Positions 1 to 64,000 of a DNA stretch of 64,000 bases are shown piece by piece. The notes beneath the pieces were generated by a model. The model made no database searches, was not told the DNA's origin, and was given only the letters and a program-made list of their open reading frames with translations. Position 1 is the stretch's first letter. Each line of letters begins with the position of its first letter. The stretch covers positions 1 through 64,000 of the forward strand of contig JACPBF010000012.1 of assembly GCA_016180425.1 (NCBI GenBank), in the 5' to 3' direction. This stretch comes from Elusimicrobiota bacterium (GTDB lineage Bacteria; Elusimicrobiota; Elusimicrobia; 2-02-FULL-39-32). Position numbers and translations under genes: made by a program.

Positions 1-3000
1 TCTTTAGGTAACTTAAGATATACTTCTGCTAATTCACCTTCCCCTGCCAGAAAACGCTCTAAGAACCTCTTTATCCTCTCATATTTCTCATCCTCTTCTA
101 CCAACTCTAATGCTCTCTTGGCTGATCCTGGGAGATGAGATATCGCAGATAAAACTGAACCGCTGTAAGAATACCCATCAGGATACCCAGATTCTCTCTT
201 CCCATCTGCAAGTAAAATTGGACTATCCTGAGAATAAAGGCTTTGAACTTCAGATTTTTCTTTCCTCTTTGCTACTTTTTGAATAAACTTAAAATATGCT
301 TCTGCTGTTTCTTCTCTTGCTAATTCCTTTAACTGAACTACTGGAACAGAACTTAAGCCTTTAATTATCCTCCATATAAAATAACTACCTATATTTCTCC
401 TATTTAAGTTCTCTGCTATCTCTCCATAAAGATCCATCACCTCCTCTACATCTTCCCGATCCTCTTTCAAAAGATGACTCACAATCCCATAGAATTCATA
501 ATTCCCTACCCCAACATTCTCTAACCTCTCAATTAACTGACCCAGCCCTTGCGCTACTCCAGGAATCCTCTCCTTATTTGAAATCATAAGAAGGTGATAT
601 AACAATTCCCCAACTTTCAAAGTCTCTAATTTTTTATCCAACCTCTCTTTCATGCTGCGCAATGACCTTTCAACTTCTTCTCTATTTGATAAGCTCGCAA
701 GATGGTTCTCTATCTCAAATTCCAGCTGCTCCGAACGCTCCCTAATCCGAATACTGGACATATAAAAAACAATATCTAAAATCATCTCATCCTCTATCAA
801 ACCCGCAGCTCTCTTTACTTCGCCTAGATCAAAGAATTTCATGACATAATAATAGCTCCATAAACCCACAGCTAAAACTGCGCCTACGCCCCCTGATAAA
901 ATAACAACTAATAAAGATGCGCTAAAATGGTTTGCAATGGCGCCGAATATAAAAGATCCATAAAAGGCTGGCAAAATTTGCATCCAACCATAAGCATGTA
1001 TCTCTCCATGCCCTCTCAGATGCGCAACTTCATGTCCTATGATCCCGAAACTATAGAGAATTAAGTTTTGCATCCAACCTGGAAATAGAGAAAAGAATCC
1101 TAATACAGCAGGATTTATTCTTGTGGTTCTGCCTTGAACCTCCATGAATGAAACCGCAGAATACCGAACAGCAGAAAGCAAGAATAAATCTAAATCTCCC
1201 TCTATGGTAGTTGGACGTAAGACTCCTCCCACCAGTTTTGAAACCCAGATGAACAATACAAGCGATCCCATAAAGATCGCTGGAATAGAAAGAATCGCAA
1301 CCCACTGAATAGGCGCCTCCTGGCCAGTAAGAACAATATAGGCAAGTCCAATAACTAAACTTATTCCTGCGCTCGCTAATCCTGCTAAAATAGCTTCACT
1401 AGCTTTAATCGCCTGTCCTCTTTCTTGATCTCTAAGATCAGATGATGGCGTAGATATCTCTCTAACGCCAGCTTCTGATCCTTCTACACTTACTTCCAAA
1501 CCTTTTGCTTCTTTCTCTCTCAATTTAATATCTTGCTCTTCTTCTATCCACACCTCATACACTTCACTGAATGGATAGGGTTGAGGGGACTCATTCCAAT
1601 CAACAATCAAAGGTAATTCTGTCTTTTTGTCTTTGAATCTTTTTTCCACTATCTTCACTATCCCTGGCCGATTAGAAAGTAAATGCGATTCCTGCGGATA
1701 ATATAGAGCTTGATAACCTCCTGCTCTGGCGAGCTTGATTAGCGCGCTCTCTATCAAAGGATAAACATCCTCCTCCTTCACCTGCGACAATAATTCAATG
1801 TTAGGGTCTATCCCGGGAACTGTTAATACCTCTCTGCCATTGATCTTCTGCTTAAAAATTTCCACAAAGCCATACACTTTCCCTGACTCCCTGTCAATTA
1901 AAGCTAAAAGCATGAACTCTTCCTTTTGCCAAAGTGTGACATCATCAGCAGTACAGACACCCGCGTTCAATCCCCATAAACCATAAGGGATCCCTTTCAC
2001 TAAACGAAACTCTAAAATAATATTTTTGTCCACTTGCCGATATTCAAACTTATCTTTTTCCCTAGCAATCATCTCCAAAGACTTTTTGAATAACCCCTCT
2101 ATAATCTTTATAACAGCCATTGGTTCTGTCTTGCGCGGTTGATGAGACAACGATGAAACTAACTCCCTTAATTCCAAATCTTCAATCTGATTTAGAACTA
2201 TTCTCTCAATCCCTTCCGGATCAGTCTGCAGCACAATCTTCCCTATAATCTCTCTCTTGCGGCTCTTGTCCACCCTAACCTGATTCCAAATCCGTTCAAT
2301 CTCTCGAGCTGTATTTTGTAAGTGAACATCGCTCTTTTCCTTTACTAAGGAACTCACTGGAACTAGATCAGTCTCCTCTTGAAACAACTCTTCAATCACC
2401 TCCCTTAACATAATGGAAAAAATCCCTTCAACAATAAAAAGTCCTTGCAACATCCCTAACCCTTGATAATCCTCAGGTAAAATTTGCGCAACCAATTCTT
2501 TTACTTGATCATCATTCCTTGCAAATTCATAAAAAGAATTTAATACTTCCCCTTCATTTGTTGAATTCATCCCATTAGAAAAATAAACCCTTAACCTTTT
2601 TTTAAGATTCTCTCGAGCTTTCTGACTTTGCTCCTCCCTATCTTCTAAATCTCCTTCCTTCTCTAAATTGAGAGACCGAAATAAACCCTCAATCTCTTTT
2701 TCTGGATCCAATATCTCCCCCTGTTTTAAAACTCGCTCAATTACCCCTATCGCGCCCTCTTCCCCTTCACCAAAATCTATCCCTTGCAAAGATACAGGTA
2801 TCTGTCCTCTTAAATCCCCTGCCTCTAATATCTTCTCGAAATGAGCTCGTATATCTTCCCTCTTAACTGTAGAATCACCTGAAGCAGGTAAATTGACCTG
2901 TATCGCTGCAATCAATACTTCCATCCCATCCGCTCCTTTCTCCTTATACCTCTGGATAAACTTTCTTATATCTTCTACATTCACCTCATCTTGCACGCAA

Positions 3001-6000
3001 CGATCAGAAAACTCCTGCAATTCCCTAAAAATACCATCTCCCTCTTGCTTATAGAGCCTATATAAACTAGGACTAAAACTATGCAATCCCTTTATAAATT
3101 CCCTGATCCGCTCTTGCTCTTCCAAAGGCAAATGAACATCCACTACCCCTTCTCTCATCCCCTCAAATAATCCATCCAGAATCTGGTATCCCAACCGTTT
3201 CTCATTCGCAAGAATAGAATCATAAAAAGCATAATGTTTTAAAAGTTCCGCGCCATTTTTCTTTAAAAAATCTACATGACTCTTCTTGCTTTTAACGAAA
3301 TGGTCCATTCCTAACAGAAGATCAATTATCTTGCCTCTATTAAATTTAGAAGTATGGGATAAAATACTGAGCCACCTTGTCTTTACCGCAAGAAAATTCT
3401 CTTCTACCCACTCAACTCCAAAATTATGCAAGCCATAGAAAAATTTCCAGGAAGATTCCTCAGCCGCTAACCCCAACTCCACAATCTCATTCCAACGACG
3501 ATCAATCCATGGCATGCTAAACTTGCTTTTCAGTGCTGCAAAACCAAAACTAAAAAGAGCGCTTGCCCCTTTGCCAGATGTTCGTTCAAGAGCCAGGAAA
3601 TCTTTTCCCTGCTTTTTAACAAATTGGCTTTTGAATATTTTTCTAACCCTGTACTTTAGATAAAACTCACTAAACTTATGAACTTCCATTAACTGTTCAA
3701 TATTCCCGATTCTCACACCATGAATGATGTAAGAAAGAGAGCTGACCAATGCCACAAAAATCATCCCAAATATCAGAGAAAGCCAAACGAAAGGTCCAAA
3801 AATAAATGAACTGAAAAAAACTCCAATGATAAATGGCGCAATTTGTGTGAGAAAATATGCCTCAAGTTCATTAGATCCTTTTAAATGAGAGGTTTCATGG
3901 CCCACAATACCTAAGCCATAGAGAATTATGTTTTGTATCCAGACTGGGAATAGAGAAAAGAATCTCTTAACAAAAGGATTGACCTTAAGAGTTCTATTTT
4001 TAACTTCAAAGAATGAAACTGATTCATCCTCTTCAGCAAATTGGAGAAAAAGGCTTAAGTTCGCGGGTTTGCGCGCGCTCTTTGATTGAAGAGAAATATC
4101 TTGTTTAGAACTCTTTCCCAATTTAGAAGGTTCACTCTTACTCCCTGAGATCAGAATCCCTAAAGGTTTTACAGCCAAACTCAATAAAGCAACGCTCCCC
4201 ATAAATATCGCCGGCAAATAAAGAATCATCTGCCATTCTGGACTTAAAACCAAACTGCCTCCTTGCAAGCGATCTAGATAAAATATGTATGCAAAAAACC
4301 ATCCAAATATTCCGCTTCCTAAAGCAGCTATAAGAGCTTCATGGAATTTAATCGCTCCGCCTTTCAGTTCCGCTTCATTTTTAGTTAATCCTTCCTGCGT
4401 TTTAAGACCAGGAGCAGGGAGGACTAAAATCGTTCCAGATTTAATTCTCCTATGCTCTTTATCCTTAATACGACTGTGGTTGGCGAGGAAAAGATTTTCT
4501 ATAATTTCAGAATAATCCCTAGTATCTGTTTTTTCAATATCCCCAACCATTGCTCCAGAAAGCATCTTACCCTCTTTTGCGCCAGTTCCGACCATTCCTC
4601 CAGTACTCATCTTGCTGGCTTTTGAATCGTCTTCATCTCCATAATACCGTTTCGCGATATCTCGAAGCGTCTCACCAACGCGCACTTTATAATAGAAAGG
4701 CTGATCTCCTTCAGGAACTATAAGTTCATCCCCAACGCTTGGGAATGGAAGCTCTTCCTTATAATTTTCTGGCAGTTTAGGCCAAGGGTATTTCATTCGA
4801 GAACGATTGGCCTCATAAATTTTCTGATAATACCAAGGGTGTCCATAATACCTTGCAGAAATCTCAGAGAGCGATTCCCCTCGTTTTACCTTATGATAGA
4901 TAGGTAGAAAAAGAGCAGACAATTCGCCTCTTTTCAGTTTGTGATAGCTTTCTTTAGGAGAAGTACTGGTTAGAGTAGGCGCGGGAGATGGCGACGTAAT
5001 AGGGGCTGGAAAAGGAGTTGAGCTGATTATTTTTTGTATGAAGGGCGGAGCGCTAGACCATAAAAACCATCCGAAACTAAGAATTGTCACTAACCAGACT
5101 GCTGCCTTAAAAATCTTTTTATTCAATCCTGTATCCATTCTAGGAATGACTGGCAATTCTACATCGCCTTTTTCTTCTACTTCTAGCGCAGCCTTCTCCA
5201 CAGGAGGCTTAAGATTTGCCAACCCATTTTCTCCAAATAGATTTGCATGAACTGTTCTAGCAGTCTCCTTTAGTTTTAAGGAAGAGAGCTTTAACGCCTC
5301 TTTTAATACTGCGTCTGCCTGATCTAGGCGGTGCGCTTTTTCATTCCAATGCAGTCCCAAACTAATAGAAAATTCTTGTAATATTTTTTTGCTTGCTTTG
5401 TAATGATTGGGTGAAAAAATTGAGGCCATAGGACTTGTGTAAATCAAAATGACTTTAACTAAAGAGGTAAAAGGCACATTGGAAAGCGCAATACTTGCAA
5501 GATAGGCAGAAGTTTCTGTTTCTGCCATGCTCATCTTTTTTCCCCTTTCTACTTCCAGAAGTTCATCCACAGTGTGTTGCATTTCATGGATCGCTGTTAA
5601 TTCTTGAACATTTTCCTCTATTAATTCTTGATCCATGCCTTGAAACTCTTTTCTAAACACTTTAGCAACAGATTCTGTAAGAGAATGAGGATCGTCATCG
5701 TAGTAAGCTCTCTTGCGCAGGATCGGCAAAACATTGTTCAGTACAAATCCTCTTATAACTCCTTTTACCACTACTCCAAAAATATCTCCCATATATGTAA
5801 ATCCGTATGCTTTAAAATCCTTATCCAGTGAATCTAACCGCTCGCCCAAGTAATGGATAGGAAGTTCTCGGCCATCAATCCCTTGGTTATAAACCTTAAA
5901 ATCTTTTGAGCGGTCAATCCTGTGCGCCATTCCATAAAGAATTTCAAACTTTTCATCGTCCTGCTTAAACTGAATTAAATCCAAGCCTAAGAATAGACCT

Positions 6001-9000
6001 AGACCATAAAGATAGGAACTGTTGCGCGCTGCTTTAGAAATTTCTTTAAACTCATTTTCTTCTATTTTTTTCAATATCAAGCGTTTCACTAACCTAGAAA
6101 ACTCAAGAGCCTCATCTCCTTTTCCCTGCATAAGCTGATCCAAAACATTCTGGATTAACCCAGTCACTCTTGTCATAACATCTTCGCTGGAACGATTGGT
6201 ATAAACCAAAAAATATTTTGGCAGCACTTTCCCAATAAAAAACGCAATCTGATCTGCTTCACTTTGGCTAAGAACTTCCTGAAGAGCGCTATTAATCTCT
6301 CTTTCCCATTCTTCTATTGGGTAGATTGGCGCTTCATAGATTGTTTTCCATCGTTTTATAATTCTTTTCTCAACATCTCCTTCTTTTTCTTTCTCAACCG
6401 CTTTCTCATCCGCGCTTGGTTTTGTAAAGCTCGAGGCATACTCTGCCTCCTTTTCTCTCTCCAATCCTCTTTCACTTTCCATTAATTCCGAACGCACCTT
6501 TATCCAATATTTGTCTCGCCCCATTTCATTTTCTATCTCTTCCATTTTTTTTGGATTATATTTAGCCTTTGCTATTTGCTGGATGCGCGCTAAATTTGGC
6601 AGTCTCGCCTTTAATGACTTCTGATGTTTAACTAAATAGGAATAAACAAAATTAATTTTTTCTTCAAGAAGAGCATGCTCGCCTAGATGAGCCAGTTGTC
6701 TAAAAAGAAGCGATAAGTCTCCTGCTCCCTGATCTTCTAAATAACGTAAGAGGCTGTCTCTTACATAGGTTTCTGTTTCATGGCGATGCTTAGCGCTCTT
6801 TTTTCGCAGCGCATCTTCATTTACATCCGCGCTTTCATAAAGAATGGCAAAAATTTGAGCTAACATGCTCTCTTCTTCATCTGATAACGGCCAAGCAACA
6901 TTTCTCATACTCTCATCCATTGTCCTAGCGCTAACATACCGAGACATCTCTAAACGCACCAGCCCGCGGAAAAAGCTAGATTTGGATAAAATATTATGTT
7001 TTTCATTTTTAAGAGATAACGTCATGAAAGGTATGGCTAACAAATCTATTTTGAACGATCCTTGAGCAGGATCGTATGAGATAGGTGTGGGAGCATTCAA
7101 CACAATTTCAAAATGGAAATTAGGGTTTTCAACCATTAATGCGGCTAATCGCGTATCCAGCAAATTTATAAATTGAAGTTCAAATTCTAAATTTTTTCTA
7201 GCCTTATCTAAAGCAGTCCCTAATCCTTTGCGCAAATCTACCTGCCTGAGTACGATCATCTGCAGAGCTTTACGCAAAATTTCTCTCTGAAGATACGGAG
7301 ATTTTTTATTCTGAATCACTGTTTCAATCTCAGAAAGAAGCATTTCAAATTCTTTCTTGTATTGATATGGAACATTGAAAGAAGCATTTATAATTTGCAG
7401 CAATCCTCGGGCAGTTTGGAGCACCATAGGTACTTGTTTCAAATTATTTGACGCTCTGCTTAAATCTTCAACTATTGCATTAAAGTTATCAGTAAGATTC
7501 GGATCAGGTATCGCGCGTCCTTTTAAATCTTCTCTCTCCATTCTAATAATCTCTTCGGGCGCGTAATATAAACTTATCAACCTTTGCGGTTTTCCAAAGT
7601 GATATTTATTGACAATGGGGGGTACTTTACTGCTGATCCCGTCACTTCTGGCGCTAACAGCTCCACCCCCAATTGAAGCGAGCGGCAAGCCAGTGATTAA
7701 GGCAATGAAGTTATAGAATGAATGGAATAGGAAGTGAAGTTCAAATCCAGCTCTAACAGCTTCTTGTAAATTAGTAATGTCTCCAAATAAGAAATCAGTC
7801 ACATTGCCCAACAAAGGAACAGAGGAAATCGGAACCCCCATTAAAACAAAAATAGCAGGAGCTGCAAGAGCTGCTGCTAACACTAAACCTACACCAAACA
7901 AAACTGTTTTTTCTGCAAACGACCTTCCCTTATGCGCTCCGCTAAACACGTATGCGCTCTTTAACGCCCACTGTACAATGAGCGGAATAATCACAGGTAA
8001 GAGCCATGCAGTTAAAGGCAATGCCATGAATAGAGATATTCCCACAATTACCAAACCAGTTACAACACCAATCGCTGCCATCTTTTTAGTCCCTAACTCA
8101 TATATCTTGTTGGCCTTAACCATATCCACTGAAACTCCTGCCATATTCTTAACTCCCAGCTGATATTCCTTGCCTGCATCAGCCATTTGGAGCGCAATTC
8201 CTCTTTCCTCTATTGGTTCAACCTCACCTGCAATCCCGATTTTCACTAACCTTTCATGCGTCCTTTCTCTCACCCCAGGAATAAAATAGACCACCTCCCA
8301 CCAGACCCCAATGAGCGTGTAAATCCAGTGAGCAAGCGTATAAATAGAATGGTAAGCAAACCTGTATATCTTCACACTCTCCCACTCATTCCCAAATAGC
8401 TTCTTAAACATCTTCTTAAGCTGAATTTCTAACCACTGCTTTACCTTCTCATCTAAAATAGAGCCAGGACCAATCTCTTTTCTTTTCAATGACTTTTCTT
8501 CATCCTCTATTGAAGCAGTACCGATTTCATCTTTTTCCGATGAACCAGCTCTGAAGAATTGAGAATCCTTCTGCGATGATCCCTCTGCCTTGACACCCTT
8601 AGGGTGTTGTGTTATATTTGAACTAATGGAAGATAACAACTCAGAAACTTTCTTTACGTCTAGGAGAAGGGAATTTATCGCTTCCGGTGTGCTTAATCTT
8701 GGATTAGTCCTCATTACCTCTGGACTTGTGAGCGAAGTTTTTATATCGTTCAACATGTATTTTAAAGTAGGGATTGTATTAATAGGAGTTATTCTTTTTA
8801 TGTCTTCCGTAGCCGTTTTCCCTGCTAAAGGAGAAGAAAGGTAAAATGATAACCGCGACAATATCTCTGTTAATGGTTCTAACAATTCTAGTTCTAATAA
8901 AATGGGAGGAGCATCGGAAGAAAAAAGCTGGACCGCATTAAGCTGTTCAATCACCGCATCAGCCTGCCCAATCGCATTATCAATTTCAACCACTAAACGC

Positions 9001-9041
9001 TCTAGTTCTTTTTGCCTTTGCTTTTGCTTCTTTCTCCTCAT
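1..9041 (-). CDS. Giant multidomain membrane protein with HExxH protease-like and LysM modules (C-terminus beyond left edge)
   Basis: One frame is open from an ATG at 9041 to the window edge, at least 3013 codons. Numbering from that ATG, the first ~150 codons run antisense to the small plus-strand genes and may not be translated; a later in-frame ATG lies at 8411. A multi-helix membrane region follows (about residues 330-480) with an HSFYN string like a CPBP motif. Next come HEMQH near 1152, a TM helix and Pro/Ser/Thr linker, and two LysM repeats (about 1364-1410 and 1448-1475). Two similar membrane modules each carry an HExxH site after a Q-N-x-I-L-Y stretch: HETSH near 1715 and HEVAH near 2670. 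A segment around 2335-2480 vaguely resembles an acetyltransferase fold. The HExxH and LysM calls are read directly from sequence. Envelope proteolysis and peptidoglycan binding are inferred. No Shine-Dalgarno site was found. Confidence 0.85.
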   Translation of the reverse strand, partial: MRRKKQKQRQKELERLVVEIDNAIGQADAVIEQLNAVQLFSSDAPPILLELELLEPLTEILSRLSFYLSSPLAGKTATEDIKRITPINTIPTLKYMLNDIKTSLTSPEVMRTNPRLSTPEAINSLLLDVKKVSELLSSISSNITQHPKGVKAEGSSQKDSQFFRAGSSEKDEIGTASIEDEEKSLKRKEIGPGSILDEKVKQWLEIQLKKMFKKLFGNEWESVKIYRFAYHSIYTLAHWIYTLIGVWWEVVYFIPGVRERTHERLVKIGIAGEVEPIEERGIALQMADAGKEYQLGVKNMAGVSVDMVKANKIYELGTKKMAAIGVVTGLVIVGISLFMALPLTAWLLPVIIPLIVQWALKSAYVFSGAHKGRSFAEKTVLFGVGLVLAAALAAPAIFVLMGVPISSVPLLGNVTDFLFGDITNLQEAVRAGFELHFLFHSFYNFIALITGLPLASIGGGAVSARSDGISSKVPPIVNKYHFGKPQRLISLYYAPEEIIRMEREDLKGRAIPDPNLTDNFNAIVEDLSRASNNLKQVPMVLQTARGLLQIINASFNVPYQYKKEFEMLLSEIETVIQNKKSPYLQREILRKALQMIVLRQVDLRKGLGTALDKARKNLEFELQFINLLDTRLAALMVENPNFHFEIVLNAPTPISYDPAQGSFKIDLLAIPFMTLSLKNEKHNILSKSSFFRGLVRLEMSRYVSARTMDESMRNVAWPLSDEEESMLAQIFAILYESADVNEDALRKKSAKHRHETETYVRDSLLRYLEDQGAGDLSLLFRQLAHLGEHALLEEKINFVYSYLVKHQKSLKARLPNLARIQQIAKAKYNPKKMEEIENEMGRDKYWIKVRSELMESERGLEREKEAEYASSFTKPSADEKAVEKEKEGDVEKRIIKRWKTIYEAPIYPIEEWEREINSALQEVLSQSEADQIAFFIGKVLPKYFLVYTNRSSEDVMTRVTGLIQNVLDQLMQGKGDEALEFSRLVKRLILKKIEENEFKEISKAARNSSYLYGLGLFLGLDLIQFKQDDEKFEILYGMAHRIDRSKDFKVYNQGIDGRELPIHYLGERLDSLDKDFKAYGFTYMGDIFGVVVKGVIRGFVLNNVLPILRKRAYYDDDPHSLTESVAKVFRKEFQGMDQELIEENVQELTAIHEMQHTVDELLEVERGKKMSMAETETSAYLASIALSNVPFTSLVKVILIYTSPMASIFSPNHYKASKKILQEFSISLGLHWNEKAHRLDQADAVLKEALKLSSLKLKETARTVHANLFGENGLANLKPPVEKAALEVEEKGDVELPVIPRMDTGLNKKIFKAAVWLVTILSFGWFLWSSAPPFIQKIISSTPFPAPITSPSPAPTLTSTSPKESYHKLKRGELSALFLPIYHKVKRGESLSEISARYYGHPWYYQKIYEANRSRMKYPWPKLPENYKEELPFPSVGDELIVPEGDQPFYYKVRVGETLRDIAKRYYGDEDDSKASKMSTGGMVGTGAKEGKMLSGAMVGDIEKTDTRDYSEIIENLFLANHSRIKDKEHRRIKSGTILVLPAPGLKTQEGLTKNEAELKGGAIKFHEALIAALGSGIFGWFFAYIFYLDRLQGGSLVLSPEWQMILYLPAIFMGSVALLSLAVKPLGILISGSKSEPSKLGKSSKQDISLQSKSARKPANLSLFLQFAEEDESVSFFEVKNRTLKVNPFVKRFFSLFPVWIQNIILYGLGIVGHETSHLKGSNELEAYFLTQIAPFIIGVFFSSFIFGPFVWLSLIFGMIFVALVSSLSYIIHGVRIGNIEQLMEVHKFSEFYLKYRVRKIFKSQFVKKQGKDFLALERTSGKGASALFSFGFAALKSKFSMPWIDRRWNEIVELGLAAEESSWKFFYGLHNFGVEWVEENFLAVKTRWLSILSHTSKFNRGKIIDLLLGMDHFVKSKKSHVDFLKKNGAELLKHYAFYDSILANEKRLGYQILDGLFEGMREGVVDVHLPLEEQERIREFIKGLHSFSPSLYRLYKQEGDGIFRELQEFSDRCVQDEVNVEDIRKFIQRYKEKGADGMEVLIAAIQVNLPASGDSTVKREDIRAHFEKILEAGDLRGQIPVSLQGIDFGEGEEGAIGVIERVLKQGEILDPEKEIEGLFRSLNLEKEGDLEDREEQSQKARENLKKRLRVYFSNGMNSTNEGEVLNSFYEFARNDDQVKELVAQILPEDYQGLGMLQGLFIVEGIFSIMLREVIEELFQEETDLVPVSSLVKEKSDVHLQNTAREIERIWNQVRVDKSRKREIIGKIVLQTDPEGIERIVLNQIEDLELRELVSSLSHQPRKTEPMAVIKIIEGLFKKSLEMIAREKDKFEYRQVDKNIILEFRLVKGIPYGLWGLNAGVCTADDVTLWQKEEFMLLALIDRESGKVYGFVEIFKQKINGREVLTVPGIDPNIELLSQVKEEDVYPLIESALIKLARAGGYQALYYPQESHLLSNRPGIVKIVEKRFKDKKTELPLIVDWNESPQPYPFSEVYEVWIEEEQDIKLREKEAKGLEVSVEGSEAGVREISTPSSDLRDQERGQAIKASEAILAGLASAGISLVIGLAYIVLTGQEAPIQWVAILSIPAIFMGSLVLFIWVSKLVGGVLRPTTIEGDLDLFLLSAVRYSAVSFMEVQGRTTRINPAVLGFFSLFPGWMQNLILYSFGIIGHEVAHLRGHGEIHAYGWMQILPAFYGSFIFGAIANHFSASLLVVILSGGVGAVLAVGLWSYYYVMKFFDLGEVKRAAGLIEDEMILDIVFYMSSIRIRERSEQLEFEIENHLASLSNREEVERSLRSMKERLDKKLETLKVGELLYHLLMISNKERIPGVAQGLGQLIERLENVGVGNYEFYGIVSHLLKEDREDVEEVMDLYGEIAENLNRRNIGSYFIWRIIKGLSSVPVVQLKELAREETAEAYFKFIQKVAKRKEKSEVQSLYSQDSPILLADGKRESGYPDGYSYSGSVLSAISHLPGSAKRALELVEEDEKYERIKRFLERFLAGEGELAEVYLKLPK
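8590..8618 (+). promoter_or_regulatory. Promoter of small cassette A
   Basis: TTGACA at 8590-8595 is followed after 17 bp by TATATT at 8613-8618. The predicted start point is about 8625, next to the ATG at 8626, so the message would be leaderless. The same arrangement is conserved in cassette B. Confidence 0.75.
8626..8844 (+). CDS. Small two-helix membrane protein, cassette A
   Basis: A 72-residue protein starting at the first ATG behind a consensus promoter; a TTG further upstream lies inside the -35 box. A polar N-terminus is followed by two hydrophobic segments joined by a short loop containing SEVF and FN, then a charged C-terminus with FPAKGEE. The cassette B product is about 45% identical over 55 residues with conservative hydrophobic swaps, which argues for selection on this strand. 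It looks like a DUF6722-type small membrane protein, but I do not recognise a characterised family. The stop is one base before the ATG of the next ORF, so translational coupling is likely. It lies fully antisense to the open frame of the giant gene. Confidence 0.7.
   Translation: MEDNNSETFFTSRRREFIASGVLNLGLVLITSGLVSEVFISFNMYFKVGIVLIGVILFMSSVAVFPAKGEER
8846..8941 (+). CDS. 31-residue single-helix membrane peptide, cassette A
   Basis: This ORF starts one base after the stop of the upstream two-helix gene. The peptide has about 18 hydrophobic residues followed by a basic tail, KWEEHRKKKAGPH. The paralogue in cassette B keeps KWEE, then RKKKAGPH, while its helix differs in sequence but not in character. 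Length and layout (one helix plus charged tail) resemble type I toxin peptides or small membrane regulators. That is inference only. A purine-rich GGAGAAGAAAGG precedes it. It is too short for standard gene callers. Confidence 0.65.
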   Translation: MITATISLLMVLTILVLIKWEEHRKKKAGPH

Positions 9042-9091
9042 CCGCTATGGAGACAGTGCCGATTTCACCTTTTTCCGATGATCCATCTGCC

Positions 9092-9120
9092 TTGACATCT
9101 CTGGTAGCTTGTGTTATAAA
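9092..9120 (+). promoter_or_regulatory. Promoter of small cassette B
   Basis: TTGACA at 9092-9097, a 17 bp spacer and TATAAA at 9115-9120 form a near-consensus sigma-70 promoter. The predicted start is about 9127, ten bases before the ATG at 9137. Position relative to the ORF matches cassette A. Confidence 0.75.
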
Positions 9121-9136
9121 TTGATTAAAAGGTTTT

Positions 9137-9343
9137 ATGAACTTAATTAAAGATTCGCGGAAAGAACTGGTTGGTTCAGCATTCGTCAACATTGGCACAT
9201 TGCTAATAACGGCAGGCGCCATTAGCGAATCGTTTATAAAATTTAATTTTTCTATAAAAATACTCATCTTTTGTTTAGGAATTTTAGCTTTTGCCTCAGG
9301 AGTGTTGATTTTCCCTAACAAAGACAATAAGGAGGAAAAATAA
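9137..9343 (+). CDS. Small two-helix membrane protein, cassette B
   Basis: A 68-residue paralogue of the cassette A protein. It has two hydrophobic segments, a loop with SESF and KFN, and a polar FPNKDNKEEK tail. Conserved positions between copies include N-x-G, L-I-T, G-x-x-S-E, F-I-x-F-N and F-P. An ATG start follows its own strong promoter. It is followed by a 31-residue ORF preceded by a clear GGAGG. It is antisense to the read-through frame of the region. Family and function are not recognised. Confidence 0.7.
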   Translation: MNLIKDSRKELVGSAFVNIGTLLITAGAISESFIKFNFSIKILIFCLGILAFASGVLIFPNKDNKEEK

Positions 9344-9344
9344 G

Positions 9345-9440
9345 ATGGTAGTATCAATAAGCTTAGCAATATTTGTGACTCTAGTGCTTGCCTATGTGAA
9401 ATGGGAAGAGTATCGGAAGAAAAAAGCTGGACCGCATTAA
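9345..9440 (+). CDS. 31-residue single-helix membrane peptide, cassette B
   Basis: ATG at 9345, one base after the upstream stop, with GGAGG at 9331-9335 as a strong ribosome binding site inside the upstream ORF. The peptide is one hydrophobic helix followed by KWEEYRKKKAGPH, identical to copy A from RKKK onward. The good Shine-Dalgarno site, own promoter, coupled arrangement and conserved tail support real translation. A toxin-like or regulatory membrane peptide is a guess. Confidence 0.7.
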   Translation: MVVSISLAIFVTLVLAYVKWEEYRKKKAGPH

Positions 9441-9484
9441 GCTGTTCAATCACCGCATCAGCCTGCCCAATCGCATTATCAATT

Positions 9485-12400
9485 TCAACCACTAAACGCT
9501 CTAGTTCTTTCTTTAAAAAGAACCTCAAATTCTCCAATAAATGCAATTCCATGCTCATCCAATAATCTCTTAAGTGCTCTTAACTTATCTTCTTCATCCA
9601 ACCCTTTGTTTAAAATAATTTGTTCTAGTTCTCTTTCCAAACCCTCAACTCCTTTTTTTCCATCTATCATCTTTTGAACTAGATTAAGAGCTTGTTTAAC
9701 ATCTAAACGATCCAGCGCGGCTAACAATAAAATAAATGTTTCTTGGTTCTTTTTTGAAAATTTTGCGTTATTTCCAAAATCAAGCAAAGTTACCTTCCCT
9801 CCTTTCTTAGCCTTTTTAGGCAAAGAAACAAATATGTTCCCAGAATGGAGATCTGCATGATACGCGCCTTTAATCAGAACCTGGCGCAAAATCCCGCGAT
9901 AAATCAAATGTTGAAGAGATGTAAACTGTCCATCTCTTTTTAACTGTGAAATTAAATGATCTTTAAGAGGCGCTCCTTCAATGAACTCATCAGCAAAAAA
10001 TTGCTCTCCTTGAAGTTGGGGATCAATCCGAGTTACTCTTAATTCCCACCCATTTCTTTTTTCCCCATTGGAGAATCTGCCCAAAACTTTTTGAGCAGAG
10101 ACTTCCTGCTTAATATTCAATTCCCGATGAACAGCATGGTCAATCTCATCCATCAAGGAATCAGAAATCTGATCTAAGCCTGATATTTTTCCGCGCAAAG
10201 CTTGAATCACTTTTTTTGCAATCTCTAAATTCTCCTTAACTTCGTAGCGAGCCAAAGGACGAACATACTTTACAGCCTTTAAAGAGCCGTCTCTTTTTTT
10301 AACCAAATAACCTTGTTTAATTGAGGCGCTGCCTAAAAGTTTTCCTATGGTTTTTATTCTTCGCTTTAAAGAGCCAAAGGAATGATCAAATAAAAGAGCG
10401 TTGAGCAGATACCGTTTATCTAGAGGATTCACCTGATCAGATAATTTTTCCAATGTTTCCCTTAAATGCTCATCTGTAATTAATTTTTGTTTAGCCAATA
10501 TCTGGCCTAGTTTCACCCCCACGACCCCAAAACTTGTAAGCAGTTGGCTAATCAGTAAATTCTTTAAGATTGCCTGATCCCCTTTAACGGATTCCCCAAG
10601 AAAATGAATAAATAATCCATTAATTAAATCCAACTGTTTTAGTTCTGGGCTAGCATTGAAAGTTTCTTGAAAAACAAGGTAAAGAACATTTTGATCGTTC
10701 GCTCTTTCTCTGGTTCCATGCTCAAAAATATTCCGCACCAGTTCCAAACGATTTGTTTCATCGCTTAATAAGCCTTTGGGTCCAATAAAAAGAGTTGACA
10801 AGAAAAGATACCGCTCTACTCCAGAAACAGTCTCTAAGATCAAAGCCAAATCTGAAAAATCAGCTTTTAAAGAATATTCCAATTTCTTTAGCTCATTTGG
10901 TTTTTCCGTTCCTATTCCAATCAGCCATTCAAAAAGTTCTCTCTTATCCCGCGGCTCCCAGTCTTCAATGGCATCAGCTAAATGCTCTAATATTGTATGG
11001 GCAGCTCTTTTTTTTAAATCTCTTGCTAACTGATCCGTAACTCTTAGTTCGCTCTGCGCCTTTAGCTCCTCCAATTCTATTTCCACATCCTGTAAAAACT
11101 GGTTTAACAATTCTTTTTTAATTTCAGAGTCAACTGGAAAATAAAAATCCATTATTTCTTTAACTGATTCATAACTATCCAGCTTCAATTGCCCTAGAGT
11201 TTTTTTCTCCAGCAAGATTCTTTTTGCCAAAATATCTTTAATAGCGCTTTCTTCCAAGTATGAAAAAATAATTTCAAAATCAAGAGCGCTCATTCTAAAA
11301 GGATCTCCTATTAAATCAACTAAAATTTTATTTCTATGCAAAGATTTATGAGGATAACATTTAAGGACTAACTCCATTTTTTGAGACAATGGCCAAGAAG
11401 AATCCTCTAAACTAAGGCGATGTTCTTCTAACCAAAGTTTGAGCAGTTTATCTCCCCACTCAAGACTAAAATCAAATTTAGGATATTCTTTTAGTCTGGA
11501 CCAAATTGGTAAATAATCATTTCTTTCAGATTGATATTTTCCATCTTCAAAAGAGCCTTTGCTAGAATATTTAAGATCAGGCAACCCCAGACCTGTGGAA
11601 GAAGGAACAAAGAGAGAAGTTATTCTAAAAAGAATTTCAAAATCTTGATCTTTTAATGCTTTAAGTTCTGTAGTTTTTAGAGCTCTTTCCAGATAAATCC
11701 AATTATATCTGCTGGGGCGCAAATAACGCATAAGATTGTTTAAAGCGGGTATTAACTTTCCATCCTCATTGGAAAAAAACCAATCCCAAGCTAAAAGCGA
11801 CACAAAATCATTAAACTCTTTTGCATGAACACGATTGTTTAAGAACTGCTGTTCATGGTTCATAATCAAATCAAAAATCTCTTTTTTCTCCTGTTCATTA
11901 ACTAAGGATGAGAGGAGTTCTGTGTCCGGAAGATAGCCATGACTTATAAAAAATCTTAACTGCTCTTTTAACGGCAGGCCTTCTTCCTTCATAATATTTT
12001 TAAGCAATATTAAGAGTGGTCCATCCGTATAGAATTCCGGTCCGCTTGGGTATCTGACCATGTGAACTCGATGGTTATATTTTTTGTAATAGCGGTCAAT
12101 CAGATTTTTTTGTGTGCTGGGGTCTTTAATCTTTCCAATAAGAAACATATAAGTTTTTGAAAAAATATAAGGTTTATTTGATCTGCTGCCAAGGTCATAT
12201 TTCGGATCAATCCACTCATTTTCTAAACCATATTTTTCAAGAATAGCATCTAAAATCCCAATAGCTTTTAGCGGCTCCATTCCAAATTCTTCTGTCATCT
12301 TCTTCATCAAAAGTTCTAAACGGCTGACAATCTGTTCCCTAAACTTTACACTTCCCATCATAAAATCAAGGAGTGACAATAACTCTTCCTCATTTTTAAT

Positions 12401-15400
12401 AGCCTTATCCAGCGGTTCTGATAGATAATGGGAATGGAGCGCTTCTAACTCATCCTCCAAATATGGTTCCAACTGTTTTAAACTAAAGAACAATTCATTA
12501 AAATTTGAAATTTTTGAGAATAAGAGTTGAAGAATCCTTTTATCATATTGAAGAGGCTCTAAATTTCTAATAGATTGAGGCATTACGCGTTTATGCATGG
12601 CCACACTCTTATAGATTCTCACTAACTCTTCCAGACTAAACTCATCCTTTTTCTTTTCAATCTCATTTAAAATATGAACTACCATCTTATCCATATAGTC
12701 TTCGAATGATGGACCCTCGCCACTATGCATCATGCTCTGCTCATCTTGCTGCAGACTTTCGGCCCAGGGCTGATCTACACCATACAAGAGATAATCATTC
12801 TCAAATTGACGGTAGTGGGATAAAATTATTTCTAAAGCTTTTATGGGATTTTCCCATTTAAGAGAGCCTAAATAGCCTAAGATGTTGTGATCCTCTAAAT
12901 GAGGAGCTCTCTTCAAGTAACGCAATCCGCTTAAATAAAGATAGGTGACCATCTGTTTTTTATCTTTTTGGCTAAGTCCAGACAATTCAGGAGCAAGTTC
13001 TTTTGCTGCTTTTTCTAATCTTTCCTCAAATTCTGAAAATCTGGAACGATAGATATCCGCTTCTCTTTCCCAAAATAAGATAGCAGGTTTATAAAAATCA
13101 TTTGCTTCTGAAAGTTTTGGCCTAAAACTAGAATAAGGGGATAATCTTTTTGCATGCATCCCTTGTCTTTGTTCAATCAAATGAAGATTTAGAAAGATTT
13201 GATTAGCCAATAACTTCTCTGGAAGGCTTTTCAGTAATTCCGGAGAAAGAGTAATATTCTTCTCCAGAGCAATCTCCTTTGCCCATCTTTCCATCTCCTG
13301 AATCTGTTCATCTGTAAAATATTCTTTTGGATTAACTTTTGAATCCAAAATAAATTTTTCTTCTAATTCCCTACTGAATCCATGCGCCATTAATGACTCC
13401 AGATGCCCCTTTTCTAAGATGATTTTTACTCCTGTTTCTGTAGGATTTTTAAATTCCTCTAACACAGTCTGAAACCGCAAAAGGGTGTTGAATAGGTTCA
13501 TCACTTTTAAAAGATCATGAAAGGAGGTGGCATTGACTGCACTCTCTTGCAGATTGGCAAAGGTTAAAGTTCCATAAAGCTCTTGGTCAAAATAAAACCT
13601 CTCAGACCTTTTAACATTCAAAAGAGATTCTGAAATCCCTTCTGGTTCCCCATGCAGATAGCGCCAGTAGCTGTGGCGAATATCATTGAATATTTTAACC
13701 AGCCTGCGGTGAGTATGAGGATGAGTGGTAGTGATCTCAACTGATTTTTCCTCTTTCTTAAGCGCTTCCATAAAACGAAACGCAGCCATAGGTGTATAGG
13801 CTCTTTTGCCATCCCCCTTATCAATAGCGGTAAGTCCGTACTCATCTGCCCGGTATTCTCTTGAAAGGGAAGAATGTTTGTAGTTAGGGTCAGCGCTTTC
13901 TTGTTCTGAGATCATGCTGTGGCCTGTTTCATGGCCTAAAATAAATTTAATCGTATCTTTATCCAAAATCTTGTTTCTTTTTAAAAACTGCAAAAGTCCC
14001 CAATTAAATTCAATCACTTTTTCATTTGGATAAAATCCTGCATTTATATCATCACTGTCTGAAACCACAAACAGATATTCCTGCTCAGGCAAACCAAGAT
14101 CCCGAAGCGCTGCCTTAGCCAAAGTTTCTGCTATGCGCACAATTTCGTAAGATGGATCAATGATTCCTGAAATTCTTCTAATTTTGTCAATCCTTGCCCT
14201 TGCTTGAGGCGATAGTTCTTTAGACTGCCTGCCATTCATTCGCAAAATAAAAGAGGGCAAAAGTTTCATTTGATAAGCATCAATAATTTCCCATACAAAA
14301 TGAATCAGAACAGAAACAGTAAGCGTAAGAATCGGATGACCGGGAAATAGAAAAAATGGAAGGTTAAAAAGGATTGTGGAAAATGCCCGGGAACGGAAAA
14401 AACCACCTGAGAATTCTTTTGCAAGTTCTTCATGCCATCCCTGCCATTTACCTGAATCCCTATATTTTAACCAGCGCACAATGGTATGAGAAAACAAAAA
14501 GCCCGGCAAGCTCCAAACTATGCCAATAGTTAAACCTATCAATGAATCCCAACCAAGAAAAGAAAAGGCCATTGGCAAACCAACAAACCCAATCCAGCGA
14601 TAAATCGCCTCTTCTCCAATAGAGACTCCTACATAATAAATAACCCTTTGCTGCCAGCTCTTAAACTTTTCCGGCTGAACTATTGGAGCTAAAATATCAG
14701 CTGATTTGCTTTCTTTAGACATTTTTATTTTCTTTCCTAAATCCTTAAACAAAAATCTCATCTTATCTCCCGCGCTCATCTGGGATTTAAATTTCTCTTT
14801 AACCTGTTCCATAAATGTTTCTGGGGATAAAGAGCGATCCACAAAATATTTAAAGATAATATTTAATTTTTGTTCCTCGCTTAAGTGTTTGGAAAGATAA
14901 CCAGCTTTTGTAAAAAAAACTGAAGTGTAGAGATACTCCTTAGGGATTGATTTGCCGGGATTTACACTTAGCCAAATCATTGCTTCCAGCAAATCTCTTT
15001 GATTATTTGGAGTTCTGGCAACTTCCTCGGCGGAACCAGAATCTATTAAGATCACCTTAATCTTATCCCCTTCCCTCAATATATGGAAATTTCCTCCATG
15101 CGGGTCCGCTAAATAAAATCCATATTCAAACATCTGCTTCATCAGAAAATCAAAAATAGCCTGTTTAACCTCTTCTAATTCTTTTTTATTTAAGATGCCT
15201 GCTGCAATCAATTTTTCTTCTTTGTCCAGAGAGATTCCTCCAGCCAAATCAGTTTCCATAGTCACATCTTGATGGATAGTGCCTTCATGAATGCGGGCAA
15301 TATCCATCTCCACAACTGTTTTTCCATCTGAAAGTTTGTAAGGGCTCTTTTCGTTTACCTCATTTATTTGCTGCTCAAATCTTTTTGTGATGCGCTGCTC

Positions 15401-18400
15401 GTTTTGGAAATCCACATCTTCAGCAATAGCCCCAGAAATTCTATCTCCTAAACCATCTGGAATTTTAAATCCCTTTCTTTTCAATTCTTCTAAAACTTTT
15501 TTAAGAAATTTAAGATCCTCCTCCATCATTTGAGCCACCTCAGGCCGTTTAATTTTTATCACATGCTCAGTTGAAGCTCCTTTTCTTTTTACTGTATAAA
15601 CAATCTTTACAGAAGCGCTTCCCAAGGGATTTCCAACAACTTCAAAATTTTCTTTAAATCCTCCCGGATAAACATTTTCTATGGTTTCAAACACCACCAT
15701 CTTGCTTAAAGGATCAGCCCGGCTAGAAAGGTTGTTTAAAGCTTCTCTTAAGTCCTGAGTAAGAGAGATATCATAAGAATGCGCCAGCACTTGAGCCATT
15801 TTCACCCCAACAAGACCTAAAGACTCAAAAAATTTTGCGATAATCTCTGATTCATTCGCCTCTTCTCCCTCTAAAACAGCGCCCAAATTAATAGAAAGCG
15901 CTTGCACAATTTTTAGTTTGCGCTCAACATTGCTTTGATTTAGAACAGTTTGCAGGATCGCCTTCAGTTTCCTTTTTGGAACTTCACCCTCTTTAGGCAT
16001 CACTTTTTCAAAGACCGCTTCCATAAAACTTTCGTATTCCCCGTCTGTCTCTAAAATGCCGTTTTCTCCAACAAACATTCTCCGGATAAATTCCTCTTTT
16101 GCGCTCTTTCCCAAACGATTAAGATGAATTCCATCGTTCTCAATCTTAAAGCGAGCTTTGCTCTCTCCCACAAGCGTCTCTTTTAAACGGTCTAATTGAA
16201 TCCCAAAAAACTCTTCTAGTTCAATGATTAAAAGAGGTTTTTTCTTAACCCCCAAGATCCATAAAAGAATCTCTTTTTTATCTTTTGCGCTCGCATCTTG
16301 AATAAAACTTTTTAAATGATCTTCATAAAAAACAGTTTCAGTGGTTTTCTTATCTTTAATTACATCCCCCTTATATTGATAAAGCAGACCCTTAATTAGT
16401 CCGTACTCCTCATCAGTTCTTGCCACTTCCAAAATAGAAAGCAATAGATCGTCCCTAAGATATCCAGACTCAAAATATTTTTGAGTAACACGAACATTTC
16501 TTTCAATGCAGTTATAATGCTCATCGCTGCTCATCTCTTTGCTTGGAACATAAAGATTAGGCTTCAATGACCTCTCTAACTCCCAAGAAAAAACACTATA
16601 TTTATCTTTAAAGTACGGGTTGGAGAATTCAGCTAAAAGCGAACTCAAATTTTTAAGCAGCTCTTCTCTTTTTTTTGGATCAGCGCTTAAACCAACAATT
16701 TCATTTTCAGATAAGATCTCTAAATATTTATCCCGAACCGGGGAAGCTCTTTGAAACATCTTTTTAATATACTCTCTTTTTTCATTGAATGGTTTTAAAG
16801 GGTCTAGCATTACCTTTTCTATGTGGCTTCCGATTAACTCTGGAATGGCAGTGTCCAGATGAGTCTCTTTCTCCTGAAAACCAAAGTGAAGGAGTTCCAC
16901 TTTTGTTTGAGGATGCACGATCCTTAAATAAAAAATAATCAGCCATCGGACTAAAACCATGGTCCAACGATCTTCATAAAGCCTTCTTAAAAGCTCTTCT
17001 CTAAAATAGTTTTCTACCTGCCTGTCTGCAAAATCAATGTCCAGTTTTTCTAACTCCTGATTGTATCGAACCCCTAAAAACTCTTTTACAGCTTGAATAT
17101 ACCTTTCTTTGTCAGAGTCTGCCCCATCTATAAGCTCTAAGTGGTAATTTTTAAGATACCTGTACTTTTGATAAAGATCTAGAAAATCCCAAATCACTTC
17201 TACCTCTCCAATGGTCTTAAAGGAAGCTGACAAAAATTGAGCTGTGTCAACTAAAAATCCACGTATGACTTTAAATAAAACGATTATGAATTGACGTATT
17301 GTTCCTACTAAGCGCTTTAAAAAAAGAACTATTTTTTCCCCAAACCCTTTAACTGCTGCAAAAATTCTTTGTAGGAGAGAAGGTTTTATAAAACTAAATG
17401 GTTTGATAAAAATTTCCCTTAATTTAATTTTGTACATATCTTCGAGCTTTATTTCAAACTTTTCTTTTAATCCATCAACTTCAGGGAGTGAATCTGTATA
17501 TTTAATTTCTTTATAATCTCTTCCTCCCAAACCAGACTTTTTGTTCCCGCTTTTCTTTAATCCCCAATAAGAAAGAAGAGTTGAATTAATCACTTCCATC
17601 CTCTTATCATAAGAAAGAAGAGGCGCTATCTCTTCTAAAACACCCAATATCTCTTTATTCTCTTGCAGATGACCCAGAGCTTTTTTCAATTTCTTAAGAT
17701 CAATCCTTCCCTCTAGTTTAAAAGCAGGATCCACTTTATGAACCATCTTTGCAAGCAAATGCAGGAGCATATAATCTCTTAAAATAGATTTGGGCAGAAA
17801 AATTTTTATTTCTTTCAAAAGTTCAAGAAATTCTTTTTCAGAATTTAAGAGATATTGGAATAGTTCAGACCCTTCTTGCCCCTCCCTGAGAAAATCTCTT
17901 CTATCCAGATATTTTGGAACACCAAAAATCAGGTTTTTAAAAATGCGCTCAAAGGCTCTGATGAGAGGGATTCGCATTTTCCTTAAGAATTCTGATTCAC
18001 CTATTTTTCCAAAAAAATGGATCACTTCTTTTGGCTCTGTACTGACGTCCTTTGGTTTATTTGGCTCATCTGGTTTATCTGGTTTATCTTCAGGAGGGAG
18101 ATTTTCAAACTCGCCATGGACAAGTTCTCCTTGGAACATGGAATAGTCCCCAGGACTTTTATCCACTTTTAGCATGCGTTCAACCTCTTTCTCTTGTCCA
18201 GTCATCTTTAAATAGACCATGGTGTTAAAATAAACTATGAACTCTGACCAGGTCTGCGCTTGGTAAAATGCTTTGTTCAAGATCACTTCCTCTGGAGATG
18301 GGGCTCCATAGAAATAGGACATATCAATTCCAGCCTGACCTTTGTCTATTCTTTCTATTGAGAAAAGCGTTGGAATTCCTTGCTCCTCCTGTTTTTTTCT

Positions 18401-21400
18401 TAAATAATTGCTGTTTAAAAACAAAGCTAAAATTTCTAAATCTTTCTTTTTAATTAAAGGGTCTTGAATCATCTCCAGAGCCTTTTGATTAAAATCATTT
18501 GCGCTTAAAACCCCGCCGCTATCAAAAAAGTAGATTAATTGAAAAATTTGTTCTGACTCTGGCAGTTTATCCATTGAAAAGCCTGCTTCTGCTAGAATTC
18601 TAGCGCACTCTTGTTTAAGAAATTCTTTTTCATCTGGGGTATGAAGAGCCCTCACTTTATACCACAAAAGTTCAGAAAGGTCTCCCATTTTTAAAGGTTT
18701 ATAACCAGACTCATTCCTTCTTACCTTATCGTGTGAAACAATAAAAACTTTTAGTATTTTTAATCCCTGAAGTTCATTTAAACTAAATGAGAAGCGATTA
18801 ATAAGCGCTCTATAGATAGAGCCAAAATCACTCTCCATACCCATAAACAGTGCGCTAACTGTTGCTCCACGACCTATTAAAAATAGTTCAATCATCTCTT
18901 TAATTTCACCATTCCTTAAATTGTCAAAGAATAGAATTTTATTAGAATTTTGAGATTGGATTGCAGAGATATAGCTCCTTAAAACCTGTTTGCGTAAATG
19001 CGCTGAGCTATGTATAGCTTCTCTTATAACTTTCGAGTTTGGATCTTTTAAAAGCTCCTGATAGACAAAATCTCCTACAGCCTCGATGGAATGTAGAGAT
19101 TCATTCTTCAAAAAATAGGATAATAAGACTCTGCGGTCATCTTTAAGTTTACGGCCTTGCTTCCCAAGCTCTTGAATAATTGAATTGACCAACTTCTCAA
19201 TATCCCAATAACCTTTTCCTAAAAACTCCTTCTCCTTATGAAGAATCAAATCTAAAATACCAAGGAGTTCTCCCAAAGACATGCTTGGAAAATAAGAAGA
19301 AATTTTATCAAGAACCAAATACCTATATTTCAGGAATATTTCATTTTTAAAGGAATAAAATTCACTTAAAAAACCTTCAAACCTCTTATTTTCATCCTCA
19401 AGATCAAAACCAATTTTGTGAGGATAAACAGCTGATTTATAAACACGGATCAAATCTTCCAACCCTAAATCCTTAACCATTCCTTCCATGCGTTCTCGAA
19501 TTTCAATTGCCTCTCTGATATCACTATAACCGCCAAGCACATCTTTGTCAGGTCTCTCCCTAAGCGACATCATCCTGAAAAATGCCAAAGGATCCTCTCT
19601 ATAACTTATAAGGGATTCAGCGCGTTTTCTAATCACATCTATGACTCTATCCTTTTCTTTGGAAACAGATCGAATCCTTTTATTCTCAAGCAGCAAAGGA
19701 AAATAAATTTCCTTAAGCAATTTTGAAACAAGCGAATAAAGCCTTAACTCTTCATCTGAAGCCTTATCCCAATCCAAACTGCCTCTCTCAGGCAATTCTC
19801 CTGTGGCAAGAACACTTAAAATGCAATAGGCCAGAATCTCTTCTACACTACTATCCCTACGAAGATCAAAGTAAGGCGCTCCCCACAAATGCTTGCTCTT
19901 AAGGATGGTATGAGAGCGAAATGTATAAGTTCTTTCCAAGAATTCATGTAGTTTCCTTATCGCATCCTCTATTTCCTGGATAAGATCACTAGAAACAATA
20001 TTCCTGATCTCATCTTTAGCAACTCCATTGGAAATTTTTTTCAAAGCGCTGGTCATTCCCCAACTAATTAAAAATTCTAATTCATCCATATTCTCCGCAT
20101 TTTTTGCGCTCTCTTCCAGTTCTTCCAAACTATCCATTGCCAGTAACCGGGCTTGCATGCCGCGATTTTTGCTTCTTTCTCCATTTAATTCAACGATGGT
20201 TTGCTGACTGAATTTTTCTGTTTCTTCAGCCTTTACTTTGCGCCAATTGCCTCTTTTTCTGATCTTTTTCAAATACTCAATCCGGGTTTCAGGAGGAGCA
20301 TGTTTATCTATCATGACAGAAAATTTGCTCCTAAATTTCTTTTCTTTTGCCATTTTCTCAAAAAATAAAGTGATCTCACTTACGCTGTAACCTGCATTGT
20401 TTACCAGCTCAACTGCCCGCACATCCGCATCCTGTTCCCTTCCATACTTGTCTATATGTTGTCCTAACTTTCCCGCAATCAAATCATCTATAGATTTAAA
20501 CCCAGCATTCAGTTGGATTCGCCCTGCATCCAAATCCTCTCTAAACTGAATAAGGTGAACGATTTCATGAGCCAATATAAATGCGATCAAATCTTTTGTA
20601 AGAGTTCCTTGCTTCAAAAGTTCCTTAAAGAGTCCCATGTTAATCACAACAAAATTAAAATATAGATAGGCGCCTGCATTGGCGGAATTTAGATCAGCAA
20701 GGAAAAGTTCCGCGTCTATAAGACCTTCCGCTCGATCCCTTTCCCCGGTTGAAATCAGATAGTCCCTGGCTGCGCCAAGAACATCTTTAAAAATTTTCTC
20801 TGTCTCTTCATATAAAGCCCGAAATTCGTCATCTTCTTTGCTAATCAGGCTCTTTTCGGACTTTAGTTTTGTAATGAACGCAGTTTTCACAACAGGATCA
20901 TAAATATACTTATCTCCCTTTTGAGCTCCTTGCTCTGCGCCTACTTTACCTCCAGCTTCTCCCAGATAATTAACTACTTCTAAAATTCCGGTTTCTGAGT
21001 CAGGTTTGTTTTCTTTGGCTTGCTCGCTAAGTTTAGAACTTAATTCCTGATTTTTCTCTTCTCCAAACGCTCTATCTTGTAAACCAAACAAAACCTCTTT
21101 GCCTTTGAACCCTTGCTTTAAATTAAGCAGAAGAAGATGACTTTCCCTCAAAGGAATCTGGTAAGAATATTCCTCATGCGCATATTCAATAAATTCAACT
21201 AAAGAGTCGTGTGTCAACGCCTTACCCAAAGCTTCCCATTGAGCGTATATTTCCCTTAAAGTTCTGCCTGAACCCCTTAAAAAAGTGTGGGGAAAAAGTT
21301 CCTTTTCGCTCAAATCCCAATCCCGATAATAAAAATAATAAGAAATAATTTCTTGGTATTGAGGAGCAAACGTCAACTCCTCATCCTTACCCTTAATAAG

Positions 21401-24400
21401 ATAGGATTGAGAAAGAATAGGATTTTGCTTAAGATGAGATTCAAATTCATGAATAAAAGTCTCCAATGTTCCATTCCCAGGACTATTCCCTTGATCTTCC
21501 CACTCATCTAGGAAAGAGACGATTCCCCAAGGCATGAGCTTCTTATAAATATTTTCCATACCATTCTTAGCAAAATAGCTTTCCGCAGCCTCATGAAATA
21601 ATCCAATGGGGTCATCCAATAAAAAATCAGCAATGGCAATGGTTTGCCCTTTGTGGCTTCCATCCACTTTTACTCTGCTAATTCCAAAGATAGAATCGCT
21701 ATTTTCTTCCAAAACTAAAAAGGTTTCAGGCAGCTTTAGCAAAGCATAATCAATGATCTCTTTTGCTAAACTATCCTCTGTTTGCTTTTTTAAACTATTC
21801 AGAGATCCTTTTACTCCATAGGATGGCAGCATTTGAGCTTTGATCTCTATTTCTTTCTCCTCACCGGTTTCTAGATTCTTAACTTTTGCAGAAACTTTCC
21901 CTTGATTCTGCCCTGTCTCGGTATAGGTTGGAACGGAAAGGATCTGATATTTCCCCATCAATCCTGCTTCCATCAAATCCAAAGGAGGCGATGGCGGAGA
22001 AAAAAACACGCTTATCCATTGGAGTACCCGAAGCAATGAAACAACAACACGAAACTTTACCCCTTGTCCCCAGGACTTCAGCGGTTTCAACTGATCTTTT
22101 AAGAAATTAAGTAAGTTCTTAAAATTCAAAAATTTAGCAAAAGCATGAACAAATCCTACAGTGACCATCTGCTTCCAAAAACTCACCTTCCCCGGATAAA
22201 TATTAAAGTTGTAATCCCCTATTTGCAGAGATTTAAAAACAACCCGCCCTTCTTTGCCAGTTTTATATGGAATATCCTTGTGAGTAGCTTCTAGTTCAAT
22301 GGAGCTTGAGTTGTGTCCATTCATCCCCTGAAAGTCAAAAGAGATGGCAACTTTCTGCAATACCAATTTTTTCTGATCCATATCTAATTCCTTCCAAAAT
22401 TCTCTAGCTTCATCCTTGATGTTGATCTCAAGGTTCTGAATAGTTTTAAATTTTCCTTTCTCTTTTTCTTGATTAAAGTAAACCATGACAGCTTCCTGGA
22501 TTTTCTCTTTAACAACATCATTTAACCCGGGATATTGCTGTAACTCTTTTTTAATAAAGCTCCCCAATGCTAAAACCAAATACATTCTCTCTAAAAAAGA
22601 AAAAATCGGAATCTTTTCATTCCCCATCTCCAACTGCGCAGTGCCCAGATGCGATTTAAGGTTAATGCGCTCTCCTGTAAAAAGTTTTTCCAAAGGAGTC
22701 TTATCCCTGCGAAAGATTTCAAGATAATCAGTTCCAGCGCCTTCTATAGCCCCGAGTTTAGGGGCAAGCACTGCATACGCAACCTTTTTATTTTTTAAAA
22801 TTTGTGTCATGCCATGAGTGTGGAAACCTCCTGCCACTAACACAGCAAGTTGGTTCTGATTATTTGAATCTCCCATCCCCACTTTCTTTAAGAGATTGAT
22901 GACCAACGCCTCATCCCGCAAGATTGCAGCTCGATTAAAATTCTCAAAGGGCTCTAAGGTTTGAAAAATTGAAAAATTTGAGGGAATCAGGGAGTTTAAG
23001 GATTCTTGAGTTTTATCATTTAATGTTTGTTCATTGCTAAGCTCTACCTTCCTCATCCCTCCAAACCTAAACTCCTCAATCCTTTTCTCTATCTTCTTAA
23101 TCTCTTCTTTTCTTGCCTCATAACATTTCCATTCCTCTGGGCTCAGCTGAAAACTCACTAATTTTTCTACTAACCTTAAATCTCCTGAAAGCTGAACAAT
23201 TTCTCTTTCCTTTGGTTTTTGAATTAAAGATTCTATTCGTTTTTTTTCTAAAGCATCTATCTCTGAAAATAATTCATCGCTGCGAATAGTATCGCTGATT
23301 AAAACATAGCGAATGTATTGATCCATTGCAGGAAAATCTTTAAGGGTTATTTTATAAGCAGCGCACAAATCTCTTAAATACTGATAAAACGCTCCATAAC
23401 TAATGTTGCCTAACCTGTAAGCTAAACTTGCAGAGGCTAAATCCTTTAGCTCCTCTTTTGAAATTTTTTCTACCAATGCATTAGATAATGCGCGTCTCTC
23501 TTTTTCAATCTTTTCATAATTTAAAGACTCTTCCAAAGTCAAAGCATTAATATATTTTTGTATCATTCCAGAATCAGCTGGAATTCCCTGCTTAGTTAAT
23601 AATTTTAGAACCTCGCTCAATTTTATTTGATCCTGGTGATATTGAATCATCTTGCGATCCAAATTTTGAAGATCCTGATTAAAATTCTTTTCTTTAAGTT
23701 GAGTGAGCGAACTTTCCCACCCCTGAACAACCTCTTTTATTTTTTTCTCTAATGGCAAACTCTCTTTCAATGCCTTTACATGTTTAAGATAAAGGGATTC
23801 ATCCTCAATTCCCCAAAATAAAATCGGCTGGAAAAACTGTTTGCTAGATGGCTGGGAACCAGAAGATATAAGACCTTCAGCGCTTTGAGGTACTCCAGCG
23901 CCTTGAACAGTTTCAGTACCTTGAGCGCCTCCAGTGGCTCTAACACTTCCAGAGGCAAGCCCTTCTCTATCTCTTAGACCGTAAGTCATCCCCACATACT
24001 CTGGTCCGGAAATGAATGATTCTTTCAGGAAATAGTCGGAAACCTCTTTGCTAATCTCTTTATCTGGAAAGGAACGATAGGGAGAAAAATTAAATGGACC
24101 ATGCGCTCCTTCCAGGCCAACAATCATAGGGGAAATTAAATTGGAGTCAGTTCGAGGACTGCTCGCTAAAGATTCAATAATTCTGGCAATATTCCTTTGA
24201 GCTTCCAGATTTTCATGCGCGTCCTGAACATGAATAATCATAAAATCCCCTGGTTTCCAATTGGGCGGGAGATAAAGTTCTCTTAAACTTGCATAACTAA
24301 TGGATAGGGATTTAAACCAGGATGGGAGAATTCGAAGCCTTGATTTTAAATCATTTGGCAGTTTAGGAATTGCAGAACCAGATAAGCCAACAGATGTTTT

Positions 24401-24742
24401 AGGAATAGCAGTGGGAAGTAAATTTAAATTAATGGATGGGATTTGAGAAAGCAGCCCTTCCCCTAATTCAGGCGCAGGAACCTTTGCAAGTAAAGTTCCT
24501 TTTTTCTCACTCTCAGTCTCAATCTCACCCCCCTTCTCAAGATCTTCCTGCCCTTTATTAACTCTATCAGCAGCAGCTTTTCTCTCCTGCCAGAGTTTTG
24601 CGACTTTGGTTTCTCTGCGAGATTTTACCGCAGGTTCAATAATCCCGTAAGCCACCTGCACATAAAAGAAAACAACCGCCATGCCTAAAGCGGTATGGCG
24701 AGTCCATTGGGAAGTGTGCCTCTTAGAGTCTGGGTTGCGCAT
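9485..24742 (-). CDS. Giant Tiki-like / M48 / UbiB-kinase / CPBP-like multidomain protein (~5085 aa)
   Basis: Start chosen at the ATG at 24742; a TTG at 24856 opens the frame but lies in the leader terminator. A hydrophobic segment near residue 20 looks like a signal anchor. Modules in order: a Tiki/TraB/ChaN-like domain with EGAHG (about 212) and GGFHTHG (about 642); an M48-type metalloprotease with HEIVH (1392) and a QDAD helix; a Pro-rich linker; an ABC1/UbiB kinase-like domain with GVKMAQ (about 2979), ADPHGGN (about 3212) and LIDSG; a membrane segment with E-E-x3-R (about 3378) and F-x3-H, as in CPBP intramembrane proteases; a second M48 site HETGH (3604); and a second UbiB-like domain with GVKLGQ (about 4742), HADLHSGN (about 4962) and LLDFG. 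The C-terminus ends in a repeat-derived RTRAFSG. Joint protease and kinase activity in the envelope is inferred. Expression appears to be under a c-di-GMP riboswitch. Confidence 0.9.
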   Translation of the reverse strand: MRNPDSKRHTSQWTRHTALGMAVVFFYVQVAYGIIEPAVKSRRETKVAKLWQERKAAADRVNKGQEDLEKGGEIETESEKKGTLLAKVPAPELGEGLLSQIPSINLNLLPTAIPKTSVGLSGSAIPKLPNDLKSRLRILPSWFKSLSISYASLRELYLPPNWKPGDFMIIHVQDAHENLEAQRNIARIIESLASSPRTDSNLISPMIVGLEGAHGPFNFSPYRSFPDKEISKEVSDYFLKESFISGPEYVGMTYGLRDREGLASGSVRATGGAQGTETVQGAGVPQSAEGLISSGSQPSSKQFFQPILFWGIEDESLYLKHVKALKESLPLEKKIKEVVQGWESSLTQLKEKNFNQDLQNLDRKMIQYHQDQIKLSEVLKLLTKQGIPADSGMIQKYINALTLEESLNYEKIEKERRALSNALVEKISKEELKDLASASLAYRLGNISYGAFYQYLRDLCAAYKITLKDFPAMDQYIRYVLISDTIRSDELFSEIDALEKKRIESLIQKPKEREIVQLSGDLRLVEKLVSFQLSPEEWKCYEARKEEIKKIEKRIEEFRFGGMRKVELSNEQTLNDKTQESLNSLIPSNFSIFQTLEPFENFNRAAILRDEALVINLLKKVGMGDSNNQNQLAVLVAGGFHTHGMTQILKNKKVAYAVLAPKLGAIEGAGTDYLEIFRRDKTPLEKLFTGERINLKSHLGTAQLEMGNEKIPIFSFLERMYLVLALGSFIKKELQQYPGLNDVVKEKIQEAVMVYFNQEKEKGKFKTIQNLEINIKDEAREFWKELDMDQKKLVLQKVAISFDFQGMNGHNSSSIELEATHKDIPYKTGKEGRVVFKSLQIGDYNFNIYPGKVSFWKQMVTVGFVHAFAKFLNFKNLLNFLKDQLKPLKSWGQGVKFRVVVSLLRVLQWISVFFSPPSPPLDLMEAGLMGKYQILSVPTYTETGQNQGKVSAKVKNLETGEEKEIEIKAQMLPSYGVKGSLNSLKKQTEDSLAKEIIDYALLKLPETFLVLEENSDSIFGISRVKVDGSHKGQTIAIADFLLDDPIGLFHEAAESYFAKNGMENIYKKLMPWGIVSFLDEWEDQGNSPGNGTLETFIHEFESHLKQNPILSQSYLIKGKDEELTFAPQYQEIISYYFYYRDWDLSEKELFPHTFLRGSGRTLREIYAQWEALGKALTHDSLVEFIEYAHEEYSYQIPLRESHLLLLNLKQGFKGKEVLFGLQDRAFGEEKNQELSSKLSEQAKENKPDSETGILEVVNYLGEAGGKVGAEQGAQKGDKYIYDPVVKTAFITKLKSEKSLISKEDDEFRALYEETEKIFKDVLGAARDYLISTGERDRAEGLIDAELFLADLNSANAGAYLYFNFVVINMGLFKELLKQGTLTKDLIAFILAHEIVHLIQFREDLDAGRIQLNAGFKSIDDLIAGKLGQHIDKYGREQDADVRAVELVNNAGYSVSEITLFFEKMAKEKKFRSKFSVMIDKHAPPETRIEYLKKIRKRGNWRKVKAEETEKFSQQTIVELNGERSKNRGMQARLLAMDSLEELEESAKNAENMDELEFLISWGMTSALKKISNGVAKDEIRNIVSSDLIQEIEDAIRKLHEFLERTYTFRSHTILKSKHLWGAPYFDLRRDSSVEEILAYCILSVLATGELPERGSLDWDKASDEELRLYSLVSKLLKEIYFPLLLENKRIRSVSKEKDRVIDVIRKRAESLISYREDPLAFFRMMSLRERPDKDVLGGYSDIREAIEIRERMEGMVKDLGLEDLIRVYKSAVYPHKIGFDLEDENKRFEGFLSEFYSFKNEIFLKYRYLVLDKISSYFPSMSLGELLGILDLILHKEKEFLGKGYWDIEKLVNSIIQELGKQGRKLKDDRRVLLSYFLKNESLHSIEAVGDFVYQELLKDPNSKVIREAIHSSAHLRKQVLRSYISAIQSQNSNKILFFDNLRNGEIKEMIELFLIGRGATVSALFMGMESDFGSIYRALINRFSFSLNELQGLKILKVFIVSHDKVRRNESGYKPLKMGDLSELLWYKVRALHTPDEKEFLKQECARILAEAGFSMDKLPESEQIFQLIYFFDSGGVLSANDFNQKALEMIQDPLIKKKDLEILALFLNSNYLRKKQEEQGIPTLFSIERIDKGQAGIDMSYFYGAPSPEEVILNKAFYQAQTWSEFIVYFNTMVYLKMTGQEKEVERMLKVDKSPGDYSMFQGELVHGEFENLPPEDKPDKPDEPNKPKDVSTEPKEVIHFFGKIGESEFLRKMRIPLIRAFERIFKNLIFGVPKYLDRRDFLREGQEGSELFQYLLNSEKEFLELLKEIKIFLPKSILRDYMLLHLLAKMVHKVDPAFKLEGRIDLKKLKKALGHLQENKEILGVLEEIAPLLSYDKRMEVINSTLLSYWGLKKSGNKKSGLGGRDYKEIKYTDSLPEVDGLKEKFEIKLEDMYKIKLREIFIKPFSFIKPSLLQRIFAAVKGFGEKIVLFLKRLVGTIRQFIIVLFKVIRGFLVDTAQFLSASFKTIGEVEVIWDFLDLYQKYRYLKNYHLELIDGADSDKERYIQAVKEFLGVRYNQELEKLDIDFADRQVENYFREELLRRLYEDRWTMVLVRWLIIFYLRIVHPQTKVELLHFGFQEKETHLDTAIPELIGSHIEKVMLDPLKPFNEKREYIKKMFQRASPVRDKYLEILSENEIVGLSADPKKREELLKNLSSLLAEFSNPYFKDKYSVFSWELERSLKPNLYVPSKEMSSDEHYNCIERNVRVTQKYFESGYLRDDLLLSILEVARTDEEYGLIKGLLYQYKGDVIKDKKTTETVFYEDHLKSFIQDASAKDKKEILLWILGVKKKPLLIIELEEFFGIQLDRLKETLVGESKARFKIENDGIHLNRLGKSAKEEFIRRMFVGENGILETDGEYESFMEAVFEKVMPKEGEVPKRKLKAILQTVLNQSNVERKLKIVQALSINLGAVLEGEEANESEIIAKFFESLGLVGVKMAQVLAHSYDISLTQDLREALNNLSSRADPLSKMVVFETIENVYPGGFKENFEVVGNPLGSASVKIVYTVKRKGASTEHVIKIKRPEVAQMMEEDLKFLKKVLEELKRKGFKIPDGLGDRISGAIAEDVDFQNEQRITKRFEQQINEVNEKSPYKLSDGKTVVEMDIARIHEGTIHQDVTMETDLAGGISLDKEEKLIAAGILNKKELEEVKQAIFDFLMKQMFEYGFYLADPHGGNFHILREGDKIKVILIDSGSAEEVARTPNNQRDLLEAMIWLSVNPGKSIPKEYLYTSVFFTKAGYLSKHLSEEQKLNIIFKYFVDRSLSPETFMEQVKEKFKSQMSAGDKMRFLFKDLGKKIKMSKESKSADILAPIVQPEKFKSWQQRVIYYVGVSIGEEAIYRWIGFVGLPMAFSFLGWDSLIGLTIGIVWSLPGFLFSHTIVRWLKYRDSGKWQGWHEELAKEFSGGFFRSRAFSTILFNLPFFLFPGHPILTLTVSVLIHFVWEIIDAYQMKLLPSFILRMNGRQSKELSPQARARIDKIRRISGIIDPSYEIVRIAETLAKAALRDLGLPEQEYLFVVSDSDDINAGFYPNEKVIEFNWGLLQFLKRNKILDKDTIKFILGHETGHSMISEQESADPNYKHSSLSREYRADEYGLTAIDKGDGKRAYTPMAAFRFMEALKKEEKSVEITTTHPHTHRRLVKIFNDIRHSYWRYLHGEPEGISESLLNVKRSERFYFDQELYGTLTFANLQESAVNATSFHDLLKVMNLFNTLLRFQTVLEEFKNPTETGVKIILEKGHLESLMAHGFSRELEEKFILDSKVNPKEYFTDEQIQEMERWAKEIALEKNITLSPELLKSLPEKLLANQIFLNLHLIEQRQGMHAKRLSPYSSFRPKLSEANDFYKPAILFWEREADIYRSRFSEFEERLEKAAKELAPELSGLSQKDKKQMVTYLYLSGLRYLKRAPHLEDHNILGYLGSLKWENPIKALEIILSHYRQFENDYLLYGVDQPWAESLQQDEQSMMHSGEGPSFEDYMDKMVVHILNEIEKKKDEFSLEELVRIYKSVAMHKRVMPQSIRNLEPLQYDKRILQLLFSKISNFNELFFSLKQLEPYLEDELEALHSHYLSEPLDKAIKNEEELLSLLDFMMGSVKFREQIVSRLELLMKKMTEEFGMEPLKAIGILDAILEKYGLENEWIDPKYDLGSRSNKPYIFSKTYMFLIGKIKDPSTQKNLIDRYYKKYNHRVHMVRYPSGPEFYTDGPLLILLKNIMKEEGLPLKEQLRFFISHGYLPDTELLSSLVNEQEKKEIFDLIMNHEQQFLNNRVHAKEFNDFVSLLAWDWFFSNEDGKLIPALNNLMRYLRPSRYNWIYLERALKTTELKALKDQDFEILFRITSLFVPSSTGLGLPDLKYSSKGSFEDGKYQSERNDYLPIWSRLKEYPKFDFSLEWGDKLLKLWLEEHRLSLEDSSWPLSQKMELVLKCYPHKSLHRNKILVDLIGDPFRMSALDFEIIFSYLEESAIKDILAKRILLEKKTLGQLKLDSYESVKEIMDFYFPVDSEIKKELLNQFLQDVEIELEELKAQSELRVTDQLARDLKKRAAHTILEHLADAIEDWEPRDKRELFEWLIGIGTEKPNELKKLEYSLKADFSDLALILETVSGVERYLFLSTLFIGPKGLLSDETNRLELVRNIFEHGTRERANDQNVLYLVFQETFNASPELKQLDLINGLFIHFLGESVKGDQAILKNLLISQLLTSFGVVGVKLGQILAKQKLITDEHLRETLEKLSDQVNPLDKRYLLNALLFDHSFGSLKRRIKTIGKLLGSASIKQGYLVKKRDGSLKAVKYVRPLARYEVKENLEIAKKVIQALRGKISGLDQISDSLMDEIDHAVHRELNIKQEVSAQKVLGRFSNGEKRNGWELRVTRIDPQLQGEQFFADEFIEGAPLKDHLISQLKRDGQFTSLQHLIYRGILRQVLIKGAYHADLHSGNIFVSLPKKAKKGGKVTLLDFGNNAKFSKKNQETFILLLAALDRLDVKQALNLVQKMIDGKKGVEGLERELEQIILNKGLDEEDKLRALKRLLDEHGIAFIGEFEVLFKERTRAFSG

Positions 24743-24840
24743 AGGGAAATTATGAGTCTTAAACCTTAAACTTTTCTTAAACTTTTTGTAACGAAAATGT
24801 AACTTTTTTAAGAACGCGTTACGCGCGCCTGCGCGCGCGA

Positions 24841-24884
24841 AAAAAGAAAAAACCAACCAGCTTTAAAAGCAAAGCTAGTTGGTT
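24841..24884 (-). terminator. Intrinsic terminator in the riboswitch leader
   Basis: Arms 24851-24864 and 24871-24884 form a 14 bp stem with one G-U pair and a 6-base loop. In the minus direction the stem is followed by a run of T residues. It lies between the aptamer and the giant gene start, as expected for a riboswitch expression platform. A second, smaller hairpin at about 24894-24912 lies between aptamer and terminator and could take part in switching. Confidence 0.8.
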
Positions 24885-24909
24885 TTTAAATAAAGTTCTT
24901 CTTAAGAAC

Positions 24910-25021
24910 TTCGGCAACCCAACTGACATGGTCCCCATTCTTTTTAAAAATTCAGGGACTTTAGTCTTGTAGCTTTGCGCCCCTTAACTTTCGTTAAAGG
25001 TAGCCTTTATCGGTTCAAACT
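24910..25021 (-). promoter_or_regulatory. Cyclic di-GMP-I (GEMM-I) riboswitch aptamer
   Basis: On the minus strand the class landmarks occur in order: an A-rich AAAGGCTA segment; a stem capped by a GAAA tetraloop (TTAAC-GAAA-GTTAA); the highly conserved GGCGCAAAGCTAC; GACTAAAG, which fits the tetraloop receptor side; a second arm; and a closing GGGTTGCCGAA. Spacing and length (~110 nt) match the family. A promoter just upstream and a terminator just downstream complete a leader for giant gene 2. The family call is from recognised motifs, not a covariance-model search. Confidence 0.85.
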
Positions 25022-25030
25022 TCTAACTTA

Positions 25031-25059
25031 TGTATAACAGGAAAACCCTAATTTTACAA
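25031..25059 (-). promoter_or_regulatory. Promoter of riboswitch-giant gene transcript
   Basis: In the minus direction TTGTAA (25059-25054) is followed after 17 bp by TATACA (25036-25031), with a TG one base upstream of the -10 box (extended -10). The start point would fall near 25024, immediately before the aptamer. Confidence 0.65.
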
Positions 25060-25159
25060 GGTGACATTTCTATTGGGCATTACTAAAAAATTCTTACAGC
25101 GGATACTGCTATTTGGGTAACAAATTGGTGATCATCTACCTGGCGTAAAAAGAACTTCT

Positions 25160-25441
25160 CTAAAATGGAATTCTGGAAAGGACAAGTTTATAAATATAGC
25201 TCCGATGCGCTATCCCTAAAATATGAATTTTATCTCTGCGAATACAGTAAACAATTCGGTAGTCTCCAACTCTTAGCTTCCAATAACCTTTTAAAGTTTT
25301 TCTTAAAGGAAGTCCATACTGTTCAGGGGAAAGTTGCAATCTTTCCTCAATCGCTTTTTTAATTCTATTTAAGATATCTCGATTTAGTTCAGGGACATCC
25401 TCTTTGAGAATCAGAGGATGATAAAGAAGTTTATAAGGCAC
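25160..25441 (-). CDS. RelE/ParE-family toxin
   Basis: A 93-residue protein beginning with GTG directly after the antitoxin stop. The fold signature is clear: an N-terminal strand, an alpha-helical stretch with LNRIKKAIEERL, a central LKGYWKLRVGDYRIVY, and a C-terminal IAHRSYIY. Members of this superfamily are mRNA interferases or gyrase inhibitors; the subfamily cannot be decided here. It forms a two-gene operon with the RHH antitoxin, in antitoxin-first order. Confidence 0.9.
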   Translation of the reverse strand: MPYKLLYHPLILKEDVPELNRDILNRIKKAIEERLQLSPEQYGLPLRKTLKGYWKLRVGDYRIVYCIRRDKIHILGIAHRSYIYKLVLSRIPF

Positions 25442-25693
25442 TTAGTGGATACGGGCCGTATTAACTGCCTTCCAAAATCTTTCATGAGAAAGCGCAGTCT
25501 TGCGATCAAAACTATGATTCCTACGATCCGCTATTTTAGAAAGTCCTACATCTTCTAAAGTTTCCAACGCTTCTGTAAGCAATACTTCTACCTGGGAAGA
25601 TAAAGACACCTTATTTCTATTAGCAAGGGATTTAATGGTAGTAAACAACGGTTTTTTCAAAACAACATTAATTCTGGGATTTTTAGTGGGCAT
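25442..25693 (-). CDS. Ribbon-helix-helix antitoxin of RelE/ParE pair
   Basis: An 83-residue protein whose N-terminal half is a ribbon-helix-helix DNA-binding domain: a short RINVVLKK strand followed by helices through FTTIKSLANR and SLSSQVEVLLTEAL. The C-terminal half should bind the toxin. ATG start with a perfect AGGAGG at 25701-25706. It probably represses its own promoter through the palindrome at 25714-25733. The stop is contiguous with the toxin start. Confidence 0.88.
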   Translation of the reverse strand: MPTKNPRINVVLKKPLFTTIKSLANRNKVSLSSQVEVLLTEALETLEDVGLSKIADRRNHSFDRKTALSHERFWKAVNTARIH

Positions 25694-25700
25694 GAATGAA

Positions 25701-25741
25701 CCTCCTATTAAAAGTGTAACACTAATGTTTCACCTTGTCAA
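25701..25741 (-). promoter_or_regulatory. Toxin-antitoxin promoter, operator and RBS
   Basis: In the minus direction TTGACA (25741-25736) is separated by 17 bp from TACACT (25718-25713), then AGGAGG precedes the antitoxin ATG. Between and over the boxes lies an inverted repeat of form GTGWAACA-N4-TGTTWCAC (25714-25733, 7 of 8 arm positions pairing). It is well placed for autorepression by the RHH protein. Confidence 0.8.
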
Positions 25742-25830
25742 CACACCCAATCAAATCTAAGATGTTACCGAACGCAGGCACGGGAGGGGGTGGCAGGCGC
25801 TCTAATTTTCCTCTATTAAACCACGCGCTC

Positions 25831-28011
25831 TTACATTCCGCCTTGATGCCGACGTAAGGACCATTCTACAAGTAAAAGCAGAACAAGCGCGGCTAAAAGC
25901 CAGGGGTTCGTCCAGAGATTTTTTTGGAAAGGTTGAACCTTGCTGGATTCGATTCTTTTAATTTTATTTTTAAGGATTTGAGGCGAAAAATTCTCTGGAG
26001 TAAAAAACTCGCCCCCGCTTACTTTAGATAATTCTTTAAGCAAAGCATGGTTAGGAAAAGGGTTTTCTAATTCTAAATCTGTCTTGAGCACCTTAAACTC
26101 TTTAAACTCTTTTATTTCATTTCCTTCAGATTGAAGCGAGGCCCCAATAGAAAACAGTCCCCCTTTTTTAGGCAGCCATTCTGCGCGATACTCAAAATTC
26201 CCTAAAGAAGTTAAAGGCAAAGCTTCTAAAATTTTGTCATTCTCAAAAACATTCACGTTCAAATTTAATTCCTTTGAAAGTTTTAAAGTTTCTGTATTTA
26301 ATAGTATCTTTATGACGATCGCTCTTGCAACTGAAGCCTCACTTTCACTTAAAATAATCTGAATGGGCTTTAAATCACTGGAAGTAGTGATCCAACGCGC
26401 TACTCCTCTCCAAAACTGGGTGTAACCAGATTGTAAACTCCCTTTTTCACTCAATTTTAAAGCCCACTGCCATGTAGAAAGTAGCGCCATGGCAATCACT
26501 CTTCCCTTTCCTTTTTCCCAGGCTACAATCGCTGGAGAGCCATCCAGAGAAATTGTGGCTAAGGCTTGAGCCCCTTCTTTTACCTTCCCAAGTTTATGGT
26601 ATCCCTTTAAAACAGGCATATTTTTCCATAAGTTTTTAGTTTCCAAAGCAGTCTCGCCTAAGTTCATAAGCGGATGCTGGCTTTGAAGAATATTGAGACT
26701 AAAAGAACCATCCTCTATTTTCTCCTTAGAATTGTCCAAAACTACTGGCAAAATTTTTTCTATCGCTGTTTGAGAATAGTTGCTTAATCCAAAAGAGTTA
26801 GAGCCGCCAATCATTAAAAAGCCTCCTCCCCCCTCTTCCACAAAACGCCTTACATTCTCTAAATCTTGGCTGCTAATGCCAAAACGTTCATAGGCAAAAT
26901 TCTCGAATATTAAAAGATCGAACTCACTCAAATTTCTATTAAAAATTTCATGAGCTGGGAATGGTATTAATGAAAGTTGATCTTCAGCCACTGGCACAAC
27001 ATTTTCTGGATTTCTTAAAATCACAAAAGAAACTAAATCAATTGAAGGATCGCTCTTAAACAGTTGCCGCAAAAAAGCATATTCTGGGCTGGGTTGGCCG
27101 CAAAGATAAAGGATCCTTAATTTTTCCCTTTTCACATTTAAGTTAAAATTTATGAGGTTGTTAGATTTTACAATCTCGCCTTTCTGCAAAGGAATTTCAA
27201 TCTGATATTCATGGAATCCGATTTCAACCGGCGTGAACTTAAATTCAAATTTTTCTTGGGGGACATCTGAATCTAAGAATATCTCTTTTGTAAAAATCTC
27301 TTCAAACTGACTCCCTTTTTTTTCTTTTAAAATAACTGGCGCCTTTTTTTTAAGAACCCCGACATTTTTAATTTCCACAACACATTCAACAGCTTTTCCT
27401 TTAAACGCAAAATCCGGAGCCCTTAAATCTCTTAAGGCAAGATCAATAAATCCCTTTTCATTTCCCATTCCTATTGTAAAAATAGAAGACAGGTTCCCCT
27501 CTCTACCAATCCTTGAAGTTTCGAAATTCTCACTGCCGTCAGAAATAACTAGAATAGGAAAATTCTCACCCTTTTGTTCCCTAGAAATCTGCTCTAGGGC
27601 TTTAAGAAGCTGGGTTTCCCGTCCTTTTGCTTCCATTTTTTCAATTTCTTTTAAAGAAGAACGAATGCAGGTTTGTGAAAATTGAAAAAAATTCAAATCA
27701 AAATTTTTCTCTAGTTCTTCCGCTGCATTTTTTAACAAACTTTTAGCTTTTGTGAGCCTATTTTGAGGATCTTCAATTCCCATGGATTTAGAAACATCCA
27801 ATAAAATTGCAAGCTTTAGTTTATTGGAATTTTTAGGGACAGTTTGAAAGGACGGCTCAACAGCTAAAAATAAAAGTAAAATAAAAACAGAGGTCCTTAA
27901 AAATTTAAACCATTTTAAAGATTGCCTTAAGACAAAAATCATCCCGGCCCCAAGAACTAAAACCAATAGAGCTACGAGCCAGTTAAAATGAGCTTGAAAA
28001 GAAGACAGCAT
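25831..28011 (-). CDS. VWA-domain membrane protein with GATase1-like region
   Basis: 726 residues. Two N-terminal TM helices lead into a von Willebrand A domain with MIDAS motif DVSKS (residues ~70-75). A beta-rich CARDB-like segment and a glutamine-amidotransferase-like region with EEGGGGFLMIGG follow. A C-terminal TM helix ends in a basic tail. This is the usual last member of MoxR/DUF58/BatA/DUF4159 operons. Its start abuts the DUF4159 gene stop, so it is co-transcribed. The family is thought to act in metal-dependent assembly or folding of envelope complexes; the actual substrate is unknown. Confidence 0.85.
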   Translation of the reverse strand: MLSSFQAHFNWLVALLVLVLGAGMIFVLRQSLKWFKFLRTSVFILLLFLAVEPSFQTVPKNSNKLKLAILLDVSKSMGIEDPQNRLTKAKSLLKNAAEELEKNFDLNFFQFSQTCIRSSLKEIEKMEAKGRETQLLKALEQISREQKGENFPILVISDGSENFETSRIGREGNLSSIFTIGMGNEKGFIDLALRDLRAPDFAFKGKAVECVVEIKNVGVLKKKAPVILKEKKGSQFEEIFTKEIFLDSDVPQEKFEFKFTPVEIGFHEYQIEIPLQKGEIVKSNNLINFNLNVKREKLRILYLCGQPSPEYAFLRQLFKSDPSIDLVSFVILRNPENVVPVAEDQLSLIPFPAHEIFNRNLSEFDLLIFENFAYERFGISSQDLENVRRFVEEGGGGFLMIGGSNSFGLSNYSQTAIEKILPVVLDNSKEKIEDGSFSLNILQSQHPLMNLGETALETKNLWKNMPVLKGYHKLGKVKEGAQALATISLDGSPAIVAWEKGKGRVIAMALLSTWQWALKLSEKGSLQSGYTQFWRGVARWITTSSDLKPIQIILSESEASVARAIVIKILLNTETLKLSKELNLNVNVFENDKILEALPLTSLGNFEYRAEWLPKKGGLFSIGASLQSEGNEIKEFKEFKVLKTDLELENPFPNHALLKELSKVSGGEFFTPENFSPQILKNKIKRIESSKVQPFQKNLWTNPWLLAALVLLLLVEWSLRRHQGGM

Positions 28012-28833
28012 TTATCTCCTTAATTTTTCTTCAATAAACGGAATATGGATTTTATCTGTCTTATAAGATCCTGTAAGCGAATAAAGAATAATATTAATCA
28101 TGCATTTCTCTGATTCCCATCTTTGGGTTTGTTTCCCTGGTTCACATTCATAAAGGTAGTTTCCAAAAATATCTTTTGCCCAGGCTCCAAGAAGATCATT
28201 CTGAGAATAAACCAAAGCGATGCGCCCATCAATTTCCAAACCTTCAAAATAGTTGTTCACTATTTTTCTTCCTCCAATGGATCTTAAAAGGTAAAAAGAA
28301 CGGTAAATGGCATGGTCTCTAGGGATAATTTTAAAACTCTTCTCAGGAAATATTTTTTTCATCTCCTGACGAAAAGAATAGTCAAAACTTCCATTTTTCT
28401 GTCCTGACCTATCTTCTACCAAGAGAAAACCTCCGCCGGAGAGATAGCGCTTTAGAATTTCCCTTTCTTGATCAGACCACTCTATTTTAGTTTGAGTTGT
28501 GAAGAGTAGAAACGGACTTTCAAACAAATCCGTATCGCCTAAAGATAAAATGCGTTTTTTAAGCCCCACTTTAACGCTGGTGGTTTGGGTTAGGAATGAG
28601 AGGATGTCAAAAGCCGCTTGCGGGTAAGGATCCCAATCTTGAGTTTGCTCTTTATTTTTTAGCTGCCCAAAAATAAAACGATTCCCAGAAGACTCACCCG
28701 CTGCTAAAAACTCAAGGGAAAAACAAAAAAAGAGGAAAAGTAGAAACGAAAGAAAATTCTTACTCCGCTTTCTAAAGCTAGCTTTTCTTAACCCTCTCTT
28801 TTCCATCTGCCTCTCTTCTAAAAGAGTCCTCAT
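28012..28833 (-). CDS. DUF4159 secreted protein
   Basis: 273 residues. A basic N-terminus and hydrophobic helix suggest a signal sequence. The mature part has RFIFGQLKN, a WDPYPQAAFDIL stretch and a GGGFLLVEDRSG loop, typical of DUF4159 with its GATase1-like fold. The ATG overlaps the preceding BatA-like gene by four bases, indicating translational coupling. Function is not established beyond consistent association with MoxR ATPases. Confidence 0.85.
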   Translation of the reverse strand: MRTLLEERQMEKRGLRKASFRKRSKNFLSFLLFLFFCFSLEFLAAGESSGNRFIFGQLKNKEQTQDWDPYPQAAFDILSFLTQTTSVKVGLKKRILSLGDTDLFESPFLLFTTQTKIEWSDQEREILKRYLSGGGFLLVEDRSGQKNGSFDYSFRQEMKKIFPEKSFKIIPRDHAIYRSFYLLRSIGGRKIVNNYFEGLEIDGRIALVYSQNDLLGAWAKDIFGNYLYECEPGKQTQRWESEKCMINIILYSLTGSYKTDKIHIPFIEEKLRR

Positions 28834-30986
28834 TTTCTAATAAAGCCAAAAAACCGAGATTGATTTTTAGACTCATTATCTTCCTTAAATCCAATGTCGC
28901 TTTTAGAGTAAAATTTTCGGTTTGAAATTAAAAATATTTCCATTAAAAGAAATAAAGCAGAAAGTAGAATAAGAACTTGATTGAGCTCTTTGCCTTTTAG
29001 GTAAGAAAAAAGAGAGTTAATGAATTCTTCATTTGGCTCTAAGATTTTCCACTGCGTTTTAGGAAAGATTTTTTTCAAATCATCTTCTTTCATTGTTTTT
29101 AGATCGCTTTCCTTATCTTTTGCAAGATTAACAGCGAATTTTTTTTCAAACCGTCCTTTTTTTATGTCTAAACCGCTTAAAGTATAGATTCCTGGCTCTA
29201 AAATTGGATCAGAAACAATCTCCTCAGTAGAGAAATGAAGTTCAATTTTTTCTTGAGAGGGCGAGAGTAGAGTCATTGAATTATTTTGCCAAGCAAGGAT
29301 CGCTTTTGTCCTAAAAGGTTCGCCAACTTTTAAATTAAAAGGTTCCCTAAAAGAATTGGTTTGAGAACTCCAAAGCGCAAGTTTTCGCATGAGCGGAGCA
29401 AAAACCGGTTTTCCAGCTAAATTATTCCAGCTTCTATCCATACTGCTTGCCCAAACTGCCACTTTTTTATCTTTAGAAAATATCAAGTAAGGTGTGCCGT
29501 CGGAAAGTGAAATCAGAGGCTCTGCGTTTAATTTTAGGGCCGTGTTAACCATTTTATAGATCCGAATCTTATCCCAATCATATTCAGATTTAAGAGAATT
29601 AAAATCTGCATCATCCTGCGATGATTTTAAGATAAGAGAAAGAGCTTTTGGCTCTATGGTTTGGTTGAAAGAGCAGGGCAATACATCATCTAAAATCATT
29701 AAATTGCGGGGAGTTGAGCGCTCTCCTAAGCAGATCCAAAGAGAACCTCCTGCTTTAACAAATTCCTTAAGCTCTTGCGCGCTCTCATCTGAGATTAGAG
29801 ATGGAGCGATCAAAAAAATCATATTAAATGATTTTAGATTTTCATTTTTAATTTCACCTAAGGTGATGGTCTTTAATTCAAATGGCGTTGGGGGAGTGAG
29901 GTAAGCCTGTCTTAGAAAATAGGATTCGCCGGTTAGGGCTGTCATTTGAGCATGTTCTTCTACCATAAGGATTTTAATTTTTTCTGGAAACTCTTGCGCA
30001 AAATAAACTTCATTATCTGTTTCCAAAATGTCAGATCCAAGGACAATTCTCCCTGTAATATTCGGCTCATTTTCATTGGCTGTGATAGAAACTTTTTGAG
30101 ATTCAAACGGAGATAAATTTAAAAGTTGTTCTGCCTTTCTTTTTAAAAATTGATTGGTTCTGGAAAAATATTCTACGGATATGGGAAGCGCAAGAGCTTT
30201 TGAACCCCAGTTGCGAACTTCTACCTCTGTTTTAAGAAAATTTGAGCTTAAATCATGAAAAATTTGAGCCTTCTGTATGGAAGCATTCTCAAAATCTTCA
30301 GACATTTTAAGAAATACCAACCGCACGTTTGGATCAAAATCTTTAAGGTTCTCAACCTGGGTTTCTTCCCATCCATGTTTAGCTAAATCACTTAAAACAA
30401 TAATGGCCTTATTAGCTGAAGGTGATTCTGAAAGAATTTGATAAGCCTGATTTAAAGGAGAGGAAATTTCTGTTTCCAAGTAGGCGCATTTAAGATTTTG
30501 AATGGTCCGGATTAATTCCTGATGTTCATTATTTAAAACCCCGGAAAAATAAGTGACTTTATCTGAATAAACGATCAAACAGGAACGATCTTCCGCTTTT
30601 AATTGAGTTAATATTTTTTCAGCTAAATTTTTAGCTTGATCAAAAATTTTAATCCCTTTTTCCTCTTTTTGCATGGAGTAAGAGCTGTCTAAAAGAAGGA
30701 TTAGAGTCATGGAATCCCCCTCATGACCAGCTAAAGCTCCAAAATGAAAAACTGGCCTTGAAAAAAATAAAACAAGCGCTAAAAGCGTTAAAACTCTTAA
30801 AAATAGAATAAGCCATTCCTCAAACTTTCTTCTAGGGCTGGTTTTAAGAACTATTTTTCTTAATAATCTTAAATCGCCAAAAGGGAAAATTTTAACTGGT
30901 TTTTTTAAAAGAAAATGGAGTAAAATTGGCAGAAGACAAAGAGGCAGAGCCCATAAAAAATGGGGGTTTAAAAAATTAAAATTCAC
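28830..30986 (-). CDS. BatA-like VWA membrane protein
   Basis: 718 residues with a GTG start overlapping the DUF58 stop. The N-terminus is a BatA/aerotolerance domain: a hydrophobic helix at residues 5-25 followed by a KKP turn and a second helix around 60-75. A VWA domain with MIDAS DSSYS follows near residue 98. A CARDB-like segment, a GATase1-like stretch with KAGGSLWICLG and a C-terminal TM helix complete it. The Bat name refers to Bacteroides aerotolerance, but a role in oxygen tolerance here is not implied. Confidence 0.85.
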   Translation of the reverse strand: MNFNFLNPHFLWALPLCLLPILLHFLLKKPVKIFPFGDLRLLRKIVLKTSPRRKFEEWLILFLRVLTLLALVLFFSRPVFHFGALAGHEGDSMTLILLLDSSYSMQKEEKGIKIFDQAKNLAEKILTQLKAEDRSCLIVYSDKVTYFSGVLNNEHQELIRTIQNLKCAYLETEISSPLNQAYQILSESPSANKAIIVLSDLAKHGWEETQVENLKDFDPNVRLVFLKMSEDFENASIQKAQIFHDLSSNFLKTEVEVRNWGSKALALPISVEYFSRTNQFLKRKAEQLLNLSPFESQKVSITANENEPNITGRIVLGSDILETDNEVYFAQEFPEKIKILMVEEHAQMTALTGESYFLRQAYLTPPTPFELKTITLGEIKNENLKSFNMIFLIAPSLISDESAQELKEFVKAGGSLWICLGERSTPRNLMILDDVLPCSFNQTIEPKALSLILKSSQDDADFNSLKSEYDWDKIRIYKMVNTALKLNAEPLISLSDGTPYLIFSKDKKVAVWASSMDRSWNNLAGKPVFAPLMRKLALWSSQTNSFREPFNLKVGEPFRTKAILAWQNNSMTLLSPSQEKIELHFSTEEIVSDPILEPGIYTLSGLDIKKGRFEKKFAVNLAKDKESDLKTMKEDDLKKIFPKTQWKILEPNEEFINSLFSYLKGKELNQVLILLSALFLLMEIFLISNRKFYSKSDIGFKEDNESKNQSRFFGFIRK

Positions 30987-31861
30987 GCTGATTTTAAAAT
31001 TGCGCTTAAGGTAAGTTCCAAAAGTTGGGATGTTAAGACAAAATGGTGTTCTACTCCAATATCGCGGAAAGCTTTTTGATAAAACAATATAAAATTTTCA
31101 ACCGCTTTTTGATAATCTGCCCTATAAAATTCAGAATTCAAATTTAAATTTTCATTTTTTTCTAAGGACTCTAAACGAATGTTCCCTTGAAAAGGAAACT
31201 CCTTTTCCTCTGGATCCAGCAGTTGAACTACTGACACCTCATGTTTTTTAAAACGCAGGAGTTTGATGGCCGCTAAAAGCGCATTTTCATCCTCGATTAA
31301 ATCAGAAATTAAAATAAATAAACACCGTTTTTTAGAAGATTGGGCAATTTCCTCTAACGCTTCACTTAAACTTGTTTCTCCCTGAACAGTTATTCCCTCT
31401 AACTCCTTTACTAAAATATTTAAATGGCTTAAGCTATTTCTTGGAGGGATTAATCTTAAATCTCCCTGATTAAACGCAGCTAACCCCACAGAATCTCCCT
31501 GTTTTAAGGCAAGATACCCTAAACTAGCTGCTAAGGTAGCCGCATATTCATATTTAGAAAGAGCGCTTTTTTCCCCTTTAAAATTCATGGAGCCTGAAGC
31601 ATCTAAAAGCAGATAAAGCTTAAGGTTTGTTTCTGCTTCAAACTGCTTAATGAAAAAACGATCTGTTTTTCCATAAACTTTCCAATCTAAATATTTTAGT
31701 TCATCGCCAAAGGTATATTCTCTATGCTGTACAAATTCCAGGGAATGGCCATGGGTAGGACTTTTATGTAAGCCCGCGATAAAACCCTCTACTACTGTTT
31801 TTGCGCGTAGTTGAAGAGCGCTTATTTTTGCTAAAAGAAGGGGATCAAGATAAGAAACCAC
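30983..31861 (-). CDS. DUF58 domain protein
   Basis: 292 residues with a GTG start. The DUF58 signature is visible as HREYTFGDELKYLDWKVYG, followed by a VWA-like fold with LLDASGS. It is soluble and lies between the MoxR ATPase and the BatA-like protein, the standard order. It probably links ATPase action to the membrane VWA proteins. Confidence 0.9.
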   Translation of the reverse strand: MVSYLDPLLLAKISALQLRAKTVVEGFIAGLHKSPTHGHSLEFVQHREYTFGDELKYLDWKVYGKTDRFFIKQFEAETNLKLYLLLDASGSMNFKGEKSALSKYEYAATLAASLGYLALKQGDSVGLAAFNQGDLRLIPPRNSLSHLNILVKELEGITVQGETSLSEALEEIAQSSKKRCLFILISDLIEDENALLAAIKLLRFKKHEVSVVQLLDPEEKEFPFQGNIRLESLEKNENLNLNSEFYRADYQKAVENFILFYQKAFRDIGVEHHFVLTSQLLELTLSAILKSA

Positions 31862-31866
31862 CTAAA

Positions 31867-32886
31867 CTAAAATTTTGAATCTAAAAGTTTTTGAACGATC
31901 TCTTCTACAGCCACTCCTTCAGCTTCAGCGTGAAAAGAAAGAATCAGCCGATGGCGCAAAACTGGAAGCGCTAAACTGCGGATATCTTCAATTGAAACTG
32001 TTAACCTTCCTTCTAAAATCGCTTTTGCCTTGCTGCCCATAATTAAGCTCTGAGACGCCCTAGGGCCAGCTCCCCAAGAGATCCAATTTTTAATAAAAGA
32101 GGGAGCGCTCTCGTCTTTTGGCCGGGTAGCGCGAGCCAGACGCACAGCATAATCCACCACATTTTCCGCCACAGGCACTTTTCTCACAATCTCCTGCAAT
32201 TCTAAAACATCTTTTGCGCTTAAAATTTTCTTTAAGCCAATGGCCTGGCCGCTGGTGGTCTGATGCACGATCTTCTTTTCTTCATCTAAATTTGGATAAT
32301 TAATGTTTACCTGAAAGAAAAAGCGATCTAGCTGCGCCTCTGGTAAAGGATAAGTTCCTTCCTGTTCAATAGGGTTTTGCGTAGCTAATACAAAAAATGG
32401 CAGAGAAATAGGAACCGTATTCCCTCCTGAAGTCACTTTATATTCCTGCATGGCTTGTAAAAGCGCGCTTTGAGTTTTAGGAGGGGTGCGGTTAATTTCA
32501 TCTGCAAGCAAAATGTTAGTGAAGATGGGACCGGGAAGAAACCGATAGCTTCTTTTGCGGGTGAGCGGATCCTCTTCAATCACTTCTGTTCCAGTAATAT
32601 CTGAAGGCATTAAGTCAGGAGTGAACTGGATGCGCTTAAAATCCAGGTCAAGAATTTCAGCCAGGCTTGAAATAAGCAAAGTTTTTGCAAGACCTGGAAC
32701 TCCCACAATCAGGCAATGGCCTCTAGCGAATAAAGAGATTAAGAGTTCCTGAATCACCTGACTTTGTCCCACAATAATCTTTGAAAGCTGTTCTAAAATA
32801 GAGCGATACCCAGCCCCTAACTTTTCAACCAGCTCCAGGTCTTTGTTAGACTCTAGTGAAGTAGTTACTAATTTATCCATACTCAT
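31867..32886 (-). CDS. MoxR-family AAA+ ATPase
   Basis: 339 residues, the usual MoxR length. Walker A is GVPGLAKTL (about residue 79), Walker B LLADEINR, with the sensor region FVLATQNPIEQEGTYPLPEAQLD split by strands, and an arginine finger in LDRFFF. It is the first gene of a five-gene operon. MoxR proteins act as chaperone-like ATPases with VWA partners, and the downstream genes supply three of these. Confidence 0.95.
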   Translation of the reverse strand: MSMDKLVTTSLESNKDLELVEKLGAGYRSILEQLSKIIVGQSQVIQELLISLFARGHCLIVGVPGLAKTLLISSLAEILDLDFKRIQFTPDLMPSDITGTEVIEEDPLTRKRSYRFLPGPIFTNILLADEINRTPPKTQSALLQAMQEYKVTSGGNTVPISLPFFVLATQNPIEQEGTYPLPEAQLDRFFFQVNINYPNLDEEKKIVHQTTSGQAIGLKKILSAKDVLELQEIVRKVPVAENVVDYAVRLARATRPKDESAPSFIKNWISWGAGPRASQSLIMGSKAKAILEGRLTVSIEDIRSLALPVLRHRLILSFHAEAEGVAVEEIVQKLLDSKF

Positions 32887-32992
32887 TATATTTGCCTGAT
32901 TTACCTTCTGGTGAGCTTTGCTTTAAAGAATCAAAAAATTAAGCAATCTCAAGATTAATTAATTTTTAAAGATTTATTATAACCTTTAACTA

Positions 32993-33020
32993 TTGAAAAA
33001 TAAAGGTTTTATGTTATACT
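32993..33020 (+). promoter_or_regulatory. Promoter of thiolase gene
   Basis: TTGAAA at 32993-32998, a 16 bp spacer, TATACT at 33015-33020 and an extended -10 TG. The predicted start point (~33027) is about three bases before the ATG, so the mRNA is nearly leaderless. No Shine-Dalgarno site is present. Confidence 0.7.
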
Positions 33021-33029
33021 TTATTTCAA

Positions 33030-34385
33030 ATGGAGATTAGATCAAGAAAAATTGTTCTTTGCGACGGCGTAAGAACTCCGATTGGCCATATCTCTAAAGC
33101 GCTTTCAAAAATCACTCCGGAAGAACTCCTTAAATTAACGATTGAAGGGCTGCTGCAAAAAACTTCCCTTTATCCGCACGCAGTGGATGGGGTCATAGCT
33201 GGCTGGGTGGGCCAAGGATCGAGCGCTCCTAATATAGCTCGCATCGCGCTCTTGCAATCTGGGCTGCCGGAAAAAGCCCATGCCCTGACAGTGCAGGCTA
33301 ACTGCGTTTCTGGAATGGAGGCTGTGTGCAGCGCGGCAAGACATATTTTAATGGGAGAAGGAGAACTCTACGTTGCTGGTGGAACTGAATCCATGTCAAC
33401 CTTCCCCTACCTCATCCGAGGTCCAAGATCTCTTAAAGAGCTCCGTTCCTTAGACTCTGTAAAAGAAAATTGGCTAAAACTCTCTCTTAATCCCGAAGTT
33501 GAAATTAAAGACTGCATAGAAGAAGGCTTAACGGATCCTGTAAAATTTATTGGAATGGCTCAAACCGCAGAGGTTTGCGCCCAGATGTATTCAATCCCTA
33601 AAGAAGCGCAGGATACTTATGCCTATGAAAGTTTTAAAAGAGCTCTTGCAGCTGAAAAAAATGGTTTTTATCCGAACCATATGGTGCCGGTTAAAAAAAA
33701 TGGAACTGTTCTATTAGAAAAAGATGAATATCCTTTTTTAAGGGAAGCTCTTGTAGAAAAACCAAACATGATCTCTCGGGCTCCTCTCATGTTTGATTCC
33801 CCCTCATTTTCCATGAAAGATCTTTATAAAAAATATGGGGAACATATCTTAGGGAAAAAATATGTTGAAGGAAAAACCAGCGCGACTCTTACTCTTTTTA
33901 ATTCCTGCGCCCGTTCTGATGGAGCCGCAGCAGTGATTGTGACCTCAGAACAAAGAGCAAAAGATTTAAATCTTAAAATTCATGCGGAACTAGTTTCTTG
34001 GGCTTTTTGGGGCAACAATCCCGCGCACATGGGGATCGCTCCTGTTTTTTCTACGGACTTGGCATTAAAACGGGCTGGAATCTCTTTTGAACAGCTGGAA
34101 GATATTGAACTGCATGAAGCCTTTGCCGCTACCTGCCTTTCTATCTTCAAAGTGGGTAAAGAAAAATTTGAACATAACTGGGAAGAAAAATTTTTAAAAG
34201 GCAAGGTCAATCCTCATGGAGGATCTATTGCTCTTGGCCATCCCTTGGCTGCTACCGGAACCCGGATTATTTTAAACGCGATCTATGAAATGGAAAAAAA
34301 TAAAACAGTCCAGTGGGCGCTTGCCACTGCCTGCGCCGCAGGCGGGTTAGGCGGAGCAATAGTCTTAAAACGATATGAAAAATAG
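33030..34385 (+). CDS. Acetyl-CoA acyltransferase (thiolase)
   Basis: 451 residues. The N-terminus (IVLCDGVRTPIG) fits a correct start. The nucleophilic cysteine lies in QANCVSGMEAV (about residue 92), the catalytic histidine in NPHGGSIALGHPLAATG, and the second cysteine in CAAGGLGGA. It cleaves 3-ketoacyl-CoA or condenses acetyl-CoA. The extra length over ~390-residue thiolases matches FadI/trifunctional-beta-like members. It is the only plus-strand gene in this stretch and has no beta-oxidation partners nearby, so the pathway is uncertain. Confidence 0.93.
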   Translation: MEIRSRKIVLCDGVRTPIGHISKALSKITPEELLKLTIEGLLQKTSLYPHAVDGVIAGWVGQGSSAPNIARIALLQSGLPEKAHALTVQANCVSGMEAVCSAARHILMGEGELYVAGGTESMSTFPYLIRGPRSLKELRSLDSVKENWLKLSLNPEVEIKDCIEEGLTDPVKFIGMAQTAEVCAQMYSIPKEAQDTYAYESFKRALAAEKNGFYPNHMVPVKKNGTVLLEKDEYPFLREALVEKPNMISRAPLMFDSPSFSMKDLYKKYGEHILGKKYVEGKTSATLTLFNSCARSDGAAAVIVTSEQRAKDLNLKIHAELVSWAFWGNNPAHMGIAPVFSTDLALKRAGISFEQLEDIELHEAFAATCLSIFKVGKEKFEHNWEEKFLKGKVNPHGGSIALGHPLAATGTRIILNAIYEMEKNKTVQWALATACAAGGLGGAIVLKRYEK

Positions 34386-34402
34386 CTTAAAAATTTGACA
34401 AT

Positions 34403-34447
34403 CCCGCTAAAAGATTCGGTTTAGGAGCGGGGGTGAAATTTTTTATG
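34403..34447. terminator. Possible bidirectional terminator between convergent genes
   Basis: Arms at 34403-34408 (CCCGCT) and 34426-34431 (AGCGGG), extended by imperfect A/T pairing, lie between the thiolase and recombinase stops. On the plus strand a T-run follows about nine bases later. The separation makes it a weak candidate. Confidence 0.4.
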
Positions 34448-35311
34448 AGATTCTTTAAGCAGTTTGGTTTCCAGATGAGTATAGATTTGAGTGGTTGCCA
34501 AAGAGGAGTGTCCTAAGAGCTCCTGCACTGAACGTAAATCCGCTCCTCCTTCTAAAAGGTGCGTGGCAAAAGAATGACGGATTGTGTGCGGAGAAATTTG
34601 AGAAAGCCCGTTTTTTTTAGAAAAATTCTTTAGCTGTCTCCAAAATTCATTCCGAGTCATTCTCTTGCCGTATTTAGTGATAAAAAGCGCGTCTTTTTCT
34701 ATTTCTTGGCCTTTAAATTTTTTTTCTCTTATTTCTAAATAGCGCCTAACAGCGCTCTTTGCGGCATTGCCCAATGGAACAATTCTTTCTTTTTTTCCTT
34801 TGCCAATCACTCGCACAAAACCAGAATCTAAAGCGACTTGATTCAACTTTAACCCTACAAGCTCGCTCACCCTTAAGCCCGATGCATAGAGCAGCTCGAG
34901 CATCGCTTTAAAACGTATTTCCACCTCTTTTTTTTGAGGAATGGAACTTAACAGCCGTTCCAAATTTCGTCTGGTTAAAACAACCGGCAGCTTGCTTATC
35001 AGTTTAGGAGAATTTACTTTTGAGCCTGGATCTTTATGGGAAAGCTCTTCTAAAAACAAAAATTTGTGGAAAGCTTTAATGCTTTCCAATTCCCGAACAA
35101 CTGTACTCGAGGTAAGATTGAGCTTTTTTCTTTGCCAAAGATAGTCAGAAATTTGAAGATGTTCAACTTTTGCAACCACTATCTTTTTTTCTTTTAAGTA
35201 AGAAAGATAAGGAATAATATCAGATTTATAAGCAGCTAAAGTATTGGGAGAGAGGTTCCTCTCAAAAACCAAATATCTTAAAAAACGCTCTACTAAAAGA
35301 TCTTCTTCCAA
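34421..35311 (-). CDS. Tyrosine recombinase XerC/XerD
   Basis: 296 residues, the usual Xer length. An N-terminal SAM-like core-binding domain ([15 protein letters not shown]) precedes a catalytic domain with Arg in ASGLRVSEL, Lys in [13 protein letters not shown]-x-x-R in [17 protein letters not shown], His in LGHSS, and the Tyr nucleophile in TQIYTHL. Likely role: chromosome dimer resolution. TTG start with a GAGG just upstream; it lies four bases behind recA and is probably co-transcribed. Whether it is XerC or XerD cannot be settled here. Confidence 0.9.
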
Positions 35312-35314
35312 ACC

Positions 35315-36391
35315 TCACTTTTCCTTCGGATGCTTAACTGAACCGCTCTTTGCGGCAACTTCTTCTTTTTTCAAGGCTTCCGGCTCATCCCCGTTCAGTT
35401 GGATCATTTTTTTTCGAATCGCTTTTTCCAGTTCTTGGGCAACAGCCTGTGAAGTTTTTAAATAAGATTTAGCGTTATCTTTCCCTTGTCCAATTCGTTC
35501 ATTATTATAAATATACCATGTTCCGGATTTTTCAATAATGCCGGATTGCTCTCCTAAATCTATCAAATAAGCTTCTTTGGAAGCGCCTTCTCCATGAATC
35601 ATTTCAAATTCCGCCTGTTGAAAAGGAGGGGCTATCTTATTTTTTACTACTTTCACTACAGTTCTTGAGCCCACGATCTGGTCCCCCACTTTAATTTTTT
35701 CTTTCTGACGAATATCTAAACGCACGCTCGCGTAAAACTTTAAAGCAAGACCGCCCGGGGTTGTTTCCGGGTTCCCATAAAAAACCCCTATCTTTTGCCT
35801 TAATTGATTGATGAAAATTAAACAAGTGTTGGACTTGGAAATTGTAGAGGTCAGTTTGCGCAAAGCTTGAGACATCAGCCTTGCTTGCAAGCCCACATGA
35901 GAATCCCCCATGTCGCCTGCAATTTCCGCTTGTGGAACTAAAGCGGCAACAGAATCTATCACAATCACGTCTATAGCTCCGGAACGAATCAATTTCTCCG
36001 CAATTTCCAAAGCCTGCTCTCCCGAATCTGGTTGCGAGATCAATAAGTTATCAATGTCCACTCCAATTTTCTTAGCATAGGTGGTATCCATTGCATGTTC
36101 CGCGTCAATATAAGCCGCGATCCCCCCAGTTTTTTGCGCTTGAGCCACAATGGAAAGACAAAGGGTTGTTTTGCCTGAAGCCTCTGGACCATAAATTTCC
36201 ACAACCCTTCCTCGTGGAACCCCGCCCACTCCAATGGCGATATCTAAAGGAAGTATCCCTGTGGAAATAATTTTAAGACCTGTGACTTTTGCGCTTTTTT
36301 CCCCTAATTTCATCAGAGCTTCCTGTCCAAAATCTTTTTTAATTTGAGCAAGCGCTAGTTCCAAAGCTTTGGCACGATCATCTTTATTCAT
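35315..36391 (-). CDS. recA: Recombinase A
   Basis: 358 residues from the ATG at 36391, chosen because GGAGG sits six bases upstream; a TTG four codons earlier would overlap that site. Walker A is GPEASGKTT (about residue 67), Walker [12 protein letters not shown]2 region [10 protein letters not shown], with the C-terminal RecA signature [13 protein letters not shown]. It catalyses strand exchange and LexA co-cleavage. xer follows directly. Confidence 0.97.
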
Positions 36392-36425
36392 TTTTTCCTC
36401 CAAAAATTCTTAAAATTATCCCCAA

Positions 36426-36451
36426 AACCAATAACGGTTCTGCGAATTATA
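36426..36451 (-). promoter_or_regulatory. Possible recA promoter with inverted-repeat operator
   Basis: In the minus direction TATAAT (36451-36446) is followed by the inverted repeat AACC-N6-GGTT (36439-36426 read on either strand) at the expected start point. The position suits a LexA-type operator, but the sequence is not a known consensus. The -35 region would fall in the adjacent palindrome and is weak. Confidence 0.35.
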
Positions 36452-36453
36452 TT

Positions 36454-36618
36454 TAGTTTCTGCACTGAAAGTGCTTTCGTTACGAGATTTTGGATTTTGA
36501 GACTTTTTCTTTATAAAATTTTTTTAGCATACTCGAGAGTGGTATGGTAAAAAAATTTTATAAAGAAAAAGGCCAAAAGCCAAAATCGCAGTAGAAATGA
36601 CTTTCAGTGCAGAAACTA
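36454..36618. repeat. Long palindromic element upstream of recA (~165 bp)
   Basis: Terminal inverted repeats of ~18 bp (TAGTTTCTGCACTGAAAG at the left; its reverse complement at the right). Inside is a second long palindrome, with arms of TTTTTCTTTATAAAATTTT and its complement around a CTCGAG centre. No ORF. It fills the gap between the M48 peptidase and recA. Its size matches the other palindromic elements but its ends are of a different family. Confidence 0.8.
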
Positions 36619-36699
36619 TTTATCCAACATTCTTTTTTTCATCAATTGATATGCTATTGTCTGCTAAAATCAGGCAGAAACGAATATTTTTATTCTAAC

Positions 36700-38199
36700 T
36701 TAATTTTTTTGTTTTATCCAGTTAAAACCCTTCATAATTTTCTCAAAATCAACAAGATAATCAATATAAGATTCTTCCAAAGCAGCGCAAGAAAGCATAA
36801 AGGCTTGCCAAACCCCTGGAACTTCCTCTTTCAAAACATAAAGAATCCTGTAAAAAGCAGGCCTGCCCAGACGATCCCTGCCTCGATAAGTTCCCACATA
36901 AGCATTTCCTATTGGATAGACAGCTTCTCTCCCGCTTCTTTTCTCCATCCTTAATGTTTCTTCAATGGAAAAAGCCCAATCCCTGCTGGTTAAACTTTGA
37001 GTGGACTGCGTCACTCCAGCAAAAGATTCAGCGCCTGCTTTCATTAGAATAGGATCCCTGGAAAAATGAAGGGCTTGCAGTTCCCCCTGGGCTTTTCCCT
37101 CAAAATGCATAAAATGAACTAAGCTCCTATCGCTAAAACCAAGCTCACATTTCCATCCTTTAGGAATTTCAAGCTGAATGTCTAAAGATGGATTTGAATA
37201 GACCCTATCTTTAATGGTCCCAGGATTTTCTAAAGGCGCCTTAGGCATGCTTTTTATGATCTCCTGATACTTTTCAAAATGATCATAAAACTGAGTGGAC
37301 GGGAGTTCAAGTTTTTTTAATGCTTCTTTAAATCCTTTAGTTTTAAGGTCTTTCTCTAACTTTTTCTTAGTTCCCTCTTCGGAAAGAGCAAATATTTTTT
37401 TTATCTGCTTGATCCTTGTATCTGTAGGAGGGTGGGTTCTTAAAAAAAGCCCAATGCCGGAAACTTCTTCCTCTCCCAAAGATTTCATCCTTTTAAAAAA
37501 AGAGATCATGGCATCCGGTTCATATCCAGCAAGGATCGAATAGCGCAAGCCAGACCTGTCTGACTCTAATTCAAATTCCCTTCCATAGCCGCTTAAAAAA
37601 CCACTGGCCACAAAATTAGTAGCTTGATTTAAAACCGCATAAGCGCGCGGATCATCTGCGGTAGGGCCATAAACCGCCACTGCCACAGTTGAAAGTAGCG
37701 ACAGAAACTGATAGCCAAAAGCTTTTTGAATCATTTTCACAGCATGAAATCCCGTAATATGACCAATTTCATGCCCAATCACTGTGGCTAATTCTGCCTC
37801 ATCATCCATGAGCTCTAAAATGCCGCGAGTTAAAAAAACAGTTCCGGGAACAGCAAAGGCATTGACTAGCGGAGTATCCAAAATCACAAACTCATAAGAA
37901 ATATTTTTTCTCTCGCAAACATCCACAATTTTTTGTCCAACCTCATTAATATAGGATTGAACCAAAGGATTATCATAAAGACCATACTCTTGAACAATTT
38001 GGTTGCGGGACTGTTTTCCCAACTCAATCTCAGCTTTTTCAGAAATCATGTGAAACTCCCGCCTGCCTGTCACAGGGTTCCGCACGCAGCCATTCACGGT
38101 TAAAACCAGTATTGCTATGAAATAAAAAATAGGAAGGCAATGTTGCCGATGAGAGACTTTAGCGAGGACTTGGCCGCCCTTAGAGAAAATAGTCACCAT
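36700..38199 (-). CDS. M48-family metalloprotease, probable lipoprotein
   Basis: 499 residues. An N-terminal hydrophobic segment ends in VNGC, a possible lipobox. The M48 core has HEIGH (about residue 140), a downstream ELESDRSG third-ligand helix and RTHPPTDTRI. A C-terminal ~200-residue domain resembles that of BepA/LoiP-like or YggG-type secreted members. Probable role: periplasmic or outer-membrane protein quality control. ATG start with a G-rich site upstream. It is followed by the recA-side palindrome, so it probably ends its transcription unit. Confidence 0.9.
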   Translation of the reverse strand: MVTIFSKGGQVLAKVSHRQHCLPIFYFIAILVLTVNGCVRNPVTGRREFHMISEKAEIELGKQSRNQIVQEYGLYDNPLVQSYINEVGQKIVDVCERKNISYEFVILDTPLVNAFAVPGTVFLTRGILELMDDEAELATVIGHEIGHITGFHAVKMIQKAFGYQFLSLLSTVAVAVYGPTADDPRAYAVLNQATNFVASGFLSGYGREFELESDRSGLRYSILAGYEPDAMISFFKRMKSLGEEEVSGIGLFLRTHPPTDTRIKQIKKIFALSEEGTKKKLEKDLKTKGFKEALKKLELPSTQFYDHFEKYQEIIKSMPKAPLENPGTIKDRVYSNPSLDIQLEIPKGWKCELGFSDRSLVHFMHFEGKAQGELQALHFSRDPILMKAGAESFAGVTQSTQSLTSRDWAFSIEETLRMEKRSGREAVYPIGNAYVGTYRGRDRLGRPAFYRILYVLKEEVPGVWQAFMLSCAALEESYIDYLVDFEKIMKGFNWIKQKN

Positions 38200-38218
38200 T
38201 TCCCCCCTCTTTTTTCAT

Positions 38219-38734
38219 CTACAGGAGTAGAGCTATTCGTAATAATAAATTGACAGAAAAACCAGCTAAGAGATCATCCGCCATGACCCCTAAACCGCCT
38301 TTCCAGTTCTGAACGCTTTTAAAAGGAATTTTAAAAACATCAAAAATTCTAAAAAGAATAAACGCGCTTCCAATAAAAATAAAAAGATTAAAACCTCTAA
38401 ACTGATCTAATGGAAAAAACGCAACAGACCAGAGAGCCCCTATGATTTCATCAATCACGATTTTTGAATCATCTTTTTTTTCAAAAATCTTCTCTGCCTG
38501 ATCCGCTATAAAAATACTAAGGCAGGTAACCCAAAAAAGCGTTAAAAATCCAAACAGTCCTGTAAGAGGAAAGCCTAAAAAAACAAAGAAAAAACCTAAA
38601 AGAGTTCCTAAAAATCCTCCGCCAGACCATTTTTGAGGCAAAGACGGGAACTTCTTTAACAAACTTCCAGAACAATTAAATGCAAGGTTCCCCAAACCAA
38701 ACCCTGTGGCTAATATTAAAATAATTGGTTTCAC
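38219..38734 (-). CDS. pgpA: Phosphatidylglycerophosphatase A
   Basis: 171 residues with a GTG start. Short and mostly hydrophobic, with ATGFGLG near the N-terminus, DEIIGALW in the middle and VMADDLLAGF near the C-terminus, the PgpA landmarks. It dephosphorylates PGP to phosphatidylglycerol. It lies next to pgsA, which makes PGP, so the two steps are encoded together. Confidence 0.93.
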   Translation of the reverse strand: MKPIILILATGFGLGNLAFNCSGSLLKKFPSLPQKWSGGGFLGTLLGFFFVFLGFPLTGLFGFLTLFWVTCLSIFIADQAEKIFEKKDDSKIVIDEIIGALWSVAFFPLDQFRGFNLFIFIGSAFILFRIFDVFKIPFKSVQNWKGGLGVMADDLLAGFSVNLLLRIALLL

Positions 38735-38743
38735 TATTCTGCT

Positions 38744-39376
38744 TTAGGTTTTTACGCCAAAATCCCCTAAAAAAACAGCGCGGTTTTTATAAAGATAGGA
38801 TAAGCCGGAAATTAAGGTAAGCAGGGTTGCTATAAAAACAATCCAATAACTAGCCCAAATAAGAAAATTTCCAAATCCAATTTGCCAATTAGACCCTTCT
38901 AAAAGTTCAAGCGGGTGGATTCTATAAAAATGAGTTAAAATAGAATTAACACAAAGAATGATTAAGATTAAAATGATCGCTGTTATTTGAGAGGAAGTTT
39001 TAAATTTTCCAGACCGGTCAGCGGCAATTATGACCCCTTTGGAGGCAGCTAAAGTCCGAAGACCCGTAATCAAAAATTCCCTGCCAATAATAAAAACAAC
39101 CATCCATGCAGGAACATTTAACTCTCTTAACCCTACAAAAGATATGAAAGCCGCGGAAATTAAAAATTTGTCGGCTAAAGGGTCAAAAAATTTTCCAAAA
39201 TCCGTGATCACTCCATATTTTCTGGCAAAATAGCCGTCGTAAAGATCAGTCAAAGCAGCTGCAATAAAAATAACTAAAGCAAAAATACGAGTCCAAACAT
39301 TATCTATGACTGTAAAAATCATAAAAATAGGCACAAGCCCAAGCCTTAAAACCGTTAATTTATTGGCTAAATTCAA
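38744..39376 (-). CDS. pgsA: CDP-diacylglycerol-glycerol-3-phosphate 3-phosphatidyltransferase
   Basis: 210 residues. The TTG start overlaps the rodZ TGA (TTGA), and the N-terminus NLANKLTVLRL is the family's typical start. The CDP-alcohol phosphotransferase motif is complete: DLYDG, then AR, G eight residues later, and FFDPLAD. Several TM helices. It makes phosphatidylglycerophosphate from CDP-diacylglycerol. Confidence 0.95.
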   Translation of the reverse strand: MNLANKLTVLRLGLVPIFMIFTVIDNVWTRIFALVIFIAAALTDLYDGYFARKYGVITDFGKFFDPLADKFLISAAFISFVGLRELNVPAWMVVFIIGREFLITGLRTLAASKGVIIAADRSGKFKTSSQITAIILILIILCVNSILTHFYRIHPLELLEGSNWQIGFGNFLIWASYWIVFIATLLTLISGLSYLYKNRAVFLGDFGVKT

Positions 39377-40143
39377 TTTTGTTTTGCAGACTTTATTTCT
39401 TTGGATCTAAATGAAAAGTTAGTTGGAGATAGATTCTCATGCGTTAAATGAAGTTCGTTCACAGCTTGAAGCGCGCCTGTTTTCACATTGATTGGCTTCT
39501 CATTTAAGAAAAGTTCCACTCCATTTACATTTCCAACGCGAATTGTGATCTCTTTTTTAGCTTCCCATGTTTGCTCAGCTTTAGGAGAGATAAAGCCTTC
39601 AAAAAGCAGTTTTCCTTGATCTCCAGAGACTCTAACCCAGACATTATAAATAGCCTTTAAACGAAGAGAGAGAGTTATTTCTTGAAACAAGGGGGAGTCG
39701 CTGCTATTTTTTTTAAAACTTTCCCCTGTTGCAACTGTTTTTTCTTCCAAGGGTTCATGCTGAAGAAAAAGATAAGCAAAATAGCCTAAAACAAATAGAA
39801 GGATAGGGAAAAGAACAACTACCCATGGGGAGAGATCAATCACTTTTTTATTTTTTGTGTTTAAGATTAGTTCATGCTCCCCGTCTTTATTTTCCCTTAA
39901 TTCTCTAGGCTCTGACAACTCTTTTTTAAAAAGTAGAAATATCTCCTCTTGATTTAATCCGAGATAGGAGGCGTACTTACGCATAAAGCCATGCAGGTAA
40001 ATCTCAGCGGGAAAAATATTCCATTCACCAGATTCTAAAGCCTCCAAATAACGCACAGAGATCCTAGTCTCTTGATGCACGGTGCGCAAAGAGACCTTTC
40101 TCTCCTCTCTTTTCGATTTTAAAATTTCTTTAACTTTTGCCAT
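39373..40143 (-). CDS. rodZ: RodZ-like cytoskeletal HTH membrane protein
   Basis: 256 residues. An N-terminal HTH_25 domain (LKSKREERKVSLRTV, then YLEALESG) is followed by a charged linker, one TM helix (WVVVLFPILLFVLGYFAY region, about residues 100-120) and a C-terminal DUF4115 domain. RodZ ties MreB to the cell wall machinery. It starts close to the palindromic element that separates it from lolA. Confidence 0.88.
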   Translation of the reverse strand: MAKVKEILKSKREERKVSLRTVHQETRISVRYLEALESGEWNIFPAEIYLHGFMRKYASYLGLNQEEIFLLFKKELSEPRELRENKDGEHELILNTKNKKVIDLSPWVVVLFPILLFVLGYFAYLFLQHEPLEEKTVATGESFKKNSSDSPLFQEITLSLRLKAIYNVWVRVSGDQGKLLFEGFISPKAEQTWEAKKEITIRVGNVNGVELFLNEKPINVKTGALQAVNELHLTHENLSPTNFSFRSKEIKSAKQN

Positions 40144-40160
40144 ATTATTTTAGACCCGGT

Positions 40161-40329
40161 TTAACCGAGATTATGCATTAGGAAATGAGAACAGAGACGA
40201 AAAAGATGGGTCAGATTTCGGCACAAAAAAGTGAGAGCGTACTTATGGGTACGGTCGAACTTTTTTGTGACAAAAGATGACCTATATTTTTCGTCGAATT
40301 CCATTTCCTAATGCATAATCTCGGTTTAA
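40161..40329. repeat. Long palindromic element between rodZ and lolA (~169 bp)
   Basis: Nearly the whole length is one imperfect inverted repeat with ~80 bp arms. Ends read AACCGAGATTATGCATTAGG and its complement. The core has GAGAGCGTA...TACGGTCGAAC flanked by A and T runs. The right end supplies the lolA stop codon. The same core and related ends (AACC-N-G-N-ATT-N-TGCA-N-TAGG) occur in the copy at 63180-63341. Confidence 0.88.
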
Positions 40330-40997
40330 TCCATTTGGAATACAGCCGCATCTTTAGGCGGCTTAAATTCAAAATCTTTCTCTTTTAGATTAGGATTTTT
40401 TTCAAATTCTTGCAAGAAGGTTGTGACTTTAAATGTATTAAGAAAAAATTCCATTTTTTTTAAAATATACTCCTTTTCATCCAGAGTCAATAACATCTCA
40501 ACTCCCTCTTTATTTTCCTTATTTTTTAAACGCACCTTAATCTCTTTCTTAAGAGGCGCATTTGAATGATTTTCCAGACTCCAATCATAATCCTTTTTTA
40601 GTTTCTCCAAAGATCCGGAAACTTGGCTAATCCCCGGGAAAAAAAAGTTTTCCCCCATCCATTCATTCCAATCTTTTTTAATGACCTGATTAAACCTAGG
40701 GGTATAAATAAAAACTGTTTTTCCAGACCTTACAATGATTTGATGTTCCGGACTCTTCTGCTCAATTTTTAAAAATTTAGGCTTTTTAAAAATTACAGTT
40801 CCAGAGGATTCTTTTATTTCATCGCTCAAGGAAGATTTCATCTCCTGAACAAATTTAAATTGTGCGGATTCAATTGAAAGGGAAGTCGCTTCCATTTTAT
40901 CCTGTACTTCTTTAACAGTTAGGACCGCGCAAGCGCAATTTTGAGGGATCGCATAAAAAGAAAAAAGGAAGAAAAAGGTATAAGTTAGAGCCTTCAT
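40326..40997 (-). CDS. lolA: LolA-family outer-membrane lipoprotein carrier
   Basis: 223 residues from the ATG at 40997, where a signal peptide begins (MKALTYTFFFLFSF, cleavage near CACA); a GTG 13 codons upstream would overlap ftsK. The mature part has FKFVQEMKSSL and GTVIFKKPKFLKIEQKSP, the LolA/YoaA strand pattern, and a late KKMEFFLN segment. It ferries lipoproteins across the periplasm. The stop codon is within the flanking palindromic element. Confidence 0.85.
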   Translation of the reverse strand: MKALTYTFFFLFSFYAIPQNCACAVLTVKEVQDKMEATSLSIESAQFKFVQEMKSSLSDEIKESSGTVIFKKPKFLKIEQKSPEHQIIVRSGKTVFIYTPRFNQVIKKDWNEWMGENFFFPGISQVSGSLEKLKKDYDWSLENHSNAPLKKEIKVRLKNKENKEGVEMLLTLDEKEYILKKMEFFLNTFKVTTFLQEFEKNPNLKEKDFEFKPPKDAAVFQMD

Positions 40998-41007
40998 AAA
41001 AGAAAGT

Positions 41008-43212
41008 CTAACCCTGATTTTCTTTTTTGTCCACACTGATCAGAAATTCTTCTAATCTCTCCAGATGAATTTTCCATCGGTTAGTGTCTTTAGGTTTTTC
41101 AATCAGCCCCTTTTTTTTAAGCAAAGTCAAAGCCCAGTCATAACGAGACCCAATTTCTTTATCCGCGCGCAAAAGGTCTCCGGAAACTTTTTCCGTATCC
41201 CTCACTACCCTGGCTGCCCGGATTAAAAGTTGAATATTATCTTCACTCTCTGTAATCGAATCAGAAGTAGAATCTTCTCCCTTAAAAACATATTGAGGCT
41301 TAAAATTCTGATCCACAATGAATTTAACAACGCTGGAAACATCATTTTCAGAGACAAAACAGCCTTGTAAACGCGCAGGTTTAGGAGAGCTGGTCGCTAA
41401 AAAAAGCATGTCTCCCCTGCCCAAAAGGCTCTCAGCCCCTTGGGTATCTAAAATCACTCTGGAATCTGTTTTAGACAATACCTGAAATGCGATCCTAGAA
41501 GGCAAATTTGCCTTAATCACGCCTGTAATCACGTCCACAGAAGGTCTTTGGGTTGCAAGCACTAAATGGATCCCCACAGCCCGGGCCATCTGCGCTAAAC
41601 GCTGAATCAGATCTTCAATCTCCTTGCCTACAGTAATCATCAAATCCGCCAATTCATCAATAATCACTACAATATAAGGGGATTCTTGGCCATTGCTCTT
41701 TCTCATCTTTTCATTAAAACCATCAATATTTCTTACCCCATATTGAGCAAAACTTCTATAACGATCTTCCATCTCTTCCACTAATTTTTTTAAGGATTGA
41801 ACCGCCTCTTTTGGAGTAGTAATCACCTTCACTTTTTCGCTTGCAGATGCTGGATCAAAAAGATGCGGAATTCCATCGTAAAGAGGCAATTCAAGCCTTT
41901 TAGGATCTATCAATAACAATTTAACCTCATCCGGTCTAAAACGAAATAGAATAGAAAGTATCAATGTATGAATACAGACTGATTTTCCAGACCCTGTGGC
42001 TCCTGCAATTAAAAGATGAGGCATTACGGTTAGATCTGTAACAAAAGTATCTCCTTCAGTTCCTTTTCCAATTCCTAAAGGCAAAAGATGCGGCGATTTT
42101 TGAAAAACGCTGGATTCCATCAGTTCTCTTAAATAAACCGTTGCTGGACGGGAATTAGAAATTTCAACGCCAACCGCTGCTTTTCCTGGAACAGGCGCAA
42201 GCACTCTTAAACTCTGGGCTTTCATGACTAAGGCTATATCATTGGATAATGTTTCAATTGCCTGTACCCTCACCCCGGGAGCAGGGGTTAGGTCATAGCG
42301 GGTAATCACTGGACCTGGATGAATATCTATCACTTTCGCTTTAACGTTAAATTGTTCTAAAGTATTTTCTAATAAATTCCCATTGGCATAAAGCTCGTCT
42401 TGATCAATCGAAAAAGATTTAACCGGCTCCTCCAGAAGGTTAGGGGTTGGAAGCAGATAACCCTGATAAATGCTTTTTCCATTTAAAATTTCCGCCTCTT
42501 TTAATGGAAGAGAGAACTCTTTGGAACTTGCGGTCTCCTCATTTTTAAAATTTTTCTGAATGATCATGGGCTTGGTTTCTGCTTTAGAAGATGAAACTGC
42601 AAGTTTTGGCAGTGGCTTAAAAGGCTCGAACTCTTTTTGATTTAATTTATTTTGCAGCTCTTTTTTTTCTTTTAATTTTTCCCTTTCTTCTTTCCAATCT
42701 TGAAGGTCGTCTTTGACCTTATCTTTTAACAACTTTAAAACATAAAGAGGAGAAATTCTGGCAAGAAGTAAACTCGAAGCTATTAAAATTCCAAAAGAAA
42801 TTAAAAAAGTTAAAAGTTTGCCAAATTGTTTTATCATAAAAAGATAAATCCAATTCCCTAGGGAGCCTCCCAGCCTAAGAGCTTCCTCATTTTCTAACGG
42901 CAAAAATGTCAATAGACAAGCAAAAAACAAATAGAGCACAGAAAGAAAAAGCCCATCCTCCATTAGCCTCAGCTTTTTCTGGCCAACAATTTTTTCAAGC
43001 CCGAGCCAAAACAAAGTAATAGGGAAAAATAAAGAGGCATAGCCTGAAAAACGAAACAAAATAGAGTGCAAAGACCTGCCAAAATTACCTGTCCAATCCG
43101 GAACGATCAGAGATAAAAATAAAATAAATGAAAAAAGAATGGAGAGAAATCCTGAGACCTCAAAACCTTTGCCTTTTTTCGCTTTATGGTTTTTGTAAAA
43201 AAAATCGCTCAT
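41008..43212 (-). CDS. ftsK: DNA translocase FtsK/SpoIIIE
   Basis: 734 residues. The N-terminal half has four TM helices (about residues 20-160) and a charged coiled linker. The motor domain has Walker A GATGSGKSV (about 404), Walker B IVVIIDELADLM, and the LATQRPSVDVITGVIKANLP region. The C-terminal gamma winged helix (DKEIGSRYDWALTLLKKKGLI) recognises KOPS-type sites. It pumps chromosomal DNA at the septum; a Xer recombinase is encoded nearby. Confidence 0.95.
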   Translation of the reverse strand: MSDFFYKNHKAKKGKGFEVSGFLSILFSFILFLSLIVPDWTGNFGRSLHSILFRFSGYASLFFPITLFWLGLEKIVGQKKLRLMEDGLFLSVLYLFFACLLTFLPLENEEALRLGGSLGNWIYLFMIKQFGKLLTFLISFGILIASSLLLARISPLYVLKLLKDKVKDDLQDWKEEREKLKEKKELQNKLNQKEFEPFKPLPKLAVSSSKAETKPMIIQKNFKNEETASSKEFSLPLKEAEILNGKSIYQGYLLPTPNLLEEPVKSFSIDQDELYANGNLLENTLEQFNVKAKVIDIHPGPVITRYDLTPAPGVRVQAIETLSNDIALVMKAQSLRVLAPVPGKAAVGVEISNSRPATVYLRELMESSVFQKSPHLLPLGIGKGTEGDTFVTDLTVMPHLLIAGATGSGKSVCIHTLILSILFRFRPDEVKLLLIDPKRLELPLYDGIPHLFDPASASEKVKVITTPKEAVQSLKKLVEEMEDRYRSFAQYGVRNIDGFNEKMRKSNGQESPYIVVIIDELADLMITVGKEIEDLIQRLAQMARAVGIHLVLATQRPSVDVITGVIKANLPSRIAFQVLSKTDSRVILDTQGAESLLGRGDMLFLATSSPKPARLQGCFVSENDVSSVVKFIVDQNFKPQYVFKGEDSTSDSITESEDNIQLLIRAARVVRDTEKVSGDLLRADKEIGSRYDWALTLLKKKGLIEKPKDTNRWKIHLERLEEFLISVDKKENQG

Positions 43213-43424
43213 TTTAATTGAACAAAAAGCTGACCATCTGCCTTTATAAAAATAATTTTATCTTCTCTTAAAAGCCAGCCCAAAGAAAAATAAAGAAAAC
43301 TAGCGCGGCAGGGAATTTCAGTTTTAAGTTTGGTGATGGAACTCTTTCCATTTTTATGAAGGGAAGACCAAATTTTACCTGATATGAGTCCAATAATTTC
43401 AGCGCTAAGGATGTCCTGTTTCAT
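43209..43424 (-). CDS. Winged-helix domain protein (DUF2582-like)
   Basis: 71 residues, ATG start. Layout fits a single winged-helix fold: helix GLISGKIWSSLHKNG, recognition helix SITKLKTEI, then FYFSLGWLLREDKI and a wing with FIKADGQLFVQL. The stop overlaps the ftsK start by four bases, so the two are coupled. The small winged-helix family is common in anaerobes; its role is not known. Confidence 0.75.
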   Translation of the reverse strand: MKQDILSAEIIGLISGKIWSSLHKNGKSSITKLKTEIPCRASFLYFSLGWLLREDKIIFIKADGQLFVQLK

Positions 43425-43500
43425 CTAAAAAAAACCTAAAATTATAATTTTAACCTGTTCGGTTTAACCTGAAACTCTAAAATTAAAAATGGAAAGTTCG

Positions 43501-43570
43501 GGTTCAAGCCCGTATTTTGCAAGCTTGACGTTAAATTCGACACGCAAGATTGCAAAAGTTGGGTTCAAGC
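43501..43570. repeat. Short palindromic element downstream of accB
   Basis: A ~70 bp imperfect palindrome with ends GGTTCAAGCCCGTATTTTGC and TTGCAAAAGTTGGGTTCAAG (complementary arms), sharing CCCGTATTTTGCAA with the long element inside giant gene 3. It provides the accB stop codon at 43565-43567. It looks like a deleted or minimal member of the same family. Confidence 0.65.
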
Positions 43571-44020
43571 TGGCTCTACATGGAAGAGAGCCTGGCCTTT
43601 AGAGACAGGCTTCCCATTTTCTGCAAGAATTTTAACTATTGTTACTTTGGACTCCGCCTTAATTTCATTCATCACTTTCATCGCCTCCACAATGCACAAG
43701 GTTGCCCCAGAGTTAACCACCTCCCCCTCTTTTGCAAAAGGAGTGGCTTGCGGCGAAGAAGCTTGATAAAAAATCCCTGTAATGGGAGAAGAAATTACTT
43801 TTATGTTTAAAGGCAAAGATTGAAGAGGAGCGGGCTCATGAGAGGAAAGGGTTTCTGGCAAAAAATCAGTTCTTCTTCTTTTTAAATGAACCGCATTTTG
43901 TTCAGGAGAAATTCTTTTTAAAAGAATTTTTCCTTGAGGAAGCTCTAGCTCTAATTCATAGATATTAGAACCGCACATCTCATTATAATAAAAGACGAGT
44001 TCCTCCAGTTCTAGTTCCAT
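43565..44020 (-). CDS. accB: Biotin carboxyl carrier protein of acetyl-CoA carboxylase
   Basis: 151 residues, the usual AccB length. An N-terminal segment and a variable linker lead to a biotinyl domain with SPITGIFYQASSP, the biotin site EAMKVMNEI (lysine about residue 116) and a closing GKPVSKGQALFHVEP. It carries the carboxyl group for malonyl-CoA formation. accC is not adjacent. The last codon and stop lie in a palindromic element. Confidence 0.92.
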   Translation of the reverse strand: MELELEELVFYYNEMCGSNIYELELELPQGKILLKRISPEQNAVHLKRRRTDFLPETLSSHEPAPLQSLPLNIKVISSPITGIFYQASSPQATPFAKEGEVVNSGATLCIVEAMKVMNEIKAESKVTIVKILAENGKPVSKGQALFHVEPA

Positions 44021-44042
44021 TTTGGTTTTAGGCCATTCGGGT

Positions 44043-46211
44043 TTAATTTTTAAATTTATGAGAGGATCTGGGTTTAAATGGTTTGGAAGAGTGCCGGGTT
44101 AAAGTTCCAGAATCTTCGCCCCCTTCCAACAAAACTTTTCTAGAAAGGTTTACTCTTCCTTGAGTATCAATCTCAATGCATTTTACAGTCACTTCATCCC
44201 CTTCTTTTAAAATATCCTCCACCTGCTCCACTCTGGAAGTATCTAACTGAGAGATATGAACCAAACCTTCTTTGCCGGGCAGCACTTCCACAAAAGCGCC
44301 AAAATTCATAATGCGCGTGACTTTCCCCTTATAAATTTTTCCAACTTCAACTTCCGACACGGAACCTTCCACCCAGCTGCGAGCCAGTTCAACTTTCTGG
44401 GCGTCGTCGCCGGAAATAAAGACCCGGCCATCATCTTCCACGCTTACCTCTGCCCCGGTTTTTTCTATGATACCCCGGATATTTTTTCCTCCAGGACCAA
44501 TTAACGCGCCGATTTTTTCTATAGGAATTTTAACCACTGTCATTTTAGGAGCATGACTAGAGAGATCTAAGCGGGGAGTTTGGATCGCAAGGCTCATCTT
44601 TTCTAGTATAAAAAGACGTCCCGCATGCGCTTTATGCACAGCTTTTTTTAATACTTCAATGCTAACTCCTTCAATTTTAAGATCCATCTGTAAAGCGGTT
44701 ATCCCATCTTTAGTTCCAGCAACTTTAAAATCCATGTCCCCTAAATGGTCTTCCAAACCCATAATATCCGATAAGACCGCAACCTCATTCTCTTTACTTA
44801 CAATTAAACCCATGGCAATTCCAGCGCAAGGAGATTTTATGGGAACACCCGCATCAAAAAGAGCTAAAGAGCCTCCGCAAACACTAGCCATGGAAGAAGA
44901 TCCATTAGATTCTAAGATGTCAGAGACAATCCGAATCGTGTAAGGAAAATCTTCTTCATTCGGCAAAAGGGGCAAAAGCGATCTGCGAGCTAACGCTCCA
45001 TGCCCGATCTCCCTTCTTCCAGGAGAACGCTCGGGTTTAGTTTCACCAGTGGCAAAACCAGGGAAATTGTAGTGCAGGAGAAAACGCTCTTTATATTCTC
45101 CATCTAACTCATCCATAATTTGCTTGTCATCCGCTGTGCCTAAAGTAACTGTGGCTAAGGCTTGAGTTTGTCCTCGGGTAAAAAGAGCAGAACCATGGGT
45201 TCTTGGCAAAACCCCCACCTCACAAAAAATTGGACGAATCTCATCCAATTTTCTTCCATCTGTGCGCACTTGTTCTTTTAAAATAAGCTCGCGCGCTTCT
45301 TCATAAAGAATGTTTTCTATAATAGCTCCTATCGCTTTTTCTTGTTCAGGGAACTGCTCTGCCAAAGAAGCTGCCATCTCTTTTTTTATCTCTGCTAAAG
45401 CATTCTCTCTTTGAGATTTATCCGAAATTCTTACATTAGCTTTTATCTTTTGCCTTACAGCGCTATTGACTGCCTTAACCAGCTCAGGCTCATGTGGAGG
45501 AGGAACAAATTCTAGTTTAGCTTCTCCATACTGCGCGATAAACTTGCTTTGAGCCTCGCACATTGCAATAATTTCATTTTGCGCGCATTCCAAAGCCTCC
45601 AACATCTTTTCCTCACTTAATTCTTGTGAGCCGCTCTCTACCATTAAAAGCCCTTTTTTACTGCCGGCAACCACAAGATCTAAAGAACTTTCTTCCTGTT
45701 CTTGTATGGTTGGATTTATCACCCACTGCTCTTTAAGCCTTCCAATTCTAACAGCAGCAACTGGTCCGTTAAAAGGTATGTTTGAAAGAGATAGAGCTAA
45801 AGAAGTTCCCACAATAGAGGGGATGTCTGTATCATTTACATGGTCGCTGGATAAAAGAATTGCGTTGACTTGCACCGCGTTCATAAAACCTTCTGGAAAA
45901 AGAGGGCGGATGGAACGGTCTATTAAACGGGAAATGAGGATTTCTTTTTCACGCGGCCTAGTTTCTCTTTTAAAAAAACCGCCTGGAATTTTGCCCGCAG
46001 CATAAGTTCTTTCCCGATAATCCACAGTCAATGGGAAAAAATCCTGCTGATCTTTTACCTTAGGATCCATGGTTGCGGTAACGAGAAGCACGGTTTCTCC
46101 AACTCTTACCAAAACAGAACCGCTGGCTTGTTTAGCCATGCGTCCAGTTTCAATTAAAATTTCTTGGGATCCAAATTTAAACTTTGTTTGATGTGTTGTT
46201 TGATCGCTCAT
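44043..46211 (-). CDS. pnp: Polynucleotide phosphorylase
   Basis: 722 residues, full length. Two RNase PH domains (first with TATMDPK and DYRERTYAAGKIPGGF, second with RTDGRKLDEIRPI and PGRREIGHGALA) flank the alpha-helical linker. A KH domain (IGALIGPGGKNIRGI) and an S1 domain (GKVTRIMNFGAFVEV) follow. It degrades RNA phosphorolytically. It follows rpsO, the classic pairing. ATG start with GGGAG upstream. Confidence 0.97.
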   Translation of the reverse strand: MSDQTTHQTKFKFGSQEILIETGRMAKQASGSVLVRVGETVLLVTATMDPKVKDQQDFFPLTVDYRERTYAAGKIPGGFFKRETRPREKEILISRLIDRSIRPLFPEGFMNAVQVNAILLSSDHVNDTDIPSIVGTSLALSLSNIPFNGPVAAVRIGRLKEQWVINPTIQEQEESSLDLVVAGSKKGLLMVESGSQELSEEKMLEALECAQNEIIAMCEAQSKFIAQYGEAKLEFVPPPHEPELVKAVNSAVRQKIKANVRISDKSQRENALAEIKKEMAASLAEQFPEQEKAIGAIIENILYEEARELILKEQVRTDGRKLDEIRPIFCEVGVLPRTHGSALFTRGQTQALATVTLGTADDKQIMDELDGEYKERFLLHYNFPGFATGETKPERSPGRREIGHGALARRSLLPLLPNEEDFPYTIRIVSDILESNGSSSMASVCGGSLALFDAGVPIKSPCAGIAMGLIVSKENEVAVLSDIMGLEDHLGDMDFKVAGTKDGITALQMDLKIEGVSIEVLKKAVHKAHAGRLFILEKMSLAIQTPRLDLSSHAPKMTVVKIPIEKIGALIGPGGKNIRGIIEKTGAEVSVEDDGRVFISGDDAQKVELARSWVEGSVSEVEVGKIYKGKVTRIMNFGAFVEVLPGKEGLVHISQLDTSRVEQVEDILKEGDEVTVKCIEIDTQGRVNLSRKVLLEGGEDSGTLTRHSSKPFKPRSSHKFKN

Positions 46212-46277
46212 AAGATTGTTATTCTCCCATTACGAAGATGACTTTTAAAAAATAAGAAAGGAAAAGGTTTAAGTTGG

Positions 46278-46547
46278 TTATTTTCTAAGATCAAATCGTT
46301 GAATAACCTTTTGGTACTTTTCCGGGTCAGTTCTTTTTAAATAGGTTAAAAACTGTTTTCTTTCTCCCACAAGTTTAAAAAGACCCTGCCTGGAAGCATA
46401 GTCTTTAGGGGATTCTTTTAAATGGTCTGTTAACTGAGCAATGCGCTCAGTTATAAGAGCGACCTGAATTGCGGGGTTTCCGGTATCTTTTTCATGAGCT
46501 TTAAACTCATCTACCAACGATTTTTTCTTTTCTTTTGTTAATGCCAT
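46278..46547 (-). CDS. rpsO: 30S ribosomal protein S15
   Basis: 89 residues, the exact family length. Landmarks are DTGNPAIQVALITERI, LTDHLKESPKDYASRQGL and RKQFLTYLKRTDPEKYQ. It binds 16S rRNA in the platform. It lies between ribF and pnp. Confidence 0.97.
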   Translation of the reverse strand: MALTKEKKKSLVDEFKAHEKDTGNPAIQVALITERIAQLTDHLKESPKDYASRQGLFKLVGERKQFLTYLKRTDPEKYQKVIQRFDLRK

Positions 46548-46555
46548 AAGAGTAT

Positions 46556-47494
46556 TTAGATTAGCAATTTTCCCAATAAAAGTAAAGCTGTCTTCTTATC
46601 CTTTTCTAATTGTTTTCTTAAATCATCCAGGCTTTGGAATTTTTTTTCATCTCTTATTTTTTTTAAGAATTCCACTTTTAAAATTTCACCGTAAAGTTTT
46701 CCAGAAAAATTAAAAAGATGCGCTTCTAAAGACCGGGCTGGCTTGCCAGCTTCTTTTAAAGTGGGCTTAAATCCTACATTGCAGATGCCGTAAAAAAAAG
46801 AATTGTCCCCAGATGATTTTCCATCTTTAAAATCCACACCTACCCTGCAAAGAAAAACTCCCATGGGCAAAATTTTTAAATCAGAAATTTTAAGGTTTGC
46901 TGTGGGAAAACCTAGTTTTGCTCCACATTTTCTGCCTCCAATGACCCTTCCCAGACAAAAATAAGGATGTCCTAAAAAGCGATTCGCTGTTTCTAAATCC
47001 CCTTTTTTTAAAGCAGCCCGAATCCTGCCAGAAGAAACAGGAGCAGCTTGATCCTCTAAAGCCTTAATCACAGTGATGGGGATAGAATTTTCCTTGCCCA
47101 TCTTTTTTAAAAAAGGAATATCGCCTAAGCGGTCCCTGCCAAAACAAAAGTTATAACCAACCACAATGTTTCTTGCCTGATATTTTTTTTTAAAAAACCT
47201 TAAAAAAAATTCTTTTGCGGAAATTAAGGAACATTTTTTATTGAATTTAAGAACAACGACTTTTTTGATTCCAGCTTCTTTTAAAAGCCGGCTCTTTTCC
47301 TCTGGGGTTGAAAGAAGATAGGGTTCCTTCAAGGGAGTAAAAAAAAGCCTGGGAGGGAATTCAAAAGTTATTGCTAAAGAAGGAAGATGGAATTGAAGGG
47401 AATTTTTCAGAACTTTTTTAATAATTTTTAAATGCCCGCTATGCAAACCATCAAAGGTGCCAATCGTTAAAACAGAGCCGCAATGCTTACTCAC
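46556..47494 (-). CDS. ribF: Bifunctional riboflavin kinase / FAD synthetase
   Basis: 312 residues with a GTG start. The N-terminal nucleotidyltransferase has TIGTFDGLHSGHLKI and the later SSGRIRAALKKGD. The C-terminal flavokinase has RKCGAKLGFPTANL and a late EAHLFNF. It makes FMN and FAD. Nine bases separate it from rpsO. truB, often found just upstream, is absent. Confidence 0.95.
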   Translation of the reverse strand: MSKHCGSVLTIGTFDGLHSGHLKIIKKVLKNSLQFHLPSLAITFEFPPRLFFTPLKEPYLLSTPEEKSRLLKEAGIKKVVVLKFNKKCSLISAKEFFLRFFKKKYQARNIVVGYNFCFGRDRLGDIPFLKKMGKENSIPITVIKALEDQAAPVSSGRIRAALKKGDLETANRFLGHPYFCLGRVIGGRKCGAKLGFPTANLKISDLKILPMGVFLCRVGVDFKDGKSSGDNSFFYGICNVGFKPTLKEAGKPARSLEAHLFNFSGKLYGEILKVEFLKKIRDEKKFQSLDDLRKQLEKDKKTALLLLGKLLI

Positions 47495-47553
47495 TCTTTA
47501 AAACTCTTCAAAAATAATTGTCCAAAATCATTCACTTATGAAATTTTTTTAGA

Positions 47554-48528
47554 CTAAAGCGATTTCCGCGCCAGGCTCAATATTTGATTTGAGACTTCCT
47601 CCATTGAACCTTTAATTTCACAACCGCTCGCGTATTTGTGGCCGCCGCCGCCAAATTTTTCCGCAATTTTACATACATTCACATGCAGCCTGGACCTTAA
47701 GCTGACTTTAATGATGCCATTCAAACTCGATTCTCTTAAAAATAGCGAGATCAGCGAGTTAGGGATTAGCAAGCCATAGTTCACAAATTCATCCGTATCT
47801 TCTTCCGAAGCCTGAACAGCCTTAAAATCCTTTTTTGTAACTTTAAGAACCGCTATCCCACCGTCAATAAACTCAAGTCCAGTTAAAGCCCGGCTCAATA
47901 GCTTTAAAGAGGATAGTCTTCTAGTTCCATACATTTTTTCACAAAGGAAACTGACATTCACATTCTGTTTAAGAAGTTCAGAAGCTATTTTTAAGGTTTG
48001 ACAATTGGTATTAGAATATTGGAATCTGCCGGTATCTGCCATAATCCCAAGGTAAAGAGCTGTGGCTTCATCCTCTCTTAAGGGGAGTTTTAACTGTTGA
48101 AAAAGATAAAAGAGTTGTTCGGAATTTGAAGAGGCTTCTACATCTATTAAATTGATATCTCCAAAAAAAGAATGTTTTAAATGGTGGTCTATATTGATCA
48201 CCAGTTTCGCCTGTTTCTTTAAATCAATAATATTTCCCATTCTCTCTGGTTCAGAACACTCAAACACAATCGCCACATCAAAACTTTTATCAATTTTCTG
48301 AGCATGTTTTATTTCTTCCACCCCTTTAAGAAAAGAAAGTTGTTCAGGCACTGGCTCACGATTCACCAGTTCCACCTGTTTACCGCATCTCCTTAAAAGG
48401 CTGGCCATGGCCAGCTCTGAAGCCACAGTATCTCCATCTGGTTTTTTGTGTCCTGTCAGGAAAAAAGTTTTATGCCTTTTAATAGCAGCTGCGATTTGTT
48501 TATAAACCTTCGTATTATTTTTTCTCAT
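47554..48528 (-). CDS. nrnA: NrnA-type DHH nanoRNase / pAp phosphatase
   Basis: 324 residues. The DHH domain has TGHKKPDGDTVASELAM, the DHH motif in NIDHHLKHS and MADTGRFQYSNT. The C-terminal DHHA1 domain carries the GGGGHKYASG loop. It cleaves nanoRNAs from the 3' end and hydrolyses pAp. Position between rbfA and ribF is conserved in many bacteria. Confidence 0.93.
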   Translation of the reverse strand: MRKNNTKVYKQIAAAIKRHKTFFLTGHKKPDGDTVASELAMASLLRRCGKQVELVNREPVPEQLSFLKGVEEIKHAQKIDKSFDVAIVFECSEPERMGNIIDLKKQAKLVINIDHHLKHSFFGDINLIDVEASSNSEQLFYLFQQLKLPLREDEATALYLGIMADTGRFQYSNTNCQTLKIASELLKQNVNVSFLCEKMYGTRRLSSLKLLSRALTGLEFIDGGIAVLKVTKKDFKAVQASEEDTDEFVNYGLLIPNSLISLFLRESSLNGIIKVSLRSRLHVNVCKIAEKFGGGGHKYASGCEIKGSMEEVSNQILSLARKSL

Positions 48529-48577
48529 TTTTTTTAGAAAATGGATTATTTGGATTAATAAATATAGAAGTTAAAAA

Positions 48578-48976
48578 TTATTCTTGTTGTTTAAGGTAGG
48601 TGACTGAATGTTCCCAACCATTGTAAGTATATTCAAAAAGGATCTGATTGCCCTCCAATAAAGTTCCTGGCCCGCGAATTTTAGATTCAGATAGCACAAT
48701 CTTTACCTTCCCTTTTTCCTTCAACATCTTAACCGTGCCTTTTTCAACTGACATCTGGTAAGTGCCATCCGCATAAATTTTAAGCGGAGGGCTAGCGCAT
48801 CTTTTTCCAGCTCCCCCCACATTATATTTCCAGCATCTATAAGTCCCTTCAATGGAAGAAAAATCCTCTTTCGCAAACCCTAAATTATGAACAAAAAATA
48901 GAAAGAGAATGAGCAGCATGGAACCAATGAGTTTAAAATTATTTTTTAAGGGAACTTGTTCTTTCAGGAATCTCAT
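48578..48976 (-). CDS. Small secreted hypothetical protein
   Basis: 132 residues. Signal peptide at residues ~17-35 (SMLLILFLFFVHNLGFA). The mature ~95 residues look beta-rich, with IEGTYRCWKYN, two cysteines, and YADGTYQMSVEKG, like small lipocalin- or META-type stress domains. I do not recognise the family. It lies inside the translation operon between rbfA and nrnA, where truB is sometimes found. Confidence 0.75.
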   Translation of the reverse strand: MRFLKEQVPLKNNFKLIGSMLLILFLFFVHNLGFAKEDFSSIEGTYRCWKYNVGGAGKRCASPPLKIYADGTYQMSVEKGTVKMLKEKGKVKIVLSESKIRGPGTLLEGNQILFEYTYNGWEHSVTYLKQQE

Positions 48977-48996
48977 TTTATTTCTTTCTTAAAGGT

Positions 48997-49353
48997 TTAA
49001 CCTTCTTCCTTTTCTTTGGCAAGTTGGTTTAAAATGGCTGTTACTCTTTCGGCTTTTTCAGGAGTTTGGTCATACACAAAACTGATTGCCGGGACTTTTC
49101 GTAAACTTTCCAATTTTCTTCCCAAAGTTTTACGCATCTTAGGAATCGAAAAATCTAAAATTTCAGAGCTTGTTTTTTTTTCTTCTTCGCTGCCAAACAC
49201 GGAATAAAAAACTTTAGCGTCGGTTAAATCATCGCTTAAACGCACGGCTGTCACTGTAACAAACCCTAAGCGCGGATCTTTTATCTCCTGAATCAATAGA
49301 GAGATTTCATGCCGCAGCAATTCACTAACTCTTTCACTGCGTTTAAACTGCAT
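48997..49353 (-). CDS. rbfA: Ribosome-binding factor A
   Basis: 118 residues from the ATG at 49353; a TTG four codons upstream also opens the frame but lies within infB. The KH-like fold is visible in ERVSELLRHEISLLIQEI, GFVTVTAVRLSDDL, AKVFYSVFG and a late ISFVYDQTPEKAERV. It matures the 16S rRNA 5' end. It directly follows infB. Confidence 0.93.
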   Translation of the reverse strand: MQFKRSERVSELLRHEISLLIQEIKDPRLGFVTVTAVRLSDDLTDAKVFYSVFGSEEEKKTSSEILDFSIPKMRKTLGRKLESLRKVPAISFVYDQTPEKAERVTAILNQLAKEKEEG

Positions 49354-49354
49354 T

Positions 49355-51529
49355 TCAAGCCTCAAGTTTTCTGGTCTGCTTTTCCATGATAAAAGCTTCT
49401 AAAATATCGTTTTTATTAAAATCTTGAAAATTCTCTAATGATATGCCGCATTCATAACCCTGCTCCACTTCCCGCGCATCATCTTTAAACCTGCGCAAAG
49501 CTTGAATTTTACCTTCATATATAATTTTAGAATCTCTTAAAACCCTAATTTTAGCGGCCCGGCTAACTTTACCTTGCGACACAATACAGCCGGCTACTTT
49601 TCCTTGAGGGGTCTTAAAAACTTCCCTTACATCAACGCGTCCTAAAAACATCTCTTTTTCTTCAGGCTCTAGCATTCCGCTCATGGCTGCTCGAATATCT
49701 GAAATCACCTCATAAATAATCCGATAGGTTTTAATTTCTACTCCTTCTCTGCGGGCAATTTCTTCTGCCTGCGCTTCCGGCCTAACAGTAAAACCTATCA
49801 CAATCGCGTCAGAAGCCGCGGCTAAAGACACATCCGACTCGGTAATAGCGCCTACTCCAGAATGAATGACTTTTAGCCTGATTTGAGAAGTTTCTATCTT
49901 TTCTATGGAATCCTTTAATGCTTCCAGCGAGCCTTGGACATCAGCTTTAAGAATCAATTTAAGCTCTTTAAGTTTACCTTCTTTAGCGGCTGCGGAGAGA
50001 ATTTCTAAAGAGATGTGTCTCTTTTTTTCTATTGTGGCTTCTCTGGAAAGATTGCTTCTTTTTTCTAAAATGTCCCTTGATTCCCGATCAGAATTAACCA
50101 CAATCACTCTATCTCCCAATTGCGGAGTTTCAGAAAAACCCAAAACCTCTACCGGCGTAGCAGGAGGAACTTCTAAAACACGCTGTCCACGGTCATTGGT
50201 TAATGCCTTTACCTTACCGCTAGTCAGCCCGCAAACAAAAGTATTGCCGACTCTTAAAGTTCCTTTTTGAACCAAAACCGTAGCTAACGGCCCTTTTTTA
50301 GGATCCAACTTCGCTTCAATAATAACTCCCTGAGCATTGCGATTAGGGTTAGCCTTAAGTTCTAAAAGTTCCGCCTCCAATAAAATCATTTCTAAAAGTT
50401 TATCAATGTTCATCCTTTTTTTGGCTGATACTTCCACAAAAATGGTTTTTCCTCCCCACTCTTCCGGGGACAGACCATATTGACTCAACTCCTGTTTCAC
50501 CCGATCCGGATTGCTTTGAGGCAAATCAATTTTATTCACCGCTACAATAATCGTTACGCCCGCGGCTTTTGCATGGTCAATCGCTTCTACTGTTTGAGGC
50601 ATGACCCCGTCATCCGCGGCAACCACTAAAACAACAAGATCCGTTGCCTGAGCGCCTCTGGCGCGCATCGCGGTAAAAGCTTCGTGGCCTGGGGTGTCTA
50701 AAAATACGATCTGACCTTTATTAATCTGAACTTTATAAGCTCCAATATGTTGGGTAATACCCCCAGCTTCTTTTTCAGCGACCTGCGTCTCCCGAATAGC
50801 ATCTAGGAGTGAAGTTTTCCCATGATCCACATGGCCCATCACCGTAACAATCGGAGAACGAGGAACCAAACAATTTAGATCATCTTCTTCCTTGGTCATG
50901 GCATCGTCGCTATAAATCGGAACAAATTCAGCGTCAAAACTAAATTCATTGGCTAATAAAATAGCCGTATCAATTTCCAAACGCTGATTAATCGTAGCCC
51001 GAATGCCCATTTTTAGGAGACGCATTAAAAGTTCTCCAATTTTTATATTCATTTTATCCCCAAGATCTTTGACTGAAATAGTTTCATTGATTGTGATTTT
51101 AGATTTAAGCGGAATAGGCATGCTTGCGGTTGGGGCTTGGGTTTGAACAGTTTGTTCTTTAGGGGCGATCTCTTTTTTAAGTTCTAAAACGGGCGCTAAA
51201 GAATCGGCTTGGGCTCCGGCTAAAACGTCTTTTTCTTGCAGCGATGCTTCCTCTAAAATTTCTTTTTTTGGCTCGAGCGATTCCGTAGGAGAAGCGGACT
51301 TTTCTAAAATTTCAGCATCTTGAGAAACGCTTTCCTTCAACCCTTTTTTTATTCTCTTGTGTGCCGTGGTTTTTCCCGGCTCTTTAACTTTTTTTGGCGC
51401 TCTTATGACAGTTGATTTCTTTTCTTTAATAGCAGCGCTTTTAGATTTTATTTTTTTTGCGCTCGAATGAGATTCCTCTTTTTCAAGTTTCTTTGGATTC
51501 TCCTGGGGTTCCTTCTTTTTCACTTTCAC
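49355..51529 (-). CDS. infB: Translation initiation factor IF-2
   Basis: 724 residues. A Lys/Glu-rich N-terminal region (~150 residues) precedes the IF2_N domain and the GTPase core with G1 GHVDHGKTS (about 231), DTPGHEAF and NKIDLP. Domains II to IV follow. GTG start with a strong AGGAGG just upstream; two in-frame GTG codons six bases apart are possible. The start lies inside the nusA 3' end, a 47-base overlap that implies coupling. Confidence 0.96.
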   Translation of the reverse strand: MKVKKKEPQENPKKLEKEESHSSAKKIKSKSAAIKEKKSTVIRAPKKVKEPGKTTAHKRIKKGLKESVSQDAEILEKSASPTESLEPKKEILEEASLQEKDVLAGAQADSLAPVLELKKEIAPKEQTVQTQAPTASMPIPLKSKITINETISVKDLGDKMNIKIGELLMRLLKMGIRATINQRLEIDTAILLANEFSFDAEFVPIYSDDAMTKEEDDLNCLVPRSPIVTVMGHVDHGKTSLLDAIRETQVAEKEAGGITQHIGAYKVQINKGQIVFLDTPGHEAFTAMRARGAQATDLVVLVVAADDGVMPQTVEAIDHAKAAGVTIIVAVNKIDLPQSNPDRVKQELSQYGLSPEEWGGKTIFVEVSAKKRMNIDKLLEMILLEAELLELKANPNRNAQGVIIEAKLDPKKGPLATVLVQKGTLRVGNTFVCGLTSGKVKALTNDRGQRVLEVPPATPVEVLGFSETPQLGDRVIVVNSDRESRDILEKRSNLSREATIEKKRHISLEILSAAAKEGKLKELKLILKADVQGSLEALKDSIEKIETSQIRLKVIHSGVGAITESDVSLAAASDAIVIGFTVRPEAQAEEIARREGVEIKTYRIIYEVISDIRAAMSGMLEPEEKEMFLGRVDVREVFKTPQGKVAGCIVSQGKVSRAAKIRVLRDSKIIYEGKIQALRRFKDDAREVEQGYECGISLENFQDFNKNDILEAFIMEKQTRKLEA

Positions 51530-52820
51530 TCACCTCCTCTATTTCCTTATTATTAGAATTTTTTTTATCCACCACTTTTCTGGCAGATTCAATAATTTTT
51601 TCCGCTGTTTTTTCTCCTATGCCCTGCAAAGCTGTTAATTGGTCCACTTGAGCAAGCGCGATTTTTTCTGCTGTGGTCCAGCCTCCTTTAATCAAGACCT
51701 CTGCTGTTTTAGGTCCCACTCCTTCAATATCAGCTAAATTCTTTTGTAAATTCTCCACATTTTTAGCTGTTTCTTCTTTCTTTTGCGCTTCTGACTGCAC
51801 TTCAATATTCCAGCCTGTTAGTTTTGAGGCTAAACGAACATTTTGCCCGTTTCTTCCCAAAGTTAAAGCAACCATGTCGTTAGAGACAGTCACTTGCGCG
51901 GTCTTATTCGCATCTTTTTGCAAAACAATGGAAAGAACCTTTCCGGGAGAAAGAGCTGCAGCTATGAATTTTTCCGGCTCTGAACTCCAAGGGATGAGAT
52001 CAATTCTTTCCCCTCTTAATTCATCTATCACAGGACGAATGCGCGAGCCTCTGACGCCCACACATGTTCCCACAGGGTCAACCTTAAGATTATTTGATTT
52101 AACGGAAATTTTTGAACGAAACCCAGGATCGCGCGCAATGTTTATAATCTCCACAATTTTTTCATGAACCTCAGGAACTTCCAGCTCTAAGAGCCTTTTA
52201 ACCAGATCTGGATGAGACCGTGAAACTAAAATTTCCGGACCCCGATTGCCTCTCTCCACCTTTAACACCAATACTTTAATTCGGTCTCCTAAATTAAAAC
52301 GTTCCCTTCTCACTTGTTCCCTTACAGGTAAAAGCCCCTCTGCCTTTCCTAAATCCACAACTATATTTCTTTCCACAAAACGAAAAACAGAGCCGCTAGC
52401 TAAAGTGCTTTCCTTGCCGCTAAATTCTTCAAATATGGTTACTCTTTCTACCTCGCGGATCTTCTGCACAATCACTTGTTTCGCGATTTGAGCCGCTATT
52501 CTGGAAAAATCCACGGTATCCACAGGAAGTTGAACCTCAGATCCCACTTCTGCTTTTAATTTTAAACTTTTGGTTTCTTCTAAAGAAATTTCCTCATTTG
52601 AGTTTTTTACAGAATCCACAACTTTCTTAATTACAAAAGCTTTAATTTCCGCGGTTTCAGGATCAATGGTTGCGGCTAAATTAACATTTCTGCCATAATG
52701 TTTGCGATAAGCGGAAACTAAGGAAGACTCTATCATTTTTAAGAGATCTTCCTTTCTGACGCCTTTATCTTTTTCAATCTGGTCTAAAATATGAATAAGA
52801 GGACTTTTTAATTCTGCCAT
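51483..52820 (-). CDS. nusA: Transcription factor NusA with helix-hairpin-helix tail
   Basis: 445 residues from the ATG at 52820 (GGAAGG upstream); a TTG five codons earlier is less likely. N-terminal NusA domain, S1 domain (LASGSVFRFVERNIVVDLG) and two KH domains (GTCVGVRGSRIRPV; TLGRNGQNVRLAS). The C-terminus carries helix-hairpin-helix repeats (IEGVGPKTAEVL; LQGIGEKTAEKII) and an acidic tail. ylxR, commonly found between nusA and infB, is absent. Confidence 0.96.
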   Translation of the reverse strand: MAELKSPLIHILDQIEKDKGVRKEDLLKMIESSLVSAYRKHYGRNVNLAATIDPETAEIKAFVIKKVVDSVKNSNEEISLEETKSLKLKAEVGSEVQLPVDTVDFSRIAAQIAKQVIVQKIREVERVTIFEEFSGKESTLASGSVFRFVERNIVVDLGKAEGLLPVREQVRRERFNLGDRIKVLVLKVERGNRGPEILVSRSHPDLVKRLLELEVPEVHEKIVEIINIARDPGFRSKISVKSNNLKVDPVGTCVGVRGSRIRPVIDELRGERIDLIPWSSEPEKFIAAALSPGKVLSIVLQKDANKTAQVTVSNDMVALTLGRNGQNVRLASKLTGWNIEVQSEAQKKEETAKNVENLQKNLADIEGVGPKTAEVLIKGGWTTAEKIALAQVDQLTALQGIGEKTAEKIIESARKVVDKKNSNNKEIEEVSESEKEGTPGESKET

Positions 52821-52845
52821 AAATGTACCTTCCAATTAAAGTTCA

Positions 52846-52906
52846 TATCGTTTATGCTTAAAAATTGCTTTCATAGCAGAAACAACTCTCTAAACATAAA
52901 CTATAT
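52846..52906. repeat. Degenerate inverted repeat between rimP and nusA
   Basis: Arms ATCGTTTATGCTTA and CTAAACATAAACTAT pair imperfectly. The loop, read on the minus strand, holds GTTTCTGCTATGAAAG, close to the GTTTCTGCACTGAAAG end of the recA-upstream palindrome. It is probably a relic of that family. Confidence 0.45.
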
Positions 52907-53395
52907 GACATCTAGATTCGCTTTTGCTATTTGCTCGAGAGGGATGGTAACCCTTCCGCTTGTTCTATCGTCAATTTCAATTGTTTTATCCTTACAATTC
53001 AACAAAGTTCCAGAAAAATTTCTTTGGTTTGAGCTGCTTGAAATTGGAGAAAAAATAGATACTTTTACATTCTCTCCTAAAAACCTTAAGTAATGAGCTT
53101 CATTTTTCAACGGGCGGTTAATCCCGGGAGAAGATACTTCTAATGTATAGGAGCCAATCAAAATTTCTGATGTGTCCAACAACATTCCAACTAACTCGCT
53201 TATTTTTTCGCAGTCATCCAAACTAACATGACTTTTTTTATCAAGAGGATCCTGCTTGTCAATAAAAAGGCGCAAAATCCAGGTTCCAGATTCTCTGCGA
53301 TATACAGTTTCTACAAGCTCAAAACCTTTTTTAGAAAGTTCGGGTTCAATTAAACTATTAATTTGCTCTACTAAGCCAATGGGTTCGCTGCTCAT
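52901..53395 (-). CDS. rimP: Ribosome maturation factor RimP
   Basis: 164 residues. The N-terminal domain has GFELVETVYRRESGTWILRLFIDK; the middle has YTLEVSSPGINRPLK, the most conserved RimP stretch. The C-terminal SH3-like domain has DDRTSGRVTIPLEQIAKANL. It matures the 30S subunit. First gene of the rimP-nusA-infB operon, preceded by its own promoter and a leader hairpin. Confidence 0.95.
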   Translation of the reverse strand: MSSEPIGLVEQINSLIEPELSKKGFELVETVYRRESGTWILRLFIDKQDPLDKKSHVSLDDCEKISELVGMLLDTSEILIGSYTLEVSSPGINRPLKNEAHYLRFLGENVKVSIFSPISSSSNQRNFSGTLLNCKDKTIEIDDRTSGRVTIPLEQIAKANLDVI

Positions 53396-53411
53396 GAAAA
53401 GTCTTCCAATC

Positions 53412-53448
53412 TAAAAATAAAAAGTGGCAATAACTTCTGCCACTTTTG
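53412..53448 (-). promoter_or_regulatory. Leader hairpin of the rimP-nusA-infB operon
   Basis: Arms 53420-53429 and 53439-53448 form a 10 bp stem (AAAAGTGGCA with its complement), followed in the minus direction by a T-rich run. The promoter places the transcript start at or just inside the hairpin. It looks like an attenuator or rimP-leader element and is well placed for NusA autocontrol. Confidence 0.6.
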
Positions 53449-53452
53449 GACT

Positions 53453-53481
53453 ATTTTACTTTGTTTTCAATCTCCTGTCAA
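53453..53481 (-). promoter_or_regulatory. Promoter of rimP operon
   Basis: In the minus direction TTGACA (53481-53476), a 17 bp spacer and TAAAAT (53458-53453). Confidence 0.75.
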
Positions 53482-53527
53482 ACTAAGAAACTTTTTTAGA
53501 AGGATGGGTATGCAAAAAATATCGTCT

Positions 53528-53566
53528 TTAACCGAGATTATGCATTAAAAAATGAGAACAGAGACG
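53528..53566 (+). repeat. Truncated palindromic element (left end only)
   Basis: This stretch repeats the left end of the rodZ/lolA element, including AACCGAGATTATGCATTA, AATGAGAACAGAGACG and nothing of the core or right arm. It contributes an ATG at 53552 that opens the downstream ORF but probably is not its start. Confidence 0.75.
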
Positions 53567-53580
53567 CTGTACTTGTTATT

Positions 53581-53589
53581 TGTTATAAT
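53581..53589 (+). promoter_or_regulatory. Extended -10 promoter of membrane protein gene
   Basis: TG-T-TATAAT is a perfect extended -10 box; no clear -35. It lies 29 bases before the ATG at 53618, which decides that start over 53552. Confidence 0.55.
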
Positions 53590-53617
53590 AAAAAATCTGT
53601 TGAAATATAAAATTAAA

Positions 53618-55213
53618 ATGGTTGAAAAAATAGTTGCGAAAATAGAAAATTCTTCCCCAGCCCGTCTTAAAAAAATAATCCTTATCGCTGTTTTCCTTTT
53701 TATCTGGGGCATGATGTCCCATGAAAAGTATTCCGGTTCAGGGGATGAGCCTCACTACATGATGATCTCCTACTCTTTAGTTTTTGACCATGATTTAGAT
53801 CTCTCCAATAACTATGGGGATAAGAACAATATTATTTTTGACGGGAATTTAAGCAAAGAGGAAGCCCATGCAAGAATTGGAGAAAATGGCAAACTCTTTC
53901 CATCGCACGATATTGGCATGAGCCTGCTTTTTGCTCCCTATTTTTCTCTCTCCTATATTTTAGCCCAAGGGATTCCTAAAATAGTTCCAACCTTTATTTT
54001 AAACAAGCTTAAAATGAGACCATGGGAATTCTTAAAACTTTTTTTAGGTTTTGGCATGGTTCTTTTTACATGCTTTATGGCAACCCAAATTTTTGATCTC
54101 TGTTTTTATTTTTCTCAAAATAAGACTAAATCTTTTTTTTGGACTTTTTTTTGCACAATCTCTCCCCCAATTCTTTCTCATTCCTTTCTTTTTTTTACTG
54201 AAATCCCCACTGCCTGCGGCGCGATTTTTATCTATAAAAAAATAAAAATGGAGGAGGAGCTCTCAGCTAAAAATTCTCTATTTCTGGGAATTCTCTCAGC
54301 CAGCCTTATTTTAATTCATATAAGAAATATTATCCTTGCGGGAATTTTATTGTTTTTAATTTTTTTAAAAATAGCAAGGCCTTGCCTGTGCCGGGCGGGG
54401 TCGAGGAGCGTGGGCGAGGAGCATGGGCGAGAGATGAATTCGATTGCGTTCTCACAACCATTCACGACTCTGATGCTTCAAAAAAAATTCGTTCTTTTAA
54501 ATTTAGCGCTTGGGGTAAGCCTTGTCCTCTTTTTAAGGACTTTGCTGAATCTCCATCTTTGGGGAAGTTCACTCACCACAAAACATCTTTTGCTGCATAA
54601 CCTCAAGGGCTTGAATGGTGAAATGATTCTAGAAATCATCTTAAGAACATTTGCGATTTTTTTTGACCAGGAAGGGGGTCTTTTCATTTATGCCCCAATT
54701 TATATTTTATGTTTTGCCGGTTTCGCAATTCTCTGGAAAAAATCCAAGACCACTTTTTTCGAACTTCTTTTGATCTGTTTAACGAGTGTTTTAACAATAC
54801 TTTCTTTCCCTTTTTGGAACCATCATGGCTGGTCTGGTTTTTGGTCCCCAGCTGCCCGCTACTTAGTTCCAATCATGCCCTTTTGCGCTCTTGCGACTTT
54901 TTTTGTTTTCTTTCAATTAAAATCTTTCAACTGGATTGTAAAAGGATTAATAGGTCTGCAAATTATCATCATCCTATTTTTTTGGCAGTTCCCAAAACTT
55001 TTATGGAACGATGGGGACGGCATAAGCGCTCTCAGCCTCTTTTTAAAGGAATATACTTCTTTCAATTTTCTCGCGTTTATCCCCACATGGAACCAATTCT
55101 CATGGAACTCCTTTATAAAATCCATGAACCTTGCATGTTTATGCGTATGGATAACCCTGAACCTTCTGCGCCAATTAAAACGAGATGACGCATCTAATGA
55201 AGCTACGCCTTGA
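53618..55213 (+). CDS. Multispanning membrane protein, GT-C-like
   Basis: 531 residues from 53618 (553 from the ATG at 53552, which lies in an element fragment upstream of the promoter). About ten to twelve TM helices. The first periplasmic loop has GSGDEPHYMMISYSL, with the Asp-Glu pair typical of GT-C glycosyltransferases that use polyprenyl-phosphate sugars. A late loop has WNHHGWSGFWSPAARYLVPI, like the mannosyltransferase-related DUF family. A GC-rich stretch near 54377-54477 adds about 33 unusual residues (RPCLCRAGSRSVGEEHG) between two helices, probably an insertion. Donor and acceptor are unknown. Confidence 0.75.
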   Translation: MVEKIVAKIENSSPARLKKIILIAVFLFIWGMMSHEKYSGSGDEPHYMMISYSLVFDHDLDLSNNYGDKNNIIFDGNLSKEEAHARIGENGKLFPSHDIGMSLLFAPYFSLSYILAQGIPKIVPTFILNKLKMRPWEFLKLFLGFGMVLFTCFMATQIFDLCFYFSQNKTKSFFWTFFCTISPPILSHSFLFFTEIPTACGAIFIYKKIKMEEELSAKNSLFLGILSASLILIHIRNIILAGILLFLIFLKIARPCLCRAGSRSVGEEHGREMNSIAFSQPFTTLMLQKKFVLLNLALGVSLVLFLRTLLNLHLWGSSLTTKHLLLHNLKGLNGEMILEIILRTFAIFFDQEGGLFIYAPIYILCFAGFAILWKKSKTTFFELLLICLTSVLTILSFPFWNHHGWSGFWSPAARYLVPIMPFCALATFFVFFQLKSFNWIVKGLIGLQIIIILFFWQFPKLLWNDGDGISALSLFLKEYTSFNFLAFIPTWNQFSWNSFIKSMNLACLCVWITLNLLRQLKRDDASNEATP

Positions 55214-55224
55214 TTTTAGGGGCA

Positions 55225-55264
55225 TTGACAAATAAGTTTCCATATATATAATATATATATGGAA
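55225..55264 (+). promoter_or_regulatory. brnT promoter with overlapping operator palindrome
   Basis: TTGACA at 55225-55230, a 16 bp spacer and TATAAT at 55247-55252 put the start point on or next to the ATG at 55259. A perfect 27-base odd palindrome (55238-55264, arms TTCCATATATATA) is centred on 55251 and covers the -10 box and start codon. It should be the autorepression site. Confidence 0.8.
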
Positions 55265-55573
55265 CTGAACGATATTATTCATGGCGTTGTACTATTTGAT
55301 TGGGATGAAGGAAATATAGATAAAAATTGGGAAAAGCATAAAGTAACGATCTCTGAATGTGAGGATATTTTTTTTAATCAACCGTTGATTGCGGTTGATA
55401 TTCAGCATTCCCAGACCGAGCAAAGGTACTTCGCCTATGGCATATCTGATAAAGGCAAAACATTATTTATATCTTTTACAGTGCGCCAAAACAAAATAAG
55501 AGTGATTTCAGCAAGAGATATGAATAAGAAAGAGAGGAGATTCTATCATGAAGAAATTAAAAACAATACCTAA
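55259..55573 (+). CDS. brnT: BrnT-family toxin
   Basis: 104 residues. Signature strings are FDWDEGNIDKNWEKHKVTISECEDIFF, read as FDWDEGNIDKNWEKH then the beta turn, followed by ERYFAYG-type QRYFAYGISDKGK, FISFTVRQNKIRVISARDMNKKERRFY. BrnT is a RelE-fold ribonuclease. The message appears leaderless. The antitoxin gene overlaps the 3' end by 26 bases. Confidence 0.9.
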   Translation: MELNDIIHGVVLFDWDEGNIDKNWEKHKVTISECEDIFFNQPLIAVDIQHSQTEQRYFAYGISDKGKTLFISFTVRQNKIRVISARDMNKKERRFYHEEIKNNT

Positions 55574-55826
55574 ATTTAAAAGTGAGGATGAGGAGAGAGA
55601 CTTTTGGGCGATTCATGATTCAACAAACTATATAGATTTGTCAAAGGCAAAAAGAGTTACTTTCCCAAACTTACGCAGAACTACAAAATTGGTGGCTATA
55701 AATATGCCGATATCTTTGCTTGACAATTTGAAATTTCTTGCAAATAAAATGGATATTGCTTATCAATCCCTTATGAAGATGTTTTTATCAGAACGAGTTA
55801 AAAAAGAATTACATGCTAAAAGATAA
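55548..55826 (+). CDS. CopG/BrnA-type antitoxin
   Basis: 92 residues. The N-terminus FKSEDEERDFWAIHDS followed by YIDLSKAKRVTFPNL and the C-terminal LANKMDIAYQSLMKMFLSERV are the CopG-antitoxin landmarks; the latter is the ribbon-helix-helix part. It should neutralise the BrnT toxin and repress through the palindrome at the promoter. The stop lies 14 bases from the convergent giant gene. Confidence 0.9.
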   Translation: MKKLKTIPKFKSEDEERDFWAIHDSTNYIDLSKAKRVTFPNLRRTTKLVAINMPISLLDNLKFLANKMDIAYQSLMKMFLSERVKKELHAKR

Positions 55827-55840
55827 AGTGCGGGATAACT

Positions 55841-58800
55841 TCAGGAGTTTTCCTTGACCAACACGCAAGCCAACTTTACGATTAATTCCCTCATCCATCT
55901 AAAACGAACCAATAAAATCGCGCTTAAAAAAGCATGGGATTTTGACCAGTTCACAATCCGAACTCTTTGAGAAAATTGGATAAAAATCTTATTCCTTGTT
56001 TTTTCTGGAAGCCGAGATAAAATCTTCTGGATTCTTTTAAACTTTGCTTCAGGGTTTAGGTCAGCTTGAGATGAAAGGATGAACTGAAAAATAAAAGGGT
56101 TTGAGAAAAAAAGTTCTGGTTCGGTTTTTAGGGAAAGCGGCAGGAGAAGTTGTTCCGGAGCAATTCTTTCTTTAGAATAGCTTCCCCACTCATGGCTAGC
56201 CATAAAAATCATTAACATTTGAGCAAAGGAGCTAAAATCAAGGTAAGTTAAAAGCCAGCCTAGGGGGCTGCTTAAGGCGATTAAGTTCATAAGCCGGCTA
56301 GATGCATAAGAAAAAAGATCAGCCAAAGATCGTCCGGTAGAACGCAACTTGAGCGCAAAAACATTGTTAATTCCTGGATTTAGAAAAAATGCGCTTTTTT
56401 CTTTAAGCCCGACTCTTGACAGACCTTCAATTCCTTTCCAAAATCCCTCTTGCGGTTCAATCTTTTTATATAAAGGAGAGGCTTTTTCAATCAGTCCCTC
56501 TACCGCTCTAAAATAGACTTTTTTTAATTCATCTAAATTCTTTGCCGCGCCTATCTTCTCAATCAGAGCTTTTGAAATATTTTCCTCAAGTAGGGTCTTT
56601 TTTTCAGACAAAATTCCGCTTAAGGCTTGGTCCAAAACTTTCCATCCCTTTGAAACATGTTCTTTAGATAGTGGAAGATTCCTTTCAGATAAACATCTTG
56701 ATATAAATTCATCTAAAACCACTAACCTTTTTTGAAGATTTTGAACTATTAAAGAAAAATCCCCTTCCCATGAAAAAGAAGAAAATGCTTTCTCTAAGTC
56801 AGGATCAAGACTTCTAAACTGCTTAAGCTCTTCCAAAAGAGATTGAAAAAAAGTTTTGCTCCCTAAAATAAACCCTGGCAAATGGTTTGGCTCTGAAAAA
56901 AAATCTGCTAAAACTTTGGAAAACATGGTACGATCCATGGTTAAAGAAGCCTCTAATTTTTTTCTTAATTCAAATATAAAAATTTTCAACTCCCCTCTAA
57001 ACTTAAGAGACGTATGAGCAAATGGAAACCTTTCTTTGACAAAAGTCAACAATCTATCCTGATCTAATCTCCCCCCAGCAGCATGCACAGCCTTATCCAG
57101 AATTGGCAAAACCTTTAAAAAAAACTGGGTTATAGATTGTAAATTCTCCTCCCCTCCATCTTTAATAAGTTCTGCTTTTAACTCTAAAATCTGATCTTTT
57201 AATTTCTGATCTTGGGATAGAGCAAAAACCATTTCTGAGCTTTCTTTACAAAACGATTCTACGGACCGAAATAAAATTTGAGCGCCCTCTCCTTTAGGAT
57301 GGGTCAGTTCTCCTCCCAAACGCATGATCTTTTCTTTCATAAGCTCCTCCAAACCCTTTTCTGCTTCTAATCGCAAAGAAAGATAAATCTTTTTAAATTC
57401 TTCCAAATTCAGGTTCGAGCTTCTGATCAAATGATCTCTAACCTTTTTCACCAATGTTTGTTCAGGCAAAAATCCTAAAACCTTTTCCAAATTTTTTGCA
57501 AATGATTCTAAACCATAAAATAAATCTGAAATCTCTTTTGAATCTCCTAATGACATCTTAAGCCCCGGAACCATGATTGGTTGTGAAAATCGAGGTTCAT
57601 TCCACAAGCCAAGTTCAGTTCCGGGGTTTGAATCTCCTAAGGATCCCTTAAGGGAATCTTGCAAGCTGCGGTGAGGTTCTCCCTTCATACGTTCAACCTT
57701 TTTTAAAAATCCATTCAGCTCATCTTCTTGGAACTTAAAAAAATCTTCCCGGGTTCTGGCAGAACTAAGACGCTGTAATTTTTGAGGCAACTGCTGATCA
57801 AGAAAAGTTCCTAAACTCCTTTCATTTTCTTTAAATAAGATGAACTTTTCTTTTAAATCTCTAGCTAAGATTTCAAACCTTTTATGAATTTCTTCTTGCG
57901 GATATAGATGCTCCTCGCTTTGAAAATGTTGGATCTCTTTTTCTCTCATCTCTTTGCCAAAATACGGCAATCCTTTTTCTCTAAAAATAGTGCTTAAAAT
58001 ATGGTCAATTTCTTTCTCTAAATTATTCAGGGTTTTAAAAGCCTCAGCGCTTGTGCGAAAATGGTTTTGAGGATCTTCCAGAAAACTCTTGAGCGAGGAT
58101 GCAGAGTTTGGATTTTTGGAATCCATGAGATTCAAGGTCATTGAGATTTTTTGCAAAAGCTCTTTTGCTTCTAAATTTAATTCTCTGGAAGCTAGCCATG
58201 TTTCAAGGGGATGAAAGTCTCTCCTTATTTGATCCCCATCGGAGAATGCCCCTAAGGAGTAGGAAGATGGTTTTGTTTTCGATAGAGGAAAAAAAACAGA
58301 TCGGACTTCTCTAAAAAGCGTTTGGGATACTGCTCTTACTGATCGCGCCAGATCAGGAGAAGATAACTCTTTATTTAGAGATTTGCCCCACAAGGTTTGC
58401 CAAAAAACCTCTGCAAAAGATTGGGTTTCTTGTTTAATTTTTGCGTCTAGAACACTTTTTTTCCAACCATGATCTAACCCTTGCAAAAATTTTAAAATTT
58501 GTTGGGCGCAAATTTTCGGATCACTTTCCAGCTTACTTTCTTTTAATAAAGGCTCTATGCTTTGAAATAGGTTTAATTTTGTCTCTTGAGCATGGTCTTT
58601 AGTCCCTGAAATTGTCATTGATTGTGAGAATGTGGATGAATTCCACAATTCAATCTCTCTTCTGGGATTTTTAAGCTGCAAAACATGAACGATTCTTAAA
58701 AAATGACTCTTTAAAGCATTGACGCTCGCCTCCAAACCTTCCTTTGTGTCTGCTAAAGAACCAGTCCCAATAGTTTTAATCGCTTGGATATCTCTCATCA

Positions 58801-61800
58801 GAAAAAATTGCAGGCTGTTCTCAATGGTTTTTATGTCAGCCTGAATTTGTCTAGCTAAAGTTAAATTAAGATCAAACTTTATGGAATTTTTTAAAAGCAC
58901 CCTTTGCCAAATTCTCTTGATCACAGGCTCTGCCAAATCCCTATTTTCTCCAAAACCTAAGGATAAACCAGAGTGAATCTCCTCTCTTTTTAAAGCAGCC
59001 TCTCTATTCTCTAAAATGATCAGAAACTGCTCCAACTTCTTCCCAGAATTTATGAAAATTTTTGAATTGTATGGAATCCCTAATTTTTGAGAAACTGTAG
59101 AAAGCAGCTCTTTAGTTTCTTGAATATAAGCTGGATACCTTTGCGCAATCTCCAAATAGCTTCTTGCGCCTTCAAAATGATGGTTCAACCGCTCCTCTAA
59201 AATCCCAAGCTTTTGATCTTGGGTTAAAAGAACTATGGTCTCATCTAATTTTTGATTAGTGTTCCTAAATTCTTTTAAAAATGGTTCTGGGGAGCTGCTA
59301 TTTTCTAAAACAATTTGAGAAAAATTTGGAGTTTTAAAATAAAGCAGTTCGGAATCCTTAAAAACTGTAAGTAATGAATCTTCAATTTCATTTTGCATGC
59401 TTAAAAAAGTTCTTTCAAATTGTTTAAGATCATATTGATTTTTAAAGTTCCCTAAAATTTTTGTTTGGAAAAATTCCCACAAAGAGCCAACCCCGTTTTT
59501 CAAGGCTAAGGATGGATTCCAAAAACTATTTAAAAGAGCGCTGCCTCCTTTAGAAAGTATTTCTTTCCATTCCCTGCTATTTTCTTCTTTTAAAGCGTAC
59601 TCCATCATCTTAATAAGAAGAGTTAAATTCGCTTTTTCTTTCAAACCAGGAACGCTCTCCAAAGCTTTTTCCATTTCTTCCGCGTACCGAAACATCCCTT
59701 TTTTAAGTTCTTCTAAATTTTTTACATCTTTAAAACAGATGTCAAAAATAGAATTAACCTTTTCTAAAAGCCTCTCTTCCCCAGAAACTAAATAAAATGT
59801 CTGTCCCAAAAATCCCTTGTGCGCTAAAAAAATCCGGAATAAAAAATCTTCCAATTCATTGTTTTGAAGGTTCCAAACCCAAGACTCAAAAAAAGACCTC
59901 TCTAAATGAACTGGAATAGAATTCCTGCTTAAACCCCGATTCAACAAATCTTGAGAAAGTTCTTGCAAAAATTCATGGAAACCCTCTTTTTTTAAAGGCT
60001 TTTCAAATATTGCTTGAACCACTGCCGCGTGGTTTTCTACAGCGCTCCTTATATAATGATCCAAATCTTGCTTTAAAGATTCTTCAATTTCCTGATAAGC
60101 ATGATAAAAAGGACTGAACTCTTCAGGTTCTTCATCGAATTCTTTTTCAAGCAAAGACCTCACCCTATTTTCCAGTTCTCCGGATAAAGCGGCTGGACTA
60201 GAGCTTGGTTCTGAAAATTCATCCAACTCTATTTTTCTTTGATTGAGCTCTTGCTTAAAAAAATCAGCGCTTTGAGCAAACCTAATAAGCCAGTTTTTCA
60301 AGCCAAAGGCATCTGTTTCTAGCTCTTTTAAATCAGTCAGTTCCTTATCTATCCGCTCTAAAGCAGGATAAAAATAAGAGTCCTGATCTAAGCGGTCCAA
60401 AAGATTTTGCACTCTAGTTGAAAATGATTCCTCAATTAATTCTGGAAATTTTTCAAAAAGAGCTTGGGTTGAATTCTCAAACAAATCTTTTTCTACTAAA
60501 GAATTAAGTAAAAAATGATCCCCTTTTTCTATGGTCGCTTGAATAAATTCCATTAATTCAATCAGAGCTTGTTTAAACTCTTCCCTATCCTCAAAATGAG
60601 CGTAAGGGGTTTGATAAAAAAGTTCTTTTGCCTTTAAAGTCAAAAAGCCCTTATGAGCAGCGCTTCCTATTTTTCCCTGATCCTCTTCAATCCTAATTTC
60701 CATTTGTTCTAGCCAGGCGCTAATATTTTTAATCCATTCTTTAGAATTTACAGGATTTTGCTTCAGTTTAAAGAGCATTTCCTCCATCTCTAAAGAGTCT
60801 AAAGGAGAAAGCCTCAACGCAATCCTTCTTGCATTTAAATGTTCCAGCATAAAACGAGCCGCGCTTTCCAAACCTTGAGAAAGTTTTTCAATTTTAAATG
60901 GAGCGTCATTTAAAGAAAAATAGATATCTCTTTTTGCGTTCCGCTCATAATCCCTTTGCTGAAACTGCCGATAACTTTCTAAATAAAATGAGCGAAAGAA
61001 AAATAGAGAAATCCAGGAAAAAAAAGGAGAAAATAATTTTTCCGCAAAAAAATCCATTTTAGGATTTAAGAGCCCTGCGGCGAGCAAACTCTTTCTTAAA
61101 ACCCTCGTATCCCTGACTAAGACCGAAGCCAATAAATAAAGCGACCTTCCTAATAGATACGTAATAAAAATGACGCTAAGGGTAAGACCAGGTTCAACCA
61201 AACTCTCTAAGCTAAAGTTAGAAAAACTCATGACAACTTCTCTTAAACTGCGCCTTAGGGGTGAATAAAGAACAACCCAGAAAGAGCCTAGTGGAGCAAG
61301 CGCGCTTAAGGTTAACCAGCTCCATTCTTTTGTTTTTTCCATTTGGTTCCTATCTTCTTTCTTTAAAACCGCGCTGTTTTTAATCTCCTCTAAATCCATC
61401 TTTCTCCAAAAAAGGAGATCTAAAGAACGAAGCCACTCTAAAAAACCGATCATTGGCTCTAAAAAGATCATCCTCACTAAAAAAAAGTAACGCCTCATAA
61501 AAAAAGCGGGATTGAGAGCCATAAACAGTTCTAATTTCTTTTCTATTTGCGCGCGGAGCAGCTCTTCCTGAAAGACCCTTAGCTGCAAAAATTTTGGCAT
61601 TCCTTTAAAAGCGTTCTTATGAATAAAAATAGTTCCCTCTCCTCCAATCTTTATCAGACGAAACCCTAACTTTGCATAGGGTCTCCCTTTCGCTCCTTTA
61701 AATATTTCCAGATGCGGATCCAATTTTTTATCTTTTTGAAAAGGGCCTATTCTATGAACCCCAAGATAAAGAACAGGGTAACGAAAAATCCAATCCCGCA

Positions 61801-64000
61801 AAACACTGAAACCTAATAAAGGCGCAAAAGAAAGAAAAAAATTCACAAAACCAGAATTAGCTCTAAAAAGGAAATGGGTTAGGTATCGAACAAAATTAAA
61901 AAGATGATCCTCAGCTTCTATCTGAAGCGTTAAGATAGGAAACCAAAGGGAGAAACTCATGGAACCAATGAGCGCAAAAAGGATTGTGGAGGAAAGAAAA
62001 AAATTCATCCAGACAAAAGAACGTCTCCATTCTAAAGGAGCTCTAAAATCATTTTTTGCGAGCTTGCTAGCGCGGCGCGCCAGTAATAGCTTTACAACGT
62101 TTAGTTGACGGCAAGCATTGGTAAGAGGCGTTAGGGACATTCCAGTAGTATTCGATTGCGTTTTATTAATTTGAAGCTGAATTAAGATGAAAAAGCTCTT
62201 TAAAAATTTTAAAGGAAGCAAAACGCCGCCTAAAAATATTGAACTGACAAATCTGGATATGGGGCTAAGATAATATCTTCCAACCCTCTTAACTCCTAAA
62301 ACATTCAAAGCGCTTAAATTATGAATATAAAGAAAAATTTGCAGGGCAGGCGGAACTTTCTTTAAACTTTTATCAAATATCTCAACTCTCTCCTTATTTT
62401 TTAAACTCACAGGACTCCAAAATTTCATTCTTGAAGGGATCTTTTTCATTAAAGGAATGGAATCAAATCCTGAAAACAATGGAACATCTTTTTTATGCTT
62501 AAAATAACGATCCAACGCGAATTTATTCAAAAATAGGATTAAAAAGCCATGTAAAGCATGCGCTAGGGATATGGAAATAAGAGGGGCCAAAATTTGATAA
62601 GGAATAAGAGAAAATTGAAAGAAAATCTTAAAAAATCTTTGAACTGAAAAAACAAGCGGATCAATCACCGCTGAATTCCAATGCGGGCTGTGAACCGGAC
62701 TTGTCACAAACCAAAGAAGGAAAAAAAACCAAAGAGAATTGAAAGTTAAAGAAACTAAAAGAGCGGTTTGATCTCTTTTTTTAACCCCCTGGCTATTCCT
62801 CCAAAAATTTTTAAGAGACTTTAGTTTCCCTTGAGTTTCTACTTTAGCATCTCTTAATAAAGTATCTAACGGAAGCTCAAATTTATAATTAAATATTTTT
62901 TTCTTTTTTTCAATCTGCCAAACAACAGGCTTCCCGGAAATTCTTAAAACCAAGTAAGCCTTATTCCTTCCTGAATAAAAAATTTTTTCAAAACTTTCTA
63001 TTTTTAAAGAAGAAAATTTTTTTAACCATTCTTTAAGCTCCAGTAAAAGCCTCTTTTTATGCCGAACGCGATGGCGAAAAAGAGAGAGCAGGATCAGTTT
63101 AGCAACTGTCTCTTCTCTAAACCCAGGCTTTAGGAACTGAGATGGCGGCGCAAGAAAATCATCTGAGAATGAGTTGTTTAACCCGTATTTTGCAATAGGC
63201 GTGTCGGAGGAGATGAACGAGGACGCGACTTTTTCGACGAAAAAAGCGAGAGCGTAGCGTTGGCTACGGTCGAGCTTTTTGAGGACAAAAAGGTCCGTCA
63301 TCGTTCGTCGAATCCAACGTCCTATTGCAAAATCCGGGTTTAAGGAAGGTTGAATGATAAAATAATTTACCTTTTTCTCCTTAAAAATCCGTTTTAAACC
63401 ATGGGTATGAAATCCCCCTGCAATGAGCACAGCCTGATGAATATTCCTTCTTTCCATATCTCTTAAAGCATTTTCAGCCATGGCTCTATCTCTTTTTACA
63501 GCCAGCTCGTAAAATTCGTTAGTATCATGGTAACGCTTCATCCACTTGGCTGGAACCATCGCTTTAAAAAACTTTTCATTTTCTTTATGATTCAACCGCA
63601 TCCATTCTTCCTTGCCCATTTTTAGGGAAAAAAATCTTTCCAAATTTAAGAAATGTTTTGCCTTTAGTTGCCTTAGGTACGCATTTAATGATAAATCCTG
63701 TTTTAAGAGCTTAAAATAAATCTTTGCATGAGATTGATAGAGTTCTGTATCTTCTACTCCAATAATCCGTAAACCTGCATGAGGATTTCTTACCGCATAG
63801 AACTCAGGTCCAGTTAAAGAGCTATCCTCTAAATAATTTTCAGCCAAAACTTCTTTTATGTTTCTGCTAGGGAAATCACTAAAAAAACTAATAGAGAGTT
63901 CCCCCCATGCTCCTTCAACATAAACCGGGGTTGTCTCTTTAACCCGTATTTTGCAATAGGCGTGTTGGAGGAGACGAGCGAGGGCGAGGCTTTTTCGACG
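55841..64000 (-). CDS. Giant membrane / helical protein with Tiki-like N-terminal domain (5' end beyond right edge)
   Basis: Open to the window edge: about 2719 codons seen. A TTG at 63847 opens a complete frame, but homology to giant gene 2 continues upstream (VEGAWG here, LEGAHG there), so the real start is outside. The first ~330 residues are the Tiki/ChaN-like domain with GGFHTHG (about residue 195). A palindromic element inserts ~54 residues just after it, and another lies at the edge. A ~700-residue multi-helix membrane region follows. About 1500 residues of charged, probably alpha-helical and coiled sequence follow, then two hydrophobic segments near the C-terminus. No kinase or HExxH motif was seen. 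Function unknown; homology of the N-terminal domain is directly visible. Confidence 0.88.
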   Translation of the reverse strand, partial: RRKSLALARLLQHAYCKIRVKETTPVYVEGAWGELSISFFSDFPSRNIKEVLAENYLEDSSLTGPEFYAVRNPHAGLRIIGVEDTELYQSHAKIYFKLLKQDLSLNAYLRQLKAKHFLNLERFFSLKMGKEEWMRLNHKENEKFFKAMVPAKWMKRYHDTNEFYELAVKRDRAMAENALRDMERRNIHQAVLIAGGFHTHGLKRIFKEKKVNYFIIQPSLNPDFAIGRWIRRTMTDLFVLKKLDRSQRYALAFFVEKVASSFISSDTPIAKYGLNNSFSDDFLAPPSQFLKPGFREETVAKLILLSLFRHRVRHKKRLLLELKEWLKKFSSLKIESFEKIFYSGRNKAYLVLRISGKPVVWQIEKKKKIFNYKFELPLDTLLRDAKVETQGKLKSLKNFWRNSQGVKKRDQTALLVSLTFNSLWFFFLLWFVTSPVHSPHWNSAVIDPLVFSVQRFFKIFFQFSLIPYQILAPLISISLAHALHGFLILFLNKFALDRYFKHKKDVPLFSGFDSIPLMKKIPSRMKFWSPVSLKNKERVEIFDKSLKKVPPALQIFLYIHNLSALNVLGVKRVGRYYLSPISRFVSSIFLGGVLLPLKFLKSFFILIQLQINKTQSNTTGMSLTPLTNACRQLNVVKLLLARRASKLAKNDFRAPLEWRRSFVWMNFFLSSTILFALIGSMSFSLWFPILTLQIEAEDHLFNFVRYLTHFLFRANSGFVNFFLSFAPLLGFSVLRDWIFRYPVLYLGVHRIGPFQKDKKLDPHLEIFKGAKGRPYAKLGFRLIKIGGEGTIFIHKNAFKGMPKFLQLRVFQEELLRAQIEKKLELFMALNPAFFMRRYFFLVRMIFLEPMIGFLEWLRSLDLLFWRKMDLEEIKNSAVLKKEDRNQMEKTKEWSWLTLSALAPLGSFWVVLYSPLRRSLREVVMSFSNFSLESLVEPGLTLSVIFITYLLGRSLYLLASVLVRDTRVLRKSLLAAGLLNPKMDFFAEKLFSPFFSWISLFFFRSFYLESYRQFQQRDYERNAKRDIYFSLNDAPFKIEKLSQGLESAARFMLEHLNARRIALRLSPLDSLEMEEMLFKLKQNPVNSKEWIKNISAWLEQMEIRIEEDQGKIGSAAHKGFLTLKAKELFYQTPYAHFEDREEFKQALIELMEFIQATIEKGDHFLLNSLVEKDLFENSTQALFEKFPELIEESFSTRVQNLLDRLDQDSYFYPALERIDKELTDLKELETDAFGLKNWLIRFAQSADFFKQELNQRKIELDEFSEPSSSPAALSGELENRVRSLLEKEFDEEPEEFSPFYHAYQEIEESLKQDLDHYIRSAVENHAAVVQAIFEKPLKKEGFHEFLQELSQDLLNRGLSRNSIPVHLERSFFESWVWNLQNNELEDFLFRIFLAHKGFLGQTFYLVSGEERLLEKVNSIFDICFKDVKNLEELKKGMFRYAEEMEKALESVPGLKEKANLTLLIKMMEYALKEENSREWKEILSKGGSALLNSFWNPSLALKNGVGSLWEFFQTKILGNFKNQYDLKQFERTFLSMQNEIEDSLLTVFKDSELLYFKTPNFSQIVLENSSSPEPFLKEFRNTNQKLDETIVLLTQDQKLGILEERLNHHFEGARSYLEIAQRYPAYIQETKELLSTVSQKLGIPYNSKIFINSGKKLEQFLIILENREAALKREEIHSGLSLGFGENRDLAEPVIKRIWQRVLLKNSIKFDLNLTLARQIQADIKTIENSLQFFLMRDIQAIKTIGTGSLADTKEGLEASVNALKSHFLRIVHVLQLKNPRREIELWNSSTFSQSMTISGTKDHAQETKLNLFQSIEPLLKESKLESDPKICAQQILKFLQGLDHGWKKSVLDAKIKQETQSFAEVFWQTLWGKSLNKELSSPDLARSVRAVSQTLFREVRSVFFPLSKTKPSSYSLGAFSDGDQIRRDFHPLETWLASRELNLEAKELLQKISMTLNLMDSKNPNSASSLKSFLEDPQNHFRTSAEAFKTLNNLEKEIDHILSTIFREKGLPYFGKEMREKEIQHFQSEEHLYPQEEIHKRFEILARDLKEKFILFKENERSLGTFLDQQLPQKLQRLSSARTREDFFKFQEDELNGFLKKVERMKGEPHRSLQDSLKGSLGDSNPGTELGLWNEPRFSQPIMVPGLKMSLGDSKEISDLFYGLESFAKNLEKVLGFLPEQTLVKKVRDHLIRSSNLNLEEFKKIYLSLRLEAEKGLEELMKEKIMRLGGELTHPKGEGAQILFRSVESFCKESSEMVFALSQDQKLKDQILELKAELIKDGGEENLQSITQFFLKVLPILDKAVHAAGGRLDQDRLLTFVKERFPFAHTSLKFRGELKIFIFELRKKLEASLTMDRTMFSKVLADFFSEPNHLPGFILGSKTFFQSLLEELKQFRSLDPDLEKAFSSFSWEGDFSLIVQNLQKRLVVLDEFISRCLSERNLPLSKEHVSKGWKVLDQALSGILSEKKTLLEENISKALIEKIGAAKNLDELKKVYFRAVEGLIEKASPLYKKIEPQEGFWKGIEGLSRVGLKEKSAFFLNPGINNVFALKLRSTGRSLADLFSYASSRLMNLIALSSPLGWLLTYLDFSSFAQMLMIFMASHEWGSYSKERIAPEQLLLPLSLKTEPELFFSNPFIFQFILSSQADLNPEAKFKRIQKILSRLPEKTRNKIFIQFSQRVRIVNWSKSHAFLSAILLVRFRWMRELIVKLACVLVKENS
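57563..57626. repeat. Small in-frame hairpin repeat in giant gene 3, copy 1
   Basis: A 64 bp palindrome with ends CCCCGGAAC and GTTCCGGGG. It is translated as a peptide beginning PGTELGLWNEPRFSQ. AATCTCCTAA repeats directly on both sides (57541 and 57631), giving SLGDS twice in the protein, which may mark a target duplication. Confidence 0.65.
58601..58668. repeat. Small in-frame hairpin repeat in giant gene 3, copy 2
   Basis: About 68 bp, similar to the copy at 57563: TTGTGA, ATTCCACAA and ends TCCCTGAA / TTCTGGGA align. The peptide (REIELWNSSTFSQS) matches the first copy at ELWN and FSQ. Confidence 0.6.
63180..63341. repeat. Long palindromic element inserted in frame in giant gene 3 (~162 bp)
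   Basis: Ends AACCCGTATTTTGCAATAGG and a near-perfect complement; arms ~80 bp; core GAGAGCGTA...TACGGTCGAGC shared with the rodZ/lolA element. Length is a multiple of three and the host frame stays open, adding about 54 residues (starting FAIGRWIRRTMTDL and ending SSDTPIAKYG) just after the Tiki-like domain. Confidence 0.88.
63941..64000. repeat. Long palindromic element at right edge (partial)
   Basis: Starts with the same 20-base end AACCCGTATTTTGCAATAGG and a similar inner part as the copy at 63180. It is cut by the window. The giant frame is open through it, in a different reading phase from the other copy, and it lies where giant gene 2 has a loop between conserved strands. Confidence 0.8.

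Follow-up and report, generated by a model that had tools for sequence, protein, structure and literature searches.

A palindromic element within a giant reading frame

The right-hand part of the window, by which we mean the whole stretch of 64,000 nucleotides analysed, from an uncultured Elusimicrobia bacterium, is occupied by a giant ORF containing a palindromic element of 157 bp (Table 1). On the minus strand, in the frame of the host ORF and together with the duplicated TTAAA, this copy reads LNPDFAIGRWIRRTMTDLFVLKKLDRSQRYALAFFVEKVASSFISSDTPIAKYG. Both of its ends are terminal inverted repeats of about 18 bp, CCCGNATWTTGCAWTAGG, and no transposase gene is found within the element. The RNA folding energy is −75.7 kcal/mol compared to −37.4 ± 3.7 kcal/mol for dinucleotide shuffles (z = −10.5), and Rfam covariance models gave no match overlapping the element at E values up to 1. 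A preliminary description had placed a near-perfect palindrome of about 162 bp at 63180–63341. The palindrome is real and 162 bp corresponds to the element plus one TTTAA, but the coordinates were 2–3 bases off and the symmetry was overstated: aligned with its own reverse complement the copy shows 71% identity, making it a strong, imperfect palindrome. Its arms differ by small indels and pairing is near-perfect only in the ends of approximately 18–23 bp.

This copy follows a weak match to a ChaN/Tiki-like domain (residues 136–199, E 2.4e-4, below the curated cut-off). A second copy, absent from the preliminary description, lies 760 bp from the first in the same ORF and is bordered by a duplicated TTTAA at 63938–63942. 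In the alignment with the orthologue from a genome of the same genus (G001) it is located inside the ChaN/Tiki-like N-terminal region, between SSIYQNI and KEPTPLYVEGAWG. Since the contig stops within this copy, its upstream junction lies outside the available sequence. A search of the rest of the assembly did not recover the N-terminal portion of the host gene, which was presumably lost at the break.

Table 1. Features of the element, its relatives and its host ORF in the window.
Feature	Position	Strand	Basis
Focal palindromic copy, almost certainly a MITE, 157 bp	63182..63338	-	sequence, multicopy, fold z −10.5, empty site in G001
Target-site duplication TTTAA, window-left	63177..63181	.	sequence; G001 has a single CTAAA/TTAAA-like site
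Target-site duplication TTTAA, window-right	63339..63343	.	sequence, G001 comparison
Terminal inverted repeat CCCGTATTTTGCAATAGG	63182..63199	+	end comparison and end-pattern search
Terminal inverted repeat CCCGGATTTTGCAATAGG (minus strand)	63321..63338	-	end comparison and end-pattern search
Second copy of the same element, same ORF, other phase	63943..64000, on to contig end C21:64065	-	90% identity, G001 empty site ATTAAAGAG, no stop in phase used
Host ORF of at least 2,719 codons, continuing 5' past the contig; inserts near a weak ChaN/Tiki-like domain	55841..64000	-	ORF list, profile match, G001 alignment
Divergent 160-bp intergenic member, ends CCGAGATTATGCATTAGG	40165..40324	.	sequence, fold, end search, search with the 40165 copy
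55-bp short form, ends of same type	43509..43563	.	end-pattern search, flank survey
Solo end of 40165-type member	53527..53566	+	95% over 40 bp

Empty sites and target duplications

The G001 orthologue of the host gene, an ORF of 2,650 codons with 78–89% protein identity in aligned blocks, lacks both inserts. At the first site the source genome reads CAACCTTCCTTAAA, the element (CCCGG...CGGG) and TTAAACAACTC, where G001 has CAACCTTCCCTAAACACTTC; the corresponding proteins read QPS-LNPDF...KYG-LNNSFS and QPS-LNTSFS, respectively. At the second site the element end (...CGGG) is followed by TTAAAGAGACA, compared to AACATTAAAGAGCCA in G001. A close orthologue that kept the segment without the palindrome, an outcome considered in the preliminary description, is thus not what we found, the whole segment being missing from G001. 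A third copy is located in another giant gene (C19:57298–57472), where TTTAA flanks the insert on both sides. In G001 the site reads ATTATTTAATTTTGATTC and lies in an uninterrupted ORF that spans at least 1,424 codons. Within the C19 copy 5 bp are duplicated in tandem, and the gene as assembled carries a frameshift. Empty sites are therefore present in G001 at three loci, with TTAAA or TTTAA duplicated in the source genome.

Identical 5-bp flanks were observed for 39 of 70 distinct copies, compared to a mean of 20 and a maximum of 32 in 1000 shuffles. Flanks of the TTNAA type occur in about 60 of the 70 copies, a number that is biased upward, the collection pattern having partly included TTNAA. 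Two copies show a 6-bp instead of a 5-bp repeat (TTAGAA and TTCTAA). The focal copy arose by transposition, and the element is almost certainly a MITE, i.e. a non-autonomous transposable element, a status we regard as established because of its anatomy.

Copies in the source genome and in other lineages

The possibility that the copy might be unique, raised in the preliminary description, is ruled out by a multicopy family. A blastn search of the 2.6-Mb source genome yielded about 17 substantial copies with 86–94% identity as well as short forms and solo ends, and further divergent members could be linked to the family when the 40165 copy was used as query. Besides the 157-bp form there are relatives of 158–203 bp and short forms of about 45–60 bp. 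When up to 3 mismatches were allowed, 80 end-like sites were detected in the source genome versus 0 for a reversed control pattern. The related intergenic member, noted earlier at 40161–40329, is a genuine relative: it measures 160 bp, is flanked by TTTAA at 40160–40164 and 40325–40329, and is more symmetrical than the focal copy (80%; fold z = −14.3). Its right-hand TTTAA supplies the TAA stop of the ORF at 40326–41036. Full-length copies of the source genome are mostly located outside genes. Contigs C21, C37 and C42 end inside copies and a copy on C27 lies 99 bp from the contig start; the repeats thus break these MAG assemblies, four contigs of the source genome ending within a copy or close to one.

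Ends with at most one mismatch are patchily distributed in Elusimicrobiota, being present in 11 of 341 genomes (control matches 0 of 341). At this threshold the source genome has 35 end sites versus 4 in G001. Three of the relatives compared belong to the Elusimicrobia, namely G004 (JAHFCA010000008.1, same family as the source), G036 (PMLF01000224.1) and G033 (JANQER010000454.1). Beyond Elusimicrobiota the same ends, mostly as inverted pairs, were found in Omnitrophota, Bacteroidota, Algoriphagus, Helicobacteraceae and others. Plasmid and phage records contained no DNA match to the element, and viral contigs none to the ends or to the IS1380-family transposase described below.

Reading frame and effect on the host protein

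The first copy is read in a stop-free frame that begins with the initial base of the duplicated TTAAA. Since 157 + 5 = 162, the reading phase is restored after the insert and 54 codons are added. As the preliminary description stated, the ORF is left open, running uninterrupted for at least 2,719 codons as far as the window's end. The second copy is read in a different phase from the first, and its visible 128 bp are also stop-free. The focal element very probably represents an in-frame insertion.

The host gene could also be decaying into a pseudogene, in which case the frame would have stayed open across the insert by luck rather than through tolerance. Such decay would agree with the host gene having taken up two copies, the second of them in the domain region, and with the giant gene on C19 of the same genome, which is frameshifted by its copy. 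However, about 2,700 codons are still open and dN/dS in comparison to G001 is 0.25 overall, 0.29 between the copies and 0.24 after the first copy, although most of the divergence behind these values may predate the insertions. We consider decay doubtful.

In-frame insertion is recurrent, and the clearest, independent case is a QueG-type epoxyqueuosine reductase (TIGR00276 E 3.7e-84) of G033, an Elusimicrobia MAG. Here a 160-bp member, 165 bp with its duplication, contributes 55 residues directly after GCDLCQDVCP. Both sides of the insert align to the solved structures 5d08 and 5d6s of QueG, neither of which contains it. In both hosts the frame is preserved because of the length (157 + 5 or 160 + 5) combined with a stop-free frame. 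A response-regulator ORF in G036 is also open through a copy. At L125, L141 and C3:59013 an ORF open through a copy may represent an N-terminal extension; which start codon is used there is uncertain.

An enrichment of frame-preserving lengths, brought up in the preliminary description, was not significant: length + 5 is divisible by 3 in 5 of about 9 unrelated length classes (157, 160, 178, 166 and 181, as opposed to 158, 164, 165 and 180), with 3 expected. In the 157-bp subfamily the frame is open in 15 of 17 aligned copies. A neutral simulation on the tree, run without coding constraint and conditioned on the extant copies, reached this number in 8–17% of runs (p about 0.08–0.17), so that selection for an open frame was not significant either. 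Codon positions 1 and 3 are equally variable and position 2 somewhat less so. No open frame exists in the Algoriphagus copies, and of the three genic copies whose site is empty in G001 one breaks the frame (C19, through its internal 5-bp duplication). Frame compatibility seems to be mainly a side effect of length and composition.

A more far-reaching proposal would be that palindromic IS1380-type MITEs across phyla (Elusimicrobiota, Omnitrophota, Bacteroidota, Campylobacterota) have retained their length and one stop-free frame because genic copies are tolerated, and so act as recurrent donors of insertions of about 54 residues, including into conserved enzymes such as QueG. We regard this as unlikely. 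Most likely the element is selfish DNA without a host function, whose presence as a peptide insertion is tolerated on occasion. If such inserts are commonly tolerated, small transposons would generally supply uncultured bacteria with new protein segments.

A candidate mobilising transposase

A 1.4-kb unit between CCCGGATTTTGCATTGG and CCCGGATTTTGCATTAGG was found in a Limisphaerales MAG (PLAY01000084; L127). It encodes a 436-aa transposase scoring 261 bits against NF033539 (IS1380 family; cut-off 180). Since the right end begins only a few bases past the transposase stop codon, the shared ends belong to this IS. They match the MITE ends at 17 of 18 positions, and the flanks TTCAA/TTGAA fit a TTNAA target without being an exact duplication. 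Because its ends match those of a complete IS1380 element from a Verrucomicrobia MAG, we read the element as a palindromic MITE with IS1380-type ends. The IS1380 link depends on this single element. No IS1380 transposase above the cut-off was detected in the source genome, and none above the cut-off or with these ends in the MITE-carrying relatives. Going by the shared ends, mobilisation by an IS1380-type transposase appears likely.

Other IS1380 elements, from Elusimicrobiota and Aliarcobacter, were discarded as origin of the ends, their own ends being different or not found. Two further end pairs, L159 and L174, were considered as autonomous elements and rejected; the genes enclosed are ordinary cellular genes, and we therefore attribute these pairs to chance.

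In the mechanism we propose, an IS1380-family DDE transposase acting in trans would recognise the ends and move the element, inserting it at TTNAA with duplication of about 5 bp. The transposase would by now be absent from the source genome; an intact IS1380 with the same ends is present in another phylum. In a suitable orientation and phase the protein would gain 54 codons instead of being truncated, and the host protein would tolerate one copy directly behind its ChaN/Tiki-like domain and, it seems, another inside that region. We hold this account as a whole, from a palindromic MITE with TTNAA insertion and an IS1380-type mobiliser to in-frame tolerance in the host protein, with considerable confidence. 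Target duplication, empty orthologous sites and IS1380-like ends together suggest a concrete transposition mechanism. IS1380 transposases are considered prokaryotic enzymes distantly related to the piggyBac transposases (PMC10140906), for which the insertion site is TTAA (PMC7351741); by analogy, this would be consistent with the A+T-rich target of the element.

Movement by a different DDE transposase would be conceivable, for instance by an IS1634-family element of the source genome itself. A 488-aa IS1634-like transposase ORF is present at C39:114527 in this genome, which has no IS1380 transposase above the cut-off, and its ends CCTGACTTTCGCATTT resemble CCCGNATTTTGCAWT. This similarity nevertheless extends to only about 9 of 13 positions compared to 17 of 18 for L127, and the IS1634-like IS lacks a clear flanking 5-bp duplication, which makes this source decidedly unlikely.

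Conservation of the hairpin

Across 15 full-length copies from 4 genomes, 59 predicted pairs are 96.5% paired, the structure having been derived from the same alignment. When one strand is slid by 1–3 columns, pairing drops to 36–50%. Sixteen pairs are changed on both sides, and 66 double-changed cells were counted versus 23 expected, with 0 of 500 shuffles as high. The hairpin is thus maintained through compensatory double changes, by selection or by arm-to-arm conversion; the alignment fits either. The conserved core pairing exceeds what a DDE transposase needs, which counts against a simple MITE account and makes the covarying core a testable feature.

A hairpin conserved with compensatory changes, in copies that are dispersed and mostly outside genes, might also be expected of a REP/BIME-like palindrome that multiplies through a RAYT (Y1) transposase or by amplification not involving transposition. 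The 5-bp target duplications, the ends shared with a DDE transposon and a length of 157 bp rather than 20–40 bp make this origin very improbable, and we retain the MITE reading.

Comparison with known systems

The IS1380-family IS (L127, NF033539) shares the terminal repeats CCCGGATTTTGCATTRG and TTNAA-type flanks with the element. It is a 1.4-kb IS with a 436-aa transposase, whereas the MITE lacks a transposase and is built around a palindromic core. The Neisseria Correia elements (CREE) are likewise MITEs of about 100–200 bp with inverted ends, mostly intergenic and sometimes coding. They have other ends, and their target duplication is TA, in contrast to the 5-bp TTNAA duplication found here. 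REP/BIME sequences have in common with the element that they are palindromic and dispersed and have a conserved hairpin; they are not known for target duplications. REPs are 20–40 bp long and extragenic (PMC3733652), whereas the element measures 157 bp and some of its copies are in genes.

A limited literature search found neither a description of such elements from Elusimicrobiota nor one of IS1380-type MITEs of this kind. The family is new, while in-frame insertion of palindromes or MITEs is itself already known. A 2024 review of prokaryotic MITEs describes in-frame fusions by intragenic MITEs as not unusual, with Rickettsia palindromic elements (RPEs) as the extreme case (PMC10969869).

RPEs, to which the preliminary description had likened the element, resemble it in behaviour: they are palindromes of about 150 bp, repeated in the genome, some of them sitting in frame within proteins that are unrelated to one another and have orthologues free of the element, and most copies have a stop-free frame (description in PMC10969869). 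The element differs in its phylum, its IS1380-like ends, its 5-bp TTNAA duplication, its mostly extragenic location and the different phases of its copies in one gene, and no significant selection for the peptide was found. Membership in the RPE family, or movement by the same unknown route, would explain the similar size, the palindromic form and the in-frame occurrence in unrelated proteins with element-free orthologues, but is extremely unlikely given the ends and target duplication, the two phases within one gene and the lack of any Rickettsiales record among 52 stretches with exact end matches, RPEs having been compared by description. The likeness holds for behaviour, while kinship is unsupported, and 'MITE' is the better description because of the IS1380-like terminal repeats and the 5-bp target duplication. 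In-frame palindromic insertions are best known from Rickettsia, and an apparently unrelated family in another phylum does likewise.

Further copies and related repeats

MITE copies of the same type, flanked by TTTAA, lie at the right end of contig C42 and the left end of C37 in the source genome (G000); both contigs terminate in this way and are probably neighbours in the genome. The copy in a giant gene on C19 carries a 5-bp internal tandem duplication, which could be a real frameshift or else an assembly error. The frame is open in both halves flanking this copy, and the counterpart in the same-genus genome G001 is uninterrupted. Very short palindromes hold little beyond the two MITE ends, suggesting that they derive from core deletions. 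The nested inverted repeats of the window have no sequence kinship to the MITE.

Location of repeats, transposase and very long ORFs
Feature	Location	Details
Very short palindromes	G000:C27:1808-1839; window 43509-43563; G000:C13:79905-79963	32-59 bp
MITE copy in a giant gene	G000:C19:57298-57472 (L062)	
Nested inverted repeats	window 36449-36623	44-bp arms, 84% complementary; outer arms 30-bp
IS1634-like transposase ORF	G000:C39:114527-114865 (L193:832-2298)	ends CCTGACTTTCGCATTT
Very long ORF	window 3-9041	minus strand; at least 3,013 codons
Very long ORF	window 9485-24856	minus strand; at least 5,123 codons
Very long ORF (MITE host gene)	window 55841-64000	minus strand; at least 2,719 codons

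Giant genes and transposase

Relatives also encode giant ORFs, up to about 13,000 codons long, in which homologous Tiki-like segments recur. The G001 orthologue of the host gene lacks a 135-bp block (window about 63524-63661); because the relative G005 is alignable across it, the alignment suggests a deletion in G001. On C39, an IS1634-like transposase ORF has a solo MITE end on its 5' side, and the ends of this element recall those of the MITE.
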